From Thermoleophilia bacterium (GTDB lineage: Bacteria; Actinomycetota; Thermoleophilia; Miltoncostaeales; Miltoncostaeaceae), in the NCBI GenBank assembly GCA_028285405.1, contig JANQPH010000044.1, positions 62,001 through 126,000 on the forward strand: a stretch of 64,000 nt of DNA, in the 5' to 3' direction. A model generated the notes under the pieces. It did no database searches. It saw only the letters and a program-made list of their open reading frames with translations, and was not told the origin of the DNA. A program made the position numbers and the translations under genes. Shown one piece after another: positions 1 through 64,000 of the stretch. Positions within the stretch are counted from its first letter, which is position 1, and each line of letters begins with the position of its first letter.

Positions 1-124
1 TCGGGGCATCGACGGCGGGGCGCCCGAACACCTGGTTGACGGCGAAGGTGCCCGCGGCGACAACCGCGATCACGCCGACACCGACGGTGACGTACACGCC
101 ACGACGCGAACCAAGGATCTGCAC
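1..124 (-). CDS. Truncated membrane-anchored protein, N-terminus only
   Basis: Only the first 41 codons lie in the window; the gene runs off the left edge. The GTG start is chosen because an AAGGAG ribosome binding site sits 5 nt upstream (130-135, read on the minus strand). After a short basic stretch (SRR) there is one hydrophobic segment, about residues 10-30, rich in V, G and A, followed by a soluble stretch. This looks like an uncleaved signal anchor or a signal peptide. The function cannot be told from 41 residues. An extended -10 box (TGGTAGGAT) is found about 80 nt upstream. Confidence 0.55.
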   Translation of the reverse strand, partial: MQILGSRRGVYVTVGVGVIAVVAAGTFAVNQVFGRPAVDAP

Positions 125-204
125 GCGTGCTCCTTACGCCGCGCGGCGCGGGTCCGGGATCCCGCATGACGACCGCGTTTGGCGCCTCTCTCGAGAGCGG
201 CAGG

Positions 205-213
205 ATCCTACCA
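205..213 (-). promoter_or_regulatory. Extended -10 promoter for the left-edge gene
   Basis: Read on the minus strand this is TGGTAGGAT, an extended -10 (TGnTAnnnT). It has the same form as the boxes before nuoA (TGGTAGCGT) and the rmd-like gene (TGATAGCGT). It would give a leader of about 74 nt carrying the AAGGAG site. No convincing -35 was seen. Confidence 0.35.
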
Positions 214-426
214 GCGGCCCCCGTCGCGCCAGAACGAACGTGGCATCTCACACAAAGCCTGCAACGGCGACATCCGGGGGACCGTTGCACGGGTACGACC
301 AGTTCGGGCTCCTGTGAGGCGACCCGGGAACGAGCGATGCCTCGCATCGGTTGGTCGCGGGTGTTCGGCGAGAGGACTCAAGCGGACGTCCGGATGACCC
401 CGACGTCCGGTTGGACGACTGACCGT

Positions 427-812
427 GCTCGTCTCGGTAAGGACCGAGCTGTGCGCCTCCTTGCCTTTCGACTTCGGCCGGTCACTTCACCCTGAGGGCA
501 CGCCCGATGGGCATGACCAAACGGACAGATTGCCCTCAGGGCAAAGCGCTGCGGCCTGCGCGTCGGCGACCAGCTCGGCAGGGACTCGGGCGACGAGCTG
601 CGCTCGTCTCGGTAAGGACCGAGCTGTGCGCCTCTTTGCCCCAACTCCGGCCGGTCACTTCACCCTGAGGGCACGCCCGACGGGCATGACCAAACGGACA
701 GATTGCCCTCAGGGCAAAGCGCTGCGGCCTGCGCGTCGGCGACCAGCTCGGCAGGGACTCAGGCGACGAGCTGCGCTCGTCTCGGTAAGGACCGAGCTGT
801 GCGCCTCCTTGC
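427..812. repeat. Tandem repeat, 2.2 copies of a 173-175 bp unit
   Basis: Copies begin at 427, 602 and 775; the third is only about 38 bp long and ends just before polX. The first two copies are nearly identical, with small differences such as CGATGGGC versus CGACGGGC. Each unit holds an inverted repeat CCCTGAGGGCA/TGCCCTCAGGG (490-500 with 531-541; 663-673 with 704-714). Each also has a short hairpin CTCGGT-AAGG-ACCGAG. At the unit junctions is a 7 bp stem GACGAGC-TGC-GCTCGTC (592-608 and 765-781). The unit is non-coding and highly structured. Whether it is a mobile palindromic repeat or part of the polX leader is not known. Confidence 0.85.
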
Positions 813-817
813 CGCCG

Positions 818-823
818 TACACT
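818..823 (+). promoter_or_regulatory. Candidate -10 box for polX
   Basis: TACACT fits TAnnnT and lies directly after the partial third repeat copy. Transcription would start near 830, about 12 nt before the CTG proposed as the polX start, so the message would have almost no leader. No clear -35 is visible. Confidence 0.3.
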
Positions 824-841
824 GGGTGGATCGCTGCCGAC

Positions 842-2560
842 CTGCCCGACAACAGGGCGATCGCCGAGGCGTTTCAGCTTCTCGGCGACCTCCTCCAGCT
901 CGAGGGTGCCGATCGGCATCGGGTGCTCGCGTACCACCGGGCGGCGACGCGAGCTCGGGAGGAGGCGCGCCCGCTCGCCGAGCTCGCGCTCCAGGGTCGG
1001 GCCACCGAGGTCGCCGACATCGGGACGACCCTCCAGGCCAAGATCGTCGAGCTCGCCGAGACCGGCCGGATCGCCGCGCTCGAAACCGCGCGCGAGCGGA
1101 CCCCGGAGGGCCTGGTCGAGGTGGCCGGCCTGCGTGGTCTGGGACCGAAGCGGGCGATGGCGGCTCATGAGACCCTGGGTGTCGCCTCGCTGCGGGACCT
1201 CGGCGCGGCGCTCCACGACGGTCGGCTCGCCGACGTCCCGGGTTTCGGCAAGGGCACCATCGAGTCGATCGGAGAGCAGCTCGCCGAGCGCGCGATGCGG
1301 GCGGCCGCGCCCGGCGGTGAGCGGATCCCGCTCGGGCGCGGGCTCCTCATCGCTCGCCGGCTGAGCCGCGAGCTGGCGGAGGCACCCGGCGTGATCTCGG
1401 TCGACATCGCCGGCTCGTTGCGGCGTGGGCGCGAGAGCGCTCACGACGTCGATCTCGTCGCCAGCGAGGAGCACCCGGGAGCCGCGGCGGCCGCGCTCGG
1501 CGCGAGCCCCGGATCGGTCGGCGACGACGGGGTCACCCACGCTCGCGCGCAAGCGGGGGACGGGACGTGGGTCGAGCTGATCGCCGGGCCGGCCGAGAGC
1601 CACGGAAACCGTCTGCAGCACGCGACCGGCTCGGCGGCGCACAACGTCCGTCTGCGCGAGCGAGCGGTGAGGCTCGGCCTCTCGGTCTCCCAGCACGGGA
1701 TCGTGGATGCCGACGGCGTGCGCCATGTCCACGCCGACGAGGCCGGTGTCTACCGGGCGCTCGGGTTGCCCGACATCCCCCCGGAGCTGCGCGAGGACCG
1801 AGGCGAGATCGAGGCGGCCCTTCGGGACGAGCTCCCTCAGCTGGTCCGGCTCGAGGATCTGCGGGGTGACGTCCACATCCACACGGACTGGAGCGACGGT
1901 CGCGACTCGCTCGAGGACATGGTCGTCGCGGCCAGGGCTCGCGGGTACGCGTACGTCGCGATCAGCGACCACTCGCCGCGCCTGCGGATGGCGCGCGGTC
2001 TCGACGAGCGGCGCCTTCGCGCGCAGTGGGAGGCGATCGCCGACGTGCGAGAGCGACATCCCGACATCACGATCCTGCGGGCGTGCGAGGTGGACATCGT
2101 CGCCGAGGGGCTCGACTTTGAGGACGACGTGCTGGCCGAGCTCGACTTCGTGACCGCCAGCCTCCACTCCGGGTTCGCGCTGAGCGGCCGTGAGCTGACC
2201 GAGCGGGTGCTCAGGGCGATCCGCTCACCGCACGTCGACTCGATCGGTCACCCCACCGGGCGCATGCTCGGCAAGCGGGACGCGGCTCCCCTCGACATCG
2301 GCGCGATCGCCGAGGCGGCGGCGACGACCGGCACCGCCCTCGAGATCAACGGGCAGCTCAACCGGCTGGACCTCGACGCCGACAACGCCAGGACCGCGCT
2401 CGATGCGGGGGCGACGCTGATCCTGAGCTCGGACGCGCACAGCGTCATGGGCCTCGACTTCGTCGAGAACTCCGTGCTCGTCGCTCGGCGGGCCGGAGCG
2501 CCGCCCGACCGGATCCTGAACGCCACCGCCGACTTGGGAGGCCGTCTTCTGGCCCCGTGA
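842..2560 (+). CDS. polX: DNA polymerase/3'-5' exonuclease PolX
   Basis: Family X repair polymerase fused to a PHP phosphoesterase domain, expected to fill gaps in base excision or end-joining repair and to trim 3' ends. The helix-hairpin-helix and polymerase part covers about residues 1-300. It has the nucleotidyltransferase signature GSLRRGRE followed by HDVDLV near residue 201, where the two aspartates bind metal. The PHP domain starts near 343 (DVHIHTDWSDG), with SDHS near 375, and later the SLHSGF, IGHP and SSDAHS metal-binding motifs. The length of about 572 residues matches the family. No ATG, GTG or TTG lies in frame near the expected N-terminus. The CTG at 842 places the NRAIAEAF motif where homologues begin, while a TTG at 809 is the alternative. 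Downstream is a bidirectional hairpin shared with otsB. Confidence 0.93.
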   Translation: MPDNRAIAEAFQLLGDLLQLEGADRHRVLAYHRAATRAREEARPLAELALQGRATEVADIGTTLQAKIVELAETGRIAALETARERTPEGLVEVAGLRGLGPKRAMAAHETLGVASLRDLGAALHDGRLADVPGFGKGTIESIGEQLAERAMRAAAPGGERIPLGRGLLIARRLSRELAEAPGVISVDIAGSLRRGRESAHDVDLVASEEHPGAAAAALGASPGSVGDDGVTHARAQAGDGTWVELIAGPAESHGNRLQHATGSAAHNVRLRERAVRLGLSVSQHGIVDADGVRHVHADEAGVYRALGLPDIPPELREDRGEIEAALRDELPQLVRLEDLRGDVHIHTDWSDGRDSLEDMVVAARARGYAYVAISDHSPRLRMARGLDERRLRAQWEAIADVRERHPDITILRACEVDIVAEGLDFEDDVLAELDFVTASLHSGFALSGRELTERVLRAIRSPHVDSIGHPTGRMLGKRDAAPLDIGAIAEAAATTGTALEINGQLNRLDLDADNARTALDAGATLILSSDAHSVMGLDFVENSVLVARRAGAPPDRILNATADLGGRLLAP

Positions 2561-2599
2561 GGCCGGTGGCACCGACGGCACGCCCGAGGCGCGTGCGAT

Positions 2600-2624
2600 G
2601 CTCGCCGGCGTGCCGGCGGCGAGC
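2600..2624. terminator. Bidirectional hairpin between polX and otsB
   Basis: GCTCGCCG pairs with CGGCGAGC across a GC-rich loop that can itself pair (GCCGGC/GCCGGC). It lies between the convergent ends of polX and otsB. There is no U-tract, as is common in very GC-rich actinobacteria, so this is a structural inference. Confidence 0.5.
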
Positions 2625-2627
2625 GAG

Positions 2628-3434
2628 CTAGGGCAGGTCGAGGAACCGAAGTGCGGCGAGCGCGCCCTCCGGCCCGTCCACGCAGATGTCGGCGGCGCTC
2701 CCGACCTCGGGCGGGACCTCGTCGCTGACGGCGGCGATGGCGACGGTGGTCTCGAGCGCCCCCTCGTCCTCGAGCTCGCGCAGCGCGCGCCAGGCATCGA
2801 CATCGGTTCGGTCGTCGCCGACGTACGCCGCGTGGCGCGCACCCGACGCCGAGAGCAGCTCGCGCGACGCCGTGCCCTTGTCGACGGTCACCGGCGGGCG
2901 GATCTCGAGCACCTTTCGTCCAGAGGTCGGACGCAAGCCGCGCTCCCTCGCGAGCGGCGCGACATGGTCGCGCAGGTACTCGTCGGCGGCCGCCTGATCG
3001 GCCGAGAGGCGGGTGTGCAGGCTGAGCGTCACGCCTTTGTCCTCGAGCCCGATGTCGTGCTCGGCGAGGCCCGGCGCGACGAGCGCAGCGAACGCGGCGA
3101 TGTCGGCCAGGAACGGCCTGACCTCGCTGACGACATGGCGCTGGCCGCCCGGATCGCGAACCTCCATCCCGTGATTCCCGGCGTATGCCACACCGGGAAC
3201 GGCGGCGATCCGCTCGAGGTCGGCGAGCCCCCGGCCGCTGACGAACGCCACGAGCAGGTAATGCTGGGCGAGGCTCGCCACGATCTCTCGCGTCCCGGGC
3301 AGCATCTGCGCGTCCTCGGGCCGGGGAACGATCGGGGCCAGCGTTCCGTCCAGATCGAGCAGCAGCGCGGTCGAGCGGTGGTTCTCGCGGAGCGGCGCGA
3401 GCGCCGCTTCGACGTCGGCGGTGACGGGCGGCAT
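2628..3434 (-). CDS. otsB: Trehalose-6-phosphate phosphatase
   Basis: HAD-superfamily phosphatase of 268 residues that removes phosphate from trehalose-6-phosphate, the last step of OtsAB trehalose synthesis for osmotic and desiccation protection. The nucleophile motif is LLDLDGTLAP, with aspartates at 27 and 29. It is followed by FVSGR, the NHGMEV region typical of OtsB, and GDDRTDVDAW near the C-terminus for magnesium. The ATG at 3434 is supported by a -10 box (TAGCCT) only 8 nt upstream, giving an almost leaderless mRNA. No otsA lies beside it. It diverges from the tauE pair with overlapping promoters and converges on polX. Confidence 0.9.
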   Translation of the reverse strand: MPPVTADVEAALAPLRENHRSTALLLDLDGTLAPIVPRPEDAQMLPGTREIVASLAQHYLLVAFVSGRGLADLERIAAVPGVAYAGNHGMEVRDPGGQRHVVSEVRPFLADIAAFAALVAPGLAEHDIGLEDKGVTLSLHTRLSADQAAADEYLRDHVAPLARERGLRPTSGRKVLEIRPPVTVDKGTASRELLSASGARHAAYVGDDRTDVDAWRALRELEDEGALETTVAIAAVSDEVPPEVGSAADICVDGPEGALAALRFLDLP

Positions 3435-3442
3435 GCGGCGCG

Positions 3443-3452
3443 AGGCTAGCAT
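3443..3452. promoter_or_regulatory. Overlapping divergent -10 boxes (otsB and tauE halves)
   Basis: The ten bases AGGCTAGCAT contain TAGCAT on the plus strand (3447-3452) and TAGCCT on the minus strand (3448-3443). The two boxes share the central TA. Each lies about 8-14 nt before a start codon, so both messages would be leaderless or nearly so and RNA polymerase could serve only one direction at a time. Inferred from sequence only. Confidence 0.4.
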
Positions 3453-3465
3453 CGGCCTGGACGCC

Positions 3466-3831
3466 TTGGCCGACGGCCGCTGGACGCGTATCGCGGTCAT
3501 CGGCATCTCGGCCGGGTTCTTCTCGGCGCTCTTCGGGGTCGGCGGCGGGATCATCATCGTCCCGCTGCTGCTGATGCTGCTCGCCTACGACCCGAAGATC
3601 GCGACGGCGACCTCGCTCGCCGCGATCGTGATCATGGCCGCGGTCGGCGCCGGCGCCCACGCGGCGCTCGGCAACGTCGACTTCGGCCGGGCGGCACTGA
3701 TCGGCATCCCGGCGATACTCGGGGTGCAGATCGGCCTCTGGATCAAGGACCGGATCAGCTCACGGATCTTGACCCTCGCCTTCGCCGCGCTGCTGGTCGT
3801 CGTCGCCATCCGAATGGCCGTCGGCGGATGA
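3466..3831 (+). CDS. TauE/SafE-type transporter, first half-size subunit
   Basis: A 121-residue membrane protein matching one repeat of the TauE/SafE (DUF81) family, which exports sulfite, sulfonates or other small anions. It holds the family's FGVGGG motif after the first helix (SALFGVGGGIIIVPLL) and about four hydrophobic segments. Full-length family members have two such repeats in one chain of about 250 residues. Here the second repeat is the next gene, overlapping by 4 nt (ATGA). The TTG at 3466 is preferred over the in-frame ATG at 3433. That ATG would overlap the divergent otsB start and lie upstream of the proposed -10. The substrate is unknown. Confidence 0.75.
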   Translation: MADGRWTRIAVIGISAGFFSALFGVGGGIIIVPLLLMLLAYDPKIATATSLAAIVIMAAVGAGAHAALGNVDFGRAALIGIPAILGVQIGLWIKDRISSRILTLAFAALLVVVAIRMAVGG

Positions 3832-4214
3832 TCGAGATCCTCGTCATCATCGCCCTCGGCGTCGGGGCAGGCATCCTCGCCGGGCTGTTCGGCGTCGGCG
3901 GTGGTGTCCTCTTCGTTCCGGCGCTGACGATCGTCGTCGGCCTGTCGCAGCTGACCGCCGAGGCCACGTCGCTCCTGGCGATCATCCCCGTGGCGATCTA
4001 CGGCTCGTGGCGTCAGACGCGGGCGGGCACCGTCCGCTGGACGGACGCGCTCTGGATCGGCGCCTTCGGCGCGGCCGCCGCGATCGCCGGTGCCTACGTG
4101 GCCGAGGTCCTGCCGGCGTCGACCCTGCGGATCGGGTTCGCCGGCTTGCTCGTCCTCACCGCCGCGCAGCTGGCATGGCGGGCCCTTCGGGCGCCTACCG
4201 AGACGCCCACCTGA
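3828..4214 (+). CDS. TauE/SafE-type transporter, second half-size subunit
   Basis: A 128-residue membrane protein with the same FGVGGG motif (AGLFGVGGGVLFVPAL) as the preceding gene and about four hydrophobic segments. The ATG overlaps the TGA of the upstream gene (ATGA), so the two are translationally coupled and should be made in equal amounts. They probably form a heterodimer equivalent to one conventional TauE/SafE protein. The segment TAEATSLLAIIPVAIYG matches the conserved loop and helix after the first motif. No sulfur-metabolism genes are nearby, so the transported anion cannot be inferred. Confidence 0.78.
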   Translation: MIEILVIIALGVGAGILAGLFGVGGGVLFVPALTIVVGLSQLTAEATSLLAIIPVAIYGSWRQTRAGTVRWTDALWIGAFGAAAAIAGAYVAEVLPASTLRIGFAGLLVLTAAQLAWRALRAPTETPT

Positions 4215-4259
4215 CCTCTCCCCCGGATCCCGCTCGCAGGATCTGCAGTTCTCTCTCGC

Positions 4260-5591
4260 TCAGCGTCCTGTCGCGGCAGCACCGAGTTCGGCAACTGTTC
4301 CTGGGGCGAGTCGTTGGGGCTTCGTTCGATTTTCTGGCGCGCTGAGGGTCGGATACCAGCGGCGCCACTTCTCCTTGGCGACCTCAGATGCGTAGGCGCG
4401 GTGGAGGACGTCCTTGACAGCAGCCGGGCTGAGCACGACGTCCCCGAACTCATCGCGCGTCAGTCCGTTGCCGGCCGCCGCTGCACGCGTCCACTCGCCC
4501 CGAGCGGCATCCCTGACCTCCGGGTCTGACCAGCCGTCTGTGTAGAGCAGCCCGGCGTCGACGAGCTCCCGAATCGGGGGATTCGGCGAGTATGAGACGA
4601 GATGGTAGGCAGGGCCTCCGGCGAGGGCACGCCAGTACTTCTGCCGTTCTTCATGCAGCGGAGACGCCTTGAGATAGCGCTTCGAGAAGCGGTAGCTGCC
4701 GTTCATCCTCGTGACGCCATGGGCGACCACCTGCTGGTGCAAGCGGAGCTTGGGCTCGATGGCACTCATCTGTGCTCTCGTCAGTGCCGTGTCTTGAACC
4801 TCGACGCGAGACTTGATTGCGGCCCAGAGCTCGAGCGATGACTTCCACTTGGGGAGTACTCCGGCATCACCGTCGACGTGGACCCACTTGTCGATGTCCG
4901 GCAGGTACACCTCGATGATGTTGTGGGATCCAAAGAGGATCTGCCGGCTGCCTCGCCCTTCACGGACTGCGCCTGCGAACGACGTGCTGCGTACCGGCAA
5001 TCCAAGCCGCTTCCGGATCAATGACTGCAGCATCCACTGGGTCGGACCGCAGAGGATTGCCGCAGGCGCATGGCGGACGAAGAAGCCCTTGAGATACTTG
5101 GGTGGGTCTGCGTAGAACGGCGCGTCGTGTGCTGTCGTCCACGCGTGATTGGCGACGTAGAAGTCGAACAGGGCCAACAGGTGTCGTCGTGGCGGGGCAG
5201 TGCGGTTGAGGACGAGGACCCTGGTGTAGTGACGTCTGTTCAGGCGAATGTAGTACTCGCCCGGCCGATCGAAGCGCAGAGCCTTCTCGCCGACGCGCTT
5301 CGGGCGAGCCGGGTTGACGACTCGTCGGTTCGGGCTGAAGAGCGGGGTCCACGAGTCGACGTGCTTGACGGGCAGCGAGAACCGGACCGTAGAGCCGGAT
5401 CTGACTACGCCTATCCCGTCGCTCGGAGACTCGATCTTGAGCCCGGTGTCCGCTGGACTGACGACAGGAGCGGGTGCCCCGAGGGATCCGGCCGCTCCGC
5501 CGCCAGTAAGGACGATTGCGCCCGCGATCACAAGCGCTCGCACGCCTCGGCGGGCGTGAGCGAAACCCCTTGGTGTGTGCCGTCCGCGCAT
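4260..5591 (-). CDS. Secreted transglutaminase-like protein
   Basis: A 443-residue exported protein. Residues 1-39 form a long twin-arginine-like signal peptide: several arginines, then a hydrophobic core ending GAPAP. The middle carries a plausible transglutaminase-fold triad. Cys181 lies in ILCGPTQW at the head of a helix, His223 in GSHNIIEVYLPD, and Asp240 in KWVHVDGD. The pattern H-x-(I/V)-E-V-x4-D-x-W-x-x-V-D is characteristic of transglutaminase-like proteins. The N-terminal 130 residues are beta-rich and could be an Ig-like domain. It may crosslink or cleave a cell-wall or surface substrate. A -10 box (TAGGCT, 5612-5607) lies close to the ATG. Base composition is slightly less GC-rich than the neighbouring nuo genes. 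The family call is mine; the substrate is unknown. Confidence 0.6.
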   Translation of the reverse strand: MRGRHTPRGFAHARRGVRALVIAGAIVLTGGGAAGSLGAPAPVVSPADTGLKIESPSDGIGVVRSGSTVRFSLPVKHVDSWTPLFSPNRRVVNPARPKRVGEKALRFDRPGEYYIRLNRRHYTRVLVLNRTAPPRRHLLALFDFYVANHAWTTAHDAPFYADPPKYLKGFFVRHAPAAILCGPTQWMLQSLIRKRLGLPVRSTSFAGAVREGRGSRQILFGSHNIIEVYLPDIDKWVHVDGDAGVLPKWKSSLELWAAIKSRVEVQDTALTRAQMSAIEPKLRLHQQVVAHGVTRMNGSYRFSKRYLKASPLHEERQKYWRALAGGPAYHLVSYSPNPPIRELVDAGLLYTDGWSDPEVRDAARGEWTRAAAAGNGLTRDEFGDVVLSPAAVKDVLHRAYASEVAKEKWRRWYPTLSAPENRTKPQRLAPGTVAELGAAATGR

Positions 5592-5606
5592 CGAGGATCC
5601 TCAGCG

Positions 5607-5612
5607 AGCCTA
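5607..5612 (-). promoter_or_regulatory. Candidate -10 for the transglutaminase-like gene
   Basis: On the minus strand this reads TAGGCT (TAnnnT), with transcription expected near 5600 and the ATG at 5591. The leader would be under 10 nt. Confidence 0.3.
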
Positions 5613-5700
5613 CCGAGCGCTCGTCGGGACGAATGCTACGAGCCTGCGACACAGAGTGCGGGGGTTCGGTGGTGGGGCGCTCGGCTCCGGCTCGGAGGGC

Positions 5701-7155
5701 CTACGGCGCGAGCAGGCTCTCCGCCGCCCCCCGGCACACGTCGAGGATCGGGTTGGTGGCGAAGGTGAGCGCGATCGCGGCGAGCGCGGATGTCACGCCC
5801 ACGACCGTGGCGCCGGTGACCGGGCCGAGCCGTCGCTCCTCGCGCTCGGGGTCGGTCTGGCCGAACCAGATCACTCCGACGACGCGCAGGTAGTAGACGA
5901 CGCTCACCACGCTGCCGATCGCGCCGACGACGGCGAGCCACGCCAGGTCGGCGTCGACGGCCGAGCCGAAGAGCAGGAACTTGCCGACAAAACCGGAGAG
6001 CGGCGGGAACCCGGCGAGCGAGAGCATCGCGATCGTCATCACGACAGCGAGCAGCGGGGACGTCCGCCAGTAGCCCGACAGCGACTCGAGCCGCTCACCG
6101 TCGGGGACCTGGCGCTCCCTGATCAGGACGACCGCGAAGGCGGCGAGCGTCATGGCCAGGTAGGCGAAGAGGTAGTAGAGCGTGGCTTCTGCTCCGGCGA
6201 TCGTGCCGGTCGCGATCCCGATCAGCAGGTACCCGGCCTGGGCGATGCTCGAGTAGGCCAGCAGGCGCTTGAGGTTGCGCTGGACGAGGGCGGCGATGTT
6301 GCCGACCACGATCGAGGCCACCGCGATCGTGATGATCGCGGCCTGCCAGTCGCCTTCGACGCCGGGGAGGATGCCCTGGAAGATCAGGAGGAACGCGGCG
6401 ATCGCGGCGGCCTTGGTGCCGGTCGACATGAAGGCGGTGATGCCCGTCGGCGCGCCCTCGTAGACGTCGGGCGTCCACATGTGGAACGGCGCCGCCGAGG
6501 CCTTGAACCCGAGCCCGACGACGATCAGCGCGATCGCGGCGAGCAGGAACGGCTCGTTGGCGAGCGACTGCTGGGAGATCTCCCTTCCGATCTCGCTGAA
6601 CTTGAGCGAGCCCGTGGCGCCGAACAGCATGGCGAGGCCGTAGAGGAAGAACGCTGATCCCACCGCCCCGACGATCAGGTACTTGAGACCGCTCTCGAGC
6701 GAGCGCTCGCGCCAGACCTCGATGGCACAAAGCGCGTACAGCGCAACCGACAGCAGCTCGATTCCGAGGAACAGCGTGATCAGGTCGCCGGAGCCGGCCA
6801 CCAGCATCATTCCGGCGGTCGACGCCAGGACCAGCGACGGCCACTCGCCCCTGCGGTCGACCGAGGCCGGCTCGCGCCAGCTGAACATGATCACGGCGAG
6901 CGCCGCGATCAGGAAGACGAAGTTGAGGAGCAGGCTGAAGCGGTCGGCGCGGATGTTGCCGTCGAAGGCCAACTGCCGATCGCCCCAGAGCACACCCGAC
7001 ATGACCATCGCCGCGATCAGCGCGGTGCCGGCCGCCAGCAGCGGACCGTAGAGCCGCACCCGGCGCCATGGCACGAGGCCGAGGGACAGGGTCACGACCG
7101 AGGTCCCGGCGACGATGATCACCGGGGTTGCGGCGACGATGTTGATGTCAGCCAC
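5701..7155 (-). CDS. nuoN: NADH-quinone oxidoreductase subunit N
   Basis: Antiporter-like membrane subunit of complex I, 484 residues, about 14 helices, and one of the three proton-pumping modules of the membrane arm. The conserved core is visible: FLGIELLSVALYAL with its essential glutamate, GLKYLIVGAVGSAFFLYG, and FKASAAPFHMWTPDVYEGAP with the functional lysine and histidine. Further on are NLKRLLAYSSIAQAGYLLIG and GFPPLSGFVGKF. The GTG start is 6 nt after the nuoM stop, as last gene of the operon. The 109 bp after it holds only a weak 5 bp hairpin, so readthrough toward the transglutaminase-like gene is possible. Confidence 0.97.
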   Translation of the reverse strand: MADINIVAATPVIIVAGTSVVTLSLGLVPWRRVRLYGPLLAAGTALIAAMVMSGVLWGDRQLAFDGNIRADRFSLLLNFVFLIAALAVIMFSWREPASVDRRGEWPSLVLASTAGMMLVAGSGDLITLFLGIELLSVALYALCAIEVWRERSLESGLKYLIVGAVGSAFFLYGLAMLFGATGSLKFSEIGREISQQSLANEPFLLAAIALIVVGLGFKASAAPFHMWTPDVYEGAPTGITAFMSTGTKAAAIAAFLLIFQGILPGVEGDWQAAIITIAVASIVVGNIAALVQRNLKRLLAYSSIAQAGYLLIGIATGTIAGAEATLYYLFAYLAMTLAAFAVVLIRERQVPDGERLESLSGYWRTSPLLAVVMTIAMLSLAGFPPLSGFVGKFLLFGSAVDADLAWLAVVGAIGSVVSVVYYLRVVGVIWFGQTDPEREERRLGPVTGATVVGVTSALAAIALTFATNPILDVCRGAAESLLAP

Positions 7156-7161
7156 GGGGCA

Positions 7162-8760
7162 TCACCGGGGAGCCCCCGCGTCCTCGGCGGTCAGGTCCGG
7201 CTCGTCTCCGGGGAGCGGCTGCACGGCCGGCGGCGGATTCGGGACGACCGGCTCGGCGATGTCCTCGGGCGGACGATCGGCGGCGATCTGGGCCGGTGCG
7301 ACGGCGCGCTTGATCGAGGCCTCGGTCGCTCCGACCAGCGCCGCCGGGTAGAAGGCGATGAAGAGCATCGCGAGCACGAGCGGGGCCATGTAGATGGCGT
7401 CCTTGACGGTCAGCTCGGCGTCCGTGGCGCGACCGGTCGCGCGCAGCGGTCCCATGAACGAGTCCTGGTACAGCCGCAGCATGTAGATGGCCGCGTAGAC
7501 GATTCCGATCGTCGCCAGCGAGGCCGCCCACACGTGCCAGCGGAAGGTGCCCGTGAGGATGAAGAACTCGCCGACGAACGCGTTCGATCCCGGGATCGCG
7601 AGCGCCGCCATCGCGACCAGCAGGAAGACGTACGCCATGCGCGGCGCGACGGCCGAGAGCCCGCTGACCGAGTCGATCATCTCGCGGTTGGCCGCGCGCG
7701 AGATCACCGCGACGATCGCGAACGAGGCGGCGACCACGATGCCGTGGTTCACCATCTGCAGCACCGCCCCCTGACCGCCGATCACGTCGAAGGCCATGAT
7801 CCCGAGCACGATGAACCCGAGGTGCGCCAGGCTCGAGTAGCCGATCAGCATGCGCATGCTGTCCTGGCGCCACGCGACGACCGATCCGTAGACGATGCCG
7901 ATCACGGCCAAGGTGAGCAGCGGGATCGTGAAGTTGTCGGCGCCCTCCGGGAACACCGGGACCCCCACGCGGAGCAGCCCGTACACGGCCGCCTTGCTCA
8001 TCACTGCGGCGAGCAGCGCGGTGACCAGGAGCGGCGCCGCGCCGTACGCCCGCGGCAGCCAGCCGTGGAACGGCCAGAGCGGGAGCTTGATCGCGAACGC
8101 GAGCGCGAAGCCGGCGAAGAGGAGCGTGCTCTGGGTCTCGGTGAAGTCGACCGCGCGCAGCGCCTGGATCTCGTACGTGAACTGGCCGGTCACGTCGCGA
8201 GCGACGAACGCGGTGCCGACGACGGCCACGAGCATCACGAGGCTGCCGACCATCGTGTAGACGACGAATCGCATCAGCGCCTCGCGCCGGTCCTCGTTGC
8301 CCCAGATCCCGATCATGAAGGCGAACGGGATCAGCATCGCCTCCCAGAAGACGTAGAACAGGACGAGGTTGTTGGCGGTGAAGAGGCCGAGCAGGGCGGT
8401 CTCGCCCATGAGCAGCAGCATCAGGAACTGCGGCTCCCGCGACGGCGGCCGCAGGATGGTCGCGATGATCGCCAGCGTGAAGAGCACCGTGGTCAGGAGC
8501 ACAAGCCAGATCGCGATCCCGTCCACGCCGACGTTCCACTCGAGCCCCACCTGCGTCGCCCATTCCTGGGTGTCGACGAACTGCAGCTCCGCGCCGTCGC
8601 GGTCGAAGCCGGCGAGGATGTAGCAGTTGGCCGCGAGCGCGACGAGCGCGCCGACCATCGCCATCGCCCGGACCGGCAGGACGCCGATCTGCGGGGGCAG
8701 CGCGATCACGAAGAGCGCCGCGACGAACGGCGCCAGGATCATGGTGGTCGTCCAGGGCAC
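7162..8760 (-). CDS. nuoM: NADH-quinone oxidoreductase subunit M
   Basis: Second antiporter-like proton channel subunit, 532 residues. Typical NuoM blocks are present: LFYVFWEAMLIPFAFMIG with the key glutamate, AFAIKLPLWPFHGWLP with lysine and histidine, MRMLIGYSSLAHLGFIVLG, and PGSNAFVGEFFIL. The GTG start at 8760 overlaps the nuoL stop by one base (TAGTG on the minus strand). The last 40 residues are hydrophilic, proline-, aspartate- and glutamate-rich, beyond the usual NuoM end, and probably face the cytoplasm or periplasmic side as a tail. Confidence 0.96.
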   Translation of the reverse strand: MPWTTTMILAPFVAALFVIALPPQIGVLPVRAMAMVGALVALAANCYILAGFDRDGAELQFVDTQEWATQVGLEWNVGVDGIAIWLVLLTTVLFTLAIIATILRPPSREPQFLMLLLMGETALLGLFTANNLVLFYVFWEAMLIPFAFMIGIWGNEDRREALMRFVVYTMVGSLVMLVAVVGTAFVARDVTGQFTYEIQALRAVDFTETQSTLLFAGFALAFAIKLPLWPFHGWLPRAYGAAPLLVTALLAAVMSKAAVYGLLRVGVPVFPEGADNFTIPLLTLAVIGIVYGSVVAWRQDSMRMLIGYSSLAHLGFIVLGIMAFDVIGGQGAVLQMVNHGIVVAASFAIVAVISRAANREMIDSVSGLSAVAPRMAYVFLLVAMAALAIPGSNAFVGEFFILTGTFRWHVWAASLATIGIVYAAIYMLRLYQDSFMGPLRATGRATDAELTVKDAIYMAPLVLAMLFIAFYPAALVGATEASIKRAVAPAQIAADRPPEDIAEPVVPNPPPAVQPLPGDEPDLTAEDAGAPR

Positions 8761-10664
8761 TAGATGACCCCCGACAGGATCACGACCGCCGCGATGACGG
8801 CGGCGCCGACGATGAAGACGAAGACGTAGCTGCGCACGAGCCCGCTCTGCATCCATCGCAGCCCGGCGGCTGCGGCCAGGAACACGCCGACCGTGGTCTT
8901 GACCGAGCGGAACACCCCGCCCGGCTCGACGTCGCGGGCCATGGCGTCACCGAGGTCCTTGCCCGACTTGACGAACACCTCGTCGTAGACCTCGTTGAGC
9001 ATGTACTGGTCCTCGACGACCCGGCGCACGCCCGGCAGCACGTTGGCATGCCGCAGGCGCCACTCCGAGCCCCGGCCGAACATCCACCACGCGAGGCCGA
9101 TCGCGGCGAGGCCGAAGACGAAGGTGGAGAGGCTGATGATCACCTCGGAGGTGACGGTCGCCTTCACGTCTGGAGCCGCGAGGAAGGCGGGCTCGAGCCA
9201 GTCGTCGATCAGGTGCCAGCCGCTCGGCACCTGGACCCAGCCGGCGAATGCCGCGCCGACCGTGAGGACGGCGATCGGGATCACCATCCGCCAGTTGGTC
9301 CGGTGCAGGTGCCCGTAGCCGCCCTCTCGGTCCGGTCCCTCGAAGGCGCGGAAGTAGGCGCGGAAGGCATAGAACGCGGTCATCACCGAGCCGATGGTTC
9401 CGACCACTGCGAGCGAGATCCCGAACGCCCCGAGCTCGATGGCCTGCTCCAGGATCTCGTCCTTGCTGAAGAAGCCCGAGAACGGCGCGATGCCCGCCAG
9501 AGCGAACGCGCCCACGAGGAAGCCGAGGGTCGGCCAGCCGAGATGTCGCCTCAGCCCACCCATCCTGTTGAGGCTCTGCTCGCCGGCGAGCGCGTGGATC
9601 ACGGCTCCGGCCGACAGGAAGAGCAGCGCCTTGAAGAAGGCGTGCATCAGCAGGTGGAACATCGCCGCGCCGTACAGGCCGAGCCCGGCGCCCATGATCA
9701 TGTAGCCGATCTGGGACACCGTCGACCAGGCGAGCACGCGTTTGATGTCTTCCTGCATGAACGCGATCGTCGCCGCGAAGAAGAGCGTGATCGCTCCGAT
9801 GACGGCGATCGTGTCCGACGCGATCGGCGCGTTCTGGTACAGCACCTGGCAGCGCACGATCAGGTACACGCCCGCCGTGACCATCGTCGCGGCGTGGATG
9901 AGCGCGGAGACCGGCGTGGGGCCTTCCATCGCGTCCGGGAGCCAGGTGTGGAGCGGGAACTGGGCGCTCTTTGCCGCCACTCCAACGAGGAGCAGGAAGG
10001 CGATGGCCTCCGAGGTGCCCGTGCCCTGGCCGAGCTCGCTGTCCGCGCGAGCGAAGACCTCGCCGTAGTCGAGCGTCCCCAGCTCGCGGACGAGCAGGAA
10101 GGCGGCGAGGACCATCCCGACGTCGCCGATGACGTTGATGACGAAGGCCTTCTTGGAGGCCGCCACCGCGCTCGGGCGATCGTAGTAGTAGCCGATGAGC
10201 AGGTAGCTCGCGAGACCGACGAGGCCCCACCCGACGATGAGGAAGAAGAAGTTCCCCGCCATCACCAGGAGCAGCATCGAGAAGACGAAGAAGTTCATCT
10301 CCGCGAAGAAGCGCCGGTAGTCGCGATCCGGCTCCATGTAGTCGGTCGCGAAGAGCAGGATCATCGAGCCGATGCCCGTGATCACGAGCATCATGTAGAC
10401 GGTCAGGTCGTCCACCTGGATCGCCAGATCGACCGGCAGCCCGCCGATGTCGATCCACTCCCACAGGGACGAGACCTCGAGGCGCTCGTCGCCGGGCCGG
10501 GAGAGATAGACCCCGAAGATCGTCACCGAGAGGAGGAACCCGATCCCGATCGGGGCCACCGCGAGCGCGCGCGTCAGCTTGCGCGGCGGCTCCTTCGGCG
10601 GCGCGAGCAGGATGAGGAACGCGACGAACGGCAGTCCCAGGACGATCCAGGCGAGGACGTTCAT
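8760..10664 (-). CDS. nuoL: NADH-quinone oxidoreductase subunit L
   Basis: Largest antiporter-like subunit at the distal end of the membrane arm, 634 residues, including the long lateral helix region at the C-terminus. Recognisable blocks are FFLIVGWGLVGLASYLLIG, KSAQFPLHTWLPDAMEGPTP with the conserved lysine, HAATMVTAGVYL and DIKRVLAWSTVSQIGYM. Also present are LLMHAFFKALLFLSAGAVIH and FSGFFSKDEIL. The ATG at 10664 follows directly after the right-hand arm (minus-strand sense) of a 244 bp palindromic element that separates it from nuoK, the longest gap in the operon. Confidence 0.97.
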   Translation of the reverse strand: MNVLAWIVLGLPFVAFLILLAPPKEPPRKLTRALAVAPIGIGFLLSVTIFGVYLSRPGDERLEVSSLWEWIDIGGLPVDLAIQVDDLTVYMMLVITGIGSMILLFATDYMEPDRDYRRFFAEMNFFVFSMLLLVMAGNFFFLIVGWGLVGLASYLLIGYYYDRPSAVAASKKAFVINVIGDVGMVLAAFLLVRELGTLDYGEVFARADSELGQGTGTSEAIAFLLLVGVAAKSAQFPLHTWLPDAMEGPTPVSALIHAATMVTAGVYLIVRCQVLYQNAPIASDTIAVIGAITLFFAATIAFMQEDIKRVLAWSTVSQIGYMIMGAGLGLYGAAMFHLLMHAFFKALLFLSAGAVIHALAGEQSLNRMGGLRRHLGWPTLGFLVGAFALAGIAPFSGFFSKDEILEQAIELGAFGISLAVVGTIGSVMTAFYAFRAYFRAFEGPDREGGYGHLHRTNWRMVIPIAVLTVGAAFAGWVQVPSGWHLIDDWLEPAFLAAPDVKATVTSEVIISLSTFVFGLAAIGLAWWMFGRGSEWRLRHANVLPGVRRVVEDQYMLNEVYDEVFVKSGKDLGDAMARDVEPGGVFRSVKTTVGVFLAAAAGLRWMQSGLVRSYVFVFIVGAAVIAAVVILSGVI

Positions 10665-10908
10665 TAGCGGTGCCTCAGCTGACGTCGCCGGACCGTGGTC
10701 GGCCCATCGAGGGTCTCACTCGCGATCAGTGTTCCGGGGGCGAAAACCGAGCGCTGCGAGGACGCAGGGAGGCCCAATGGTGGATCCCATTGGGCCGACG
10801 GAGGACGAAGGCGTTCGGCAGCCGTCGCGACAAGGGGTGCAGTGACCGCGCCAGCGCGAGAGTTTGCAGCCTGCCGGAATCCGGTGATCGTTGGCTGAGG
10901 CACCGCTA
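10665..10908. repeat. 244 bp imperfect palindrome between nuoK and nuoL
   Basis: Perfect 15 bp terminal inverted repeats TAGCGGTGCCTCAGC (10665-10679 and 10894-10908) bound a region that can fold almost end to end. The arms continue with partial matches inward (ACG, CCGGA, GATCA-TG blocks). The centre is a perfect 10 bp stem, GGCCCAATGG with CCATTGGGCC, around a 6-base loop (10771-10796). The nuoK stop codon TAG is the first three bases of one arm, and the nuoL ATG follows the other. The short open frames on both strands are by-products of the symmetry. A related 81 bp copy lies between nuoH and nuoI. It looks like a MITE-like or REP-like element, and transcribed it would make a long hairpin. 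Confidence 0.7.
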
Positions 10909-11214
10909 GCCGCGCATCCTGCTCATGAGGTCAACGTTCAGCTCGAGCCGCTGGCGGAAGACCGCGACGACGAGTCCGAGCCCGATCACGACCTCGGACG
11001 CCGCGACCACCATCACGACCAGCGCGAAGACCTGTCCGTCGGTCGTCTCGTGGAACCGGCTGAACCCGACCAGGGCGACGTTGGCGGCGTTCAGCATCAG
11101 CTCGACGGCGAGCAGCAGCAGCAGCGGGTTGCGGCGCGACAGCACGCCGAGCAGACCGAGCGCGAACAGGACGGCTGAGACCGAGATGTATGCGGCGATC
11201 GGGACCGTGTTCAC
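10906..11214 (-). CDS. nuoK: NADH-quinone oxidoreductase subunit K
   Basis: A 102-residue protein with three transmembrane helices, homologous to mitochondrial ND4L, in the proton-translocating E-channel of complex I. The family motif NPLLLLLAVELMLNAANVAL contains the conserved glutamate of helix 2, and the third helix region AASEVVIGLGLVVAVFR contains the second conserved glutamate. GTG start 2 nt after the nuoJ stop. Its TAG stop forms the edge of the nuoK-nuoL palindromic element. Confidence 0.97.
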   Translation of the reverse strand: MNTVPIAAYISVSAVLFALGLLGVLSRRNPLLLLLAVELMLNAANVALVGFSRFHETTDGQVFALVVMVVAASEVVIGLGLVVAVFRQRLELNVDLMSRMRG

Positions 11215-11216
11215 GG

Positions 11217-11741
11217 CTAGCGCCCCTGCTCGCCCTGGATGGCACGCCGGGCCAACAGCACGGCTGCGAGCGCCGCGACCAGCAGCACCAGCGACGCCGC
11301 CTCGAACGGCACGATGTAGTGGTCGAGGAACGCACGGCCGATCGCCTGTGCGGATCCGATGTCGCCGACGTCCTCGGGGCGGTCCCGAAAGCCGGGCAGC
11401 TTCGACGAGCCGATCACGACCGATGCCATCGCGACCAGCACGATCACCGCCAGCCAGCCGAACGCGGCGAGCGGCGCCAGCCGGTCCTGGCTGTACTCGA
11501 CCGGCCGATCGCCGAGGTAGGCGATGACGAAGAGGAACATCACCACGATCGCGCTGGCATAGACGATGATCTGGATCACCGCCACGAACGGCGCGGCGAG
11601 CATCAGGAAGAGGCCCGCGACCGAGAGCAGGCTGCCGATCAGCGCGACGGCGGCACGCAGCGGGCTCTTGAAGAGCACCGTGGCAGTGCCGAACCCGATC
11701 GCCCCCGCGGCCAGGATTCCGAAGGCGATCTCCTCACCCAC
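11217..11741 (-). CDS. nuoJ: NADH-quinone oxidoreductase subunit J
   Basis: A 174-residue membrane subunit homologous to ND6, five predicted helices. The conserved block is FVAVIQIIVYASAIVVMFLFVIAYLG, where the helix-3 pi-bulge residues couple quinone chemistry to proton movement. The GTG start is chosen to give GEEIAFGIL as the N-terminus, directly preceding the first helix. It lies 48 nt after nuoI, a stretch that shows no strong structure. Confidence 0.95.
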   Translation of the reverse strand: MGEEIAFGILAAGAIGFGTATVLFKSPLRAAVALIGSLLSVAGLFLMLAAPFVAVIQIIVYASAIVVMFLFVIAYLGDRPVEYSQDRLAPLAAFGWLAVIVLVAMASVVIGSSKLPGFRDRPEDVGDIGSAQAIGRAFLDHYIVPFEAASLVLLVAALAAVLLARRAIQGEQGR

Positions 11742-11789
11742 GGGGCGGCACCCTATGCGAGGCGTTCGGGCGCGTGGTCGCGACGGACG

Positions 11790-12254
11790 TCACTGGCGAC
11801 CGGACGGCTCGGTTCGGATCGGAACGGGCTTCGGCGACGGTGCCAGGAGCATGTCCTTGTCGTAGATCTCTGCGATGCGGCTCGGCTCGGACAGCTCGTA
11901 CTCGGCCTCGAGCGTGATCGCGTCGAACGGGCACGCGACCTCGCAGTAGCCGCAGAAGATGCACCGCAGCATGTTGATCTCGTAGATCTTCGCGTAGCGC
12001 TCGCCAGCCGACACCCGATTCTCGGCGGTGTTCTCCTCGGCGACGACCCGGATGCAGTCGGCCGGACACGCCGCCGCGCACAGCGAGCAGCCCACGCACT
12101 TCTCGAGCCCGTTGTCGTGCAGCCACAGCCGGTGACGACCACGGAAGCGCGGCCAGACCGGCGTCTTCTGGTCGGGGTAGTCGATCGTCTCTGGGGACTT
12201 CAGGAACTGCTTGAAGGTGACGCCGAAGCCCTTGATGGAGTCCTGAACGCTCAT
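11790..12254 (-). CDS. nuoI: NADH-quinone oxidoreductase subunit I
   Basis: A 154-residue ferredoxin-like subunit carrying two [4Fe-4S] clusters (N6a and N6b) in the electron path from NuoG to NuoB. Cys53, 56, 59 and 63 form one CX2CX2CX3CP set and Cys98, 101, 104 and 108 the other. The N-terminal amphipathic stretch anchors it to the membrane arm. ATG start. The 85 nt separating it from nuoH is taken up by a palindromic element. Confidence 0.97.
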   Translation of the reverse strand: MSVQDSIKGFGVTFKQFLKSPETIDYPDQKTPVWPRFRGRHRLWLHDNGLEKCVGCSLCAAACPADCIRVVAEENTAENRVSAGERYAKIYEINMLRCIFCGYCEVACPFDAITLEAEYELSEPSRIAEIYDKDMLLAPSPKPVPIRTEPSGRQ

Positions 12255-12262
12255 GTCAGTCC

Positions 12263-12343
12263 TAGTGATGGGTCAGCCGGCGATGCCGGAATCGGGGGGA
12301 TCCTTCGCAATGGTCGGTTGATCGTTGTCGGCTGACTCATCAC
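12263..12343. repeat. Shorter palindromic element between nuoH and nuoI
   Basis: GTGATGGGTCAGCCG (12266-12280) and its partner CGGCTGACTCATCAC (12329-12343) pair at 14 of 15 positions, with a GGATCC-containing middle. The nuoH stop codon lies inside the right arm. The left end TAGTGATGGGTCAGCC, then CGAT and CCGGA, lines up with one arm of the nuoK-nuoL element (TAGCGGTGCCTCAGCC, CGAT, CCGGA). Both elements also contain GGATCC and CAATGG centrally. I infer this is a shortened member of the same repeat family. Confidence 0.6.
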
Positions 12344-13335
12344 GAGTTCTGGAACGCCACGCCGACGACGATGATCGTCACGAGCAGGTTGAGCGTGGCG
12401 ATGGGCAGGAGCACCTTCCAGCCGAACTTCATGAGCTGGTCGTAGCGAAGGCGCGGCATCGTGGCGCGCAGCCAGATGAAGCCGAAGATCAGCACGGCCA
12501 TCTTCAGGGCGAGCCACCACACCCCCGACATCCACGGGCCCGCGAAGCCCCCGAGGAACAGCGTGGCCGCGAGCGCCGAGACGACGAGCAGGTTGATGTA
12601 CTCGGCGGTCTGGAACATCGCGAACTTCAGGCCGCCGTATTCGGTGTGGTACCCGGCGACGAGCTCGCCTTCGGCTTCGGGCAGGTCGAAGGGGGCCCGG
12701 TTGACCTCGGCGACCATCGCGATCAGGAAGATCAGGAAGCCCACCGGCTGGAACAGCACGTACCAGACCGTCTCCCGCTGGGCGTCGACGATCTCGGTCA
12801 GGTTGAGGCTCTGCGAGAGGACGATGACGCCCACGACCGAAAGCCCCATCGCGACCTCGTAGGACACGAGCTGCGCCGCGGTTCGGGCCGAGCCGAGGGT
12901 CGAGTACTTCGAGCCGCTTGCCCAGCCACCAAGGATCAGCCCGTAGAACCCGATCCCGCTGAGCGCAAAGAGCAGCAGCAGCCCGACGCCGATGTCCGCG
13001 CCGACCAGCTTGATCTCGGTCCCGCCGATCGTGATCGGGTCGCCGAAGGGGATCAGCGCGATTCCGGTCACGGCCGCCGCGACCGCGATCACCGGAGCGA
13101 TCGTGTAGATGAACCGGTCTGCCGTCTTCGGGACGAAGTCCTCTTTGAAGATCAGCTTGATCACGTCGGCGAGCGGCTGCCAGAACCCCGCCGGGCCGGC
13201 GCGGTTCGGTCCGGGGCGCGCCTGGAAGCGCCCGAGCGTCCGTCGCTCGATCAGCACCAGGTACGCGAACACCGTGATGACGACGAAGAAGATGATGATC
13301 GCCTTCACGATCTGTACCCAAACGGGTTCGCTCAT
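12340..13335 (-). CDS. nuoH: NADH-quinone oxidoreductase subunit H
   Basis: A 331-residue, eight-helix subunit homologous to ND1 that forms much of the quinone-binding chamber next to NuoB and NuoD. Signature segments are LIERRTLGRFQARPGPNRAGP, PLADVIKLIFKEDF, EVNRAPFDLPEAEGELVAGYHTEY with its cluster of conserved acidic residues, and LRATMPRLRYDQLM. The ATG at 13335 gives the usual N-terminus before helix 1; a longer upstream frame is arginine-rich and overlaps nuoG, so it was rejected. 26 nt separate it from nuoG. Confidence 0.97.
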   Translation of the reverse strand: MSEPVWVQIVKAIIIFFVVITVFAYLVLIERRTLGRFQARPGPNRAGPAGFWQPLADVIKLIFKEDFVPKTADRFIYTIAPVIAVAAAVTGIALIPFGDPITIGGTEIKLVGADIGVGLLLLFALSGIGFYGLILGGWASGSKYSTLGSARTAAQLVSYEVAMGLSVVGVIVLSQSLNLTEIVDAQRETVWYVLFQPVGFLIFLIAMVAEVNRAPFDLPEAEGELVAGYHTEYGGLKFAMFQTAEYINLLVVSALAATLFLGGFAGPWMSGVWWLALKMAVLIFGFIWLRATMPRLRYDQLMKFGWKVLLPIATLNLLVTIIVVGVAFQNS

Positions 13336-13361
13336 GAGTGCTTCGGCTCGGGGCTCGGCGC

Positions 13362-15659
13362 CTACGCGCGAGAGAGTTGAACGCGGACAGGACCGTCGTC
13401 GGCTGGAAGCAACCGCTCGACTCCGGCGCCGGGGACCCCGACGGCGGCAAACGCGACTCCGTCCTGATGGGCCTCGCTGACCCGGACGGGGAGTACGCAC
13501 TCGCCGTGCTCGCTGACGAGGCGCGCACGATCGCCGTCCTCGAGGCCGAGACGGCTGGCCTCGGCCGGCGAGATCACGACGTCTGCCGGTTGCCGGACGT
13601 GCTCGAGCGCATCCGAGCGCGCGGCGAACCCGTCTCCGAAGATGCGACGGGTCGTGACCAGCCGGAGTCCCTCACCCGCCGGCTCTCGAGGCGCGTGCGC
13701 GCCGTTCGCGCTGGCCGGGGAGGGCCGTCGCAGCCTCATGCCGAGGCGCCCCATCTCCTTGTAGGAGAGCCCGGTGAGCGCGGATCGCTCGGTTACGGCG
13801 GTGCGCAGGATCGTCGACGGCGAACGCGCGACGTCGGTGTGGAGCCGATGGGCGATCGCCACCAGGATCTGCCACCCGGGCGCCGCCCCGTCCGGTGGCT
13901 CCTGTCCCGGCCGAAGCCGCTGTGCGCGGCCGTTCATCGAGACCAGCGTGCCTTCGTGCTCGGTTGCCATCGACGCCGGGATCACGACGTTCGCCGCGTC
14001 GGTCAGCTCCGATGCGTGGGTCGCGATCACGACCAGCGGCCCGGTCTTGCCCAGCGCCGCGTCCCAGCGGCTCGCTCCGGGGGCGGACAGGGGGTCAGCG
14101 AGCAGGCACACCAGCGTCCCGATGTCTCCCGCCTCGGCCGCCTCGAGGACGCCGTCGGCGGGAAGGCCCAGCGCGCGCAGTCCCGCGCCGTTGATGTGCG
14201 CCCCGAGCTCGAGCTGCTTGGCGTTCTCGACCTCGGCCATCAGCTCTGCCAGGACCGGCACGGCGTCGGGCTCCTGCGCCAGGGACTGCTCGTCCCAGAC
14301 GAAGATGACCCCCTCGGTGCCCTTGATGTCGTCGGCGAGTCGCCCGACCGTCTCCGCGATCTGTCCCGGGGCGGTCTCGTGCCACTCACCGAGACCGGTC
14401 AGCGCGTGCGGGCGTGAGCCCACCATCACGAGCCGGGCGCCGTGGCGCAGCGCCTTTCGGATGCGCAGCTCGACGATCGCCTGCTGGTTGGCGGGGTCGC
14501 CTCCCACCTCCACGATCAGCGGCGCCCCGTCCAGATCGGCCAGCTCGGCCGGCGGGAGGGCTCGAATCGGCGCGAGCGTCGCCGCTGGGATGCCGAGCTG
14601 CTGGATGGGCGCGTCGCCCGATGCCGCGGCGATCTTCTGCGCGAGGAACCCCTCCTCGACCGTCGCTTCTGGGCCGACGACGATGCCCGGGCGCGCGTTC
14701 TCGCGCGCGAGGAGCACGGAGGCCGCGGCGACCGCTTCCTCGATGCTCACCTCGCGGGTGGTGCCGCCGTCCCTGATCAGCGGCGTGGTGAGGCGATCGG
14801 GGGACCACGCGGCTGGGAACGCGTAGCGGCACTTGTCGCAGAGCCAGCCCTCCTCGTGGATCCAGTTCGGATCCTCCCGGCCCGACACGCGCTGCACCCG
14901 GCCCTCTCGGGTCGTCAGCTCGACATTGCATCCGACCGGACAGGTTCCGCAGACGCTCTCGGTGTTGGTGACGTCCCACGGCCGCGCGACGAAGCGGTAA
15001 GGGATGCTCGTGAGCGCCCCGACCGGGCAGATGTCGACGATGTTCCCTGTGAAGCGGCCCTCGTAGGCGCCGCCGGTGAAGGTGGTGATCTCGCTGTCTC
15101 CGCCGCGCTCCTGGAAGGTGAGCAGCCCGTCCTCGGCGACCTCCTGGCTGAATCGGACGCAGCGAAAGCACGAGATGCAGCGCTCGCGGTCGAGCGCGAT
15201 CAGGCTCGACAGATCGAGCGGCTTCGGGAAGTGGCGCTTGTGCTCGAGAAAGCGCGAATCGCCCGGTCCGAACCGGAACGTCCGGTCCTGCAGCGGGCAC
15301 TCGCCGCCCTTGTCGCAGACGGGGCAGTCGAGCGGGTGGTTGGCGAGGATCAGCTCGAGGACGCCGTCCTGGCCGTCCACCGCCAGGTCGGACTTGGTGT
15401 GGACCACCATGTCCTGCGAGACCGGGGTGCTGCACGCGGTCTGCAGGCCGCGCATCCCCTCGACCTCGACCAGGCACATCCGGCAGGCGCCGAGCGGCGG
15501 CCCGATCCGCGGCTCGTAGCAGAAGATCGGGATCTCGACGCCGTTCGCGTGCGCCGCGTCGACGAGCATCGTCCCCGGCGGGGCGTGCACGCGACGTCCG
15601 TTCAAGTCGAACTCGACCTGCTCCCCGCGCTCCAGGTCGACCGGTGCGTAGTCGGTCAT
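13362..15659 (-). CDS. nuoG: NADH-quinone oxidoreductase subunit G
   Basis: A 765-residue iron-sulfur subunit of the NADH module. The ligands are all present. [2Fe-2S] N1b is at Cys47, 59, 62 and 76, the His-Cys3 cluster N5 at His108 with Cys112, 115 and 121, and N4 at Cys161, 164, 167 and 211. A fourth set, Cys237, 240, 244 and 274, corresponds to N7, found only in some bacteria. The remainder is a molybdopterin-oxidoreductase-like fold without the cofactor site. Its C-terminal 100 residues (molydopterin dinucleotide-binding-like beta domain) are retained. The ATG overlaps the nuoF stop by 4 nt. Confidence 0.97.
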   Translation of the reverse strand: MTDYAPVDLERGEQVEFDLNGRRVHAPPGTMLVDAAHANGVEIPIFCYEPRIGPPLGACRMCLVEVEGMRGLQTACSTPVSQDMVVHTKSDLAVDGQDGVLELILANHPLDCPVCDKGGECPLQDRTFRFGPGDSRFLEHKRHFPKPLDLSSLIALDRERCISCFRCVRFSQEVAEDGLLTFQERGGDSEITTFTGGAYEGRFTGNIVDICPVGALTSIPYRFVARPWDVTNTESVCGTCPVGCNVELTTREGRVQRVSGREDPNWIHEEGWLCDKCRYAFPAAWSPDRLTTPLIRDGGTTREVSIEEAVAAASVLLARENARPGIVVGPEATVEEGFLAQKIAAASGDAPIQQLGIPAATLAPIRALPPAELADLDGAPLIVEVGGDPANQQAIVELRIRKALRHGARLVMVGSRPHALTGLGEWHETAPGQIAETVGRLADDIKGTEGVIFVWDEQSLAQEPDAVPVLAELMAEVENAKQLELGAHINGAGLRALGLPADGVLEAAEAGDIGTLVCLLADPLSAPGASRWDAALGKTGPLVVIATHASELTDAANVVIPASMATEHEGTLVSMNGRAQRLRPGQEPPDGAAPGWQILVAIAHRLHTDVARSPSTILRTAVTERSALTGLSYKEMGRLGMRLRRPSPASANGAHAPREPAGEGLRLVTTRRIFGDGFAARSDALEHVRQPADVVISPAEASRLGLEDGDRARLVSEHGECVLPVRVSEAHQDGVAFAAVGVPGAGVERLLPADDGPVRVQLSRA

Positions 15660-16963
15660 GCGGCGGCTCCGGCGGTGGACTCGATCATGGGGGTAGGTGG
15701 CGGCGATCCGTTGCGGGCGACCTCGGCGAACTCGTCCGGGAACAGGTGAACGGCGCTCGCGATCGGAGCGACGGCGCCGTCGGCGAGCGCGCAGAGCACC
15801 CGACCCTGGATCCGGCCCGACACCTTCAGCAGCAGGTCCACGTCCTCGGGGCGGCCCTCACCGTTGACCAGCCGATCGAGCAGCTTGACCATCCACATGG
15901 TTCCCTCGCGGCACGGGCTGCACTTGCCGCAGCTCTCGTGGCGGTAGAACTCGGCCAGCCGCAGCGTCGCGCGCACGATGCACTCGGAGTCGTCCATGAC
16001 GATGCAGCCGGCCGAGCCCAGGAAGGTGCCCGCCGCCTGGAGCGACTCGTAGTCGAGGGCGACGTCCAGGTGCTCCTTGGTCAGCACGGGCACGCTCGAC
16101 CCGCCGACCCAGCAGGCCTTGAAGTCACGGCCGGGCCGGAAGCCGCCGCAGATGTCGTAGATCAGCTCGCGCAGGCTCGTGTCGTGCAGGACGATCTCGT
16201 AGTTGCCCGGTCGCATGACGTGACCCGACACCGAGAAGATCTTCACACCGGTGCTCTTCTCGGTTCCCATCTGCGCCCACCAGTCCGCGCCGTGCTCGAT
16301 GATCGGCGGAACCGACGCCAGCGTCTCGACGTTGTTGATCAGCGTCGGCGACTCCCAGAGGCCCGCGACCGCGGGGAACGGCGGCTTCAGCCGCGGCTGG
16401 CCGCGCTTGCCCTCGAGGCTCTCGAGCAGGCCCGTCTCCTCGCCGCAGATGTAGGCGCCAGCGCCGCGGTGGAGCGTGATGTCGAAGGGCTCACCGGGGC
16501 CGTGCGCGTCGGGTCCGAGGTGGCCTGCCGAGTACGCCGCCTCGAGCGCGCGGTCGAGCGCGCGGGCCTGGTGCTCGTACTCTCCGCGGATGTAGATGTA
16601 GCCGTGGCGAGACCGGATCGCGTATCCGGCGAGCGCGATTCCCTCGAGCAGCTGGAACGGGTTGTGCTCCATGATCGCCCGATCCTTGAACGTGCCGGGC
16701 TCGCTCTCGTCGGCGTTGCACACGACGTAGACGGGTTTCTCGGCGTCCTTGGGAATGAAGCTGGCCTTGCGGCCCATCGGGAAGCCCGCGCCGCCGCGGC
16801 CGCGCAGCACCGACCGGTGCAGCGCGTAGAGCACGTCGTCGCGCTCCATGTGCGCGGTGGCGGTCTCGAGCGCCTTCCACCCGCCGGAGGCCTCGTAGTC
16901 GGAGAGCGCGGTCAGGTCGCCCCCATGCTCGAGGTGGCGGTAGACGATGTTCCGGATCGGCAC
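15656..16963 (-). CDS. nuoF: NADH-quinone oxidoreductase subunit F
   Basis: A 435-residue flavoprotein that takes hydride from NADH onto FMN and passes electrons to cluster N3. GRGGAGFP at residues 55-62 is the FMN/NADH-binding glycine-rich loop, and YVVCNADESEPGTFKDR is the second nucleotide motif. ESCGKCSPCREGT plus a later cysteine bind [4Fe-4S] N3. The start is the GTG at 16963, because GGAGG lies 8 nt upstream. That site overlaps the end of nuoE, giving 5 nt between genes. The open frame continues upstream, but there it is only an alternate frame of nuoE. Confidence 0.96.
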   Translation of the reverse strand: MPIRNIVYRHLEHGGDLTALSDYEASGGWKALETATAHMERDDVLYALHRSVLRGRGGAGFPMGRKASFIPKDAEKPVYVVCNADESEPGTFKDRAIMEHNPFQLLEGIALAGYAIRSRHGYIYIRGEYEHQARALDRALEAAYSAGHLGPDAHGPGEPFDITLHRGAGAYICGEETGLLESLEGKRGQPRLKPPFPAVAGLWESPTLINNVETLASVPPIIEHGADWWAQMGTEKSTGVKIFSVSGHVMRPGNYEIVLHDTSLRELIYDICGGFRPGRDFKACWVGGSSVPVLTKEHLDVALDYESLQAAGTFLGSAGCIVMDDSECIVRATLRLAEFYRHESCGKCSPCREGTMWMVKLLDRLVNGEGRPEDVDLLLKVSGRIQGRVLCALADGAVAPIASAVHLFPDEFAEVARNGSPPPTPMIESTAGAAA

Positions 16964-16968
16964 CCGCG

Positions 16969-17469
16969 CTACCTCCACACTTCCGTCGGCTGGGCGGCGG
17001 CGCGGACCTTGGCGAGGAACTCCTCCGCCTCGTCCGGGAGGACGGGCCCCTCGGTCTCGTCGACGTCGACCTGCACGCACGGCGCCTTGTCGCAGTAGCC
17101 GAGGCACTGCGCCGTCTGGATGGTCACTCCACCGTCCTCGCTGGTCCCGCCCTCGGGCGGCAGGCCCTCCAGGTCGCACAGCCGTGCGTAGAGCTGGTCC
17201 GAGCCGCGCAGCATGCACGAGAGCGTCACGCAGACCGAGACGATGCGCCTGCCGGTCGGCCTCAGGTAGAGGCGGTCATAGAAGGAGGCGACGCTCTCGA
17301 CGTACGCCGACGTGAGCCCGGTCGCCTCCGCGACGGCCTCGAGGTCCTCGAGATCGAGCCACCCCTTCTCGGTCTGGGCGTACTTCAGCGCGGGAAGGAT
17401 CAGCGCCCTGGACTCGGGGTATCGATCTCGCAGCGGGGCGAGATATGCGTTCACCTGATCGGCGTTCAC
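16969..17469 (-). CDS. nuoE: NADH-quinone oxidoreductase subunit E
   Basis: A 166-residue thioredoxin-like [2Fe-2S] protein (cluster N1a) that sits beside NuoF. Ligands Cys80, Cys85, Cys122 and Cys126 form the usual CX4C...CX3C arrangement (CVTLSC and QCLGYC). The GTG at 17469 overlaps the nuoD stop (GTGA) and has GGGAGGGG upstream within nuoD; an in-frame GTG five codons later is less well placed. Presence of nuoE, F and G means this complex oxidises NADH directly, unlike the 11-subunit versions. Confidence 0.96.
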   Translation of the reverse strand: MNADQVNAYLAPLRDRYPESRALILPALKYAQTEKGWLDLEDLEAVAEATGLTSAYVESVASFYDRLYLRPTGRRIVSVCVTLSCMLRGSDQLYARLCDLEGLPPEGGTSEDGGVTIQTAQCLGYCDKAPCVQVDVDETEGPVLPDEAEEFLAKVRAAAQPTEVWR

Positions 17470-18827
17470 CGGTCGACCCCTCCCATCACGGGGTCGAGCA
17501 TCCCGACCGTCACGATCAGGTCCGCCAGGTACGTGCCGACGGTCAACGGCCGGACGGCCTGGAGGTTCACGAAGCTGGGGTCGCGGACGTGGACGCGCAT
17601 CGGCTTCGGTGATCCGTCGGAGACCACGTAGCAGCCGAGCTCGCCACGCGGGGACTCCACCGCGCAGTAGGCCTCGCCCTCGGGAACGGTGAAGCCCTCG
17701 GTCACGAGCTTGAAGTGGTGGATCAGCGCCTCCATCGAGGTGGCGAGCTCCTCGCGTGGCGGCAGGACGACCTTGCGGTCGTCGGCGATGTGACGACCCT
17801 CGGGGAGCCCGTCGATCGCCTGACCGAGGATCCGCGCGGACTCGCGCATCTCGCGGATGCGCATCAGGTACCGGTCGTAGGAGTCGCCGTTGGCGCCGAC
17901 CGGGATCTGGAAGTCGAAGTGCTCGTAGCCGGAGTACGGCGCCAGCTTGCGCCGGTCCAGATCCACGCCCGCGGCGCGCAGTGACGGACCCGTCACCCCG
18001 AGGTTGATCAGCTCGTCCGGGGGCAGGACCCCGACGCCCTTGGTCCGCTCGAGCCAGATCGGGTTCGCCGAGAGCAGGCCCTCGTACTCGTCGATCCGGC
18101 TCGGAAGCACGTCGAGCAGGCGTCGAAGCTCGCGCTCGAACTCGGGCGGCAGGTCCTCCGCGCAGCCGCCGGGCCAGAAGTACCGCGTGTTCATGCGGTC
18201 CCCGGCGACCATCTCGAACAGGTCGAGCACCTGCTCGCGCTCGCGGTAGGCGTAGAAGAAGACCGACATCGCCCCGAGCTCGAGGCCGCTCGTGCCAAGC
18301 CAGACGAGGTGGCTCGAGATCCGGTTGAGCTCGCACATCATCACGCGGATGTACTCGGCCCGCGGTGGCACTTCGAGCCCGAGGAGCTTCTCGACGGCCA
18401 GGTTGTAGGCGTGGATGTTGAAGAACGGCGCGAGGTAGTCGCACCGCGTCACGCAGGTCACCGCCTGCCAGTACGTCTTGTTCTCGCACTGCTTCTCGAT
18501 GCCGGTGTGCAGGTACCCGATCACCGGATGCACGTCGCGCACGACCTCGCCGTCCAGCTCGGTGATGAGCCGGAGCACCCCGTGGGTCGACGGGTGCTGT
18601 GGCCCGAGGTTGATCACCATGGGCCCGCGCTCTCCGGGGCCCTGGGCTGACGCCTCGGCGGCGAGCGTCCGCGTGAGCGCCTCCTTGGGGGTGCTCGCCT
18701 CCACTCCCGCGATGGCGCGTTCGGTCGGCGTCAGCTCGCGCTGCTCGCGAGTCGCGGCTTCGCTTGCGGTCCGGGCCTCCTCGGCGATCGTCGCCGCCTG
18801 GTCCGGGCTGCCAGGGACGGTGGCCAT
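17466..18827 (-). CDS. nuoD: NADH-quinone oxidoreductase subunit D
   Basis: A 453-residue 49-kDa-type subunit that lines the quinone pocket with NuoB. GPQHPSTHGVLRL contains the quinone-contacting histidines, and RISSHLVWLGT and the C-terminal VESPRGELG and DPVMGGVDR blocks are standard. The protein carries about 70 extra residues before VINLGPQHP, rich in alanine, glutamate and threonine and predicted helical. The ATG at 18827 is 2 nt after the nuoC stop, which supports translation of this extension. A start at internal Met70 would leave a 209 nt gap. Confidence 0.96.
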   Translation of the reverse strand: MATVPGSPDQAATIAEEARTASEAATREQRELTPTERAIAGVEASTPKEALTRTLAAEASAQGPGERGPMVINLGPQHPSTHGVLRLITELDGEVVRDVHPVIGYLHTGIEKQCENKTYWQAVTCVTRCDYLAPFFNIHAYNLAVEKLLGLEVPPRAEYIRVMMCELNRISSHLVWLGTSGLELGAMSVFFYAYREREQVLDLFEMVAGDRMNTRYFWPGGCAEDLPPEFERELRRLLDVLPSRIDEYEGLLSANPIWLERTKGVGVLPPDELINLGVTGPSLRAAGVDLDRRKLAPYSGYEHFDFQIPVGANGDSYDRYLMRIREMRESARILGQAIDGLPEGRHIADDRKVVLPPREELATSMEALIHHFKLVTEGFTVPEGEAYCAVESPRGELGCYVVSDGSPKPMRVHVRDPSFVNLQAVRPLTVGTYLADLIVTVGMLDPVMGGVDR

Positions 18828-18829
18828 GC

Positions 18830-19342
18830 CTATGCCTCCGGCCTTCGGGTCATGGCGTCTCCACCGCCGAGCACGTGGTGGCTGAACTCGACCTCCTCGC
18901 CGCCGATCGGGTAGTCGCGGCGAAGCGGATGCCCCTCCCAGTCGAGCGGCATCAGGATTCGGCACAGGTCGGGGTGGTCGGTGAAGCGCACGCCGAACAG
19001 GTCGTAGACCTCGCGCTCGAGCCAGTTGGCGGTCTTCCACACCGGCGTCACCGACGACACCTCGGGGTTCTGCGCCCCCGCCCAGACCCGCAATCGCAGG
19101 AACGTCCCCGACTCGATCGAGGTGAGCTGGTAGGCCAGCCGGAACCGGTCGGGGTGGTCCGGGTAGTCGGCGCACGTCACGTCGGACAGCAGCACGAAGG
19201 ACAGCGGCGGCCCCTGCAGGAATCGGGCGACCGAGAGCAGCTGCTCCTTCTCCACGACGAGCGTCAGCTCGCCCCGCTCCTCGATCTCCTCGAGGACCGC
19301 TCCGGGGGTCGTGGCCTCGATCAGGTCACGGGCCTCGCTCAC
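18830..19342 (-). CDS. nuoC: NADH-quinone oxidoreductase subunit C
   Basis: A 170-residue 30-kDa-type peripheral subunit that holds NuoD and NuoB together at the base of the hydrophilic arm. The family signature is clear: [26 protein letters not shown], followed by [14 protein letters not shown]. The GTG overlaps the nuoB stop (GTGA). NuoC and NuoD are separate genes here, unlike the fused NuoCD of E. coli. Confidence 0.96.
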
Positions 19343-19980
19343 CGGCTCCTCCGGTGCGGCGTGATCGCGGTCGTCGTCTCGGACCGGGCATCGCCGGTGG
19401 GGGCCGGACCCGATCCTCGCAGCGTCGAGTTCGCCGGCTCGCCCCGAGCGCCGATCACCTCGTGCTGGAGCACCCGGATCCCCTCGATCAGGCCCTCCGG
19501 CCGCGGGGGGCAGCCCGGGACGTAGACGTCGACCGGCACGATCTTGTCGACCCCCTGGAGCAGCGCGTAGTTGTTGAACACGCCGCCGGTCGAGGCGCAC
19601 GCGCCCATCGAGACGACCCACTTGGGCTCGAGCATCTGCTCGTAGACGTGGCGGAGCACCGGGCCCATCTTCTGAGAGACGCGGCCCGAGACGATCATCA
19701 GGTCCGCCTGGCGAGGTGTCGCCCGAAACACCTCGGCTCCGAACCGCGACACGTCGAGCCGCGGGGACATGACGTGCATCATCTCGATCGCGCAGCAGGC
19801 GAGCCCGAATGTCGCGGGCCACACCGACGAGGAGCGTGCCCACTGCACCGCGCGCTCGACCGTCGTGAGCAGCAGGGCCTGCTCGACCTCCGCCGGGTCG
19901 ATGTCGCGAAGGTCGCGGTCGATCTCCGCTCCGCTGCGCGGAGCTCGCTCGGGTGGGGCGTCGGGTGGGATCAGCGCCAT
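19339..19980 (-). CDS. nuoB: NADH-quinone oxidoreductase subunit B
   Basis: A 213-residue PSST-type subunit carrying terminal cluster N2, which reduces the quinone. Cys62 and Cys63 form the unusual tandem pair ([11 protein letters not shown]), and Cys128 and Cys157 (MGACASTGG and VPGCPPRPE) complete the [4Fe-4S] site. The C-terminal 40 residues are hydrophilic, proline- and arginine-rich and not part of the core fold. The start codon lies within the nuoA end, overlapping by 10 nt. Confidence 0.97.
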
Positions 19981-20327
19981 TCGAGTGCCCCCTTCTTCCA
20001 GATGTAGATCAGCGCCTCGACCACCGTGAACACGAACACGATCAGCACGATCAGCCCGAGGGCCCCGTCGTCGCGCAGGTTCACCGCGAGCGGGTAGATG
20101 AAGGCGAGCTCGATGTCGAAGACGATGAACAGCATCGCGGTGAGGTAGTAGTCGACCGAGAACCGCTGCTTGGCCGGTCGGGGCGTGAGGATCCCGCTCT
20201 CGTACGGCAGGTCCTTGACCGGGTTGGAGCGTCGCCCACCGATCATGCTCAGGGCGATGAACGCTCCCCCGATGACCAAGCCGATCACGAGGAAGATGAG
20301 GATCCCTAGCCAGTCAGAGAGGTCCAT
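19971..20327 (-). CDS. nuoA: NADH-quinone oxidoreductase subunit A
   Basis: First gene of the operon, a 118-residue ND3-type subunit with three helices. The conserved loop [10 protein letters not shown] (normally YECG) precedes helix 2, with serine in place of the usual cysteine. [21 protein letters not shown] carries the conserved acidic residues of helix 2. ATG start. The only promoter-like motif upstream is the extended -10 at 20426-20434, implying a leader of about 90 nt. Confidence 0.96.
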
Positions 20328-20425
20328 CTCGACGACTCGTTCTCTGCGGTCGAGGCCGGGGCGGGGCGCCGACGGCCGGGGTGGCGATCTGCCCGTCGGG
20401 TGACAGCCCGAGCGGGTCGCGGCGG

Positions 20426-20434
20426 ACGCTACCA
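20426..20434 (-). promoter_or_regulatory. Candidate nuo operon promoter (extended -10)
   Basis: On the minus strand this reads TGGTAGCGT, an extended -10 box almost identical to TGATAGCGT before the rmd-like gene and TGGTAGGAT at the left edge. Transcription would begin near 20419. No recognisable -35 hexamer is seen 17 nt upstream. Confidence 0.4.
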
Positions 20435-20782
20435 GTGGCCCCCGAAACCCGCATCATCGTGACGATCGGCTCATGGGCGCGATCGTCCGAGCAGGCTCGT
20501 CCGCGCCTCCGAGCGCGTGAGTCCGTCGGGTCGAGTCGCCGCCCTCAGGTGCCGTCGATCGGCGTTCGTGTAGGACGAGCCTGCGTGGGGTTCGCTCCCG
20601 ACGGACCTCGCTTCAGCATGCCGACACGCGCAATGCCGCCGCTGCCTGGCCTATCCCGCTTGCGTGTGTACGAGGCCCGAGGGCCGACGGATCACCAGCG
20701 GGGACGGGAGGACCACGGAGATCCGGCGATCACCGGCCGAGGTGCCACGCGGTGGGCGCCAGCGCGCCCGCGGCGGATTGGG
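20435..20782. other. Intergenic region upstream of nuoA, no gene seen
   Basis: About 350 bases between the nuo promoter and the end of the small membrane-protein gene. I see no coding pattern, no RNA gene and no strong palindrome. A T-arm-like GGGTTCGCTCCC near 20590 has no matching tRNA body. Confidence 0.5.
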
Positions 20783-20971
20783 TCAGACGCGGCTGGGCTT
20801 GTTGCTGCGGCCGCGGCTGCGCGCGAACCAAAACCCGACACCGACGCCGATCGCGACCAGCGTGAGCGGCCACAGGAGGCTCCAGGCCAACGAGAGGAGC
20901 GACCCGATCAGCCACAGGCCGATGATGACCGCGGCGACGACGGCAAGCACGATGAGAAGAAGCGAGCCCAT
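20783..20971 (-). CDS. Small two-helix membrane protein
   Basis: A 62-residue protein, almost entirely hydrophobic up to residue 48 (two adjacent membrane segments separated by GSLLSLAW), then a basic tail RSRGRSNKPSRV that should stay in the cytoplasm. GGAG lies 4 nt before the ATG and a good -10 box (TACAAT) lies about 33 nt upstream. Small proteins of this design are common in actinobacteria and mostly uncharacterised. I do not assign a function. Confidence 0.6.
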   Translation of the reverse strand: MGSLLLIVLAVVAAVIIGLWLIGSLLSLAWSLLWPLTLVAIGVGVGFWFARSRGRSNKPSRV

Positions 20972-21003
20972 CTGACTCCGGTCCGTGGGTTGTACCAACG
21001 CCC

Positions 21004-21009
21004 ATTGTA
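21004..21009 (-). promoter_or_regulatory. Candidate -10 for the small membrane protein
   Basis: Minus-strand TACAAT, one base from the consensus TATAAT, the best single -10 match noticed in this part of the window. Start of transcription would be near 20997, leaving a 26 nt leader. Confidence 0.4.
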
Positions 21010-21096
21010 GACGCCCTCGGCCCGGCCACCCCGGTGATCGGGCCCCATCGTGCGTTCCGTCGGGCCGCGCCGGACAGGAGTTGCAATTCTGCGCGG

Positions 21097-21411
21097 GTGG
21101 ACGACCAGGAGCGGCTCGAGTACTTCGCGCGGATGGTCCGGGAGGCGCCCGAGGTCGCACGGGTGCGGTTCGCGTACGCCAACGAGCTCCTCCGGGCCGA
21201 GCGCCTCGACGACGCCGTCGTGGAGCTGCGCAGCTACCTGTCGCTGAGCGAGGACGAAGGCAACGCCTGGGGCCGACTCGGCGATGCGCTGGCACGATTG
21301 GGCCGTCCCGACGAGGCCGCCGACGCCTACCTGGCCGGGATCGACCAGGCCGAGCGCCACGGGCACACGGGGATGGCCGACGAGTTTCGCGACGCGATCG
21401 AGCGCCTCTAG
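21097..21411 (+). CDS. Tetratricopeptide-repeat protein
   Basis: A 104-residue soluble helical protein with TPR-like pairs. RFAYANELLRAERLDDAVVELRSYL and AWGRLGDALARLGRPDEAADAYLAG carry the alternating A, L, G and Y pattern of the repeat, so it holds about two and a half TPRs. The GTG at 21097 is the only reasonable start in frame. It lies 3 nt upstream of the ABC-2 permease gene, so the two are probably co-translated. It may be a small protein-protein adaptor; its partner is unknown. Confidence 0.65.
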   Translation: MDDQERLEYFARMVREAPEVARVRFAYANELLRAERLDDAVVELRSYLSLSEDEGNAWGRLGDALARLGRPDEAADAYLAGIDQAERHGHTGMADEFRDAIERL

Positions 21412-21414
21412 CCG

Positions 21415-22224
21415 GTGAGCGTGGCGGGCCCCTCCAGCGGGCGCGGGCGGGTCTCGGGGTACGACTTCTCTCCGACCGGGGCGTTCCGGATGTGGCAGCG
21501 AAACGCCACGGTCGGGCGCAAGACGCTCCTGACGACGCTCGCGCCGCGCTTCGTCGAGGCGATCGCCTACCTGGCGATCATGGGCCTCGGCCTCGGCACG
21601 TATCTGACCCAGGTCGACGGCACGGACTACATCGACTTCATCGCGCCCGGGGTCGCGGCGTCCGCGGTGATGTTCGGCGCGGTGATCGAGACGACCTACA
21701 ACTCGTTCGTCCGCATCCACGTTCGCCGGGTCTTCGAGGCCGCCGTCTCGACACCGCTGTCGGTCGGCGACGTGGTCGTCGGCGAGTACCTCTGGGCGGC
21801 GACCAGGGCGACCATCTACGGGACGGTGTTCCTGCTCGTGATGGCCGTGTTCGGCCTGATCCACTCCCCGCTCGCGGTGTTCGTCCCGATCGTGTTCGTG
21901 GTCGGGGCCCTGACGTTCGCCGTGCTCGGGATGCTGTACACCGCGTACGTCTCGAGTCTCGAGCACTACAACATCTTCTTCACGGGGATCCTGACCCCGA
22001 TGTTCCTCTTCAGCGGCGTCTTCTTCCCGTTCGGCGACCTGCCGACATGGGCTCAGGTCGTCGGGTGGGGCCTTCCGCTGTCGCACCTGGTCGCGGCGAC
22101 CCGTGACCTGACGCTCGGGGGCGCCGACTGGCTCACGGGCGTCCATGTCGCGGTGTTGGCCGCGATCACCGCCGTGCTCTTCCCGCTCGCGCCGCGCCGT
22201 CTGTCGCGCGTACTGCTGCGCTAG
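21415..22224 (+). CDS. ABC-2 type transporter permease, orphan
   Basis: A 269-residue membrane permease with six helices of the ABC-2/NodJ/DrrB family. The family block SSLEHYNIFFTGILTPMFLFSGVFFPFGDLPTWAQ, followed by LPLSHLVAATRDL, is typical of NodJ-like and drug-exporter permeases. The GTG starts 3 nt after the TPR gene. No ATP-binding subunit lies next to it, so it must pair with an ATPase encoded elsewhere. Its stop overlaps the stop of the convergent malic-enzyme-like gene within the palindrome CTAG. The substrate is unknown. Confidence 0.85.
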   Translation: MSVAGPSSGRGRVSGYDFSPTGAFRMWQRNATVGRKTLLTTLAPRFVEAIAYLAIMGLGLGTYLTQVDGTDYIDFIAPGVAASAVMFGAVIETTYNSFVRIHVRRVFEAAVSTPLSVGDVVVGEYLWAATRATIYGTVFLLVMAVFGLIHSPLAVFVPIVFVVGALTFAVLGMLYTAYVSSLEHYNIFFTGILTPMFLFSGVFFPFGDLPTWAQVVGWGLPLSHLVAATRDLTLGGADWLTGVHVAVLAAITAVLFPLAPRRLSRVLLR

Positions 22225-23621
22225 TCGGCTGCGGCCGCCCGCACGACCCCCGCCGCCCGAGCCGCTGCATCCGTCGCGGCGGCGACGTTCGCGACGAGGT
22301 TCGGCGCGAGCAGTGTCGGGACGATGCGCTCGGCGCTCGTGCCGTCCGCCTCGGCCGTGGTCTTGATCGCCGTCGCGGCGGCGAGGACCATCTCGTCGGT
22401 GATCGCGCTGACCCTGGCATCGAGGGCCGCGCGCCAGATGCCCGTGAAGGCGAGCGCGCCGCTCAGGTAGTTCGGGGCGTCCGGTCTGCCGCTTGCGGTG
22501 ACCCGCGCGAGCTCAGCCGTCGCGGGTGGGAGCGCGCTCGCGGCCGCCGGCAACGCGAGCACGACGGGGTCAGGCGCCATGGCTCCGACATCGGCTGGCG
22601 CGATCGGGACGTCGGTGCTCGTCACGACGAGGGCCTGCGCTCCCGAGAGGACGTTCCGCAGGCCTCCCGAGCGCTGTGTCGTGTTCGTGTGCTTGGCGCG
22701 GCTGAGCAGTCCGGGGTCGAGGTCGCTCCGGCCCGCGTTGATCGCGCCGACCTCGTCGCAGACGATCACGTCGCCCGCGCCGGCGGTCACGAGCAGCTGC
22801 GCCGCGACCAGGCCGCTCGCCCCGGCGCCGGCGACGACGACGGTCGAGCGCTCGAGCTCGCCGCCGGCGATCGGCAGCGCGTTCCAGAGTCCGGCGAGCA
22901 GCGCGGCCGCATCGGCGCGCTCGTCCGCCAGCACCGGGATGTCCAGCTGCTCGCTGAGTGCGCGCTCCAGATCGAAGGCGCGCGGGGCGGCGATGTCGCT
23001 CAGGTGGACGCCGGCGAAGGGCGACGCCGCCAGGCCGACCGCCTCGGCGATGCGGTCGACAAACCGCTCGTCCACGGGCAGCGGGAATCCGTCCACTCCG
23101 GCGAGCTCGCGCAGGAACAGCGCGCGCGCCTCGAGGGCGGGCAGCGCGGCGAGCGGGCCAAGGTCGCCTTCACCGAGGATCGCGCTGCCGTCGGTGACGA
23201 GCATCACGCTGTTGCCCTTGATGGTGTAGGTCCAGGCCGCCTCGACGTCGGCGTTGATCGCCATGCACACGCGGGCGACGCCCGGCGTGTAGGCCATCGC
23301 GAGATCGTCGTTGCTCTCGAGCGCGGCCCGGTTGCGCATCCCGATCTTGCCCGAGACGTGGCGAACGATGGCGCGGTCGGCGATTCCCTCGACGTCGACG
23401 CCCTCGACGGAGGCCATCGCCTGGCTGACGTCCTCCGCGTGCGCCTCGTCGCGCACGCGCAGCGCGACGTCTCGCGTCACGCTGACCGCCGTCGTCTCGA
23501 CGATCTCGACGCCTCCAATGAGCGCCCCCGTCTCGGCGATGGCGCTCATGAGCTCGCCGAGCTTTCCGACCTCGGACGGCAGGCTGGCGCGAATCGTGAC
23601 GTCGTGGCTGGGGCTGCTCAC
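22221..23621 (-). CDS. Malic-enzyme-like protein with ACT domain, catalytic residues lost
   Basis: A 466-residue homologue of bacterial NAD(P)-malic enzymes with an N-terminal ACT regulatory domain (about 1-85). The fold is clear. YTPGVARVC at 111-119 keeps the catalytic tyrosine, KGNSVMLVTDGSAILG is at 135-150, GAGASG at 265-270 is the nucleotide site, and the C-terminal ALAFTGIWRAALD block is present. However, the usual EGK becomes EAR at 164-166 (catalytic lysine to arginine). LED becomes LSD at 207-209, removing a metal ligand. HDDQHGT becomes ADERADA at 232-238, and the NP-containing loop is replaced by alanines. It may be inactive, regulatory, or have a new activity. GTG start with a -10 box (TAGTAT) about 10 nt upstream. 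Confidence 0.8.
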   Translation of the reverse strand: MSSPSHDVTIRASLPSEVGKLGELMSAIAETGALIGGVEIVETTAVSVTRDVALRVRDEAHAEDVSQAMASVEGVDVEGIADRAIVRHVSGKIGMRNRAALESNDDLAMAYTPGVARVCMAINADVEAAWTYTIKGNSVMLVTDGSAILGEGDLGPLAALPALEARALFLRELAGVDGFPLPVDERFVDRIAEAVGLAASPFAGVHLSDIAAPRAFDLERALSEQLDIPVLADERADAAALLAGLWNALPIAGGELERSTVVVAGAGASGLVAAQLLVTAGAGDVIVCDEVGAINAGRSDLDPGLLSRAKHTNTTQRSGGLRNVLSGAQALVVTSTDVPIAPADVGAMAPDPVVLALPAAASALPPATAELARVTASGRPDAPNYLSGALAFTGIWRAALDARVSAITDEMVLAAATAIKTTAEADGTSAERIVPTLLAPNLVANVAAATDAAARAAGVVRAAAAD

Positions 23622-23630
23622 AGCCGCGCG

Positions 23631-23636
23631 ATACTA
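23631..23636 (-). promoter_or_regulatory. Candidate -10 for the malic-enzyme-like gene
   Basis: Minus-strand TAGTAT (TAnnnT) with transcription expected at about 23624 and GTG at 23621, so nearly leaderless. It follows immediately after a hairpin that could terminate the upstream gene. Confidence 0.35.
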
Positions 23637-23645
23637 GCGATGCGA

Positions 23646-23659
23646 CGCCCGAATGGGCG
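23646..23659 (-). terminator. Hairpin after the exported anchored protein gene
   Basis: CGCCC-GAAT-GGGCG, a 5 bp GC stem with a tetraloop, just downstream of the stop of the minus-strand gene at 23668. A second stem, GGGCTG-CCT-CAGCCC, overlaps that stop codon. No U-tract. Confidence 0.35.
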
Positions 23660-23667
23660 GGGCTGCC

Positions 23668-24258
23668 TCAGCCCTCGGTGGAGGCGCGGGTGGCTGTGCG
23701 CCTGCGCTCGACCCGCCGATAGGTCGCGCTTCCGGCGCCCGCCAGAAGGAGCAGGCCCGCGGCGCCCGACAGCACCAGGAACGCGAGCGGGACCTCGTCG
23801 CCGGACGTCACCTGGGGCGGCTGAGGGAGCTCGCGAAAGGCCGACAGGCCAGCGACGTCATCGGCGCTCGGCGCGAGCTCGTTCGCCCGCTGGAGCGCCT
23901 CCGGGGTGAGCGAGAGCACCGGCTCCTCGCCGCCGGCCGGTGCCGAGCGCGGCACGGGTGCCGGGAGCGGAGGCTCGACCGGTGTCGGCTCTCCGCTGGG
24001 GGTGGAGCGCTCGAAGCCGAGCAGCCGCTCGTCGATCTGGCGCTCGACGGCGTTGCGGAAGGTCTCCTCGTCGACCACCGCCGGGATGTCCGCGAGCGCG
24101 GCCCGCAGATCGGCGACGGTGTGCGCCGAGTTCAGCTCGCCGTTGTCGAGGTAGTCGGCCAGCACGTCGGCCGGGGTCGCCGTGGCCGCACCAGCCCCCA
24201 AGGCAAGCGCCACAGCGGCTGCGGCGACAGCTTTCCCGACGTTACGCATCCAGCGCAT
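23668..24258 (-). CDS. Exported protein with C-terminal membrane anchor
   Basis: A 196-residue protein. The N-terminus is a signal peptide of about 27 residues (basic MRWMRNVGK, alanine/valine core, cleavage likely after ATATP). The middle is hydrophilic, with a helical part (DVLADYLDNGELNSAHTV) and a proline-rich linker near 110-130. The C-terminus has one helix, AFLVLSGAAGLLLLAGAGS, then an arginine-rich cytoplasmic tail. This is the layout of a cell-surface protein held by a C-terminal anchor, though there is no LPXTG. GGAGG lies 8 nt before the ATG. No family recognised. Confidence 0.65.
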   Translation of the reverse strand: MRWMRNVGKAVAAAAVALALGAGAATATPADVLADYLDNGELNSAHTVADLRAALADIPAVVDEETFRNAVERQIDERLLGFERSTPSGEPTPVEPPLPAPVPRSAPAGGEEPVLSLTPEALQRANELAPSADDVAGLSAFRELPQPPQVTSGDEVPLAFLVLSGAAGLLLLAGAGSATYRRVERRRTATRASTEG

Positions 24259-24293
24259 AATGCTCGCCTCCGGGGGCGGGGGCAACCCGGCGG

Positions 24294-24319
24294 TTGCGCC
24301 AAGCGGCCCGTGATAGCGT
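24294..24319 (+). promoter_or_regulatory. Promoter at the head of the polysaccharide locus
   Basis: TTGCGC (24294) and the extended -10 TGATAGCGT (24311-24319). Transcription should start at about 24326, 2-3 nt before the GTG of the rmd-like gene, so the mRNA would be leaderless. The TTGCGC spacing of 14 is short, and the extended -10 is the stronger evidence. On the opposite strand, TATCAC shares the same central TA and could serve the divergent gene at 24258. Confidence 0.4.
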
Positions 24320-24328
24320 CGCCGCCCG

Positions 24329-26259
<1,931 letters not shown>

Positions 26260-26268
26260 CCGACTCGC

Positions 26269-26305
26269 GGCCCGGAGGCGTCCGGGTGCGCCGCCTGGCC
26301 GGGCC
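26269..26305 (+). terminator. Strong hairpin after gmd
   Basis: GGCCCGG followed by AGGCG pairs with CGCCT and CCGGGCC, a 12 bp GC-rich stem with a 2-base bulge and an 11-base loop. It begins 10 nt after the gmd stop codon. It separates the two-gene deoxymannose operon from the next promoter. Confidence 0.5.
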
Positions 26306-26342
26306 CACGCCAGCCGCGCCAGGAGGCCTCTGCAAAGGCGGC

Positions 26343-26348
26343 TACGCT
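26343..26348 (+). promoter_or_regulatory. Candidate -10 for the large glycosyltransferase operon
   Basis: TACGCT (TAnnnT), about 55 nt before the GTG of the methyltransferase at 26404 and 37 nt after the gmd hairpin. It is the only promoter-like motif found ahead of the coupled genes running to 38548. Confidence 0.3.
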
Positions 26349-26403
26349 CTGCCGGGAGCCCGCGTCCGGGCGTCCGAGGACCGATTCGACAAGGGGCAGG
26401 AAC

Positions 26404-27564
26404 GTGGCGAGCCACCCGACAGCCGAGAGCAACGGGCCACAGCAGGGGCCCGTCGACGTCGAGACGCTGATGGCGGAGATCCGCCGCCGCGTGGCAGAGA
26501 AGCGGGCGAAGGGCGTCTACACCGTCGATGCGCTGGCGGCGAACGCGCTCGACGAGACCGCACCGCTCGCCCCCGAGGAGCTCGAGCGCCTGCGAGATCT
26601 GGCCGTGCAGCGGGTGGACTTCACGACCACCGCCTCGACGAAGCCCATCGTCGGGCCTGCGGTTCGCTTCCTCAAGTACCGGCTCACGCGTGCCGTCAGC
26701 CAGCCGCTCTTCGCGCTCGCCGCCCACTCGAGCCAGTTCAATGCGGGAATCCTCGGCTACGCCGCGCGCACGGCGCGCGAGGTGGCCGCATTGCGGGCGG
26801 AGCTCGATGCCGTCTCCGCCACCGCGCGAGGCGCCACCGAGCAGGCGACATCGCTCGAGCGGGCGCTGGCGGACACGCGAGCGCGCCTGGACGAGGCGGA
26901 GGGTCGGCTCGCCGCCCTCATGCGCGAGGGTTTGCACGAGCGCGTGTCCCGACTCGAGCGCGACGGCTCGGCGGCGGCCCCCGTGGTCGCGTCCCCGCCG
27001 GGCGCGCCGGGCGCGCTCGGCCTGGTCGGCGTCGTCGTCGAGTCCAGGGACTGGTCAGACGAGGACGCTGCGCGCTGGGCGAGCCACCTGGGCGAGCGCG
27101 AGGGCGTGGTCGTCCACATCGGCAGCGGCTCGGGTCGCGGGCTCGCGTCGCTCGGGGATGGTGCCGTCGGGGTCGACGATGATCCGGAGCTGGTCGCGGT
27201 GGCTCGAGAGAACGATCGACCCGTGACGTGCGCGGACCCGATCGAGTACTCGTCGGCGCTCGGAGCCGGGTCCCTCGACGGGGCGCTTCTGACGGGACTC
27301 GTGGAGCGCCTCGACGGCGCCCGGCTCGCCGCGCTGGTGACCGGGCTCTCTCGCGCGCTCTCCCCGGGGGCGCCCTTGGTCGTCGACGCGCTCGATCCCA
27401 CCGCCGAGGAGGTGCTGGCGAGGGAGCTGTGGCGTGACCCCCGGCGGATCCGTCCGCTGCATTCTGACGCGGTCGTCGCGGTGATCGAGGCGGCCGGCCT
27501 CTCGGTGACTGATGTGGAGCAGCACGATGCGCTCGGGAGATACATCGTGCGCGCGACTCGCTGA
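26404..27564 (+). CDS. SAM-dependent methyltransferase with coiled coil
   Basis: A 386-residue protein. Residues 15-45 (VDVETLMAEIRRRVAEKR) form a helix typical of the N-terminus of glycan-cluster methyltransferases. Residues about 120-185 are a coiled coil with heptad leucines. From about 205 there is a class I methyltransferase fold: VVHIGSGSGRGLASLG is motif I, GVDDDPELVAVARE motif II, and LDGALLTGLVERL motif IV. The methyl acceptor is probably a sugar of the glycan or its non-reducing end. By analogy with WbdD-type proteins the coiled coil could act as a chain-length ruler, but no kinase domain is present, so that is speculative. First gene of a long coupled operon. Confidence 0.75.
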   Translation: MASHPTAESNGPQQGPVDVETLMAEIRRRVAEKRAKGVYTVDALAANALDETAPLAPEELERLRDLAVQRVDFTTTASTKPIVGPAVRFLKYRLTRAVSQPLFALAAHSSQFNAGILGYAARTAREVAALRAELDAVSATARGATEQATSLERALADTRARLDEAEGRLAALMREGLHERVSRLERDGSAAAPVVASPPGAPGALGLVGVVVESRDWSDEDAARWASHLGEREGVVVHIGSGSGRGLASLGDGAVGVDDDPELVAVARENDRPVTCADPIEYSSALGAGSLDGALLTGLVERLDGARLAALVTGLSRALSPGAPLVVDALDPTAEEVLARELWRDPRRIRPLHSDAVVAVIEAAGLSVTDVEQHDALGRYIVRATR

Positions 27565-27575
27565 GCCGGTCCGGG

Positions 27576-28757
27576 TTGGAGCGACCGCGTATCGCCTTCG
27601 CCGTTCCCCGCTACGGGCCGCGTGTGCTCGGCGGCGCCGAGACCCTGTGTCGAGAGCTTGCCGAGCAGCTCGCCGCGCGCGGAGCCGACATCGACGTTCT
27701 CACGACCTGTGCGATCGACCACTTCGACTGGTCGAACGAGCTTGCGCCCGGAACATCCGAGGCCAACGGGGTGCACGTTCGCCGGTTCCCGGTCTCCACA
27801 CGGGAGCAGGCGCGGTGGTGGCACCTGCACACCCACATCGGCGCTGGGCACCAGGTGAGCTACTCGGAGCAGCTGGAGTGGATGGGCAACTCGGTCTGGT
27901 CCGACGAGCTGCTCGAGGCAGCGTGTGACGAGGCCGCCTACGACTGGGTCGTGGGCATCCCGTATCTATTCGGAACCAGCTACTGGGTCGCGGTCGAGCG
28001 TCAGGGCCCGACGGCGCTCATCCCCTGTCTCCACGACGAGCCGTATGCCCGGCTCGACGCGGTCAGGGAGGTGCTCGAGGGCGTCAGCGGCTGCATGATG
28101 AACGCTCGGGGTGAGCAGAGCCTCCTCACCCGTCTGGCACCCGCTGCTCGCAGCAAGCTCGTCGGTGTCGGCTTCGATCCCGCGCCCCCTCCCAGCGCGG
28201 AGCGGGTGGAGGCCTTCCTTCGCTCGCGGGGGATCGAGGGCGGCTACCTCCTGTACGCCGGCCGGCGCGAGGAGGCAAAGGGCCTACCCGCGCTCTTTGC
28301 GAACTACCGCCGCTACCGCAGTGGGCACCCCGACGCTCCTCCGCTGGCGCTGATGGGCGCGGGCGACCTGCCGGTGCCGACCGACATCGCCGACTCCGTG
28401 ATCGAGCTCGGATTCGTCCCGATCGAGGAGCGTGCGGCGGCGTACGCCGGCGCCGCCGTGCTGCTTCATCCGTCCCGACTCGAGTCGCTGGGGATGGTCC
28501 TGATGGAGGGGTGGCTCGCCGGGACCCCCGTTCTGGTCAACGGAGCGTCCGAGGTGCTTCGGGAGCACTGCAGCGAGGGCGGGGGTGGGCTCTGGTACTC
28601 GAACGCCGACGAGTTCGAGGAGGCCCTCCGAGCGCTTCTCGCCGACTCGGCGCTGCGTGACCGGCTCGCTCACCAAGGTGCCGAGTACACGCGGGACGTG
28701 TTCTCCTGGGATGCGGTGGAGATCCGCTTCTATGACGCGATCGAGAGCTGGTCGTGA
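27576..28757 (+). CDS. Glycosyltransferase, family 4 type
   Basis: A 393-residue GT-B fold retaining glycosyltransferase. PRYGPRVLGGAETLCRELAEQL is the acceptor-side glycine loop. LLYAGRREEAKG opens the nucleotide-binding half. HPSRLESLGMVLMEGWLAGTPVLV holds the E-x7-E motif that contacts the donor phosphate and sugar. The TTG at 27576 is used, 11 nt after the previous stop. The C-terminus overlaps the next gene's GTG. The donor sugar is unknown. Confidence 0.87.
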   Translation: MERPRIAFAVPRYGPRVLGGAETLCRELAEQLAARGADIDVLTTCAIDHFDWSNELAPGTSEANGVHVRRFPVSTREQARWWHLHTHIGAGHQVSYSEQLEWMGNSVWSDELLEAACDEAAYDWVVGIPYLFGTSYWVAVERQGPTALIPCLHDEPYARLDAVREVLEGVSGCMMNARGEQSLLTRLAPAARSKLVGVGFDPAPPPSAERVEAFLRSRGIEGGYLLYAGRREEAKGLPALFANYRRYRSGHPDAPPLALMGAGDLPVPTDIADSVIELGFVPIEERAAAYAGAAVLLHPSRLESLGMVLMEGWLAGTPVLVNGASEVLREHCSEGGGGLWYSNADEFEEALRALLADSALRDRLAHQGAEYTRDVFSWDAVEIRFYDAIESWS

Positions 28758-29809
28758 CGCCGGGCGTTCACCAGGTCCTCGCCGGCGCGGCTCAGCGGGA
28801 CGCGATCACCAACCACGCGCTCGAGGCCCGAGCGGTCATTCGCGAGATGGGGATTCGCTCGGAGGTCTTCTGCGAGGCGGACCACATCGACCCGACGCTC
28901 GCCGGCGAGGTGCTCCCCCACACCGCGTGGTCTCACCGTGCAGGCGCCGGGGACCGTCCGATCCTCCACTACTCCATCGCGAGCCCCGCCTTCTGGGAGA
29001 TCGCCGACCAGGCGGACGGGCTCGCGGTCCACTACCACAACATCACTCCGGCCGAGCTGCTCTGGCAGTTCGCTCCAGGCATCGCCCTCGAGTGCCAGGA
29101 CGGCCGGCGCCGTTTGGGCGAGCTCGCCGGACGGGTCGGGTGGGCCGCCGCCGACTCGACGTTCAACGCGAGCGAGCTCGCCGACCTGGGGTTCCCGCCG
29201 GCGAGTGTCGTGGGGGTCATGCGGCGAGCGCCGGTCAGGCACGGCTCGCCGTCCGAGGAGACCGACGGCACGAGGCTGCTCTTCGTCGGTCGGGGGATTC
29301 CCAACAAGGCGCAACACGACCTCGTGTTCGCGCTCGCCGCGCTCAGGGAGGCGGGTGTCGACGCTGAGCTGCGCCTGGTCGGGAGCTGGGCGGGCACCGA
29401 TGGCTATCGGCGCTACGTGGAGTCCCTGGCCGAGTCCTTGGGCATCGCCCACCGCGTGTCGATACTCGGCTCGGTGGACGACGACGTATTGGCCGCCGAA
29501 TACGAGCGAGCGAGCGTCTTCCTGTGTCTCTCCGACCACGAGGGGTACTGCGTCCCATTGGTGGAGGCGATGGAGCGCGACCTGCCGATCGTCGCGCTTG
29601 CACAGGGCGCGGTTCCCGAGACGGCGGGCGAGGCGGCGCTGCTTCTTGACGAGAAGCCGCCGTCGCTCGTTGCCGAGGCGGTGATCGAGGTGCTCGGCAA
29701 CGAGGCCCTCGGTGCGCGGATGGCGGCGGGCCGGGCGGCGCGACTCGACGATCTCGCGGTCGAGCGCGTCGCCGGCAGGGTGCGCGAGTTCGTCGCCGGG
29801 ATGACGTGA
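28754..29809 (+). CDS. Glycosyltransferase, family 4 type
   Basis: A 351-residue GT-B glycosyltransferase. LLFVGRGIPNKAQHDLVFAL starts the donor-binding half, followed by LRLVGSWAG, VSILGSVDDDVLAAEY and SDHEGYCVPLVEAMERDLPIVA with the E-x7-E motif. The start GTG overlaps the previous TGA (GTGA), and the stop overlaps the next GTG, so three consecutive genes are translationally coupled. It is likely to add one residue of the repeating unit. Confidence 0.86.
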   Translation: MTPGVHQVLAGAAQRDAITNHALEARAVIREMGIRSEVFCEADHIDPTLAGEVLPHTAWSHRAGAGDRPILHYSIASPAFWEIADQADGLAVHYHNITPAELLWQFAPGIALECQDGRRRLGELAGRVGWAAADSTFNASELADLGFPPASVVGVMRRAPVRHGSPSEETDGTRLLFVGRGIPNKAQHDLVFALAALREAGVDAELRLVGSWAGTDGYRRYVESLAESLGIAHRVSILGSVDDDVLAAEYERASVFLCLSDHEGYCVPLVEAMERDLPIVALAQGAVPETAGEAALLLDEKPPSLVAEAVIEVLGNEALGARMAAGRAARLDDLAVERVAGRVREFVAGMT

Positions 29810-30567
29810 GGCTGGTCGTTGCACCCGGCGTCGGCGTCGACCTCGAGAGTGCATTGGGGAACGTGGCCCAGTCGCTCGAGGCGGGTCCCTACGCGGGTGT
29901 CCACCCGGAGGTCACGGCGTTCGTCGGCCGAGTCGACCCCCTCGTCGTCGCGCGCGCTCCCGGCCCCATCGTCGGCGTGCCGCTGGGCGGGGACGCGTCC
30001 GATTCGTCGCCACAGCTCGCGCGGGCCACGGCGCTGGCCGTGCTGGACCGCACGGACCTGCTCGTGAGCTCTTCGCTCCCCGTCGTCGACGTCGGCATGC
30101 CGGCCCCGGCGCGATCCGCGTCCACCCTGCCCCTCGATCCGGGGCCGGGTGCCGCGGCGCTCGCCCGGGCGCTTTCGGCCGAGCTCGACGTCGACCCATC
30201 CGACGAGGGCCCCGGCGTGACCTGGATTCGCGGTCGCGGTGCGGTGCCACGGGCGCGCGCGATGGCTGCGTGGCGCTCCGGCCGCGCGGTCGTGGCGCTT
30301 CCCGGCACCGACGTGGGTCCGCTGCTCGAGCGCGCGCGCTGCCAGGCCTGCGAGACGTCGATGGCTGCCCTGGAGCTGACCCGCCTCCTGTTGGTCGCCC
30401 CGCCCCTGGTCCGCGTCCTCGTCTCGCGCGGCCGGCGGGCGCTCGAGCAGGTTCCGTCGGTCGACGCCGTCTGCCAGCGGTTTCTCGAGGCGGCCGAGCT
30501 CGCGGCGTCCACACCCCGCCCCCGGGACCGCTCGGAGGCGTGGCGGGAGGGCCGGCAGTCGTCATGA
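29806..30567 (+). CDS. Degenerate glycosyltransferase-like protein
   Basis: A 253-residue protein not clearly assignable. The C-terminal part (AWRSGRAVVALPGTDVG, then ELTRLLLVAPPLVRVLVSRGRRALEQ) resembles the last helices of GT-B glycosyltransferases. The N-terminal part has a Rossmann-like alternation but no glycine loop. It is much shorter than the 350-400 residues of its neighbours. It lacks the E-x7-E donor motif, so it may be a non-catalytic partner. It is coupled on both sides: GTG in the preceding stop, TGA within ATGA of the next gene. Confidence 0.55.
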   Translation: MRLVVAPGVGVDLESALGNVAQSLEAGPYAGVHPEVTAFVGRVDPLVVARAPGPIVGVPLGGDASDSSPQLARATALAVLDRTDLLVSSSLPVVDVGMPAPARSASTLPLDPGPGAAALARALSAELDVDPSDEGPGVTWIRGRGAVPRARAMAAWRSGRAVVALPGTDVGPLLERARCQACETSMAALELTRLLLVAPPLVRVLVSRGRRALEQVPSVDAVCQRFLEAAELAASTPRPRDRSEAWREGRQSS

Positions 30568-32864
30568 GCGTCCACATCTGCAGCGCGGTGACCCGCAACT
30601 ATTTGGGCTTTGCCAGCGTCCTCGCCGAGAGCGTCCACCGCCACAACCCCGGAGCGCAGATCGACCTGCTGATCGTCGACGGGGACAGGGGTGAGCTGAC
30701 GGCCCCGGCCCCGCCCGGGGTCGAGCTGCTCTCGCCGCGGGATCTCGCGATCGACCGCGATGAGTTCCTTCGTCTCGCGGCCCTGTACGGCCCGTTCGAG
30801 ATCTCCAACGCGCTGAAGCCGACGCTGATGAGGACGCTCCTCGAGCGCGGCGCGAGCCATGTCCTGTGGGTGGATGCGGACGTCGTCGCGCTGGGCGATC
30901 TCTCGGACATCCCGCCGGCGATCGAGCGGTCCGGTGTGCTCCTGACACCGCATCATCTCGTGCCGGCTCCGCGTGTCGCGCACCGGACGGACTACGAGAT
31001 GGTCGCGTTGACCGCGGGCACCTACAACGCGGGCGTGGTCGGCGCCGCGGGGGCCGAGGGGATCCGAATGCTCTCCTGGTGGGAGTCGCGGGTCGCACGA
31101 GACTGCGTCCACGATCAGGCTCGTGGACTCTTCGTGGATCAGCGCTGGCTCGATCTCGTGCCCGGGATGTTCGGCGCGCACGTCCTCCGCGACCCGGGCG
31201 TGAACTACGGCTGGTGGCGGACCGCGGCGAGCCCGGTGTCGGCCGGGGCCGACGGTCCGGTCGTCGACGGGGTGCCCCTCCGCCTCCTCCACCTGAGCGG
31301 GTTCGACCGCCACGCCCCCTGGTTGCTCTCGCGCCACGCGGGGGCTGCGCCGATTGCGCCGCTCAGCGAGATGCCCGCCCTCGCGCGAATCGTCGACGAG
31401 TACCGCGGCGCACTCGAGCGCCACCACGTCGACGACTGGAGCCGACTTCCGTACGGGTACGGTCGCTTCGGGCGCGACTCGACACCACTCGATCGTCGCA
31501 TGCGAGCCCTGTACCGGGAGTCGCTCGTGGCGTTCGAGCGGGGTGATCTCGACCGGGAGCCCCCGAATCCCTTTGCGTCGGACGATGGCTCGGCGTTCAT
31601 CGAGTGGCTGCGCCGACCGGACGTCCTCTGGGCGGGTGAGCCCACGGTCGGGCGTCATCTGCTGAGCCTCTGGGAGGAGCGTGAGGATCTCGGGCCGGAG
31701 TTCCCCGACCCGCGCGGCCTCGATGCTGCCGCGTTCTCGGTGTGGGCTGCGCGCGATGGTCGTCGCGACGACGGTGTCCCCCACGAGGTGCTGCCGGTCC
31801 GCCGAGAGGTGGGCTCGGCGCCTCGCTCGGCCGACCAGGTGCTCGTGCTGTCGGTCGCGTCCCGCCGTCCGACCGCTGGGCTCCTGGGAGAGCAGATCGA
31901 GGGGGCCTGCTCCGACGCTGGATTCGTCACCACGGCCGTCGAGCTGTCGCGATACGAGTCGCCCCCCGTTCCGCCGCTCGCGATGGTCGGCGCCGTGGTC
32001 CTGGTCGGCGTACCGGCCGATCTGCGCGAGCTCTATCACCGACTCGGTCACTTCGGTCGCATGGGTCTCCCTGTCGTCGCCGTGCTCGACTGGGCGAGTG
32101 TCGTCGAGCCCGAGGTGCTCTCGGGGATGGGGCGCGTTCGTGCGGTTGCGAGCCCGAGCCGGCTGCTCACCCGCGCCCTCGCAGCCGAGGGGGTCGCCGC
32201 GGTCGAGCTCGACGTTTCGTTTCCGATGCGGCGGCCGGACCGCCACAGCCCCGGTGAGCCGCCGGGGCGTGTCCGATTCGGCGCGTGCATCGACTGCGAG
32301 CGGCGCGACGAGGTCGCAGCGGGGCTGGGCGCGCTCTCGGCGTACCTGAGGGCCGTTGCGCGTCCTGGCGACGCCCGCTTCACGCTGGTGGGCGCCAACG
32401 TCGACCGCAGCCCGCTGCCCCTGGAGCACGCGCGCTCGCTCGCTCGCACGCGCGCCGACGTTCGGATTCTCGAAGCGCCGCCGGGGGCCGCTCTCGAGCG
32501 GGCGCTCCGCGACTCGGATGCCTTCCTCTCGATCGGCACGCCCGCCGGGGCGGATGTCGCGGCTCTCGTGAGCGTCAGCTCCGGACGCCCGACCGTAATG
32601 AGCGCCAGCGCCCCCAATCTGGACCTCCTCGGCGACGCCGGAGCGTTCCTCGTGCCGGTGGCTCGCGACGAGGACGATTCCGAGCCAATCGATCGAACGG
32701 TCGATCACATCCGGACGATTCTCGGCGAGTCAGCGGTCTGGCCGCAGGCCGTGCGTACGGCCGAGGCGCTGCAACGGCGCTCCTCGCCGGACGCGCTCGC
32801 CGCAGCGCTTCGGGCTACCCTCGTCGGAGTCTGGGACAGCCACTCGAGGGCGGTGGAGACTTGA
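30564..32864 (+). CDS. Two-domain glycosyltransferase (GT-A plus GT-B-like)
   Basis: A 766-residue protein. The N-terminal 300 residues look like a GT-A transferase. HICSAVTRNYLGFASVLAES opens it, ALKPTLMRTLL and LWVDADVVAL follow with the DxD metal motif at 104-106, then YNAGVVG, DQRWLDLVPGMF and LHLSGFD. The remaining 430 residues resemble a GT-B type domain (VLVLSVASRRPTAGLLGEQ; SPSRLLTRALAAEGV; ALERALRDSDAFLSIG) without a clear E-x7-E. Two activities or one activity plus a targeting domain are possible. ATG in ATGA overlap with the preceding gene. An upstream open extension of the frame belongs to a shadow of that gene. Confidence 0.72.
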   Translation: MSVHICSAVTRNYLGFASVLAESVHRHNPGAQIDLLIVDGDRGELTAPAPPGVELLSPRDLAIDRDEFLRLAALYGPFEISNALKPTLMRTLLERGASHVLWVDADVVALGDLSDIPPAIERSGVLLTPHHLVPAPRVAHRTDYEMVALTAGTYNAGVVGAAGAEGIRMLSWWESRVARDCVHDQARGLFVDQRWLDLVPGMFGAHVLRDPGVNYGWWRTAASPVSAGADGPVVDGVPLRLLHLSGFDRHAPWLLSRHAGAAPIAPLSEMPALARIVDEYRGALERHHVDDWSRLPYGYGRFGRDSTPLDRRMRALYRESLVAFERGDLDREPPNPFASDDGSAFIEWLRRPDVLWAGEPTVGRHLLSLWEEREDLGPEFPDPRGLDAAAFSVWAARDGRRDDGVPHEVLPVRREVGSAPRSADQVLVLSVASRRPTAGLLGEQIEGACSDAGFVTTAVELSRYESPPVPPLAMVGAVVLVGVPADLRELYHRLGHFGRMGLPVVAVLDWASVVEPEVLSGMGRVRAVASPSRLLTRALAAEGVAAVELDVSFPMRRPDRHSPGEPPGRVRFGACIDCERRDEVAAGLGALSAYLRAVARPGDARFTLVGANVDRSPLPLEHARSLARTRADVRILEAPPGAALERALRDSDAFLSIGTPAGADVAALVSVSSGRPTVMSASAPNLDLLGDAGAFLVPVARDEDDSEPIDRTVDHIRTILGESAVWPQAVRTAEALQRRSSPDALAAALRATLVGVWDSHSRAVET

Positions 32865-33268
32865 CCGAGGAGCAGGAAGAGCGGTTGCCGGCCATTCAGG
32901 CCGCTGACGAGTTCCTTCCCCCGGTGGCAGAGGGGGATGGCGATGGACTCGCGGGCAAGGCGGATCGCGCCCGCCGTCGTGTGACCGGGCCGTTCCAGCG
33001 GCCGCAGCACGCAATCGACCGAGTGCTGCTGTCGGCGATCGAGGAGACCAGCAGGGACGCACGGGGGCGGGTTCGCGCGCTGGACGACCGGATGCTCGAG
33101 ATCGAGGCACGGATGGGCTGGGTCGAGCTCGAGGTCGCCCGGCTCGCCGCGGCGATGGAGGATCGCGAGCGGCGGCTCACGGATCGGATGGCGGCACTCG
33201 AGGCGTCGCTTGCGCTGATCGCGGCGCGCCTCGATGGGCGCGCCGACTCGTCCGAAGGCGAGCGCTGA
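32861..33268 (+). CDS. Small coiled-coil protein of the glycan operon
   Basis: A 135-residue hydrophilic protein. The first 35 residues are acidic. From about 60 on it is a continuous amphipathic helix (ARGRVRALDDRMLEIEARMGWVELEVARLAAAMEDRE and onward) predicted to form a coiled coil. The TTG at 32861 overlaps the previous TGA (TTGA), which makes coupling likely and defines the start. It has no membrane segment or enzyme motif. Candidates are an adaptor that holds glycosyltransferases together or a chain-length helper; neither is proven. Confidence 0.6.
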   Translation: MTEEQEERLPAIQAADEFLPPVAEGDGDGLAGKADRARRRVTGPFQRPQHAIDRVLLSAIEETSRDARGRVRALDDRMLEIEARMGWVELEVARLAAAMEDRERRLTDRMAALEASLALIAARLDGRADSSEGER

Positions 33269-33273
33269 TCGAG

Positions 33274-34239
33274 ATGGCGCCCTCGGGCGACCACGCCGTC
33301 CCAGGTTCGCTGCTCGTGGTGGGCGGGGTGGCGAAGGACGGGCGCCCTGGCGGACTCGCCCTCGTCGAGGACGGTTCGGCCGAGGTGATCGACGCGCTCG
33401 ATGTGGCGTCGATCTCGGTCGAGGATGGCCGACTCGAGCGAACCCTGGCCGATGGCGAGCGACGGGCGATCTACGACGAGCGCGGACTCTTGGCGATCGT
33501 CCCCGCGAGCGGCGGCACAGGCGTGGTGGCGACCGAGGCGCCGAACGGCTCGCTTGCGGGCGGCCATGGGACGTCGGGGGTGCACCTCGAGAATCCGGAC
33601 GGCGCGCTTCCCTACGTCGTGATCCCTTCACATGTGGGAGACGGCGAGCGGGTCGAGCTTCCGTTCGGGCGCGCGACCGGCGTGGCAGCCGTCGATCAGC
33701 GCCTTGCCGAGGGAATCCGGGTCGGCGGTCGGGTCAACCCGACCCGTTCGGCCGAGCTGCGTCAGGAGCGAGCGTTTCGAGCCGCGGGCGTGAGCGCCAC
33801 GTCGATGTGGGCGGCCGGCGCGCCGCTGACGATCCCCGATTGCCATGTCGAGATCGAGGTCGAGAACCCGCCCGAGATGGCTCCCGGCGCTCGTCTTCAG
33901 ATCCCGTACCGGCTGACGAACCTCGGTGCGGCCATACTCGCCACCACTGGACAGTGTCCGATCTACATCTCGGCTCGCTGGCACGATCCCGCGACCGGGA
34001 CCGAGGCGTCGGACGTCGTGCACTTTCGGGGTCCGCTCGAGCAACCGGTGCACCCGGGCGTCACGCATCACGGGACGATGACCATCGGCGCGCCGTCGGT
34101 TGGCGGCACCTACCACGTGCAGTTCACGCTGCTGCAGGAGAACGTGCGCTGGTTCTCGGACGCGGACGATCGCAGCGCCGCATGGGTCGTGATCGAGGTC
34201 GGCGATGGCAACTCGGCGGCCGTGGCGGCGTCGGCATGA
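33274..34239 (+). CDS. Protein with propeller-like and Wzt-C/Ig-like halves
   Basis: A 321-residue protein of unknown function. The N-terminal 110 residues (SLLVVGGVAKDGRPGGLALV, then EVIDALDVASISVEDG) match in pattern the C-terminal module of the next gene (QVLVVAGADPDFVHGGGVAV, then EVVDRVSTVGLEWTADG). The C-terminal 130 residues are a beta-sandwich type. PYRLTNLGAAILATTG, ISARWHDPATG, and GTYHVQFTLLQENVRWFSD resemble the carbohydrate-binding Ig-like modules found in O-antigen loci. I infer a glycan-binding accessory to the ABC exporter. ATG at 33274; its stop overlaps the wzt start. Confidence 0.55.
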   Translation: MAPSGDHAVPGSLLVVGGVAKDGRPGGLALVEDGSAEVIDALDVASISVEDGRLERTLADGERRAIYDERGLLAIVPASGGTGVVATEAPNGSLAGGHGTSGVHLENPDGALPYVVIPSHVGDGERVELPFGRATGVAAVDQRLAEGIRVGGRVNPTRSAELRQERAFRAAGVSATSMWAAGAPLTIPDCHVEIEVENPPEMAPGARLQIPYRLTNLGAAILATTGQCPIYISARWHDPATGTEASDVVHFRGPLEQPVHPGVTHHGTMTIGAPSVGGTYHVQFTLLQENVRWFSDADDRSAAWVVIEVGDGNSAAVAASA

Positions 34240-36482
34240 GTGGAGGCGCTCCGAGCGGAGCCCCGGTGATCCCCGGCCAGATCCGCGTTCGCGGGGTGTC
34301 GCGCCACTTCAAGGTGCTGCACGACAAGTCGCTCACCCTCAAGGAGACCGTGCTTCGCCGCCGGCGCGTGGTCGCGACCGAGTTCCAGGCGCTTCGTGGC
34401 GTCGACCTCGACGTGGCGCCCGGGGAAGCCGTCGGAATCGTCGGTCGCAACGGATCGGGAAAGAGCACCCTGCTCAAGATCCTGGCCGGGATCCTGTCTC
34501 CGCATGACGGCACGGTGGAGCTCGGCGGCACGGTGACCTCGATGCTCGAGCTCGGCTCGGGGTTCCACCCCGACTTCACGGGCCGCGAGAACGTGCTGAT
34601 GAACGGCGCGATCCACGGGTTGACCGAGGAGGAGATCGAGTCCCGCCTCGACGAGATCGTCGAGTTCTCGGAGCTCGCGGAGTTCATCGACAACCCGGTC
34701 CGCACGTACTCGAGCGGGATGCAGATGCGCCTGGGCTATGCGGTCGCCGCGCATCTGCGCCCGGACGTCCTCCTCCTCGACGAGGTCCTCTCGGTCGGAG
34801 ACGAGGCGTTCCAGCGCAAGTGCATCGCCCACATCTTCGACTACCGGCGCCACGGCGGAACGCTCGTCTTCGTGTCGCACGACCCCGGCCAGGTCGAGCG
34901 CGTGTGCAACCGCGCGGTGCTGATGCACCAGGGGGAGATCGTCGACGAGGGACCACCGGGCGAGGTGCTCGCCGACTACCGCAGGCTCCTGGTCTCGACG
35001 GGTGCTGGAGCATCGAGCGGGGACGTCCACGAGCACGGGGACGACACCCTCCCGGAGCCCGAGTCGGTCCACGAGCCCGACCTGGTGCTGTCCGGCTACC
35101 GCCTGCTGGGTCCCGGTGGCGTGACCGACCGGGTCATGTCCGACGACCCGATCGCGGTCGAGATCGATCTGGTCGCCGAGGGTGGGCTCGGCAGCGTGCA
35201 GGTCACGGCGGACGTCGTGAGCGACGAGGGCCCGATCTTGAGCGAGAGCACTTCCCAGTTCCCCGTCGATGACGGGGAGGTGACGACGCTGCGGCTCGAT
35301 CTTCCGGACCTCGGGCTGAACACCGGGGGCTTCAGCGTGAGCTTCAGCCTCACCAAGGGCGATGGCACCCCGCTCGAGCACCGCGAGCAGGTCCTTCCCT
35401 TCGACGTCTTCCCGCGCGAGTCGGGTCGCTCGCTGCTCGCCACCACGGGCACGTGGAGCGCCACCAGCGCTCCCGGCGCTCCGGCGTCGGTCGAACCTGC
35501 CGCGACGCCGACCGGACCGCGACGCGCGCTCGGCGACGGCTTTCGGGTACGTGGCCGAGAGGGGCAGGTGCTCGTGGTGGCCGGAGCCGATCCGGACTTC
35601 GTGCACGGCGGTGGAGTCGCGGTCTACGACGGCCGGCGTCTCGAGGTCGTCGACCGCGTCTCGACGGTCGGGCTCGAGTGGACCGCGGATGGGGCGCTCG
35701 CGCGGCTGCTGCTGCCGGGGCCACCGAGCTCGGGAGCGCTCGAGCTCCTGAAGATCACCCCCCGCGGGCTCGACGAGTACCGGCGACTCGAGGGAATCGG
35801 CGAGATCACGGGCTCGGCCACCAGCGACGGTCGCCTGGTCGTGAGCGCCTCCGGCTGCGCGTTCTGGATCGCTCCCGACGGCGCGGTCGTGCGGCAGGAG
35901 CCGGGCGGCCTGCTCGCCGACGACGCCGTCGTCCGCGTGGTCGGGCAGGGGCCGACCGGCCCCCTTGCGGTCGTCACCTCGCAGGAGTCGACGTGGCTCG
36001 CGGATCTCTCGAGCGGCCGCAGGATCGGACCGGCCGACGAGCGAGCGACGGCTGTCGTGGCGAGCGACTCGGCCTCGATCCTGGCCCAGCCGTCGGTCGA
36101 TCTGCTGGTCGTTCACTCGAGCGACTCCGAACCACGGCGCGAGATCGCATGCCCGTTCCCGGGGTCGCTCGTGTCCGCCGGCGATCTCGTCGCGGTCGGT
36201 CAGGACCCCGTCGATCCCGCCACGAGCGTCGCGGCGAGCCTGATGCTGCTCGATCCCGAGGTGCTGCAACCGGTGGCGAGCGTGCAGCTGCCGTTCGCGC
36301 GGGTGTCCGCGATGGCGTTCGTGCCGAAGGACGTCGTCTCGGGGCTTCGGGCGGCCGCCCTCGACCTGCACGGGATCTTCTCGGCGGGAGCGGACCGTCA
36401 CGACGGCTGGATCGAGCCCGGGATCGGGCACCCCGGTGAGTCCGGCGAGGCTGCTCGTCAGCACCCGGTCCAGTCGCGGTGA
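34236..36482 (+). CDS. wzt: Wzt-type polysaccharide ABC exporter ATPase with extra C-terminal module
   Basis: A 748-residue protein. Residues 1-250 are the ATPase of Wzm/Wzt exporters: Walker A GRNGSGKST at 70-78, the Wzt-typical TSMLELGSGFHPDFTGREN, signature YSSGMQMRL at 158, Walker B LLLDE near 180, and SHDPGQVERVC. Residues about 285-400 match a Wzt C-terminal beta-sandwich that recognises the capped glycan end. Wzt proteins normally end there (about 400-450 residues). Here about 320 further residues follow, with repeated short beta-strand motifs suggesting a beta-propeller (DUF4915/TIGR03032-like is a guess). Its first 50 residues resemble the N-terminus of the preceding gene's product. 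ATG in ATGA overlap. The partner permease is encoded at 53696 on the other strand. Confidence 0.88.
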   Translation: MSGGAPSGAPVIPGQIRVRGVSRHFKVLHDKSLTLKETVLRRRRVVATEFQALRGVDLDVAPGEAVGIVGRNGSGKSTLLKILAGILSPHDGTVELGGTVTSMLELGSGFHPDFTGRENVLMNGAIHGLTEEEIESRLDEIVEFSELAEFIDNPVRTYSSGMQMRLGYAVAAHLRPDVLLLDEVLSVGDEAFQRKCIAHIFDYRRHGGTLVFVSHDPGQVERVCNRAVLMHQGEIVDEGPPGEVLADYRRLLVSTGAGASSGDVHEHGDDTLPEPESVHEPDLVLSGYRLLGPGGVTDRVMSDDPIAVEIDLVAEGGLGSVQVTADVVSDEGPILSESTSQFPVDDGEVTTLRLDLPDLGLNTGGFSVSFSLTKGDGTPLEHREQVLPFDVFPRESGRSLLATTGTWSATSAPGAPASVEPAATPTGPRRALGDGFRVRGREGQVLVVAGADPDFVHGGGVAVYDGRRLEVVDRVSTVGLEWTADGALARLLLPGPPSSGALELLKITPRGLDEYRRLEGIGEITGSATSDGRLVVSASGCAFWIAPDGAVVRQEPGGLLADDAVVRVVGQGPTGPLAVVTSQESTWLADLSSGRRIGPADERATAVVASDSASILAQPSVDLLVVHSSDSEPRREIACPFPGSLVSAGDLVAVGQDPVDPATSVAASLMLLDPEVLQPVASVQLPFARVSAMAFVPKDVVSGLRAAALDLHGIFSAGADRHDGWIEPGIGHPGESGEAARQHPVQSR

Positions 36483-38548
36483 GCATCAGCTCGCGGGGCC
36501 GTCGCGGTCTTGCGTACGCGATGGAGGCGACGCGGATCGCGCTCCGCGCTCCGAGGCTTGTCGACCCCGCGTTCTACGTCGAGCACAACCGGCTGGTGGG
36601 CCTGCGCGATCGGAGTGGCGCGGCGATCCGATTGCACTTCGGTCTGCGCGGGCAATGGCGCCGCCACGACCCGAGCGCGTCGTTTGCGACCGAGTTCGCC
36701 GCGAGCGAGCTGGCGCGGCACCAGGTGCCGTTGCGAGGATCGCCGTGGACCACGTTTCTCGCGGCTCGCGGGGCCGCTCGGGCGCGGTTCCATCCGCTGC
36801 AGGTGGCCGAGAGCTCGGGCTTCGACTTCCCTCTGGCCGGGCCCACCCCGCTCGCGCAGCTGGCCAGCGGGATGGAGCTGGCCGATGCTCGATCGCACGT
36901 CCATCCGGCGCTGGCCGGTCCTGGCCCCGTTCGGGAGCCCGACGTCGCTGCGCTCTACGACGCGGTCGCGGCTGCGCGAGCGGGACGGGCTCCGGCCCCG
37001 GAGCGCTCGGTGGACGTGCTCTTCGTCAACGGCGACCAGCACTGTCCGGCATGCACGCAGTACCGGGTGCTCAACCCGCTCGAGGCGGTCCGGGCCGCCG
37101 GATACGACGCGCTCGCGGTCGACGCGACGGACCTCCACAACCTTGCTGGGACGCGGCTGCGCGCCCGCCTGGTGGTAGTCTTCCGGGGCCTCTGGGACGA
37201 GGAGCTCGCGGACTTCCTCGCGGCGCTTCGCGCCGATGGGGCCGCGCTGGTGTTCGACATCGACGATCTGCTCTTCGACGGGCCGCGCGTTCTCGGCTCG
37301 CTCCAGCCGGGCTCGAGCGTCACCGAGGATCTCGATCTCGGTACCGACCGAGCGACGACCAGGGCCTCGATGTGGCGCACGGCCGCGCTGTGCGACGGCG
37401 CGACGTTCCCGACCGAGCTGCTCGCGGCGGTCTGGCGGCGAGCGGACGACGACAGGCCGGCGACCGTGCTCCCGAGCTTCTTGTCGGGGGCCCAGATCGA
37501 GATCGCCGACCGCGTCGCGTCTCGGGGCGACGAAGACGCGGGCAAGGTCGTCGTCGGCTACTCGGCGGGAACCGCGACGCACGCTCGCGACTTCGCCTCC
37601 GTGGCTCCGGCGCTCGCCACGCTCATGCAGCGTCACGCGCAGGTCGAGCTCCAGGTGCTCGGTCCGCTCGCGCTGACAGAGCACGAGGTGCTCGCCCCGT
37701 TTGCCCGGCGCATCGTGCACCGGCCGTCTGTGACCAGCCGGTGGGATCAGCTCATGGAGCGGATCCACCGCTTCGACGTCAACATCGTTCCGCTGGAGGT
37801 CGACAACGGCTACTGCCAGGCCAAGAGCGAGGTGAAGTACCTCGAGGCCGGCGCGGTCGGTGTCCCCACCGTGGCCAGCGCGACGCCCGCGTACCGGCGC
37901 GCGATCGGCGCCGATCTGCGGGGGATCGTGGTCGAGCGCCCATCGGGTTGGCTCGAGGCGCTCGAGCGGCTGGTCGTCGACACAGGCGCCCGTCGGCAGC
38001 TGGGAGCCCGCGCTCGCGAGGACGTCGCGGCGCGCTACGGCGCGACAGGCGAGTTCGGGCGTCGCTACGTCGGCCGGGTGGACGCGTGGCTGTCCGGACG
38101 CTCGCTGGACGACGGCGCTGCGCACGACCCGCTGTCGGCGATCTTCGCTCCACGGATCGGGCTCGAGGTTCCGGACGGTCGCCTCGTGCTCCTGATCGTG
38201 GGTGAGCCGACCGCCACCTCCGCGACACTCGCAGAGGCTCGCTCGCTGGCCGGCGAGCGGTGGCCCGGTGTGCACGTCGCGGCGGTCGCAGCGGCCGATG
38301 ACGGCGCCGACGGGCTCGCGCCGACCGACCTCGACGTCTGGCGACCGGGAGACTCCGAGGTCGATCTCGCGACCGCGCTTCGCTCCGCATCCGCCGGGAT
38401 CCTCGTCGGCGTCGTCGGAGAGATCGCCGCGCTGGCCGAGCGTTGTGGCCTCAGGCTCTACTCGGCGTCGGCCGGGTCGGGGTCCCCGAGTCTGTCGTCT
38501 GCGTCCGGCGCCGGCCGGGACGACAGCGCGCCGGGCCGAGACAGCTAG
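36479..38548 (+). CDS. Large glycosyltransferase of GT-B type
   Basis: A 689-residue protein. Residues 1-170 are unrecognised and begin with a helix-rich segment (PRLVDPAFYVEHNRL) common in rhamnan/O-antigen transferases. Residues 175-540 form a GT-B domain: VDVLFVNGDQHCPACTQYRVLNPLEA, LVFDIDDLLFD, KVVVGYSAGTATHARDF, and NIVPLEVDNGYCQAKSEVKYLEAGAVGVPTVA in the donor site. The DIDD and SEVKYLEA motifs are typical of a subgroup seen with rhamnosyl and related donors. A C-terminal 130-residue region has another Rossmann-like start (RLVLLIVGEPTATSATL). GTG overlaps the wzt stop. Last gene of the coupled operon. Confidence 0.78.
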   Translation: MSISSRGRRGLAYAMEATRIALRAPRLVDPAFYVEHNRLVGLRDRSGAAIRLHFGLRGQWRRHDPSASFATEFAASELARHQVPLRGSPWTTFLAARGAARARFHPLQVAESSGFDFPLAGPTPLAQLASGMELADARSHVHPALAGPGPVREPDVAALYDAVAAARAGRAPAPERSVDVLFVNGDQHCPACTQYRVLNPLEAVRAAGYDALAVDATDLHNLAGTRLRARLVVVFRGLWDEELADFLAALRADGAALVFDIDDLLFDGPRVLGSLQPGSSVTEDLDLGTDRATTRASMWRTAALCDGATFPTELLAAVWRRADDDRPATVLPSFLSGAQIEIADRVASRGDEDAGKVVVGYSAGTATHARDFASVAPALATLMQRHAQVELQVLGPLALTEHEVLAPFARRIVHRPSVTSRWDQLMERIHRFDVNIVPLEVDNGYCQAKSEVKYLEAGAVGVPTVASATPAYRRAIGADLRGIVVERPSGWLEALERLVVDTGARRQLGARAREDVAARYGATGEFGRRYVGRVDAWLSGRSLDDGAAHDPLSAIFAPRIGLEVPDGRLVLLIVGEPTATSATLAEARSLAGERWPGVHVAAVAAADDGADGLAPTDLDVWRPGDSEVDLATALRSASAGILVGVVGEIAALAERCGLRLYSASAGSGSPSLSSASGAGRDDSAPGRDS

Positions 38549-38559
38549 ACGGACAATCC

Positions 38560-38577
38560 GCCGAGCCCACGCTCGGC
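38560..38577. terminator. Bidirectional hairpin between convergent glycosyltransferases
   Basis: GCCGAGC-CCAC-GCTCGGC, a perfect 7 bp stem with a 4-base loop, placed 12 nt after the stop of the plus-strand gene and about 20 nt beyond the stop of the minus-strand gene. It could serve both. No U-tract. Confidence 0.5.
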
Positions 38578-38597
38578 GCGGGTCGGCCCGCCGCGGT

Positions 38598-39506
38598 TCA
38601 GCGTCGGCGCGCCTTCGCGGCCAGCGCGCGAATTGGCGCGGTCACGCGCCACGAGAGCGACCGCGTCAGCTGGTCGACCGTGCTCGCGAGCTGGTGGTTT
38701 CGCGCCTGGGTCGCGGCGATCTCCTGCTCGAGCTCTCGGTAGCGAGCCGAGCCGCGTGCCTCTGCCGCGTAGCTCTCCCGCCCGGGTCGGGGCGCGACCG
38801 GCCACTCGTGGTAGGCGCTGTCGTGGTTGTCCAGCGCGAGCTCGTTCACCCCGACGTCCGGGTGCCTCGCGAGCACCAGCGGGAGGCTCAGTTGGTCCCG
38901 CCTGCTGTACCGAAGCACGTGGTTCCACCAATCCGACATCGCGGCGCCCACCGCGGCATCGCCGTGCCGGCGAATCAGCAGACCGCCCCAGTACGGACGC
39001 TCCTCGATGAGCTCGGGCGCCAGCCGCTCGACAACGTGCACGAGCTCGTCCACGCGGTCCGGGTCCTCGAAGCCGAGTCGGACGATGGCGTCGGCCTCCT
39101 GCCGGAGCGAGGTGTGGAAGGAGTGGCGAGCGAGCGCCAGACCGGCCTCGGGATCGGCGAGGCCGGCGTTGAGCAGCCCGTCCGGCGGCCCTTTCAGCCG
39201 AACGCTGTTGTCGATGTAGACCGACGCATCGGTCTCGGCCAGGTACTGCTCGGGGAAGAGCTTCGGATGTCTGCTCGCGCGTGCCGGGTCGAGGGGGAGC
39301 ACCGGCTCGACCACACGGATGGCCCAGGTCTCGCTGGACAGCTCGGGGTCGTCCGTGACGCAGACGAACGGAAGCGTCGAGGCTGACGCGGCCGGCTGCT
39401 CGACCAGCTCCTCGTAGCCACCGAAGAGGCAGGTGTAGACGCAGGCTCTCTCGATGTCGATCGCCCCCCACGGGTTCGCTGGGCGCGCCTCATCCGGACC
39501 GTTCAC
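38598..39506 (-). CDS. DUF616/TOD1-MUCI70-like glycosyltransferase
   Basis: A 302-residue GT-A-like protein. ACVYTCLFGGYEELVEQP at the N-terminus, FVCVTDDPE, RHPKLFPEQYL, and SVYIDNSVRLKG fit the DUF616 family of glycosyltransferase-like proteins. LARHSFHTSLRQEADAIVRLG is another family block. The C-terminal 60 residues form a coiled coil and end with LTRSLSWRVTAPIRALAAK, a tail seen on many actinobacterial glycan-locus transferases. The GTG at 39506 is chosen: a -10 box (TACTCT) ends 15 nt upstream, and the longer frame would run into the divergent asparagine-synthase gene. Confidence 0.75.
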   Translation of the reverse strand: MNGPDEARPANPWGAIDIERACVYTCLFGGYEELVEQPAASASTLPFVCVTDDPELSSETWAIRVVEPVLPLDPARASRHPKLFPEQYLAETDASVYIDNSVRLKGPPDGLLNAGLADPEAGLALARHSFHTSLRQEADAIVRLGFEDPDRVDELVHVVERLAPELIEERPYWGGLLIRRHGDAAVGAAMSDWWNHVLRYSRRDQLSLPLVLARHPDVGVNELALDNHDSAYHEWPVAPRPGRESYAAEARGSARYRELEQEIAATQARNHQLASTVDQLTRSLSWRVTAPIRALAAKARRR

Positions 39507-39521
39507 CCCGGAGAAAGTGGC

Positions 39522-39531
39522 AGAGTACCTC
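39522..39531. promoter_or_regulatory. Overlapping divergent -10 boxes
   Basis: AGAGTACCTC holds TACTCT on the minus strand (39527-39522) and TACCTC on the plus strand (39526-39531), sharing the central TA. Each points to a start codon within about 20 nt (GTG at 39506 and GTG at 39535). Same design as the otsB/tauE intergenic site. Confidence 0.35.
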
Positions 39532-39534
39532 CCC

Positions 39535-42500
39535 GTGTGCGGGATCGCTGGCATCTACTCGGGTGGTCCGGCCACCGGCGGCGGGGAGCCCGAGCGCCAT
39601 CTGGTCCGGAGGATGACCGACGTCCTCGCCCATCGTGGTCCGGACGCGCAGGGCCACTGGCAGGACGAGCGGGGGCGGTGCACGCTGGGTCACCGCCGGC
39701 TCAGCATCATCGACGTCTCGACAGCGGGTGCGCAGCCGATGAGCGCACCCTCCTCACCGTGGGTGCTCACCTACAACGGGGAGGTCTACAACTACCTGGC
39801 GCTGCGGGCGGAGCTCGAGTCGGAGGGCGTGGTCTTCACCGGCCACTCCGATACCGAGGTGCTCCTCTGGGCGATCACGCGGTGGGGCCCGGACTGCATC
39901 GAGCGCCTCGACGGCATGTTCGCGCTCGCCGCATTCAACACGGCGACCGGCGAGCTCCTTCTCGCGCGCGACCCCTTCGGCGAGAAGCCGCTCTACTACT
40001 GCGATGCGGGCACCGAAGGCGTCGCGTTCGCGAGTGAGCTGAACGCGCTCGCCCTGCTCCCGTGGTTCTCGCGGTCCGTCTCGCGCGAGCGGATGGCAGA
40101 GCTCCTGATGTTCCAGTACATCGGTGCCCCCCGCGCGATCTTCGACGACGCGAAGAAGCTCCCGCCGGGGCACGTCGCACGGTTCGTGCCCGGGCGCGCT
40201 CCTGAGATTCGGCGGTACTTCGGGTTCACCCCCCACGAGCCGGACGACTCCGACGAGACGCTGTGGGGGGCCGCCGATCGTCTCGAGGAGCTGCTGAGCG
40301 AGAGCCTTGAGCGTCGGCTCATGTCCGACGTCCCGCTGGGCGCCCTGCTCTCCGGTGGGGTCGACTCAGCCGTGGCGTGTGCGCTGGTGCGCCGCCGCCT
40401 GGGTGTCCCGCTGAAGACCTTCTCGCTGGGTTTCGAGGGAGCCCCCGAGTCAGAGACGGACGTTGCGCGCGCGTTCGCCGAGGCGATCGGCAGCGACCAC
40501 CACGAGCTGACCGTGGACGCCGACGCGGTCGACTTCCTGCGTTTCGTCGGAGAGCACCTGGACGAGCCCAACGGCGACGTCTCGTGCTTTCCCACGTATC
40601 TGCTCGCGAAGCTGGTTCGCGAGCACGTGACCGTCGCCATCTCGGGTGATGGCGGCGACGAGATGTTCGGAGGGTACGGGCGCTACTTCGCGACCCTCGA
40701 CGAGACGGCCGCCCGGCCGCTCGCGCCGCTCGGCGGCAACTACTACTCGGACCAGGTCCTGGTCGCGACGGAGCTCGAGGTCCGGGCCTTGCTGGGAGAG
40801 GTGCCCGAGGGGCTGCGGCGGCACCTCGCGCAGCTTCGTGCCGAGGTCGAGCAGCAGCGCTCGGAGCCGCTTGCGGCCATGCGTCGGACCGACGCGGCCA
40901 ACTACATGCCCGGGGCGGTGCTGGCGAAGGTCGATCGCATGAGCATGCAGCACTCGCTCGAGGTGCGAACTCCGTACCTCAACCCCGACGTCGCCGAGTT
41001 CGCCGCCGCCCTCCCCGAGCGCCTGCTCGTCCGCGGCGGGCACGGGAAGCTCGTGCTCCGTGAGGTGGCGTACCGCCATCTCCCCCGGGATCTGATCGAT
41101 CTGCCGAAGAAGGGGTTCGGCCTGCCATCCGAGGCGTGGGCGACGGGACCGCTCTCGGAGCTGGCGCGCGAGATGCTCTCGGGCTCTGAGAGCCGTCTGC
41201 GGCGGGTCTTCGGTCCCGAGCGCACGGACAACTTCCTCCATCGCCCGTTCCGGCTCGGGCCGATCTGGGGTCTGCTCGCGCTGGAGTCGTGGGCGCGGGC
41301 TCACGATCCGGACCTCGAGGAGGTTGGCTCCGCCGCCGCGCCCGGTCGTCGGCTGGAGCCCCGTCGGCCGTCCGCCAGGCGGCGGGTCGCGAAGTGGCTC
41401 ACCGACGAGACGCTCCTCCTGGTTGACGAGGACTTCACCGACAAGACCGCGTTCGAGGAGATCGACGGGCAGACGCGGATCGGGAGCGCGGTGACTCAGC
41501 GAACGGTCGACGTGCTGCGAGCGCTCAGGCCGCTGATCGGCGCCGAGGCTCCCCGGGAGGCGGCGGGCTGGATCGAGCTGCCGGCGACCGAGTTGCCGAA
41601 GGACGCGTTTGCCGCCGTGGGGCTGGACGTCGCCGGCGCTCGCGTGGTCTGGCTGCGCTCGGATGCGCTCGTCGAGCACGGACGGCCGCGTGGCTCGGTG
41701 CGAGCGGGCGGCGGCGGCCTCTCGGTCTCGCTGGGCCTTCAGACCTGGCAGGCGGGGTCGACCGGTCTGCGCAGCGAGGCCATCCGGCTGACCGGCTCGG
41801 ATGCGCTTCTCGTCGCCAACCCGCTCGACGACTCGACGAGCCTTCCGATCGTCGCCCACCATCGTCGGGCGTCGCCTCGGCGACTTCGGCGCGCCGCCCT
41901 GCGCCGGCCGGACACGCTCGGTCCCCCGCGCGAGCCTGCTCCCCACGAGGCCGATCGGCTGGTCTACGACATCGAGTCGGCGCCGGGGCCACGTCCGGCT
42001 CGCGAGGGCCAGCCGCGGGTCACGCTGACCACGCACGCGCTGCCGCCGGGGGGTGCGGAGCGCCAGTGGTGCTATCTGGCGATGGGGCTCGCCGAGGCGG
42101 GAGTCGAGACGCAGTTCGTCGCCACCGACACGCTGCGCGGGCGCGAGGCGCACTATGCGCCGATGCTGAAGCGTGCGGGGATCCCGGTGATCGAGCTGCC
42201 GCACGTTGACGCCGGGACGCTGCTGGAGGGAGTCACCGGCGGCGACCTGGTGAGCGACGTCCAGGTCCAGCCGACGGGCGTGTCCGACGCGGCGCTGCGG
42301 CTCGCGGCCGTGTTCAGGGTCCAGGAGCCGGACGCGGTCCTGGGCCAGCTCGATCAGACCAACGTGTTGACCGGACTGGCCGGGGTGCGGGCCGGGGTGC
42401 CGACGGTGCTCTTGTCGTTTCGCAACTACAACCCCGACAACTTCTCGTACCTGCGAACGGACTGGTACCGGCCGTCGTATCGGGCGCTCGCCGAGCGGCC

Positions 42501-43230
42501 CGAGGTCGTGCTCAGCGGGAACTCGCGCGCCGGAAACGACGACTACGCGGGCTGGATCGGTGTGGACACGAGCACCGTTCACACCATCCCGAACGCGATC
42601 TCCCTCGAGACGATCAGCCTGCGTTCTCCGGCGAACGGCCTCGACGACCTTCGGCGCGAGCTCGGGATCAGGTCGTCCGACAAGCTCGCCCTGGGGGTCT
42701 TCCGCCTCTCCGAGGAGAAGCGCCCGGACCTCTTCGTCGAGGCCTGCGCTCGGGCTGCCCACCGCATTCCGGAGCTGAGGGTGCTGATCGCAGGGGTCGG
42801 TGGACTCGAGGAGCGAGTTCGTCAGCTCGGGTCGCTCTACGGCTTGGCCGACCGGCTGACCGTGCTCGGAGCTCGCCAGGACGTCGCCGATCTGCTCCGG
42901 CTGAGCGACGTGCTCCTGGTGACGAGCCGGTTCGAGGGGATGCCGAACGTCGTGCTCGAGTCGCTGGTGCTGGGCGTGCCGGTCGTCGCCGCGGACGTCG
43001 GGGCCGTCGCCGAGCTCGTCGAGGACCGCCGGACGGGAATCGTCGTCTCCTCGGACGCCGCCGAGGACTTCGCGGACGGCCTCGTCGAGGTCCTCTCCGA
43101 CTCCGAGAGCTGGAAGGCTCGTTGTCGGGCCGCCTCCGAGACGCTGGCGGAGCGATTCTCGATCGAGCGGATGGTCGCGGACTATCTCGCGATCTCGACG
43201 AACGGCCGGCCGAGCGCGTCAGACCCCTAG
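39535..43230 (+). CDS. Asparagine-synthase-like amidotransferase fused to GT4 glycosyltransferase
   Basis: A 1,232-residue fusion. Residues 1-600 are a complete glutamine-hydrolysing AsnB. Cys2 follows the GTG start (CGIAGIYSGG), and RRLSIIDVSTAGAQPM, YNGEVYNY and HSDTEVLLWAI form the glutaminase site. The ATP-binding PP-loop LSGGVDSA begins at 273, and SGDGGDEMFGGYGRYF and the KKGFGLP region follow. Residues 600-825 are an unrecognised linker. From 829 there is a full GT-B glycosyltransferase: HALPPGGAERQWCYLA, GVFRLSEEKRPDLFVEA, and FEGMPNVVLESLVLGVPVVAADVG near 1133 with the E-x7-E motif. No stop or frameshift was seen. AsnB homologues in O-antigen loci amidate uronic acids. The fusion suggests amidation coupled to transfer of the same sugar, an inference. 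The stop overlaps the convergent gene in CTAG. Confidence 0.88.
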   Translation: MCGIAGIYSGGPATGGGEPERHLVRRMTDVLAHRGPDAQGHWQDERGRCTLGHRRLSIIDVSTAGAQPMSAPSSPWVLTYNGEVYNYLALRAELESEGVVFTGHSDTEVLLWAITRWGPDCIERLDGMFALAAFNTATGELLLARDPFGEKPLYYCDAGTEGVAFASELNALALLPWFSRSVSRERMAELLMFQYIGAPRAIFDDAKKLPPGHVARFVPGRAPEIRRYFGFTPHEPDDSDETLWGAADRLEELLSESLERRLMSDVPLGALLSGGVDSAVACALVRRRLGVPLKTFSLGFEGAPESETDVARAFAEAIGSDHHELTVDADAVDFLRFVGEHLDEPNGDVSCFPTYLLAKLVREHVTVAISGDGGDEMFGGYGRYFATLDETAARPLAPLGGNYYSDQVLVATELEVRALLGEVPEGLRRHLAQLRAEVEQQRSEPLAAMRRTDAANYMPGAVLAKVDRMSMQHSLEVRTPYLNPDVAEFAAALPERLLVRGGHGKLVLREVAYRHLPRDLIDLPKKGFGLPSEAWATGPLSELAREMLSGSESRLRRVFGPERTDNFLHRPFRLGPIWGLLALESWARAHDPDLEEVGSAAAPGRRLEPRRPSARRRVAKWLTDETLLLVDEDFTDKTAFEEIDGQTRIGSAVTQRTVDVLRALRPLIGAEAPREAAGWIELPATELPKDAFAAVGLDVAGARVVWLRSDALVEHGRPRGSVRAGGGGLSVSLGLQTWQAGSTGLRSEAIRLTGSDALLVANPLDDSTSLPIVAHHRRASPRRLRRAALRRPDTLGPPREPAPHEADRLVYDIESAPGPRPAREGQPRVTLTTHALPPGGAERQWCYLAMGLAEAGVETQFVATDTLRGREAHYAPMLKRAGIPVIELPHVDAGTLLEGVTGGDLVSDVQVQPTGVSDAALRLAAVFRVQEPDAVLGQLDQTNVLTGLAGVRAGVPTVLLSFRNYNPDNFSYLRTDWYRPSYRALAERPEVVLSGNSRAGNDDYAGWIGVDTSTVHTIPNAISLETISLRSPANGLDDLRRELGIRSSDKLALGVFRLSEEKRPDLFVEACARAAHRIPELRVLIAGVGGLEERVRQLGSLYGLADRLTVLGARQDVADLLRLSDVLLVTSRFEGMPNVVLESLVLGVPVVAADVGAVAELVEDRRTGIVVSSDAAEDFADGLVEVLSDSESWKARCRAASETLAERFSIERMVADYLAISTNGRPSASDP

Positions 43231-44438
43231 TTGGGATCCTCCTCCCGCACCGCGAGGTACTGCAGGCAGATCACCGACAGGTCCCTCGGATCCCGGTGTC
43301 TGAACATCGGGTCGAAGCGCTCGACGACCTCGGGCGCGAGCGCGGGCACGACCTCCTCGTAGGAGTGGTACCAGCCCGCCTCGTTCGGGTCGTCGTCGGG
43401 CAGCAGCGCCTGGATGATCACCCGCTCGACGCGCAGACCGTGCCGTGCCGCCAGCTCCAGGTGGTCGTTGCAGCGGAGGCGATTCTCGGTCGCGTGTGCC
43501 GCGTACTCCTCCTCGGAGAGCTCGAGGAAGGCGAGCGGCTTCGAGAAGTCCCGGTGGTCGCGCAGGTCGACCGAGTGGAAGGTGGCCGCGCCGGGCTTGA
43601 GTGCTCGCGCCATGGCCGCGTAGACCGCGTTCGGCTGGTCGACGTGCTCGAGCACGGACGTGGAGAAGATGAAGTCGAGGCTCGCCGGCTCGATCGGCAG
43701 CTCCTCGAAGCGCTGCCCGCCGACCGTCTCGAGCCCTCTGAACGTCGCCGTTCCGTCGCCGAGGTCGTCGAGCCGGGCCTCGAGCGCCGGCGACAGCCGC
43801 GGCGAGATCCGCTGGACCGCCTGCACCATCTCCGCAAGGGCCTCGGCGTCCCACTCCCGGCTCACCGGGAGCAGATCGTTTGCGATCACCTGCTCGGCGC
43901 CTTCGGCCAGCAGTCGGGCCGGGGCCCACGGCGTCTCGCCGCAGCCGATGATCGCCATGCGCCGACCGATCGACAGATCGTGGTCTCGGAGCAGATCGAG
44001 CACCGGGTCGAGCTGGGTGAAGAAGTTCCCGAGCAGGTTGTTGTTGATTGCGGTGCTCTCGATGATCAGCGCTGCCATCTCGCGGTCGTCGGCCGCGATC
44101 CGTCGGGAGATCGAGTGGGACACGGCGTCGGCGTACTTGGTGTCCGGCAGGAACAGCGAATACGTGCGTCCGTTCGTATTCGGGTCGCTGCCGTCCGTCG
44201 TCGAGAACGCGACCCGGTCTCCGCGCAGCTCGAACACCCCCCGCCCCGTGCGCCGGTAGCCCTGGTTGGTGTCGTTGGGGAACAGGAGTCGGTCGTCCTC
44301 GAGCACCGAGACGAGCGCGGCGACGGCGGGCGCCGCGAGGAGACGGGCGACCTCCGACCCGACGTACGACGAGAACATGCCCCGGTCCTCGGCGTCGAAC
44401 GGTGGCTCGAGAGCATGGGTCCGGCCCGGTGACGGCAA
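43227..44438 (-). CDS. SAM methyltransferase with N-terminal beta module (paralogue 1)
   Basis: About 403 residues from the TTG at 44438. The N-terminal 100 residues contain the module GVFELRGDRVAFSTTDGSDPNTNGRTYSLFLP. The rest is a class I methyltransferase: MAIIGCGETPWAPARLLAEG is motif I, VIANDLLPV motif II, and LDFIFSTSVLEHV and MARALKPGAATFHSVDLRDH the later motifs. It is clearly paralogous to the gene just upstream (shared LAEGA, VIANDL, TSVLEHV, VYAAMA, ENRLR). Start uncertain: a longer frame reaches a TTG at 44573, but residues there are low-complexity and overlap the upstream gene. It may methylate a glycan sugar. Confidence 0.75.
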   Translation of the reverse strand: MPSPGRTHALEPPFDAEDRGMFSSYVGSEVARLLAAPAVAALVSVLEDDRLLFPNDTNQGYRRTGRGVFELRGDRVAFSTTDGSDPNTNGRTYSLFLPDTKYADAVSHSISRRIAADDREMAALIIESTAINNNLLGNFFTQLDPVLDLLRDHDLSIGRRMAIIGCGETPWAPARLLAEGAEQVIANDLLPVSREWDAEALAEMVQAVQRISPRLSPALEARLDDLGDGTATFRGLETVGGQRFEELPIEPASLDFIFSTSVLEHVDQPNAVYAAMARALKPGAATFHSVDLRDHRDFSKPLAFLELSEEEYAAHATENRLRCNDHLELAARHGLRVERVIIQALLPDDDPNEAGWYHSYEEVVPALAPEVVERFDPMFRHRDPRDLSVICLQYLAVREEDPN

Positions 44439-44541
44439 CGGCGCTGGTGCTGCCGCGTGAGCTCGCGATGTCGGCGGCGATCGGCGGGGAAGGTGGCGAG
44501 CCCCGGATCGCAGCGCGCTCGAGACGCGCGTCTGCAGGCGT

Positions 44542-46083
44542 CTAGCGCCGGACGGCAATGAACCGCATTCCAACGATGGACAGGTCGGTGAGCTCGTGGT
44601 GCTGGAAGGCCGGATCGAAGCCCACCCGATCCGCCTCGGTCACGGTTGGCTCGATCTCGGCCCAGGGGAGCCACGGCGCCCGCAAGACCGGATCACCCGG
44701 CGTGCGCCAGTACGCCGCATCCACGACCTCGAAGCCGTTGTCCTCGAGCAGGCGGAGATGATCGCTCGCTCGGAGCCGGTTCTCGGTGTTGATCGCCGCG
44801 TACTCGTCGTGCGAGAGGTGCAGGAACCGGAGGGGATCGTGGAAGGCCAGGTGGTCGCGCAGATCGATCCAGTGTGCCATGAGCCCCCCTGGGCGAAGGG
44901 TGTTGGCCATTGCGGCGTACACGGCCTGCGCATCCATGACGTGCTCGAGAACGGATGTGGACGTCACCAGGTCCGTGGACTCCCGAGCGAGCTCGAGGTG
45001 CTCGAACGCCATGCCCCCGGCGTGCACTAAGCCCTCGAACGTCGTCTGCTGGGGTCCGGCGGGGCGCTTGCGCGCGTCCAGCGCGGCGCGCAGCTGCGGG
45101 AGCACGCTCTCCAGCACGTCGAGGAACGGCTCGACGACCGGGTCCGGAAACGCTTGGAGCACCGGCTGCAGATCGTTTGCGATCACCGTCCGGGCGCCTT
45201 CGGCCAGCGCTCGGAGCGGGACCCAGGGGACGTTGCCGCAGCCGAGGACCACGACGTCTCCGTGGAGCGTCAGCCCATGGTCACGGAGGTAGGTGACGAG
45301 GTTCGTCCCCTGGTCGAAGAAGTTGCTGAGACAGGTGTTGTTCTCGGCGACGTTGCGCGTGATGAGCTCGAGGAGCTGCTGGTCGGACTCGATGATCTCG
45401 AGGGTCCGGGCCTGCCCGATCGCCTGGACGAGCGCCGGGTCGGGGACCTCGATCTCGTACCGGCGCTCACCGGCCCCGGCGTCGCCGGCGGCTGACGAGA
45501 AGTCGACACCGTCCACGGTCACCCGGTACCGGCCGGCACCGAAGTCGGCGATCCGCTGGTGGTGGCGCTCGGGCTGCGGGAGCGGAACTCCGTCCTCGAG
45601 CACCAGCGCGTAGTCGAGCAGGTCGGGTCGTCGCGTCAGGAGCTCACGGCTGGGCGCTGGCAGCGACGCGTGCAAGAGGTGTGCCCCGAACTCGGAGAAC
45701 GGCCGGCGGAGGGGGAACCGGCGCGCGCGAGCGGCGGTCTGTCGGAGCGGAAGCCACAGCTCGTATCGGCGTCCGTTGCTGGTCGGGTCCGACCCGTCGC
45801 TCGAGGAGAGGTAGACCTGGTCTTCCCAGACGGAGAAGCTCCCGTGGCCCGACTGGCGGATGTAGTCGTGGATGTCCGTCGGCGAGCTCAGCGGGGTGTC
45901 TTCCTCGCAGACCCGCGCGAGCTCCCGCACCGCGGGGTCCTCGAGCAGTGGGAGCGCGTTCGCCGGGATGTCCGTGAGAAACGCCAGCCCGCCGTCGTGG
46001 TGAAAGGGCCGGTCGAGCGCGAATCGCGTGTGCTCGCCAAGGGGCGCGCGCTCGAGCGAGCCGCTCGCCCGGGAACCAGTCAT
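44542..46083 (-). CDS. SAM methyltransferase with duplicated N-terminal beta module (paralogue 2)
   Basis: A 513-residue protein. The N-terminal half holds two copies of the module found once in the next gene: SFSVWEDQVYLSSSDGSDP, then NGRRYELWLP, and RYRVTVDGVDFSSAAGD, then ERRYEIEVP. The methyltransferase domain has VVVLGCGNVPWVPLRALAEG, VIANDLQPV, TDLVTSTSVLEHV and HWIDLRDHLAFHDPL. The ATG is directly preceded by a -10 box (TACCAT, 46096-46091), which puts the start of transcription at or next to the ATG. With paralogue 1 it forms a two-gene unit. The module may bind the glycan substrate. Confidence 0.77.
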   Translation of the reverse strand: MTGSRASGSLERAPLGEHTRFALDRPFHHDGGLAFLTDIPANALPLLEDPAVRELARVCEEDTPLSSPTDIHDYIRQSGHGSFSVWEDQVYLSSSDGSDPTSNGRRYELWLPLRQTAARARRFPLRRPFSEFGAHLLHASLPAPSRELLTRRPDLLDYALVLEDGVPLPQPERHHQRIADFGAGRYRVTVDGVDFSSAAGDAGAGERRYEIEVPDPALVQAIGQARTLEIIESDQQLLELITRNVAENNTCLSNFFDQGTNLVTYLRDHGLTLHGDVVVLGCGNVPWVPLRALAEGARTVIANDLQPVLQAFPDPVVEPFLDVLESVLPQLRAALDARKRPAGPQQTTFEGLVHAGGMAFEHLELARESTDLVTSTSVLEHVMDAQAVYAAMANTLRPGGLMAHWIDLRDHLAFHDPLRFLHLSHDEYAAINTENRLRASDHLRLLEDNGFEVVDAAYWRTPGDPVLRAPWLPWAEIEPTVTEADRVGFDPAFQHHELTDLSIVGMRFIAVRR

Positions 46084-46090
46084 CGAGCGG

Positions 46091-46096
46091 ATGGTA
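46091..46096 (-). promoter_or_regulatory. Candidate leaderless promoter for the methyltransferase pair
   Basis: Minus-strand TACCAT (TAnnnT), with the expected transcription start at 46084 and the ATG at 46083. Confidence 0.35.
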
Positions 46097-46196
46097 TCGG
46101 CCCTCCCGCCCCGATTGCTCCCGGTGGACGATGGTGTCCTCTACCCTCCGACCGTCCGAGCCCGCTCCATGCCGTGCGGTCTCGCCTGCCGAACTC

Positions 46197-47678
46197 ATGA
46201 CTGCGCCCAACGCACAGCGGTTGCTCTCGCGCGCCCGCCTGTACATCCCCGAGTCGCTTTTTGTCGCGGCGTTCGCGATCTCATACGCGTTGTCCGAGAT
46301 CCCGTTGGTCACGCCGGACTCGGGTGGATACATCCGTCGCGGCGAGGCGATCTTCGTGGCGGACCAGCCCGAGCAGGCCGAGACCTGGGGCTCGATCAGC
46401 CTCCTGGGCGACAGCTTTCGGGCGTGGCCGACCACCCTCTTCTACTCGATCGTTCCCGCGGGGGACGCGCCCTTCGGCAACACCGGCCGGATCTTCATCC
46501 AAAGCGTGCTGGTCATCGTCGTCACGATCTGGCTGGCCCATCGTCTGTCCGACTTCGTTCCGCGCAGTCGGCGCTGGATCGTGCGCGTGGCGGTGTACCT
46601 GCTGATGCTGACGCCGACCGCACTGACGTACTCGTTCATGGTCGGTGCAGAAGGCCCCACGACCATCCTCGTGTTCGCGACAGCGGCCGCGACGCTCGAG
46701 CTTCCGCGACGCATCACCGCTGACGCCCCGTGGCCGGTCGTCGCCGCCTGGGCGGGAGGCGGGTGGCTCCTCGGCTTGCTCGGCGTCTTGGCCCGTCCGT
46801 CGGCGCTCCCGATCCTCCTCGTCGTGCTCGGCGTCGGCGGCTATCTCCTCGTGACCCGACGGGTCTCACCTGGCTGGAAACCGCAGCTGGCGGCGACGGG
46901 GGCCGTCGTGCTCCTCGCGCTCGCATCGGTGAGCTACGCGAGCGTGAACCAAGACAACCAGAGCCAGGCCTGGGGCGATGTGACCGAGCGCACCTACCGG
47001 ATCTTCTTCGCGCTCGATGTCCAGTCGAACGAACGGTTCATGGGCGAGTTCCGCGAGAGCATCCCGGCGGACGCCCCCGATTGCCTCGAGCGCTATCCGG
47101 GCGATAGAGCCCTGGGCTGGACTGAAATGGGGGAGTTCGCGCTGAACGAGTGCGGCCCCGACGGCGTGTCCTGGATCCAGGACAACTACTTCCAGACGAT
47201 GGTCGGCTACTACGCCGGCGACCCCCGGAACACCGTTGCGTACTTCACCCGCACCGCCGCGGGAGCCGCGGGCCCATCGGCCGCCCCCCAGGTCACGAGC
47301 GTCAGCGTCCCCGTTGTCGACTCGCTCGTCTTCACGAGCGGGGGATTCAACCTTCCCGTGCTCTACATGATCGCCACGTTGGTCGGGATCGGGTTGCTGG
47401 TTCTCCGCCTACCGGGCGAGCGGCAGGGGCGGAGCCTGCTCCGTCCCAGGGTCTTCTACGTGGCGCTGATCTTGCTGGCCGTCGCTGCGTGGGGCGCGTT
47501 CTTCCTGTCGTACTTCGACAGCCCGGTGTCGATCAACAGGAAGACCTGGCCCTTCTACTTCTTCGGCCTCATGGTCGGAGTGATGACGTTGATCGCCGCG
47601 CTGCCCGGACTCAACAGGTCGGTGTCGTCCGATTCCGGATCGGAGCAGGGGGCGGGCGAAGGGGCGCCTGGCAACTGA
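46197..47678 (+). CDS. Polytopic membrane protein, glycosyltransferase-like (GT39/PMT type)
   Basis: A 493-residue integral membrane protein with about ten helices. The first loop, PLVTPDSGGYIRRGEAIF, contains an aspartate after the first helix as in C-type GT39/PMT-like transferases (D-x-x-x-Y). A large extracytoplasmic loop lies near residues 265-375 (NQDNQSQAWGDVTERTYRIFF, and further). The last 25 residues are hydrophilic. It probably transfers a lipid-linked sugar outside the membrane or modifies the glycan. ATG at 46197 is preferred to an upstream GTG at 46131 because a -10-like TACCCT (46142-46147) lies between them. Specific function unknown. Confidence 0.68.
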   Translation: MTAPNAQRLLSRARLYIPESLFVAAFAISYALSEIPLVTPDSGGYIRRGEAIFVADQPEQAETWGSISLLGDSFRAWPTTLFYSIVPAGDAPFGNTGRIFIQSVLVIVVTIWLAHRLSDFVPRSRRWIVRVAVYLLMLTPTALTYSFMVGAEGPTTILVFATAAATLELPRRITADAPWPVVAAWAGGGWLLGLLGVLARPSALPILLVVLGVGGYLLVTRRVSPGWKPQLAATGAVVLLALASVSYASVNQDNQSQAWGDVTERTYRIFFALDVQSNERFMGEFRESIPADAPDCLERYPGDRALGWTEMGEFALNECGPDGVSWIQDNYFQTMVGYYAGDPRNTVAYFTRTAAGAAGPSAAPQVTSVSVPVVDSLVFTSGGFNLPVLYMIATLVGIGLLVLRLPGERQGRSLLRPRVFYVALILLAVAAWGAFFLSYFDSPVSINRKTWPFYFFGLMVGVMTLIAALPGLNRSVSSDSGSEQGAGEGAPGN

Positions 47679-47735
47679 CGGTGAGGCGCGGCCACGATCC
47701 GATGGGGCGTCAGGCGCTCGTCGCGGATGCTGCGC

Positions 47736-49313
47736 TTAGGGTGCGCACGCCGCCGAGACGATCCGGGCTGCGTTCGCCATCACGGTGAGGGTGATGGTCG
47801 TCGCGGCGACTGTTGGCAGCACGGTGGCGTCGACGACGTGGACGCGGCTCATGCCCGCGGGGCGCCCGAGCAGGTCGGTCTCGGTCTCGCCCGGCGTCCT
47901 CGACATCGGGAAGCTCCCCCCCACGTGAAAACTGCGCCCGACCGCGGCGATGTCGACGAGCGGCTCGAGGGGGATCGCGCCGACGCGCCAGAGGCCCTTG
48001 CGCAGCACGCGCAGCACTCGGCGGACCTCGCGGTCGACCGCGGTATCGTCGCGGTGCGCGCGGGCGCTGATCGAGTCGTCGTCGTTGCGGGTCCAGCGGA
48101 TCCGACCCGACAGGTCGGAGTGGAGGAACCCCTGCATTCCGAGCACGCATCGACCGGCGAGGGCGAGTGCGCCCGGAAGGCGCCGGCCGGGACCGAGCCT
48201 CGCCTCGAGCCCACCCCTCACGACCTCGTTTGGACCGTAGATCTGCATGTGGGCGAGACGTCCGGGCAGGCGGGAGTCGTCGAGCTCGACGAACGCCTGG
48301 CTGAGGGCGAAGATCTCGTCGGACCCGCGGCCGGTGGTCGGGTTGGCGACGACGATCGGCGCAATGAAGTACTGGCTGTCGAGGAGGTCCACCGGCTCCG
48401 AGACGCCCAACGTCCTGATGAGCAACGGGGTGCTCGACATCGCGCCCGTCGCGAGGAAGACGGTGCGTGCGACGTGCCGCTCGGAGCGCCCGCCCGCCAG
48501 CGGTCGAGACTCGAGCGCCACCCCGCCCCCCGTCTCCTCGAGCGAGTGGACGACCCGACCCGAGAGGTACGTGATCCTGCCGTCCCGGTGCGCCTGCTCG
48601 ATTCGGTCGCCGGCATCGAAGATCGACCGGTACGGACACCCGCGGGCACAGAACCCGCACTGACGGCATCCGGTGGGACCTTCGGTCTCGACCGCCACCT
48701 GGGCCGCTCCGACCGAGACCCCCACGCGTCGCAGATGCCCTCGGCGGTTGCTCGCGCGTCGAAGCAGGCGCGCGACGCTCGAGGAGATCGGCAGTCTGCC
48801 GAGCCGTCGCGGCCGGGGCGAGAAGAGCTCGTGCAGCACGTCCGACCGTCCCGCGATGGGCATGAGCGACAGCGCGGCCTCGTAGTGCGGACGAAGCTCG
48901 TCGAACGAGACGGGCCACCGCTCGAACTCGCGACGGTCGTACGGCAGCGCCGCCGCTCCCCAGACCGTGCTCAGGCCGCCGAGCGCGAAGGACGCGCGTG
49001 CGCCGACATCGTCGTACGTGACCGGATCGGCCGCGGGTGGGAGCGCATAGGGAACATCCGAGCCGAGCAGCAGCTTGTCCGGCGGCGCGTCGTCTCGTGC
49101 GACCGGGACCGGCGCGAGGTGCTCGAACATCGCTTGCGGCGTCAGATCCGAGGATCGGCGAACGAGCGACGCAGCGGCGGCTCGGGTGCTGTCGACCCGC
49201 TGGCCCGCATCGATGACGGTCACCCGCCGTCCGCGGACCAGCGCGGCCTCGACACTTGCGAGGGCGCTCGGTCCCGAGCCGACGACGACGACGTCGTGGC
49301 GTGGTCCGGTCAC
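47736..49313 (-). CDS. GMC-type FAD oxidoreductase with ferredoxin-like cysteine motif
   Basis: A 525-residue flavoprotein. VVVVGSGPSALASVEAAL at 8-25 is the FAD dinucleotide loop. FALGGLSTVWGAA is the second FAD motif of the glucose-methanol-choline family, and FLATGAMSSTPLLIRTLG is the signature. FHVGGSFPM and DATVLPTVAATTITLTVMANA form the C-terminal active site. Residues 216-226 read CRQCGFCARGC (CX2CX2CX3C followed by P), able to hold a [4Fe-4S] cluster. It probably oxidises a sugar hydroxyl during glycan synthesis; the electron acceptor could be a ferredoxin or quinone rather than oxygen. Convergent with the membrane protein gene to its left. Confidence 0.8.
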   Translation of the reverse strand: MTGPRHDVVVVGSGPSALASVEAALVRGRRVTVIDAGQRVDSTRAAAASLVRRSSDLTPQAMFEHLAPVPVARDDAPPDKLLLGSDVPYALPPAADPVTYDDVGARASFALGGLSTVWGAAALPYDRREFERWPVSFDELRPHYEAALSLMPIAGRSDVLHELFSPRPRRLGRLPISSSVARLLRRASNRRGHLRRVGVSVGAAQVAVETEGPTGCRQCGFCARGCPYRSIFDAGDRIEQAHRDGRITYLSGRVVHSLEETGGGVALESRPLAGGRSERHVARTVFLATGAMSSTPLLIRTLGVSEPVDLLDSQYFIAPIVVANPTTGRGSDEIFALSQAFVELDDSRLPGRLAHMQIYGPNEVVRGGLEARLGPGRRLPGALALAGRCVLGMQGFLHSDLSGRIRWTRNDDDSISARAHRDDTAVDREVRRVLRVLRKGLWRVGAIPLEPLVDIAAVGRSFHVGGSFPMSRTPGETETDLLGRPAGMSRVHVVDATVLPTVAATTITLTVMANAARIVSAACAP

Positions 49314-49519
49314 CGGGACTCGGCGCGCGCCGGGGTTCGGGCTGCGCTGTCCGAGCAGGTGTTCCGCGCGGGTCGGTCCGGGACCGATTCGGCTACGTTG
49401 TCGGCTCGGACCACCCGCCCAGCCTAGCGGCGGTGCTCACCCCTCCCCGTTCGTAGGAGGCGACGGTCAGGCTTCCGCTTGCACGGCATGACGAGCTCGA
49501 CGGAGTCGACCTCGCCAGC

Positions 49520-50239
49520 GTGGACGCGGGTCGGCTGCAGGTCGATCTCATCCGGCGCAGCCCCGCGTTGCTCGAGATGTACCGTGGGTTCTATCGGCTG
49601 ATGCTCGACGCCGAGGCCGCGAACCTGACCGGCGCCGGGGCGCGGGTCGAGCTGGGATCGGGTGGCGGCTTCTTCTCGGAGCTCGATCCTGAGATCGTCA
49701 CCTCGGACATTCGGCCGATTCCGGGTGTCGATCGCGTCGTCGATGCGCAGGAGCTTCCGTTTCCGGGCGGGTCGCTCCGCACGCTGTTCGGCATGCACGT
49801 GCTCCACCACCTCCCGGACGTCGGCCGGTTCCTCGGTGAGGCGACGCGCTGCCTCGCTCCCGGTGGCGGGGTCGTCGCGATCGAGCCCTATTGGAGCCCA
49901 CTCGCACGGGTGGCGTACACGCACGCACACCCCGAGCCGTTCGATCAGGAACGCGGCTCGTGGGAGTTCGAGTCACGGGACGCGATGGACTCGAACCAGG
50001 CCCTTCCCTACATCATGCTCGTGCGCGATCGCGATCGATTTGATCGAGAGTGGCCGGAGCTCGAGGTCGTTCCGGGGCCGGTGTTCAGCGGCCTGAGCTA
50101 CCTCCTGACCGGTGGCATCTGGAGACGGTCGGGGTTGCCCGAGTCCGTCTTGCTGGGGATGCTCCGCTACGAACGGCGAACGATGTGGTGGAAGCGGTGG
50201 TTCGGACTGCACTTTCTCTTCACGCTGAGGCGTAGATGA
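49520..50239 (+). CDS. Class I SAM-dependent methyltransferase
   Basis: A 239-residue methyltransferase: RVELGSGGGFFSEL (motif I), IVTSDIRPIPGVDRVVDAQELPF (motif II), FGMHVLHHLPDVGRFLGEATRCLAPGGGVVAIEPYW (motifs IV-VI). A hydrophobic C-terminal part (LFTLRRR end) may touch the membrane. GTG at 49520 is the first possible start. A coding-like stretch of about 20 codons precedes it in frame, running back to an in-frame TAG, so an alternative non-canonical start cannot be excluded. Its stop overlaps the ATG of the GT2 gene (ATGA). Confidence 0.8.
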   Translation: MDAGRLQVDLIRRSPALLEMYRGFYRLMLDAEAANLTGAGARVELGSGGGFFSELDPEIVTSDIRPIPGVDRVVDAQELPFPGGSLRTLFGMHVLHHLPDVGRFLGEATRCLAPGGGVVAIEPYWSPLARVAYTHAHPEPFDQERGSWEFESRDAMDSNQALPYIMLVRDRDRFDREWPELEVVPGPVFSGLSYLLTGGIWRRSGLPESVLLGMLRYERRTMWWKRWFGLHFLFTLRRR

Positions 50240-51246
50240 CGAGTGGGCCGATCGTCGACGTGACTGCTGAGGCGCCCGGGGCCGCTGAGTCGGCCGACGG
50301 TGTCGAGATCGCCGTCCTGGTCCCCTGCCTCAACGAGGAGCGCAGCATTGGCCGCGTCGTCGCCGACTTCCGGCTGGCCCTGCCGACGGCGACTATCTAT
50401 GTCTACGACAACGGCTCGAGCGACGAGACCGAGCGCGTGGCGCTCCAGGCCGGGGCGATCGTCCGGTCGGAGCCGCGCCGCGGCAAGGGCAACGTCGTTC
50501 GGCGCATGTTCGCCGATGTCGACGCCGACGTGTACGTGATGGTCGACGGGGACGCGACGTACGACGCGACCCGTGCGACCGAGATGGTCGAGCGGCTGCT
50601 CCGCGACAACCTCGACATGGTCGTCGGGACCCGCGAGACTGAGCAGACCGACGAGGAACGCGCCGGTCACACGTTTGGGAATCGACTCTTCAACGGTGTG
50701 ATCGCGGCGATCTTCGGGCGCCATTTCACCGACATCTTCAGCGGCTACCGCGTCCTGTCCAGGCGGTTCGTCAAGAGCTTCCCGGCCGAGTCGCATGGCT
50801 TCGAGACCGAGACCGAGCTCTCGATCCACGCGATCGACCTGCGGGTGCCGGTCGCGGAGATCGCGACCGACTATCGCCCGCGGGGGGAGGACCTCGGCGA
50901 GAGCAAGCTCAGGACGTTTCGGGACGGCTTTCGGATCTCGTGGACGATCCTCAGGCTGTTCCGCGAGGTGCGTCCGCTCCAGCTGTTCTTGATCATCGCG
51001 GCGCTCTTCACGATGGCGGCGTGGGGGGTCGGTGGCGTCGTCGTGGCCGAGTTCATCAGGACCGGGACCATCCTCCACATCCCCTCGGCGATCCTGGCGA
51101 CGGGCCTGCAGGTGCTCGCCGGGATCTTCCTCGCCATCGGCGTGATGATCGAGTCCGTCAGCCGGAGCCGGCGCGAGACCAAGCGTCTCTTCTATCTCCA
51201 GTTCCGCTCGCCTCGGCACGGACGGGATCGCCCTTCGACGGATTGA
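50236..51246 (+). CDS. Membrane-bound GT2 glycosyltransferase (polyprenol-phosphate type)
   Basis: A 336-residue protein. Residues 25-230 are a GT-A fold: AVLVPCLNEERSIGRVV, VYDNGSSDETERVA, VYVMVDGDATYDA with the D-x-D metal motif, and FSGYRVLSRRFVKSFP. Two C-terminal helices (LFLIIAALFTMAAWGVGGV and LATGLQVLAGIFLAIGVMI) anchor it. This layout matches DPM1/GtrB-like enzymes that make undecaprenyl-phosphate-linked sugars. A GtrA-like flippase gene lies nearby (52012), which supports a lipid-linked sugar route. ATG and stop overlap both neighbours, so it is coupled to the methyltransferase and the epimerase. Confidence 0.88.
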   Translation: MTSGPIVDVTAEAPGAAESADGVEIAVLVPCLNEERSIGRVVADFRLALPTATIYVYDNGSSDETERVALQAGAIVRSEPRRGKGNVVRRMFADVDADVYVMVDGDATYDATRATEMVERLLRDNLDMVVGTRETEQTDEERAGHTFGNRLFNGVIAAIFGRHFTDIFSGYRVLSRRFVKSFPAESHGFETETELSIHAIDLRVPVAEIATDYRPRGEDLGESKLRTFRDGFRISWTILRLFREVRPLQLFLIIAALFTMAAWGVGGVVVAEFIRTGTILHIPSAILATGLQVLAGIFLAIGVMIESVSRSRRETKRLFYLQFRSPRHGRDRPSTD

Positions 51247-52070
51247 TGCCAGCGGGGCAGACCTGGCTCGTGACCGGCGCATCCGGCTACGTCGGGAGCA
51301 AGATCGCCGAGTGGGCCGAGCGCAACGGCGCGACGGTCGTGCGGGCGGGGCGCGCCGGGCCCGCGCGGTTGGTGCTGCCCGACGAGATCCCCCGCGACGC
51401 GGTTGCGTCGGCCGACGTCCTCGTCCACGCGGCGTACGACTTCGGCCCGCGAGACCCGGCCTCGGCGCGACGGGTCAACGTCGATGGCAGCCGGGCGCTG
51501 CTCGAGTGCGCCGCCAGCCATGAGGTGCGAGCGATCGTGCTGTCGAGTCTGTCCGCCTTCCCGGCCGCTCGCTCGCTGTACGGCCAGACCAAGATGGCGA
51601 TCGAGGCGGTCGCAGCGTCCTCGGGGGCGTCGGTGGTCCGGCCGGGCCTGGTGTGGGGAGCCGATCCGGGCGGGATGTACGGCGCCCTGGTCCAGGCGGC
51701 CCGACTTCCGGTGGTCCCGCTGCCGGGCGGAGGTCGCCAGGAACAGCACCTGGTGCACTACGACGACCTGGCCGCGGTCATCGCCGCCATGGTCGCTCGG
51801 CCGTCGAGCGAGCCGATGTCGGTGGCCCACCCGACTGCGACGACGATTCGTCAGATCGTCGCGGCGGGACGACCGCGGGGTCGCCGCCAGATCGCGCTCA
51901 GCGTGCCGATGTGGATGACGTACGCCGGGCTTCGGCTCGCCGAGGCCGCGCGTGTCACGAGCAGGCTTCGGGTCGACGGGCTCGTCGCGCTCGAGCACCC
52001 GAACCCGCAGCTCAGGCTCGGGCAGAGCCCCCTGGGCGTTCCGCTCCGCCCGTTTCGCCTTCCTGGCTGA
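51246..52070 (+). CDS. NAD-dependent epimerase/dehydratase (SDR)
   Basis: A 274-residue extended SDR. TGASGYVGSKIAEWAERNG is the nucleotide-binding motif, VLSSLSAFPAARSLYGQTK contains the Y-x-x-x-K catalytic pair, and VVRPGLVWGADPGGMYG follows. The C-terminal half resembles sugar-nucleotide epimerases. ATG overlaps the previous stop by one base (TGATG). The exact reaction is not evident. Its end overlaps the end of the convergent GtrA gene by 59 nt. Confidence 0.78.
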   Translation: MPAGQTWLVTGASGYVGSKIAEWAERNGATVVRAGRAGPARLVLPDEIPRDAVASADVLVHAAYDFGPRDPASARRVNVDGSRALLECAASHEVRAIVLSSLSAFPAARSLYGQTKMAIEAVAASSGASVVRPGLVWGADPGGMYGALVQAARLPVVPLPGGGRQEQHLVHYDDLAAVIAAMVARPSSEPMSVAHPTATTIRQIVAAGRPRGRRQIALSVPMWMTYAGLRLAEAARVTSRLRVDGLVALEHPNPQLRLGQSPLGVPLRPFRLPG

Positions 52071-52551
52071 GAGCGCCACCGCGGCTCGGCTCGGCCTGGG
52101 TGCTCTGCCCCTCTTGGAAGACCCAGTGGCGGAACACGAGGAATGTGACCGCTCCCTGCACGGCCGCCGCCGAGTAGTAGACGATCAGCGGGTTCGCCCC
52201 GAGCACGTCCGAGAAGATCAGCAGGCACAGGGCGGTGAACGCGTAGGCGATCAGCACCGTCACGAGGTATCGGCGGCCCTGTCTGGTGAGGTGGAGCGCA
52301 TAGCCTCCGTCGCTCGAGAAGACCCACTGGCGGTTGAGGGCGAAGTGGAGCGCCAGGCCGGATGCGAACGAGAGCACGAGGGCGACCTGCGGGTGCAGCC
52401 CGACGACGACCTCGAGCACGGCGAACGCGGCGAACATCCATGCGGCGACGAGGCCGCCGACGAGGACGAATCGGATCGTCGCCCAGCTGCGAAACGACGC
52501 CAGCAGGCCCCGGGCGCGATGCGCTCTCGTGGGCGGGGGCGGCTGGCTCAC
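52012..52551 (-). CDS. GtrA-like membrane protein
   Basis: A 179-residue membrane protein of the GtrA/DPMS family with four helices. FRSWATIRFVLVGGLVAAWMF opens the domain, and LALHFALNRQWVFSSDGG and FLVFRHWVFQEG are the two conserved N-x-x-W-V-F-like blocks. GtrA proteins flip undecaprenyl-phosphate-linked sugars made by GT2 enzymes such as the one at 50236. A 30-residue hydrophilic tail overlaps the convergent epimerase. GTG start overlaps the previous stop (GTGA). Confidence 0.86.
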   Translation of the reverse strand: MSQPPPPTRAHRARGLLASFRSWATIRFVLVGGLVAAWMFAAFAVLEVVVGLHPQVALVLSFASGLALHFALNRQWVFSSDGGYALHLTRQGRRYLVTVLIAYAFTALCLLIFSDVLGANPLIVYYSAAAVQGAVTFLVFRHWVFQEGQSTQAEPSRGGALSQEGETGGAERPGGSARA

Positions 52552-53633
52552 GAGACCGATGCCGGTCGTTTCGCATCGGCGGGCGCGCCCTCGGGTGCTC
52601 GCCGACCGAGCTCCATGAGCGCTCCTCTGGCCACGACCACCAAGCCGACGATCGTGACCGGTACGTACCACGAGGCTTGGAGGAGCACGGCAAAGGCGAA
52701 GGCATTGTCCCGTGAGATCCCGAAGAGGCCGAGCGACGCGACGGCCAGCCATTGGTACGTGCCCACGAACCCGGGGGTCGACGGGATCGCGACGCCGAGG
52801 TCGATCACGCCCGTGACGAAGAGCAGCTCGGCCGGCGTGAGCGAGACCCCGAGGCTCGCGGCCACGAAGCCGGCGGCGGTGGCCCACAGCAGCCAGGCGA
52901 GAAGACTCCAAAGCGCGATCGGAACGACCTGGCGCGCCGAGACGGTGCCCGCCAGGCCGCGCACGAAACCCGACGCCTGCCGGCCGAGGAAGGGGCGCTC
53001 GTCGGCGGGCAGCTCGGCTCGGCGCCGACCGCGCTCGCTCCTGTGCGTATACCACCATGCGAGGGCGACCAGGCCGAGCAGGCCCGCGGTGACCGGGACG
53101 GCGACCAGCAGCAGCCCCTGCAGCCAGCCCGGTTTCGGAACGAACGGCAGGCTCACCAGGAGGGCGACCACCAGCGCCCCGACGTCGGAGATGCGGTCGA
53201 CGACGACCGTCGACAGGCACCTCGAGACGGGTCGCCGAAGTAGCCGTGACAGCCACCACCCTCTGAGGATCTCGCCCGCCCGGCCGGGGACGACGTTGTT
53301 CACTGCGAGCGCCGCGAGTATCAGGGAGTAGGCGCGCCCGAGACCGAGCCGTCCTTCGTTGCGAGCGACGACCCGCCAGCGCTCGGCTTGGACGAGGTAG
53401 GTGAGCATCAGGGTCACGACCGCGGCGGCGAGCAACCACGGGTCCGCCCCGAGGATGGCCGACCACACGTCCGACCAGCTCACGCCTTGGACGGCGAGCC
53501 ACAGGAAGAGCGCGGAGATCGGCGTGCCGATCGCAAGGCCGAGAATCACTCGGCGTCGCGTGATCGCCTGGGGAGCGGACTCCCCGTCGGGCTCCGACGG
53601 CTCGACCTCGGCGCGATGGTCCGTCGAGGTCAT
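52548..53633 (-). CDS. AglD/LPG-synthase-type flippase-like membrane protein
   Basis: A 361-residue integral membrane protein of the lysylphosphatidylglycerol synthase TM/UPF0104 family, eight or so helices. The conserved stretch RWRVVARNEGRLGLGRAYSLILAALAVNNVVPGRAGEILRGWWLSRLL and the VVVDRISDVGALV segment are diagnostic, as is IDLGVAIPSTPGFVGTYQW near the end. Such proteins accompany glycan loci and are thought to move or present lipid-linked sugars; no aminoacyl-transfer domain is present. Coupled to the GtrA gene. Confidence 0.82.
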   Translation of the reverse strand: MTSTDHRAEVEPSEPDGESAPQAITRRRVILGLAIGTPISALFLWLAVQGVSWSDVWSAILGADPWLLAAAVVTLMLTYLVQAERWRVVARNEGRLGLGRAYSLILAALAVNNVVPGRAGEILRGWWLSRLLRRPVSRCLSTVVVDRISDVGALVVALLVSLPFVPKPGWLQGLLLVAVPVTAGLLGLVALAWWYTHRSERGRRRAELPADERPFLGRQASGFVRGLAGTVSARQVVPIALWSLLAWLLWATAAGFVAASLGVSLTPAELLFVTGVIDLGVAIPSTPGFVGTYQWLAVASLGLFGISRDNAFAFAVLLQASWYVPVTIVGLVVVARGALMELGRRAPEGAPADAKRPASVS

Positions 53634-53695
53634 CGGGCGATGGGGGCGCCGAGCTCGACCCCGACGATGTTGCGCCGACCGCGCGCGGCGTGGTC

Positions 53696-54547
53696 TCAGA
53701 GCTCGACCGCCATCTCGCGTTGCAGGCGCTTGAAGACCCAGATTCCGGCGGCGAGCGCGACGGTCGCCGCGACGACGGAGTAGATCACGTCGGTCGCCGA
53801 GGGCCACACCCCGAAGAAGACCGACTTGTGGATCGCGATGATGAACGGCGCCGGCGGGTTCAGGTAGTAGAAGAGATTGGCCACCAGCTCGTTGTTCGCG
53901 AGACCGGGAGCGATGCGCTCGAAGTTCGCCGGTGACCAGAAGATCGGGCTGATGAAGATCCACGGAAGGCCGATCGCGACCAGGATGTGCTCGACGTCCC
54001 GAAAGTAGACGTTCACCGCCGCGAGCAGCAGCCCAAGGCCCACGGTGAACATGCCGAGCAGGATCAGCATGGGCGGAAGCGCGAGCACCGTCTCGCGCTC
54101 GCCGCCGGTGACGACCAGTGAGATCGGCACCGCCACGGCGAACATCGCGAGCGCGGTGAACGAGTTTCCGGCCATGGCCGAGAGCGGGATGATCTGGCGC
54201 GGGAAGCTGACCTTCGTCACCAGGCTGGCGTTCTGCACCAGGCTGGCGGCGGCCACGGCGATCCCGCCGAAGAAGAGCGTCCAGGTCGCGAGGTTCAGGA
54301 ACAGGAAGACCGCATACCACGGGATCGTGATCTTCCAGATGACCGTGAACACCGCGTAGTAGGCGGCGACCATGATGACCGGGGTGATGAGCGTCCACCC
54401 CAGGCCCAGCACCGAGCCCTTGTATCGCTGACGGATCTCCCGCCGCGTCAGGTTGACGAAGAGCGGCCAGTACCGAATCCAGGATGCCGGGATCAGGCGC
54501 GAGCCGACGCGCTGGGACCGCTCTGCATCCTCGTAGCGAACCGCCAT
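53696..54547 (-). CDS. wzm: Wzm-type polysaccharide ABC exporter permease
   Basis: A 283-residue ABC-2 permease with six helices. LTRREIRQRYKGSVLGLGWTLITPVIM is the hallmark N-terminal amphipathic motif of Wzm/TagG exporters, followed by FGGIAVAAASLVQNASLVTKVSFPRQIIPLSA, YFRDVEHIL, and NPPAPFIIAIHKSVF. It should form the channel with the Wzt ATPase at 34236. They are 17 kb apart on opposite strands, whereas in most loci they are adjacent. ATG start with GGGG upstream and a -10 box (TACGGT, 54595-54590) giving a 36 nt leader. Confidence 0.93.
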   Translation of the reverse strand: MAVRYEDAERSQRVGSRLIPASWIRYWPLFVNLTRREIRQRYKGSVLGLGWTLITPVIMVAAYYAVFTVIWKITIPWYAVFLFLNLATWTLFFGGIAVAAASLVQNASLVTKVSFPRQIIPLSAMAGNSFTALAMFAVAVPISLVVTGGERETVLALPPMLILLGMFTVGLGLLLAAVNVYFRDVEHILVAIGLPWIFISPIFWSPANFERIAPGLANNELVANLFYYLNPPAPFIIAIHKSVFFGVWPSATDVIYSVVAATVALAAGIWVFKRLQREMAVEL

Positions 54548-54589
54548 GTTCCCCTGCTGATTCCCGGTCTCGTGGCCGCCGTGGGCGAC

Positions 54590-54595
54590 ACCGTA
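54590..54595 (-). promoter_or_regulatory. Candidate -10 for wzm
   Basis: Minus-strand TACGGT, about 43 nt before the wzm ATG. It is the only promoter-like motif between wzm and the membrane protein gene upstream. Confidence 0.3.
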
Positions 54596-54673
54596 GCCTG
54601 ATGCGCCGACCCGCCTCTGTCGAGGCGTTCGAGCTCTCGACGTGAAGTTCGTGGCGCGCCCGGCGGTTTCCCG

Positions 54674-56878
54674 CTAGCCGGCCGCGGCCCGGCGATCGGT
54701 GGGCCCGACGCGGGTCGCGTCCCACGTCCCGGTTTGGATCGTGACGACCCGCAGGTCCTCCGGGCTGATCTGCTGCGCCGCCGGTGTGAGGACGCGCCAC
54801 TCGACCGTGCTCTCGCCCTCCGCCAGCGGGAGTTGGAAGGCGTACCGGTCCTTCTCGCCGGTCACCTCGAGGGTCTGGACGGTCCCGTCGGGACCGCGGA
54901 CCTCGAGCTGGTAAGTCGCGCTTGGGTCGAGCCCCGCGGCGTCGAAGCTCACCTCGTAGAGGCCCGCCTCGTCGGCGACCACGGTGACCCCGCCTTCCTG
55001 TCCGAGCCAGCGCAGGCTCTGGCCGTCGATCACCTCGGTGTCCCAGAACCCGTCGCGCCGGACGACCACGGCGTCACCCGGCGCTGCGACCACCTCCCAG
55101 ATGGCCGACCCGTCCTCGAACTGCGCGGCGAGCTCGAATCCGGCGGGTGGCTGCAGGGGGTCGGGTCCCTCCCGTCCGAGCATCGCGAACGCCCAGGGTG
55201 CGATCGTGACGTAGTCGATCCCGATCGTCGCCATTGCCTCCGCTGCGCCCTCCACCGTCGGGAGGGGATAGTCCTTGTTGAAGGCGCCCGCGAGCTCGGC
55301 GTCGTTGAGCGCGCCGTTGGCGATGCGGCGCTCGTGCACGGTCTGGCCGTACATGTAGAAGCGCTCGAGCGCCTCGTTGGGCCACGACGGGCTCTCCAGG
55401 ATCACTGCGTCGGGGTCGGTCTCTTCGGCGATCCACTGCCAGGCGGGAAGCTCGTCGGCATCGGCGCCGTTGATCTGGATCGGCGTGCTCGACCCCGTGA
55501 CAAGCGAGGTCGGCGTCGTCCCGGGCAGGTCGACGATCGTGAAGACGAAGACCAGCGCGGCGATCGCGTAGGCGGTGACCTGGGTTCGCCCCCGGAGCAG
55601 CCCGGAGAGCCCGATCGCCGCGATGATCAGGACCACGGCCATCACGGCGATCGAGAAGCGCGCGAAGGCGCGCAGGAATGGCGTGAAGTCGAAGACGATC
55701 CCCGCCGGCATCGGGATCGTGCTGCCCTCGAACGGCCATGGCAGCGGGTACGGGTGCGACAGGCTCATGAGCACCAGCACCGGCACCAGGACCATCGCGC
55801 TGATCGCGGCGAGGCGCACGCGTTGGGGGGTCGAGTCCCACCGCCTGATCAGGAAGAACAGCCCGATCAGCGCGAGGACGATGGTCGTGAAGCCGAGGAA
55901 CGCGGTGCGCTCGCCGCCCGGCGATCCGAGTCCGTCCCATGTGTCGGCTCCGACGATTCCGCTGAGAAACGCGTCACCGACCACCGGCTTGACGTAGTCG
56001 GTGAAGTGCGCGCCGTACAGCTGGAGCTCGATCGGATCTCGCTCGAAGCCCTGGACGACCGCGTCGCGGCTCGAGCTATAGAGGGCGAGCAGCGGCAGTC
56101 CCACCAGCACGAGGACCGAGCCGCCGACCTCGAGCGCGCTTCGCGCCGCGGGAATCGGGCCGTTGCGCCGGGTTCCGAGCACGAGGCCGATGACGACGAA
56201 GACGGCGGCGATGATGAGCGCCATCAGCCCGTAGTAGGGGTTCGTCAGCCAGGCGAGGACGATCGCGAGCGTCATCAGCACCGCGCGGCGCAGGTTGGGT
56301 CGCTCGAGCCAGAAGATCCCCGCCATGAGGAGCAGCGGGAACGACTCGAGGTGCACGAACGGAAGGTGCGAGGTCGCCCGCAGCGCGACGTATGGGACGA
56401 GGATGAAGGCCGCGCCCGACCACGCCGCCGAGGTGCGGCCGAGTCCGAGCCAGCGAATGAGCATGTACATCGCCGCGCCGGACAGCGTGAGGCCGCTGAA
56501 GACCGTGACGTTGTAGGCGACGATCGGCCCGGCGATGCTGGTGACGAGCCAGCCCGGGCCGAGGGTGACGAACAGCGTCACGTGCGCCGACGCGGGACTG
56601 GTCCGACCGAACGGCGCGGCGACGGCTTCCTGGATGTCGGCTCCCCACAGGGCCAGGCCCTCCCGCGAGTGCAGCCAGAAGTCCCAGACGTAGCCCGAGC
56701 GGTCGCCGCCGCTCGTCTCGCCGGGGATCTCGCTCGAGAAGTTCAGGATCACCGGCCACGTGATCACGATCGTGAGCAGCGTGTAGGCGAGCAGGACCAG
56801 GCCGACCTCACCCCAGCGGATGCGGCTGGTGAGATCACGCGCCGTTTGCGCGATCTGGTCGGCTCCTCTGTGCTTCAC
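54674..56878 (-). CDS. Large membrane protein, YfhO/GT-C-like
   Basis: A 734-residue protein with about eleven helices in the first 470 residues and a soluble extracytoplasmic C-terminal domain of about 260 residues. VILNFSSEIPGETSGGDRSGYVWDFWLHS after helix 1 resembles the first catalytic loop of GT-C transferases, with acidic residues. The C-terminal part includes AWQWIAEETDPDAVILESP (a segment common in YfhO-like and related proteins) and a beta-sandwich end. It is probably a polyprenol-dependent glycosyltransferase or glycan modifier; the family assignment is tentative. GTG start. A -10-like TATGCT (57040-57035) lies far upstream. Confidence 0.65.
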   Translation of the reverse strand: MKHRGADQIAQTARDLTSRIRWGEVGLVLLAYTLLTIVITWPVILNFSSEIPGETSGGDRSGYVWDFWLHSREGLALWGADIQEAVAAPFGRTSPASAHVTLFVTLGPGWLVTSIAGPIVAYNVTVFSGLTLSGAAMYMLIRWLGLGRTSAAWSGAAFILVPYVALRATSHLPFVHLESFPLLLMAGIFWLERPNLRRAVLMTLAIVLAWLTNPYYGLMALIIAAVFVVIGLVLGTRRNGPIPAARSALEVGGSVLVLVGLPLLALYSSSRDAVVQGFERDPIELQLYGAHFTDYVKPVVGDAFLSGIVGADTWDGLGSPGGERTAFLGFTTIVLALIGLFFLIRRWDSTPQRVRLAAISAMVLVPVLVLMSLSHPYPLPWPFEGSTIPMPAGIVFDFTPFLRAFARFSIAVMAVVLIIAAIGLSGLLRGRTQVTAYAIAALVFVFTIVDLPGTTPTSLVTGSSTPIQINGADADELPAWQWIAEETDPDAVILESPSWPNEALERFYMYGQTVHERRIANGALNDAELAGAFNKDYPLPTVEGAAEAMATIGIDYVTIAPWAFAMLGREGPDPLQPPAGFELAAQFEDGSAIWEVVAAPGDAVVVRRDGFWDTEVIDGQSLRWLGQEGGVTVVADEAGLYEVSFDAAGLDPSATYQLEVRGPDGTVQTLEVTGEKDRYAFQLPLAEGESTVEWRVLTPAAQQISPEDLRVVTIQTGTWDATRVGPTDRRAAAG

Positions 56879-57262
56879 CGAATCCCCGACCCCTTCGGGC
56901 GCGGAGGCTCGGCGCCCAGCTGGAGGCTCTTGCGCACGTCACTCCCGGGGGCTGTCCGGCACTCGCCTGGCCGACTGTCTCGGGCTGCCGTGGCTCGTGA
57001 TCCACCCGCCGGACGAGCACCGACGGCGGGCGGGAGCATAGCTCCTCCCCTCACGCGCCCCGTTGGCCTCGGTTCCCATGAACAGGGGGTCTCGGGACCG
57101 CGGGGCGAACCATCTGCGCGCGCGAGGGATTGACTTGCCCGGGCGTTGCCGGGGCCTCGGCGGAGCGCCCTCGTCGGGGTGCGCATCGCAATGCACGGTG
57201 ACTCCGAAGGGCTCGACGCCGTCTCGCCGACCGCTGGCGCTGATGGCGCCTCAGGTTGCCGC
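56879..57262. other. Intergenic region, no gene seen
   Basis: 384 bases between two minus-strand membrane-protein genes. It shows a minus-strand -10-like TATGCT at 57040-57035 inside a small GGAGC-ATA-GCTCC stem. No credible coding pattern, RNA gene or large palindrome was seen. It is one of the longest non-coding gaps in the polysaccharide half of the window. Confidence 0.5.
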
Positions 57263-58777
57263 CTACTTGGTGGGTGCGGACATCGGCTCCGAGAACACCA
57301 CCATTCCAGGGCTCTCGTAGGTTCTCTCGAGCCCCCGCCTCTCGGCGAGCGCGTCGAGCTCGGGTGGCACCTCCTCAGGCGGGCCGAGGCGAGCGATTGC
57401 GCCGACATCGTCGTGCTCGTCGTAGAGCGCGGCCACCTCATTCAGGTTGCCGTCCGTAACTCGCCAGCCCGTGCGCCGGGCCTCGTACCAGAGCATTGGC
57501 TCGTTGGCGTCGCCGCCATCGTGCACGAGCACGACGCGATCGTCGGGTGTGTTCGTCGCGAGCTCAACTCCTTGCTCGCGCCAGACCATGCCGAACGCGT
57601 CTGGCGCGTAATAGCCACGAAAGAGGTTCAGCATCCAGAAGCCGACCAGGATCAGCGCGATTGCGGCGACGGCCTGTCGCGCCGCGAGCCTCGAGACACC
57701 GTCGCGGAACCAAACGTAGATCGTCCAGAGCCCGATGCCCCCAAACATGCTGAGGACGACGTAGTGGGGGAACTGGTAGTAGTCGTGGACGCGGTTGAGA
57801 TTGGCGAAGATCGCTGTGCTCGCGACGAGCGAGACGAGCAGCGAATAGAGCTCGACGCGGTAGCGGGTGTTCAGGCTGCTCGCGGCGACGATTCCCAGTG
57901 CGCCGACGGCCAGGGCGAGGATTCCAGCTGAGTCAAGGAATCGCTGACCCAAGGTGGTCCAAAGCTCGGCTTCGATCGTGGAGCCGAAATACCAGTCGCT
58001 CTGCTCGGAGAAGCTCATCCCATTCGAGCGGATGTTGATTCGGTCGCTGTGATCGCGCCACAGGATGCTGAGGACCAGCGTGACCAGCGCTGTCCCGACG
58101 AGGGTCAGCCGACCCGCGAGAGGGGTCTCGCGTCGGAGAAACGCCCTCGCTCCCAAGATCACCAACGGAAGTAGGAATACCGCGACGATCGTGGCCTTCG
58201 TAAGGACTGCGAGGATTGCCGCTGCTGCCAGCAACGCCATCCATGGCCAGCTCCATCGCTCGGCGAGCTCGGTCGCCGCGAGTGCGGCGGCGAGAACCAT
58301 CGCGATCACGAGCGGATCGATCATGAAGGCACGAAAGAAGAAGACGGTCAGCGGCAGGAACGCCAGAAAGAAGACCGAGAAGACCGCTGCGCCCGCGGTC
58401 CCCGTCCACTTGCTCATCAGTCGGTACAGCAGCCAGGCTGAGGCGATGAACGCGGCGATCGAGACCGCCCGCCCTACCCACTCATGGAATCCGAAGATCA
58501 GCGTTCCGCCATAGACGATCGCCTGGTACGTCGGAAGCTCGAGGACCCATTGGCCGCCGCCGAACATCGGAACGTGGTAGCTCAGGAAGTCGAAGCCCTC
58601 CTCGCGCCACAGCCACACCGTGCTCGCGGTCTGCGTCTGGCGAAACGCATGGGCGTCGAGGGCCGGATCGGTGAACCGGTAGAGGCGCACGAGCACTCCC
58701 GCCGCGATTAGCAGGACTACGAGCCCCGCGGGTCCCCGGAGCCTCTGGGGCACGCGATCGAGGGCGCTCGCCAGCAC
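57263..58777 (-). CDS. GT39/ArnT-like membrane glycosyltransferase
   Basis: A 504-residue membrane protein with about eleven helices. FTDPALDAHAFRQTQTASTVWL contains the first-loop D-x-H-x-x-R-Q motif typical of ArnT/PMT-like GT39 proteins. Further features are RAVSIAAFIASAWLLYRLM, FFRAFMIDPLV and a C-terminal soluble part that starts around residue 400 (GVELATNTPDDRVVLVHDGGD). It would transfer a sugar from a polyprenyl-phosphate donor on the outer face. The GTG at 58777 coincides with the predicted transcription start from TACCCT at 58789-58784, so it is probably leaderless. Codon use is slightly less GC-rich than its neighbours. Confidence 0.8.
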   Translation of the reverse strand: MLASALDRVPQRLRGPAGLVVLLIAAGVLVRLYRFTDPALDAHAFRQTQTASTVWLWREEGFDFLSYHVPMFGGGQWVLELPTYQAIVYGGTLIFGFHEWVGRAVSIAAFIASAWLLYRLMSKWTGTAGAAVFSVFFLAFLPLTVFFFRAFMIDPLVIAMVLAAALAATELAERWSWPWMALLAAAAILAVLTKATIVAVFLLPLVILGARAFLRRETPLAGRLTLVGTALVTLVLSILWRDHSDRINIRSNGMSFSEQSDWYFGSTIEAELWTTLGQRFLDSAGILALAVGALGIVAASSLNTRYRVELYSLLVSLVASTAIFANLNRVHDYYQFPHYVVLSMFGGIGLWTIYVWFRDGVSRLAARQAVAAIALILVGFWMLNLFRGYYAPDAFGMVWREQGVELATNTPDDRVVLVHDGGDANEPMLWYEARRTGWRVTDGNLNEVAALYDEHDDVGAIARLGPPEEVPPELDALAERRGLERTYESPGMVVFSEPMSAPTK

Positions 58778-58783
58778 GCCGGG

Positions 58784-58789
58784 AGGGTA
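58784..58789 (-). promoter_or_regulatory. Leaderless promoter for the GT39-like gene
   Basis: Minus-strand TACCCT; seven bases downstream is the first base of the GTG start at 58777, the clearest leaderless arrangement in the window. Confidence 0.4.
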
Positions 58790-58859
58790 GCCGTTCGCTC
58801 GCGCGGGACGGCGATTGGCAGGTGGCCACCTGCTCGTCGGTCGGCCCGAAGCTGTCGAC

Positions 58860-58865
58860 TAACCT
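58860..58865 (+). promoter_or_regulatory. Candidate -10 for the right-hand sugar operon
   Basis: TAACCT, with transcription expected at about 58872 and the GTG start at 58877. It would drive the coupled genes from 58877 toward the right edge. Confidence 0.35.
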
Positions 58866-58876
58866 GCGCAGTCGTC

Positions 58877-60055
58877 GTGCGGATCGCGAACCTCTGCTGT
58901 GCCTATCCCCCGCATGTCGGCGGGATGGGCAACGTCGCCGCCAGGCATGCACGTCTGCTGGCCGATGCCGGGCACGTGGTCGAGTCCTTCGTCCCGGCCC
59001 ACGGAGTGCCGGCGGGAACCGTCGTTCGCGACGGGATCGAGGTCCACTACCTGCGCCCCGTCGTGTCGCACAACACCTCGGCCGCGCTTCCCCAGCTCGG
59101 GTGGCGGCTCCGCGGGTTCGACGCGATCTACCTGCACTACCCGTTCTTCGGCGGAGCCGAGCCGGCTGTCGCGGCGGCGCGAGCGCTCCGGATTCCCTAC
59201 CTGGTCTTCTTCCACATGGACGTCGCCTGGGACGGCTGGCGGGGGCGCTTCCTCGAGGGCTACTCGCGGTCGGTTGCGCCCATCGTGCTGCGCGGGGCCG
59301 GTGCGGTGCTCGCCAGCTCGATGGAGTACTTCGCCCACTCCTCGGCTGCACGGCTCGGCCTGTCAGACGTTCGCGAGCGACCGTATGGCATCGACGTCGA
59401 CCGTCTGCGGCCAACTGAGGTCACTGCCGACTGGCGCGTGCGGGTCGGGTTGGATCCGGATCTCCCGGTGATCCTCCACGTTGGCGGCATGGACGTCGAC
59501 CACCGATTCAAGGGGGTGCCCGAGCTGATCCGGGCCTTCGGGTCGGCCGGTCTCGCAGACCGCGCGCAGCTGGCCCTCGTCGGCGACGGGACGCTTCGCG
59601 GCGAATACGCCGCCGAAGCGGATCGGCTCGGTCTGACGTCGGCCGTGCGGTTCCTGGGTCGTCTCGACGACGACGACCTCCGCTCGGCGTTCCAGTCTGC
59701 GGCCGTGACCGTGCTTCCCTCGACGACCGCCGCCGAGGCGTTCGGAATCGTCCTGATCGAGGCCATGTCGTGCGGAAGCCCGACGATTGCCTCGGACCTG
59801 CCGGGGGTGCGGACCGTCGCGGCGCCGGAGCACGGTGGCCGCACCGTCCCGCCCGGCGACGTCCCGGCGCTGGGCGTCGCCCTGGCCGAGCTGATCGACG
59901 ACGAGGGCGCGCGCGCCGCCGCGTCGATCAGGGCCCGCGATGCGGCCGTCGCGACGTACAGCCGCGACGCGGAGCGGGACCGGCTCGCGTCCGACTTCGC
60001 CGAGCTGGTCGGCCGCGGCGGCCCCCGTCCGCGTGGCGGCGAGTCGGTCCACTAA
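58877..60055 (+). CDS. Glycosyltransferase, family 4 type
   Basis: A 392-residue GT-B glycosyltransferase. CCAYPPHVGGMGNVAARHARLLADAGH is the N-terminal glycine loop and RPYGIDVDRLRP the linker motif. ILHVGGMDVDHRFKGVPELIRAF and ALVGDGTLRGEY begin the donor domain. VLPSTTAAEAFGIVLIEAMSCGSPTIAS holds the E-x7-E motif. It starts the right-hand operon that continues with nucleotide-sugar genes. A possible internal -10 (TAACAT, 60053-60058) overlaps its stop codon. Confidence 0.9.
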   Translation: MRIANLCCAYPPHVGGMGNVAARHARLLADAGHVVESFVPAHGVPAGTVVRDGIEVHYLRPVVSHNTSAALPQLGWRLRGFDAIYLHYPFFGGAEPAVAAARALRIPYLVFFHMDVAWDGWRGRFLEGYSRSVAPIVLRGAGAVLASSMEYFAHSSAARLGLSDVRERPYGIDVDRLRPTEVTADWRVRVGLDPDLPVILHVGGMDVDHRFKGVPELIRAFGSAGLADRAQLALVGDGTLRGEYAAEADRLGLTSAVRFLGRLDDDDLRSAFQSAAVTVLPSTTAAEAFGIVLIEAMSCGSPTIASDLPGVRTVAAPEHGGRTVPPGDVPALGVALAELIDDEGARAAASIRARDAAVATYSRDAERDRLASDFAELVGRGGPRPRGGESVH

Positions 60056-60093
60056 CATCCCCGCCCGATGCGCGCTTCGAGGGGCCCCGGTAC

Positions 60094-60867
60094 GTGATCG
60101 TCGGAATCCTCGCCGGGGGTCTCGGAACCCGGCTGGCAGAGCAGACCGACGTCCGCCCGAAGCCGATGGTCGACGTCGGCCCGAACCCGATCCTCTGGCA
60201 CCTCATGAAGATCTACGGGGCGCAGGGATTCAACGAGTTCATGATCGCGCTCGGCTACAAGGGCGAGGTCATCAAGGACTTCTTCCTCGGCTACCGCAAC
60301 CGGGCCAGCGACCTGACCGTGGACCTCGCCTCGGGTGACGTCGAGGTCGGGGCGACACGACACACCGACGACTGGCGCGTGCACCTGCTCGAGACCGGCC
60401 AGAACACGCTGACCGGCGGCCGGGTCCGGCGCTTGCTCCAGGCGAACCCGGGCGAGCGGATGATGCTCACGTACGGCGACGCGGTCGCCAACGTGGACCT
60501 GCGCGAGCTCCTGGCCTTCCACGAGGCGCACGGCCGCCTCGCGACGGTCACCGCGGTTCGTCCCCCGGCCCGCTTCGGCGAGCTGACCTTCGACGGCGAC
60601 AAGGTGATCGACTTCGAGGAGAAGCCGCAGACGTCCGAGGGCTGGATCAACGGCGGCTTCTTCGTGCTCGAGCCCCAGGTGGTCGACTACATCGAAGGCG
60701 ACTCGACGATCTGGGAGCGCGATCCGATGGAGGCGCTCGCCGGCGAGGGGCAGCTGATGGCCTATCGCCACGGCGACTTCTGGCAGTGCATGGACACGCT
60801 GCGCGACAAGCGGCTGCTCGACGAGCTCTGGGACACCGGCGATCCGCCGTGGAGGGTGTGGGAATGA
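60094..60867 (+). CDS. rfbF: Glucose-1-phosphate cytidylyltransferase
   Basis: A 257-residue nucleotidyltransferase, the exact length of RfbF. ILAGGLGTRLAEQTDVRPKPMVDVG is the nucleotide-binding loop. ILWHLMKIYGAQGFNEFMIALGYKG is close to the RfbF sequence, as are TGGRVRRLL, TYGDAVANVD, EKPQTSEGWINGGFFV and FWQCMDTLRDK. It should form CDP-glucose from CTP and glucose-1-phosphate, the entry to CDP-6-deoxyhexoses. GTG at 60094 gives the standard VIVGILAGG beginning; the ATG at 60068 is out of frame. No recognisable rfbG lies next to it unless the following SDR fills that role. Confidence 0.9.
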   Translation: MIVGILAGGLGTRLAEQTDVRPKPMVDVGPNPILWHLMKIYGAQGFNEFMIALGYKGEVIKDFFLGYRNRASDLTVDLASGDVEVGATRHTDDWRVHLLETGQNTLTGGRVRRLLQANPGERMMLTYGDAVANVDLRELLAFHEAHGRLATVTAVRPPARFGELTFDGDKVIDFEEKPQTSEGWINGGFFVLEPQVVDYIEGDSTIWERDPMEALAGEGQLMAYRHGDFWQCMDTLRDKRLLDELWDTGDPPWRVWE

Positions 60868-61883
60868 GGGTTCTGGTCACCGGTCATCGCGGCTTCGTCG
60901 GTCACGCGATGGTCCCGACGCTGCGCGCGCGCGGGCACGAGGTCGTGGGCCTCGACGTCGGCTACTTCTCGCCCACGGGCCCCGAGGTCGACCACGAGAT
61001 CGTCAAGGACGTCCGGGACGTCACCAGCGCCGACCTCGAGGGGATCGAGGGGATCGTGCATCTCGCCGCCCTCTCCAACGATCCGATGGGCGAGCTGGCC
61101 CCCGAGCTCACGTACGCCATCAACCACGAGGCGGGGATCCGTCTCGCGCAGCTCGCCCGCGACGTCGGGGCGCGCCGGTTCGTGTTCGCCTCGAGCTGCT
61201 CGATGTACGGCGCCGCGGGTGGCGACGACGAGGTGACCGAGGAGGCGCCGCTCGCGCCGCTGACCCACTACGCGACGTCCAAGGTGAGGAGCGAGGAGGA
61301 CCTCGAGCGGCTGGCCGACTCGGACTTCAGCCCGGTGTTCCTGCGCAACGCGACCGCCTACGGCGCGTCGGCGGCGCTGCGGGCCGACGTCGTGGTCAAC
61401 AACCTGACCGGCTTCGCCCATCACGACGGCGAGGTCCGCATCATGAGCGACGGCACCCCCTGGCGGCCGCTCGTCCACATCGGCGACATGTCGCTGGCCG
61501 CCGCGTGCGCGCTCGAGGCGCCGCGCGAGGCGATCCACAACGAGCCGTTCAACATCGCGCCGGTCGGCGAGAACTACCAGATCCGCGATCTCGCCCAGAT
61601 CGTCGCCGAGGCGGTGCCGGGATCCGAGGTGAGCATCGCCTCGGACGCGAGCCCGGACGCGCGCAGCTACCGGGTCAGCTTCACGAAGGCGGCCGAGCGG
61701 CTGCCGGGGTTCGAGCCGACCTGGAACGTCCCCAAGGGCGTCGTCGACGTTCGCGACTGGTACGAGGGCGCTCGGCTCGGCCAGGACTGGCTCGGCCGGC
61801 CGTGGGTTCGGCTGAAGCAGCTGAGCCACCTTTCCGAGAGCGGTGCGGTCGACGGCGACCTGCGCTTCACCGGGTCCTCGTGA
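60864..61883 (+). CDS. NAD-dependent sugar-nucleotide epimerase/dehydratase
   Basis: A 339-residue extended SDR. VTGHRGFVGHAMVPTLRARGH binds the cofactor. FASSCSMYGAAGG carries the catalytic serine/threonine area, and THYATSKVRSEEDL the tyrosine and lysine. NATAYGASAALRADVVVNNL and HIGDMSLAA follow. The pattern resembles SDRs that act with cytidylyltransferases in branched or deoxy-sugar pathways. The C-terminal 25 residues extend beyond the usual fold. Coupled to rfbF (ATGA) and to the next gene (GTGA). Exact reaction unproven. Confidence 0.82.
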   Translation: MRVLVTGHRGFVGHAMVPTLRARGHEVVGLDVGYFSPTGPEVDHEIVKDVRDVTSADLEGIEGIVHLAALSNDPMGELAPELTYAINHEAGIRLAQLARDVGARRFVFASSCSMYGAAGGDDEVTEEAPLAPLTHYATSKVRSEEDLERLADSDFSPVFLRNATAYGASAALRADVVVNNLTGFAHHDGEVRIMSDGTPWRPLVHIGDMSLAAACALEAPREAIHNEPFNIAPVGENYQIRDLAQIVAEAVPGSEVSIASDASPDARSYRVSFTKAAERLPGFEPTWNVPKGVVDVRDWYEGARLGQDWLGRPWVRLKQLSHLSESGAVDGDLRFTGSS

Positions 61884-62764
61884 GCACCGTCCTGGTCGTC
61901 GGCGCCTCCGGGCAGGTCGGAGAGCATCTGGTCACCGCGCTGGCCGACCGCGGAGCGACGGTCGTCGGGACGAGGTTCGGCCAGGACGTCGCCGGCCTCA
62001 CCCAGCTCGACTTCCGCGACCCGGGCCAGGTCGACGCCGTGCTGGACGAGGTGCGGCCGGATGCGCTGGTCGTCCCCGCCGCCCAGCCGAACGTCGACCT
62101 GTGCGAGCGCGAGCCCGAGGCGACCTACGACATCAATGTCAGGGGCACCGCGGTGCTGGCCCGAGCCGCCGCCGCCCGGGGGCTGCGGATGGTCTGGCTC
62201 TCGACGGACTACCTCTTCGACGGCACCGCCGGCCCGTACCCGGAGACGGCCGAGGCCCTTCCGATCCAGGAGTACGGACGCCAGAAGCTCGCCGGTGAGC
62301 ACTTCCTGCTCGCGACGCTCTCGGATCCGCTCATCGTCCGGACCAACGTCGTCTACGGCTGGGAGCGCGTCGGGAAGAACTTCGTGCAGCGGCTCGTGAA
62401 GACGCTGAGCGCGGGTGAGCCGATGCGCGCTCCGGTCGATCAGTTCTCGACCCCGACCTACGCTCCCAACCTGGCGGCGATCGTGGCCGAGCTGCTCGAG
62501 CGTGGAGTCACCGGCGTCGTCAATGTCAGCGGTCCCGACTTCACCGACCGGCACACCCTCGCCTGCGCCGCCGCGCGCGCCTTCGGCCTCGATCCGGAGG
62601 CGATCGCGAAGGTGACGACACCCGACCTGGGCCAGGACGCGCCGCGGCCGCTTCGGGCCGGCCTCACGGTCGACCGGGTGCGGGCGCTCGTCTCGACCGA
62701 GCCCATGTCCTACGAGGAGGGCCTCGCCACGATGGCCGCGTCACGACCCGCGGGGGTCCCATGA
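61880..62764 (+). CDS. dTDP-4-dehydrorhamnose reductase-like protein
   Basis: A 294-residue RmlD-family reductase. VLVVGASGQVGEHLVTAL is the nucleotide motif and PDALVVPAAQPNVDLCEREPEATYDINVRG a family block. VWLSTDYLFDGTAGPYPE is the RmlD signature, then the catalytic tyrosine and lysine in EYGRQKLAGE, and RTNVVYGWERVGKNFVQRL. In the rhamnose pathway it reduces the 4-keto group; next to rfbF it may act on a CDP-linked sugar instead. GTG overlaps the preceding stop; its own stop overlaps the rmlC-like ATG. Confidence 0.85.
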   Translation: MSTVLVVGASGQVGEHLVTALADRGATVVGTRFGQDVAGLTQLDFRDPGQVDAVLDEVRPDALVVPAAQPNVDLCEREPEATYDINVRGTAVLARAAAARGLRMVWLSTDYLFDGTAGPYPETAEALPIQEYGRQKLAGEHFLLATLSDPLIVRTNVVYGWERVGKNFVQRLVKTLSAGEPMRAPVDQFSTPTYAPNLAAIVAELLERGVTGVVNVSGPDFTDRHTLACAAARAFGLDPEAIAKVTTPDLGQDAPRPLRAGLTVDRVRALVSTEPMSYEEGLATMAASRPAGVP

Positions 62765-63291
62765 TCTTCACCGAGACCAAGCTGGCCGGCGCCTACGTGG
62801 TCGACATCGAGCCGCGGGGCGACGACCGGGGCATGTTCGCCCGGGTGTTCTGCAAGGACGAGTTCGCCGAGCACGGCCTCACGACCGAGATCGCGCAGAG
62901 CAACCTGTCGGTGACCGCCGATGTCGGCACGATCCGGGGCCTGCACCGTCAGGTCGACGGCGCCGAGGAGGACAAGCTCATCCGCTGCGTGCGCGGGCGC
63001 ATCCTCGACGTCTTCGTCGACGTCCGGCCCGACTCGCCCACCTTCCTCCAGCACGAGAAGGTCGAGCTCGACGCCGAGAGCAAGCGCATGGCGTACGTGC
63101 CCAAGGGCTTCGCCCACGGCTTTCTCACCCTCACGGGCGACTGCGAGGTCTTCTACCACGTGAGCCACCCCTACGCTCCGGACAGGGAGCGCGGGATCCG
63201 GTGGAACGATCCGCTGCTCGGGATCGACTGGGGGATCGAGGACCCGATCCTCTCCCCGAAGGACGCCGGCTACCCGGACTGGACCCCGTAG
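62761..63291 (+). CDS. dTDP-4-dehydrorhamnose 3,5-epimerase-like protein
   Basis: A 176-residue RmlC-family cupin. DDRGMFARVFCKDEFAEHGL, IAQSNLSVTADVGTIRGLHRQ with the catalytic histidine, ILDVFVDVRPDSPTFLQHEK, VPKGFAHGFLTL and RGIRWNDPLLGIDW are all standard. The usual YKCTDYY-like segment reads FYHVSHPYAP here. It epimerises C3 and/or C5 of a 4-keto-6-deoxy sugar before the RmlD-like reduction. Whether the nucleotide is dTDP or CDP is open: no rmlA or rmlB is in the window but rfbF is. Confidence 0.88.
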   Translation: MIFTETKLAGAYVVDIEPRGDDRGMFARVFCKDEFAEHGLTTEIAQSNLSVTADVGTIRGLHRQVDGAEEDKLIRCVRGRILDVFVDVRPDSPTFLQHEKVELDAESKRMAYVPKGFAHGFLTLTGDCEVFYHVSHPYAPDRERGIRWNDPLLGIDWGIEDPILSPKDAGYPDWTP

Positions 63292-63294
63292 CGG

Positions 63295-64000
63295 ATGGGG
63301 GCTGGCCCCCGGATCACGGTCATCATGCCGCTGTACGAGGCGGCCGAGGACGCCCCGGAGCTGGTGGCGACGCTCGCCGCTCAGCGCCACCCCGAGCACG
63401 ACGACCAGTCTGACTGGATGCAGGCCATCCTGATCGACAACGCGTCCGGCGACGGCACCGCCGATCGGGTGCGCGAGGCGTTCGCCGCGCATGGCGATCC
63501 CGATCACTGGCGCCTGGTCGAGAACGAGGAGAACCTCGGGCTCGCCCATTCGCTGAACAAGGCCCTCGAGATGGCGGGCACCGAGCTCGTGCTCACCTGC
63601 CACGCCGACTGCCGGTTTCAGGGAGAGGGGTATGTCGCCGAGATGCTGCGGCTGCTCGAGGAGAACCCCGACGCGGGCGGTATCGGGGGCAAGCCCGAGA
63701 TGCCGGCCGAGCTGGTCGACCGCGTCGAGCGGGTCTACGCGATCGCGAACCTGATGGACGTGCTCCCCACCGATCCCGACGAGCCTGACCTCGTCGCCGT
63801 CGGGTTCTGCGAAGGGCGGTGCGACGGCTTTCGGATGGAGGCGCTGCGCGCGGTCGGGATGTACGGCGACAAGCTGCGCCTCGCTGGCGAGGACCAGATC
63901 ATCTCGGCCCAGATGCGGGCGGCCGGCTACGGCACCTACCAGGCGCCCCATCTTCGCTACCGGCTCTCGGTGAGCGCCATGCAGGACAGCCTCGGCAAGC
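63295..64000 (+). CDS. GT2 glycosyltransferase, truncated by window end
   Basis: The first 235 residues of a GT-A glycosyltransferase running off the right edge. ITVIMPLYEAAEDAPELVATL begins the fold, ILIDNASGDGTADRVREAF is the nucleotide-binding block, ENLGLAHSLNKALEMAG follows, and the metal motif is TCHADCR (D-x-D replaced by HAD-C). FCEGRCDGFRMEALRAVG and GEDQIISAQMRAAGYGTY form the acceptor side. ATG 3 nt after the preceding stop, with GCGG only as upstream site. Likely the next sugar-adding step of the same operon. Confidence 0.85.
   Translation, partial: MGAGPRITVIMPLYEAAEDAPELVATLAAQRHPEHDDQSDWMQAILIDNASGDGTADRVREAFAAHGDPDHWRLVENEENLGLAHSLNKALEMAGTELVLTCHADCRFQGEGYVAEMLRLLEENPDAGGIGGKPEMPAELVDRVERVYAIANLMDVLPTDPDEPDLVAVGFCEGRCDGFRMEALRAVGMYGDKLRLAGEDQIISAQMRAAGYGTYQAPHLRYRLSVSAMQDSLGK

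What the first reader, a model, noticed from the sequence alone, without database searches (positions are those of the whole stretch)
12263..12343. Second, shortened copy of the nuo palindrome between nuoH and nuoI
Seen: arms GTGATGGGTCAGCCG and CGGCTGACTCATCAC, with the nuoH stop inside one arm. The left end aligns with the nuoK-nuoL element (TAG-G-TG--TCAGCC--CGAT--CCGGA), and both have GGATCC and CAATGG in the middle. Two related palindromes starting at a stop codon in one operon suggest a repeat family with insertion preference after stop codons. The ten bases TGCCTCAGCC also recur at 23663-23672, at the stop of another gene.
Basis: partly seen in the sequence, partly recalled or inferred. 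Interest (0 to 1): 0.6.

Follow-up and report, generated by a model that had tools for sequence, protein, structure and literature searches.

The report
Stop-codon hairpin mobile element relic
The hairpin between nuoH and nuoI is most likely a shrunken relic of a small non-coding mobile element, apparently not yet described, that spreads in a group of bacteria by inserting into gene stop codons without breaking the genes.

Summary
The palindrome (element 2, 79 bp, window 12265-12343) is real. Its arms alone are within chance for this window, and its similarity to the nuoK-nuoL palindrome (element 1, 10667-10906) is weak. Comparative evidence still ties it to a mobile family. The middle of element 1 is a conserved core of a dispersed repeat family of about 165 bp: 25 of 61 searched genomes, up to 61 copies each. 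Relative G013 has an empty site with nuoH ending in CTAG; G019 carries a full-length member at the same nuoH stop. Elements lie between copies of TA, mostly in CTAG, and CTAG in this genome often sits at TAG stop codons, which explains the stop-codon preference. Arms differ between subfamilies, yet all 19 outer pairs show compensatory changes, and G.T mismatches exceed A.C 72 to 9 on one strand. The element therefore seems to act as a folded single strand (RNA or ssDNA), unlike an ordinary MITE. Element 2 lacks the core; comparable core-less derivatives occur in G004. No autonomous partner was found, and Y1-transposase, reverse-transcriptase and IS630 genes are missing from most high-copy genomes, so the mobilising enzyme is unknown. 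Rfam gave no match.

The parts
12265..12343 (+). element 2: core-less 79-bp member; + strand is the inferred sense strand (antisense to the nuo operon)
   Evidence: sequence; + strand fold z -6.3; + strand folds 14.5 kcal/mol better than - strand, 14 of 300 shuffles as large; empty site in G013 and full-length member at the same stop in G019
12265..12279 (+). left arm of element 2
   Evidence: 14 of 15 Watson-Crick pairs plus one G.T with the right arm, read from the sequence
12329..12343 (+). right arm of element 2
   Evidence: as above; contains the present nuoH stop
12262..12265 (.). CTAG at the nuoI-side end; TA at 12263-12264 is the intact target copy
12344..12345 (.). GA at the nuoH-side end, inferred to be a mutated TA target copy (- strand CTCG where G013 and G019 have CTAG)
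   Evidence: comparison with G013 and G019; inference
12340..12342 (-). nuoH stop codon TGA, supplied by the element
12252..12254 (-). nuoI start codon
10667..10906 (+). element 1: full family member (240 bp, with an internal insert of about 38 nt)
   Evidence: covariance model R1, E 3.1e-16; core homology in relatives
10734..10880 (+). conserved core of element 1
   Evidence: alignment A1, structure
10665..10666 (.). TA target copy at the nuoL side of element 1
   Evidence: sequence
10907..10908 (.). TA target copy at the nuoK side; with the element's first base it forms the nuoK stop TAG (- strand, 10906-10908)
   Evidence: sequence; nuoK reading frame

Best explanation
Element 2 is a decayed, core-less member of a family of small non-coding mobile elements that insert at a TA dinucleotide, mostly within CTAG. 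The full element is about 165 bp: 19 or more outer base pairs of freely varying sequence, an inner purine-rich conserved core (AAGGACGCAGGGAG, hairpin, CGACYGAGGACG), and a G at the 5' end of each strand. CTAG is rare in this genome and often is a TAG stop codon, so insertions land on stop codons; TA plus the element's first G remakes TAG, so the upstream gene stays intact. At nuoH the ancestral end was CAG AAC TAG; the element entered there, the core was later lost by internal deletion, the nuoH-side TA copy decayed, and the TGA inside the arm now ends nuoH. Shown: family, dispersal, TA/CTAG ends, stop-codon placement, compensatory arms, strand asymmetry, empty and filled orthologous sites. 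Inferred: that element 2 once had the core, and that an enzyme acting in trans recognises the folded sense strand (ssDNA or RNA) and moves it.
For: Core of element 1 is a multi-copy repeat in relatives; model R1 hits 25 of 61 genomes, with 58, 57, 61, 46, 31 and 17 copies in G004, G019, G059, G002, G058 and G053. nuoH-nuoI: 27 of 30 loci have gaps of -1 to 46 nt; G013 is ccagaaC[TAG]tggggacagcATG (empty); G019 holds a full-length member at gcgaaC[TAG]..CTAGgactctcATG; G000 holds element 2 before CTAGgactgacATG. nuoK-nuoL: 24 of 27 loci have gaps of 0 to 46 nt; G004 has a truncated member at the nuoK stop. CTAG within 6 nt of the left end in 25 of 61 and of the right end in 18 of 61 elements, control 0.7%; TA outside the terminal G/C in 30 and 31 of 59. 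Of 64 element sides where a gene was predicted to end, 32 stops lie at offsets -1 to +1. Structure: 45 pairs, 40 with changes on both sides, covariation 0.717 against 0.246 shuffled and at most 0.175 slid. Outer arms 72 G.T against 9 A.C, p 1.2e-10 after composition; sense strand more stable in 60 of 61 and above its own shuffles in 58 of 61. Core-less or core-trimmed derivatives in G004: 117 bp at C101, about 46 bp at C58 and about 50 nt at C151.
Against: Element 2 has no core, so its membership rests on position, ends and fold; its palindrome alone and its likeness to element 1 are weak; its strand asymmetry is only marginal (14 of 300), and element 1's is not significant (41 of 300). Its arms differ from those of the G019 member at the same site, so the two insertions need not be the same event. 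Only 61 of 113 named elements passed the arm cut, and only 14 of 61 have CTAG at both ends. No enzyme is known and no movement was observed.
Confidence: 0.72

Rival explanations
1. Ordinary MITE of a DDE transposon of the IS630/Tc1-mariner kind: double-stranded terminal inverted repeats are bound by a transposase encoded elsewhere, which inserts at TA.
For: TA target copies, exact at element 1; palindromic ends; size; no ORF seen in the elements aligned. IS630 preference for TA in CTAG is known (title of Tenzen and Ohtsubo 1991, seen only in the reference list of PMC2170065).
Against: Terminal sequence varies freely while the core is fixed, the reverse of a MITE; G.T/A.C asymmetry has no reason in duplex TIRs; no longer element with the same ends; DDE_3 found in only 8 of 61 genomes, not in G000, G004, G019, G002, G053 or G058.
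Confidence: 0.2
2. REPIN-like element moved by a RAYT (HUH Y1 transposase) acting on folded single-stranded DNA.
For: Strand-specific folded palindromes, conserved irregular core, trans mobilisation without an internal gene; TnpAREP is strand-specific for folded ssDNA (passages of PMC8266576).
Against: Y1_Tnp found in 18 of 61 genomes but not in G000, G004, G019, G002, G053 or G059; no GTAG tag; a TA copy at both ends.
Confidence: 0.12
3. Element 2 is a local regulatory or stabilising hairpin of the nuo operon that arose in place and is unrelated to element 1.
For: Weak likeness to element 1, chance-level arms; hairpins near stop codons can affect translation (REP literature, passages of PMC12306157). 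G058 also has an 85-nt nuoH-nuoI gap with a different inverted-repeat-looking sequence.
Against: Absent from 27 of 30 loci; ends at CTAG exactly where G019 carries a family member; sense direction opposite to transcription.
Confidence: 0.15

Closest known systems
REP/REPIN elements and RAYT (TnpAREP)
   Same: Short, intergenic, palindromic, multi-copy, strand-specific fold, no own gene, often near stop codons (passages of PMC3733652, PMC8266576, PMC12306157)
   Different: REPs are 20-40 bp and GTAG- or CGTC-tagged; these are about 165 bp with TA/CTAG at both ends, a long conserved core and freely varying arms; Y1 genes are missing from most high-copy genomes
IS630/Tc1-mariner MITEs
   Same: TA target duplication, CTAG preference, inverted terminal repeats
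   Different: Terminal repeats not conserved but compensatory, strand asymmetry, no IS630 gene in most high-copy genomes
HEARO and similar mobile structured RNAs (recalled, no call; one search listed no paper)
   Same: Structured RNA-like mobile unit at a fixed short target
   Different: No match to any Rfam family at E up to 1 in 10 loci, none meaningful for the window; no associated ORF found

Membership tests
The core-bearing family described here | conserved core (model R1) | tested here: not met
   Element 2 not hit; only element 1 significant in the own genome. Element 2 is therefore filed as a derivative, not a full member.
The core-bearing family described here | TA/CTAG at both ends at a gene stop | tested here: met
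   CTAG at 12262-12265; the other end is CGAG on + (CTCG on -), one base from CTAG; G013 and G019 have CTAG at nuoH
The core-bearing family described here | sense strand folds better than its complement | tested here: inconclusive
   Element 2 + strand 14.5 kcal/mol better, 14 of 300 shuffles as large; element 1 41 of 300
IS630/Tc1-mariner MITE | TA target duplication | tested here: met
   Element 1 TA/TA; 17 of 59 elements TA at both ends, 30 left and 31 right
IS630/Tc1-mariner MITE | ends shared with an autonomous element | tested here: not met
   None found in the loci held or with arm patterns in G004 and 61 genomes; draft assemblies limit this
IS630/Tc1-mariner MITE | IS630-type transposase in high-copy genomes | tested here: not met
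   Absent in G004, G019, G002, G053 and G058, present in G059
REP/REPIN with RAYT | GTAG tag | tested here: not met
   Ends are TA-G...C-TA
REP/REPIN with RAYT | Y1 (RAYT) transposase present | tested here: not met
   Absent in G004, G019, G002, G053 and G059, present once in G058
Rfam families | match to a curated covariance model | tested here: not met
   only miRNA-like or CRISPR-repeat chance matches below gathering scores
Mobile element in general | movement observed | not testable with these tools
   Only copies, empty and filled sites were compared

The most novel reading that the evidence does not exclude
A new kind of bacterial mobile element: a non-coding unit recognised through the fold of one strand, whose conserved core rather than its ends is the recognition site, whose arms need only pair, and which uses TA plus a leading G to remake the stop codons it lands in; moved by a still unidentified enzyme that is neither RAYT, reverse transcriptase nor IS630.
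Probability: 0.4. Interest if true: 0.82.

Novelty: new variant of a known kind. Interest (0 to 1): 0.6.

Why it matters
If right, a widespread stop-codon-targeting non-coding element in Thermoleophilia and apparently one or more other groups of its phylum has gone undescribed, and its strand-specific compensatory evolution points to mobility through a folded single strand without the usual enzymes. It gives a testable route to a new mobilising activity, and explains palindromes at gene ends in these genomes, including two in the complex I operon, without invoking regulation.

Tried and rejected
Rejected: element 2 as a direct copy of element 1; the ten-mer at 23664-23673 as a member; a third CTAG-anchored hairpin at G000:C37 near 221959, which lies in repetitive Pro/Ala-type sequence with long open frames and has no sense-strand advantage; a plasmid reservoir (one query, no match); a phage vehicle (one viral contig only). 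Reverse transcriptase: RVT_1 in 4 of 61 genomes, among high-copy genomes only G059. Autonomous long version: none. A cis-acting mRNA role: tandem gene contexts are 17 sense and 31 antisense (p 0.06), 22 convergent, 8 divergent, of 109 examined. Replication-strand polarity was considered and not run: the eight listed copies of G025 are too few.

Rows dropped before counts: of 123 pattern matches 113 had enough flank and 61 passed the arm cut; 59 of 61 gave an end register; A2 holds 35 non-redundant elements. The named set was selected by an exact core pattern, so core invariance in A2 is by construction; arm pairing is partly so, because arms were chosen for complementarity (the slid and shuffled controls do not remove that), but the G.T/A.C ratio is not. 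Model R1 was built from 16 copies including element 1, so element 1 matches partly by construction; its relationship was first seen by DNA search. Genes flanking the elements were called by a simple GC3 rule in a script, not by a gene finder. In one search loci on the reverse strand were not yet turned; one search replaces it.

Full report
What is there. The nuo operon runs on the - strand. Between nuoH and nuoI lies a 79-bp hairpin (element 2, 12265-12343); between nuoK and nuoL a 240-bp one (element 1, 10667-10906). As a bare palindrome it is not remarkable in this window (2 seen, 1.87 expected). As a fold anchored at CTAG it is: z -6.3 on the + strand and the best of 140 CTAG sites in 461 kb.

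The family. A DNA search with element 1 in 60 relatives showed that its middle is a repeat, with at least 12 scored copies in G004. Copies are framed by palindromic arms that often begin and end with CTAG. A covariance model from 16 copies finds 25 of 61 genomes positive at E 0.01, with 61, 58, 57, 46, 31 and 17 copies in G059, G004, G019, G002, G058 and G053, while nearly all genomes of genus g9 have none. In the own genome only element 1 is significant. In a phylum sample 21 of 296 genomes are positive, including families f9 and f45 outside the class of G000. One viral contig matched.

Structure. In 35 non-redundant elements, 45 pairs hold in 89.8% of cells (63.8% when shuffled), 40 pairs have changes on both sides, and all 19 outer pairs do. 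Mismatches in the outer arms are 72 G.T and 9 A.C on the core-sense strand, p 1.2e-10 after correction for composition. The sense strand folds better than its complement in 60 of 61 elements, 59 of 116 in flanking controls; part of this is composition, but 58 of 61 exceed their own shuffles. Duplex terminal repeats give no reason for such asymmetry; a folded RNA or ssDNA does.

Target. CTAG is within 6 nt of the left end in 25 of 61 elements and of the right end in 18 of 61, against 0.7% at control places. With the terminal G/C as reference, TA precedes or follows in 30 and 31 of 59. Element 1 is flanked by TA on both sides. In the window CTAG occurs 15 times against 68.7 expected, and at least 12 of the 15 end a frame of 150 codons or more (by comparing); in the 461-kb sample 73 of 140 do. 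Of 64 element sides where a gene was predicted to end, 32 stops fall at offsets -1 to +1. A TA insertion of a unit beginning with G remakes TAG; at nuoK the flank suggests TAA became TAG (inference).

The nuoH site. Of 30 loci with nuoH and nuoI, 27 have gaps of -1 to 46 nt. G013 ends nuoH with CAG AAC TAG and has no element; G019 has a full-length member at the same AAC TAG; G000 has element 2 there, with CTCG for CTAG on the nuoH side and CTAG on the nuoI side; G058 has a different 85-nt spacer. At nuoK-nuoL, 24 of 27 loci are short; G004 carries a truncated member. All four nuo insertions have the (inferred) sense strand opposite to transcription; over 109 named elements the tandem cases are 31 antisense and 17 sense. 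In G004, shortened derivatives of known full-length members occur (117 bp, about 50 nt, about 46 bp), so a core-less element 2 has precedent.

How it may move. Shown are dispersal, target and strand-specific structure. The enzyme is unknown: no longer element with the same ends; Y1_Tnp, RVT_1 and DDE_3 are each missing from most high-copy genomes, within the limits of draft assemblies (G002 is 73% complete). I favour an unidentified enzyme acting in trans on the folded sense strand.

Literature. Searches (Thermoleophilia with palindromic and transposable; with structured RNA) returned nothing; others returned REP, MITE and IS papers. I read passages of four papers, no whole text. None of these passages describes this family. 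Rfam 15 has no credible match. This is a limited search.

Noticed in passing
window, whole: CTAG is about 4.6-fold depleted (15 against 68.7 expected) and most of the remaining sites are stop codons, some shared by two convergent frames (38545, 43227, 49424).
   Followed up: partly
L249: Two family elements abut head to tail and share a CTAG, as if one had inserted into the end of the other.
   Followed up: no
L263: A family element in a viral contig sits at a TAG stop beside a terminase-like frame (name recalled, not scanned) and next to a thioesterase-like frame, perhaps a prophage edge.
   Followed up: no
L161, L179, L204, L210, L216: Core-bearing copies with inverted arms of only about 103-105 bp and no outer arm seen: perhaps a shorter subfamily.
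   Followed up: no
L291 (G058), nuoH-nuoI: An unrelated 85-nt spacer with inverted-repeat-looking stretches at the same junction.
   Followed up: no
L274-L276, L278, L280, L281, L285-L288, L292 (genus g9 relatives): An extra open stretch of about 460-500 bp lies between nuoI and nuoJ in these genomes.
   Followed up: no

Follow-up and report, generated by a model that had tools for sequence, protein, structure and literature searches.

The stretch of DNA analysed here (the window, 64,000 nucleotides from a Thermoleophilia bacterium) contains a gene that seems to encode an AsnB-type amidotransferase and a GT4 glycosyltransferase in one protein, which raises the questions of whether the two halves truly belong together and what they do. 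Our analysis suggests, at a probability of roughly one half, that the protein has two enzymatic functions in the synthesis of an ABC-exported cell-surface polysaccharide. It would convert a carboxylate, most likely that of a uronic acid, to a carboxamide and perform a GT4 sugar transfer on the same glycan.

One open frame encodes both enzymes

The plus-strand frame 39454-43230 has no internal stop, as the preliminary description had stated. With the GTG at 39535 as its start, the protein is 1,231 residues long, one fewer than the 1,232 first reported, and begins with (M)CGIAG. This start is right, as a Cys at aligned position 2 is also present in 15 homologous fusions. The curated Pfam cut-offs are exceeded for both halves, with GATase_6/7 at 36-172 and Asn_synthase at 250-588 (E 4.6e-82) in the AsnB half, and Glyco_transf_4 at 838-1025 and Glycos_transf_1 at 1038-1192 (E 9e-30) in the GT half. 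The landmarks named earlier were all recovered, i.e. Cys2, SGGVDS at 273 and SGDGGDE at 370 for AsnB, and the E-x7-E motif (EGMPNVVLE, 1134-1142) for the GT-B domain, which also has GGAER at 839. The layout of the fusion and of its neighbours is given in Table 1.

Table 1. Coordinates of the fusion, its domains and the neighbouring genes and modules in the window.
Feature	Position	Strand	Basis or detail
NDP-sugar epimerase/dehydratase and GDP-mannose 4,6-dehydratase genes, start of polysaccharide locus	24329..26259	+	Pfam Epimerase, GDP_Man_Dehyd
Polysaccharide-type ABC ATPase ORF (Wzt-like; ATPase domain about residues 350-590)	33234..36482	+	Pfam ABC_tran; NCBIfam teichoic/galactan exporter ATPases
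TOD1/MUCI70-type glycosyltransferase-like gene, divergent from fusion	38598..39554	-	Pfam PF04765; synteny with L035
Whole fusion ORF	39535-43230	+	AsnB-type half 1-590, linker 591-828, GT4 half 829-1231
Class-II glutamine amidotransferase domain (residues 1-172)	39535..40050	+	Pfam GATase_6/GATase_7; GTG start, Cys2 nucleophile, Arg54, Asn81-Gly82-Glu83, Asp106
Asparagine-synthase (ATP pyrophosphatase) domain (residues 250-588)	40282..41298	+	Pfam Asn_synthase; SGGVDS PP-loop, SGDGGDE, Lys505; PDB 7ylz, 1ct9
Linker (residues 591-828)	41305..42018	+	AF2 model, comparison with sister linkers
GT4-type GT-B glycosyltransferase (residues 829-1231)	42019..43227	+	Pfam Glycos_transf_1/Glyco_transf_4; GGAER at 839, E1134-x7-E1142; PDB GT4 structures, e.g. 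2jjm, 5d00
Module copy, N-terminal side of methyltransferase gene 43227-44573 (convergent with fusion)	44127..44423	-	Profile A1, E 1.1e-21; alignment
Two module copies (45487-45726, 45733-46023), N-terminal side of second methyltransferase gene 44542-46083	45487..46023	-	Profile A1, E 8.9e-10 and 1.8e-24; Pfam methyltransferase
Protein without Pfam match, common to L035 locus	46131-47678	+	blastp against L035 genes
FAD/GMC oxidoreductase, common to L035 locus	47736-49313	-	blastp against L035, Pfam
Methyltransferase, common to L035 locus	49520-50239	+	blastp against L035, Pfam
GT2, common to L035 locus	50236-51246	+	blastp against L035, Pfam
ABC-2 type membrane protein (Wzm-like exporter subunit)	53696..54547	-	Pfam ABC2_membrane

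The active sites of both halves are kept

The AsnB half has the features of the AsnB-type superfamily, i.e. an N-terminal Cys glutaminase (with Arg, Asn-Gly-Glu and Asp), the PP-loop SGGxDS and the catalytic Lys and acidic residues, and the GT half has those of GT4 (GT-B) enzymes, i.e. the Glycos_transf_1 domain, E-x7-E and an N-terminal glycine-rich loop. Across the 16 aligned fusions the catalytic residues show few exceptions, mostly conservative. Cys2, Asn81, Gly82, Glu83 and Asp106 are invariant, Arg54 is kept in 14 of 16 with Lys and Gln in the other two, and SGGVDS 273-278, D375, E376 and K505 are kept throughout, as are E1134 and E1142 of the GT half, with GGxER present in 15/16. With E. 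coli AsnB numbering matched through the 1ct9 alignment, Lys505 corresponds to Lys449 of that enzyme, and the position of its Glu348 is occupied by Asp in 16/16 fusions, the window protein included.

The linker covers about 238 residues and not 225 as first stated. It was called a linker of no known type, and residues 591-828 have no Pfam or NCBIfam match at E<=10, but it is not peculiar to this protein; where the two genes are unfused, its counterpart is an N-terminal extension on the GT gene. The N-terminal ~90 residues look ordered in the AF2 model, with the best blocks, of alpha/beta type, within ~615-707 at moderate confidence (pLDDT about 76-80), and the second part is mostly below pLDDT 35. 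Judging from this model, the linker outside ~615-707 is probably flexible. Its alignment to the sister linkers is collinear and weak, and we claim no fold for it, the model being too poor for a fold search.

Could one half be catalytically idle, scaffolding or regulating its partner, e.g. a glycosyltransferase regulated by the glutamine level? A fusion alone is no proof of turnover by both halves, and the flexible look of the second half of the linker would suit such an arrangement. We nevertheless regard it as unlikely, as proteins from several phyla have retained the active-site residues of both halves, which is rare for idle domains.

The fusion recurs in several phyla

The same fusion (AsnB, linker and GT4 as a single ORF) was found, with the ORFs checked, in 15 other genomes. 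Such cases are rare, come from distant bacteria as well, and lie in surface-polysaccharide gene clusters. We scanned one genome per species across 84,980 species, and the frequency outside the window's phylum comes from one single scan of genome contigs. The closest case, L035 (= L006), is from another genus of the window's family, with 57% identity over residues 1-1222. The others are L036 (Nitrospira), L037, L038 (Methylomonas methanica), L039 (Roseibium), L040 (Sphingomonas), L041 (Rhizobium), L047 and L054 (deltaproteobacterium/Myxococcota), L056, L058, L059 and L061 (Planctomycetota), L068 (Thalassotalea) and L086 (Bradyrhizobium). The hosts hence belong to Nitrospirota, Pseudomonadota, Myxococcota or deltaproteobacteria, and Planctomycetota, besides the relative of the window's family. 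Three further loci (L042, L046 and L050), whose contigs end before or at the GT part, may be additional fusions. Near home the fusion is rare, occurring in 2/37 sampled genomes of the family and 2/399 of the class.

An assembly error or frameshift joining two genes would be conceivable, given that the genes are adjacent and possibly overlapping in relatives such as L045 and L049. It is refuted by the same fusion in another genus and in 14 further genomes. The fusion is likewise open in these independent genomes of several phyla.

In the AsnB tree the window protein and L035 are placed among fusions from other phyla (SH-aLRT 89-94). Most fusions are grouped, and the fused state requires 6 changes compared with 14.9 when the labels are shuffled, in what is a quick tree with several open forks. 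The simplest reading would be that horizontal transfer came first and a small number of fusions or splits came later. Among plasmids 515 records match, none covering 80% of the fusion, and no relative of P0001 was found in viral contigs.

The two genes tend to travel together even when they are not fused. In the close unfused relatives both proteins are encoded by separate genes, usually no more than 5 kb apart and sometimes overlapping; in L045 and L049 the AsnB and GT4 frames have a few bases in common. The same GT4 subfamily was present in the fetched locus for 23/35 unfused AsnB relatives with about 42-48% identity and above (several of the 12 loci without it lie at contig ends), and in 12 of those 23 it is on the same strand within ~800 bp. 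For AsnB relatives below ~41% identity the count is 0/30. This difference indicates that the AsnB clade and the GT4 subfamily go together, fused or not. The link between the amidotransferase and the GT4 is well supported, and it is very probable that both steps are part of a single pathway. Recurrent fusions across phyla are strong evidence that the two activities act on the same molecule.

The preliminary description knew of no protein reported to have these domains in this order. We found no description of an AsnB-GT fusion in the papers searched either, but the architecture recurs in public genomes. The parts are known, and it is their AsnB-GT4 combination that appears to be undescribed in those papers.

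The fusion lies in a surface-polysaccharide locus

The region of the window from ~24 to 64 kb encodes a GDP-mannose dehydratase, epimerases, several glycosyltransferases, methyltransferases, a polysaccharide-export-type ABC ATPase and an ABC-2 permease, and is an ABC-exported surface-polysaccharide cluster. The true start of the Wzt-like ORF is probably near 34270. At least eight genes are syntenic between the window and L035, and the neighbours at 46131..51246 share 33-58% identity with their L035 counterparts by blastp. The TOD1/MUCI70-type gene of L035 is fused to a ~90-residue module, discussed below, and to a methyltransferase part. WbqC and a glycosyltransferase-like gene whose family is unassigned lie near the fusion in L035, L036, L038 and L039; WbqC as an obligatory partner was rejected, being absent from the window genome.

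No NDP-sugar dehydrogenase was found in the window locus, nor in the flanking ~8 kb around the other fusions. Among all fetched loci it was seen only in L107 and L114, neither of which is a fusion. The window genome has two such genes, both on other contigs.

The same genome has a separate stand-alone AsnB-type gene on contig C1, and therefore the fusion need not be a housekeeping enzyme. It could still be a genuine asparagine synthetase that happens to carry a glycosyltransferase, with a TIGR01536 score of 443 bits against a cut-off of 267 and with the catalytic residues kept. However TIGR01536 is a broad model, the gene sits inside a polysaccharide locus, only this AsnB clade shows the linkage to the GT4 subfamily and the Glu348 equivalent is Asp in every fusion, which together with the second AsnB gene make this very unlikely.

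Proposed function

The bifunctional enzyme that we favour would work as follows. The AsnB half would hydrolyse glutamine through Cys2, ammonia would pass inside the AsnB domain, and ATP would adenylate a carboxylate that is then converted to the carboxamide. The most likely substrate would be a uronic-acid residue within that glycan, as for WbpS and WbqG. The GT4 half would take a sugar from a nucleotide donor and add it to the growing glycan, this sugar being the residue that is amidated or its neighbour, and the fusion would keep both activities in one polypeptide. In relatives that have them as separate neighbouring genes, the two proteins probably fulfil the same role. We infer the uronic acid by analogy, and likewise the order of amidation and transfer and the benefit of the fusion.

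The earlier claim of a bifunctional amidotransferase and GT4 is supported by two intact halves, their recurrent linkage as fusions or neighbours and the surface-polysaccharide locus. Its uronic-acid part stands as a sound analogy with WbpS/WbqG, set against a locus with no NDP-sugar dehydrogenase. Channelling between the AsnB and GT4 sites, also proposed earlier, gains no support either way. The ammonia tunnel of this family lies within the AsnB half. The very low confidence of the second half of the linker in the AF2 model bears on the same point.

In P. gingivalis the uronamide of the linking sugar depends on WbpS (PGN_1234), and in E. coli O121 the GalNAcA amide depends on WbqG; the pathway position of WbpS is given as unknown (PMC7468200). 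Like the window protein, WbpS (P. aeruginosa, P. gingivalis PGN_1234) and WbqG, the TIGR03108 group, combine AsnB-type glutaminase and synthetase domains and lie in surface-glycan loci, but they are stand-alone proteins whereas the window protein has a GT4 half. TIGR03108 is the second-best NCBIfam model of the fusion, at 436.4 bits against a cut-off of 816.9, which places the fusion outside that model. A WbpS-like amidotransferase tied to a particular GT4 subfamily makes the timing of uronamide formation (on the nucleotide sugar, the lipid-linked glycan or the polymer) testable with one protein.

The GT-B GT4 catalytic domain of TviE/PRK15179, from Vi-type polysaccharides, distantly resembles residues 829-1220 of the fusion. 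TviE works on a GalNAcA polymer. It lacks the amidotransferase half, and the tviB-type NDP-sugar dehydrogenase is not seen in the window locus. The fusion scores 169.7 bits with PRK15179 against 733, and 93 with PRK15490 against 813, so that the TviE matches, as well as that to TIGR03108, are far below the cut-offs.

E. coli AsnB (1CT9) and the hydroxyamidotransferase 7YLZ share the two-domain architecture and the catalytic residues of the AsnB half, but are not fused to a glycosyltransferase, and their known substrates are aspartate or another small acid; at the Glu348 position the window fusion differs from E. coli AsnB. The closest solved relative of the AsnB half is 7ylz, which acts on a non-sugar acid, so the carboxylate could be something other than a uronic acid.

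There is a real but lesser chance that the enzyme is bifunctional with a different carboxylate, which the AsnB half would amidate or otherwise activate. This could be an acyl or amino-acid group carried by an amino sugar, or else a sugar acid that an oxidoreductase of the locus produces. Several observations point this way. In L036, L038 and L039 the fusion has DegT aminotransferase, radical SAM/SPASM and WbqC genes as neighbours, L035 carries DegT and WbqC, a FAD/GMC-type oxidoreductase is common to the window and L035, an NDP-sugar dehydrogenase is missing locally, and the best PDB relative is a hydroxyamidotransferase. However WbqC is absent from the window genome and DegT has no blast match in the window, so neither is an obligatory partner, and to our knowledge the characterised polysaccharide members, WbpS and WbqG, are makers of uronamides. 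The lack of a local dehydrogenase speaks against a uronic acid.

A ~90-residue module accompanies the fusion

Most sister linkers have two parts, an alpha/beta-like stretch and, after it, a module of ~90 residues with the signature "GRYSHW...FSSSDNSDPNTNGR", or in its long form LxEDGxxLGxxHxxHxDIRxxGGGRYSHWxxxLxFSSSDNSDPNTNGRxY. By profile search the module is clear in the fusion ORFs L047, L056 and L061 and degenerate in L036, L037, L038, L040 and L086 (E 6e-10 to 2e-5). The linkers of the window protein and L035 are both without it; its presence inside the window linker had been considered and was dropped, as the profile did not detect it. Elsewhere the module occurs in short ORFs, tandem arrays, methyltransferases, radical-SAM/SPASM proteins and GT4s. 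Stand-alone or tandem copies are unrecognised by Pfam and NCBIfam. The AF2 model of the module has a pLDDT of 90, and its fold has no match in PDB at E<=0.001. The module may be more novel than the fusion itself.

The window genome has four copies on one contig, three on the two methyltransferase genes adjoining the fusion and one just beyond the window. Among 296 genomes sampled from the phylum, the module is present in exactly the two that have the fusion, and as these share a syntenic locus they represent one event, not two. Direct searches of fusion genomes found it in 11/12, the L035 genome being counted in both sets. The module marks a set of polysaccharide loci whose members escape curated family libraries.

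Five giant-virus proteins match the module (E 1e-7 to 2e-9, ~30% identity), i.e. a galacturonosyltransferase-like protein, a type-2 glutamine amidotransferase, a radical SAM protein, a methyltransferase and one unnamed protein. They have the same kit of activities as the bacterial module proteins. We speculate, with considerable doubt, that the fusion could lie at the centre of a rare cassette, spread by horizontal transfer, for an unrecognised amidated glycan, in which the amidotransferase, the GT4, the methyltransferases and the radical-SAM proteins would be tagged by a module that recognises or docks onto a common glycan intermediate, and that giant viruses acquired the same kit. The type-2 glutamine amidotransferase of Hyperionvirus (A0A3G5AEI9, 846 aa) is, like the sister fusions, an amidotransferase with this module, which the linker of the window protein lacks; by our own estimate, its length would seem to leave too little room for a complete GT4 half.

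The linker module and its carriers

A module of ~90 aa with the signature GRYSHW...FSSSDNSDPNTNGR, for which neither Pfam nor NCBIfam has a model, recurs in the window and in loci fetched from other genomes (see the table). It is carried by methyltransferases, radical-SAM proteins, GT4s and linkers of AsnB-GT fusions, and among 296 sampled genomes of the phylum we found it in only two, both of which are fusion-bearing. Matches to the module in BFVD are A0A3G5ADE5, A0A3G5AEI9, A0A3G5A2W3, A0A3G5A4X5 and A0A3G5AAL9. In the giant viruses Hyperionvirus and Harvfovirus, the proteins that bear it include those of amidotransferase, GT, radical SAM and methyltransferase type, and this sharing of the module suggests that a glycan-synthesis kit has been exchanged.

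Coordinates of the module and other features
Feature	Location	Strand
Module copy	window 44127-44423	-
Module copy	window 45487-45726	-
Module copy	window 45733-46023	-
Module copy, just outside the window	same genome (G000), contig C37 128988-129284	
Module	L055 4953-7166	
Module	L036 11970-12467	
Module	L065, L069, L071, L077	
AsnB relative, frame broken within AsnB domain	L048 7983-10665	
AsnB relative, frame broken within AsnB domain	L111 7962-10237	
Polysaccharide ABC ATPase ORF	window 33234-36482	+

Gene neighborhoods and other observations

DegT is present in all four fusion loci of L035 (the window's relative), L036 (Nitrospira), L038 (Methylomonas) and L039 (Roseibium), and radical SAM/SPASM in the last three. 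A WbqC-family gene and a GT-like gene, its family unassigned, with the N-terminus 'GNTNN' and a Pfam match that is weak or lacking, also lie near the fusion in each of the four. The L035 record (CAMAVU010000001.1) bears the title Bifidobacterium breve, a label that looks wrong for a genome of ~1.6 Mb, with 66.7% G+C in the locus, that has been placed in the same family as the window.

The two broken AsnB frames represent either a frameshift or a decayed gene. In the ABC ATPase ORF, the ~490 residues C-terminal to the ATPase domain matched no Pfam family; this Wzt-like C-terminus is unusually long.
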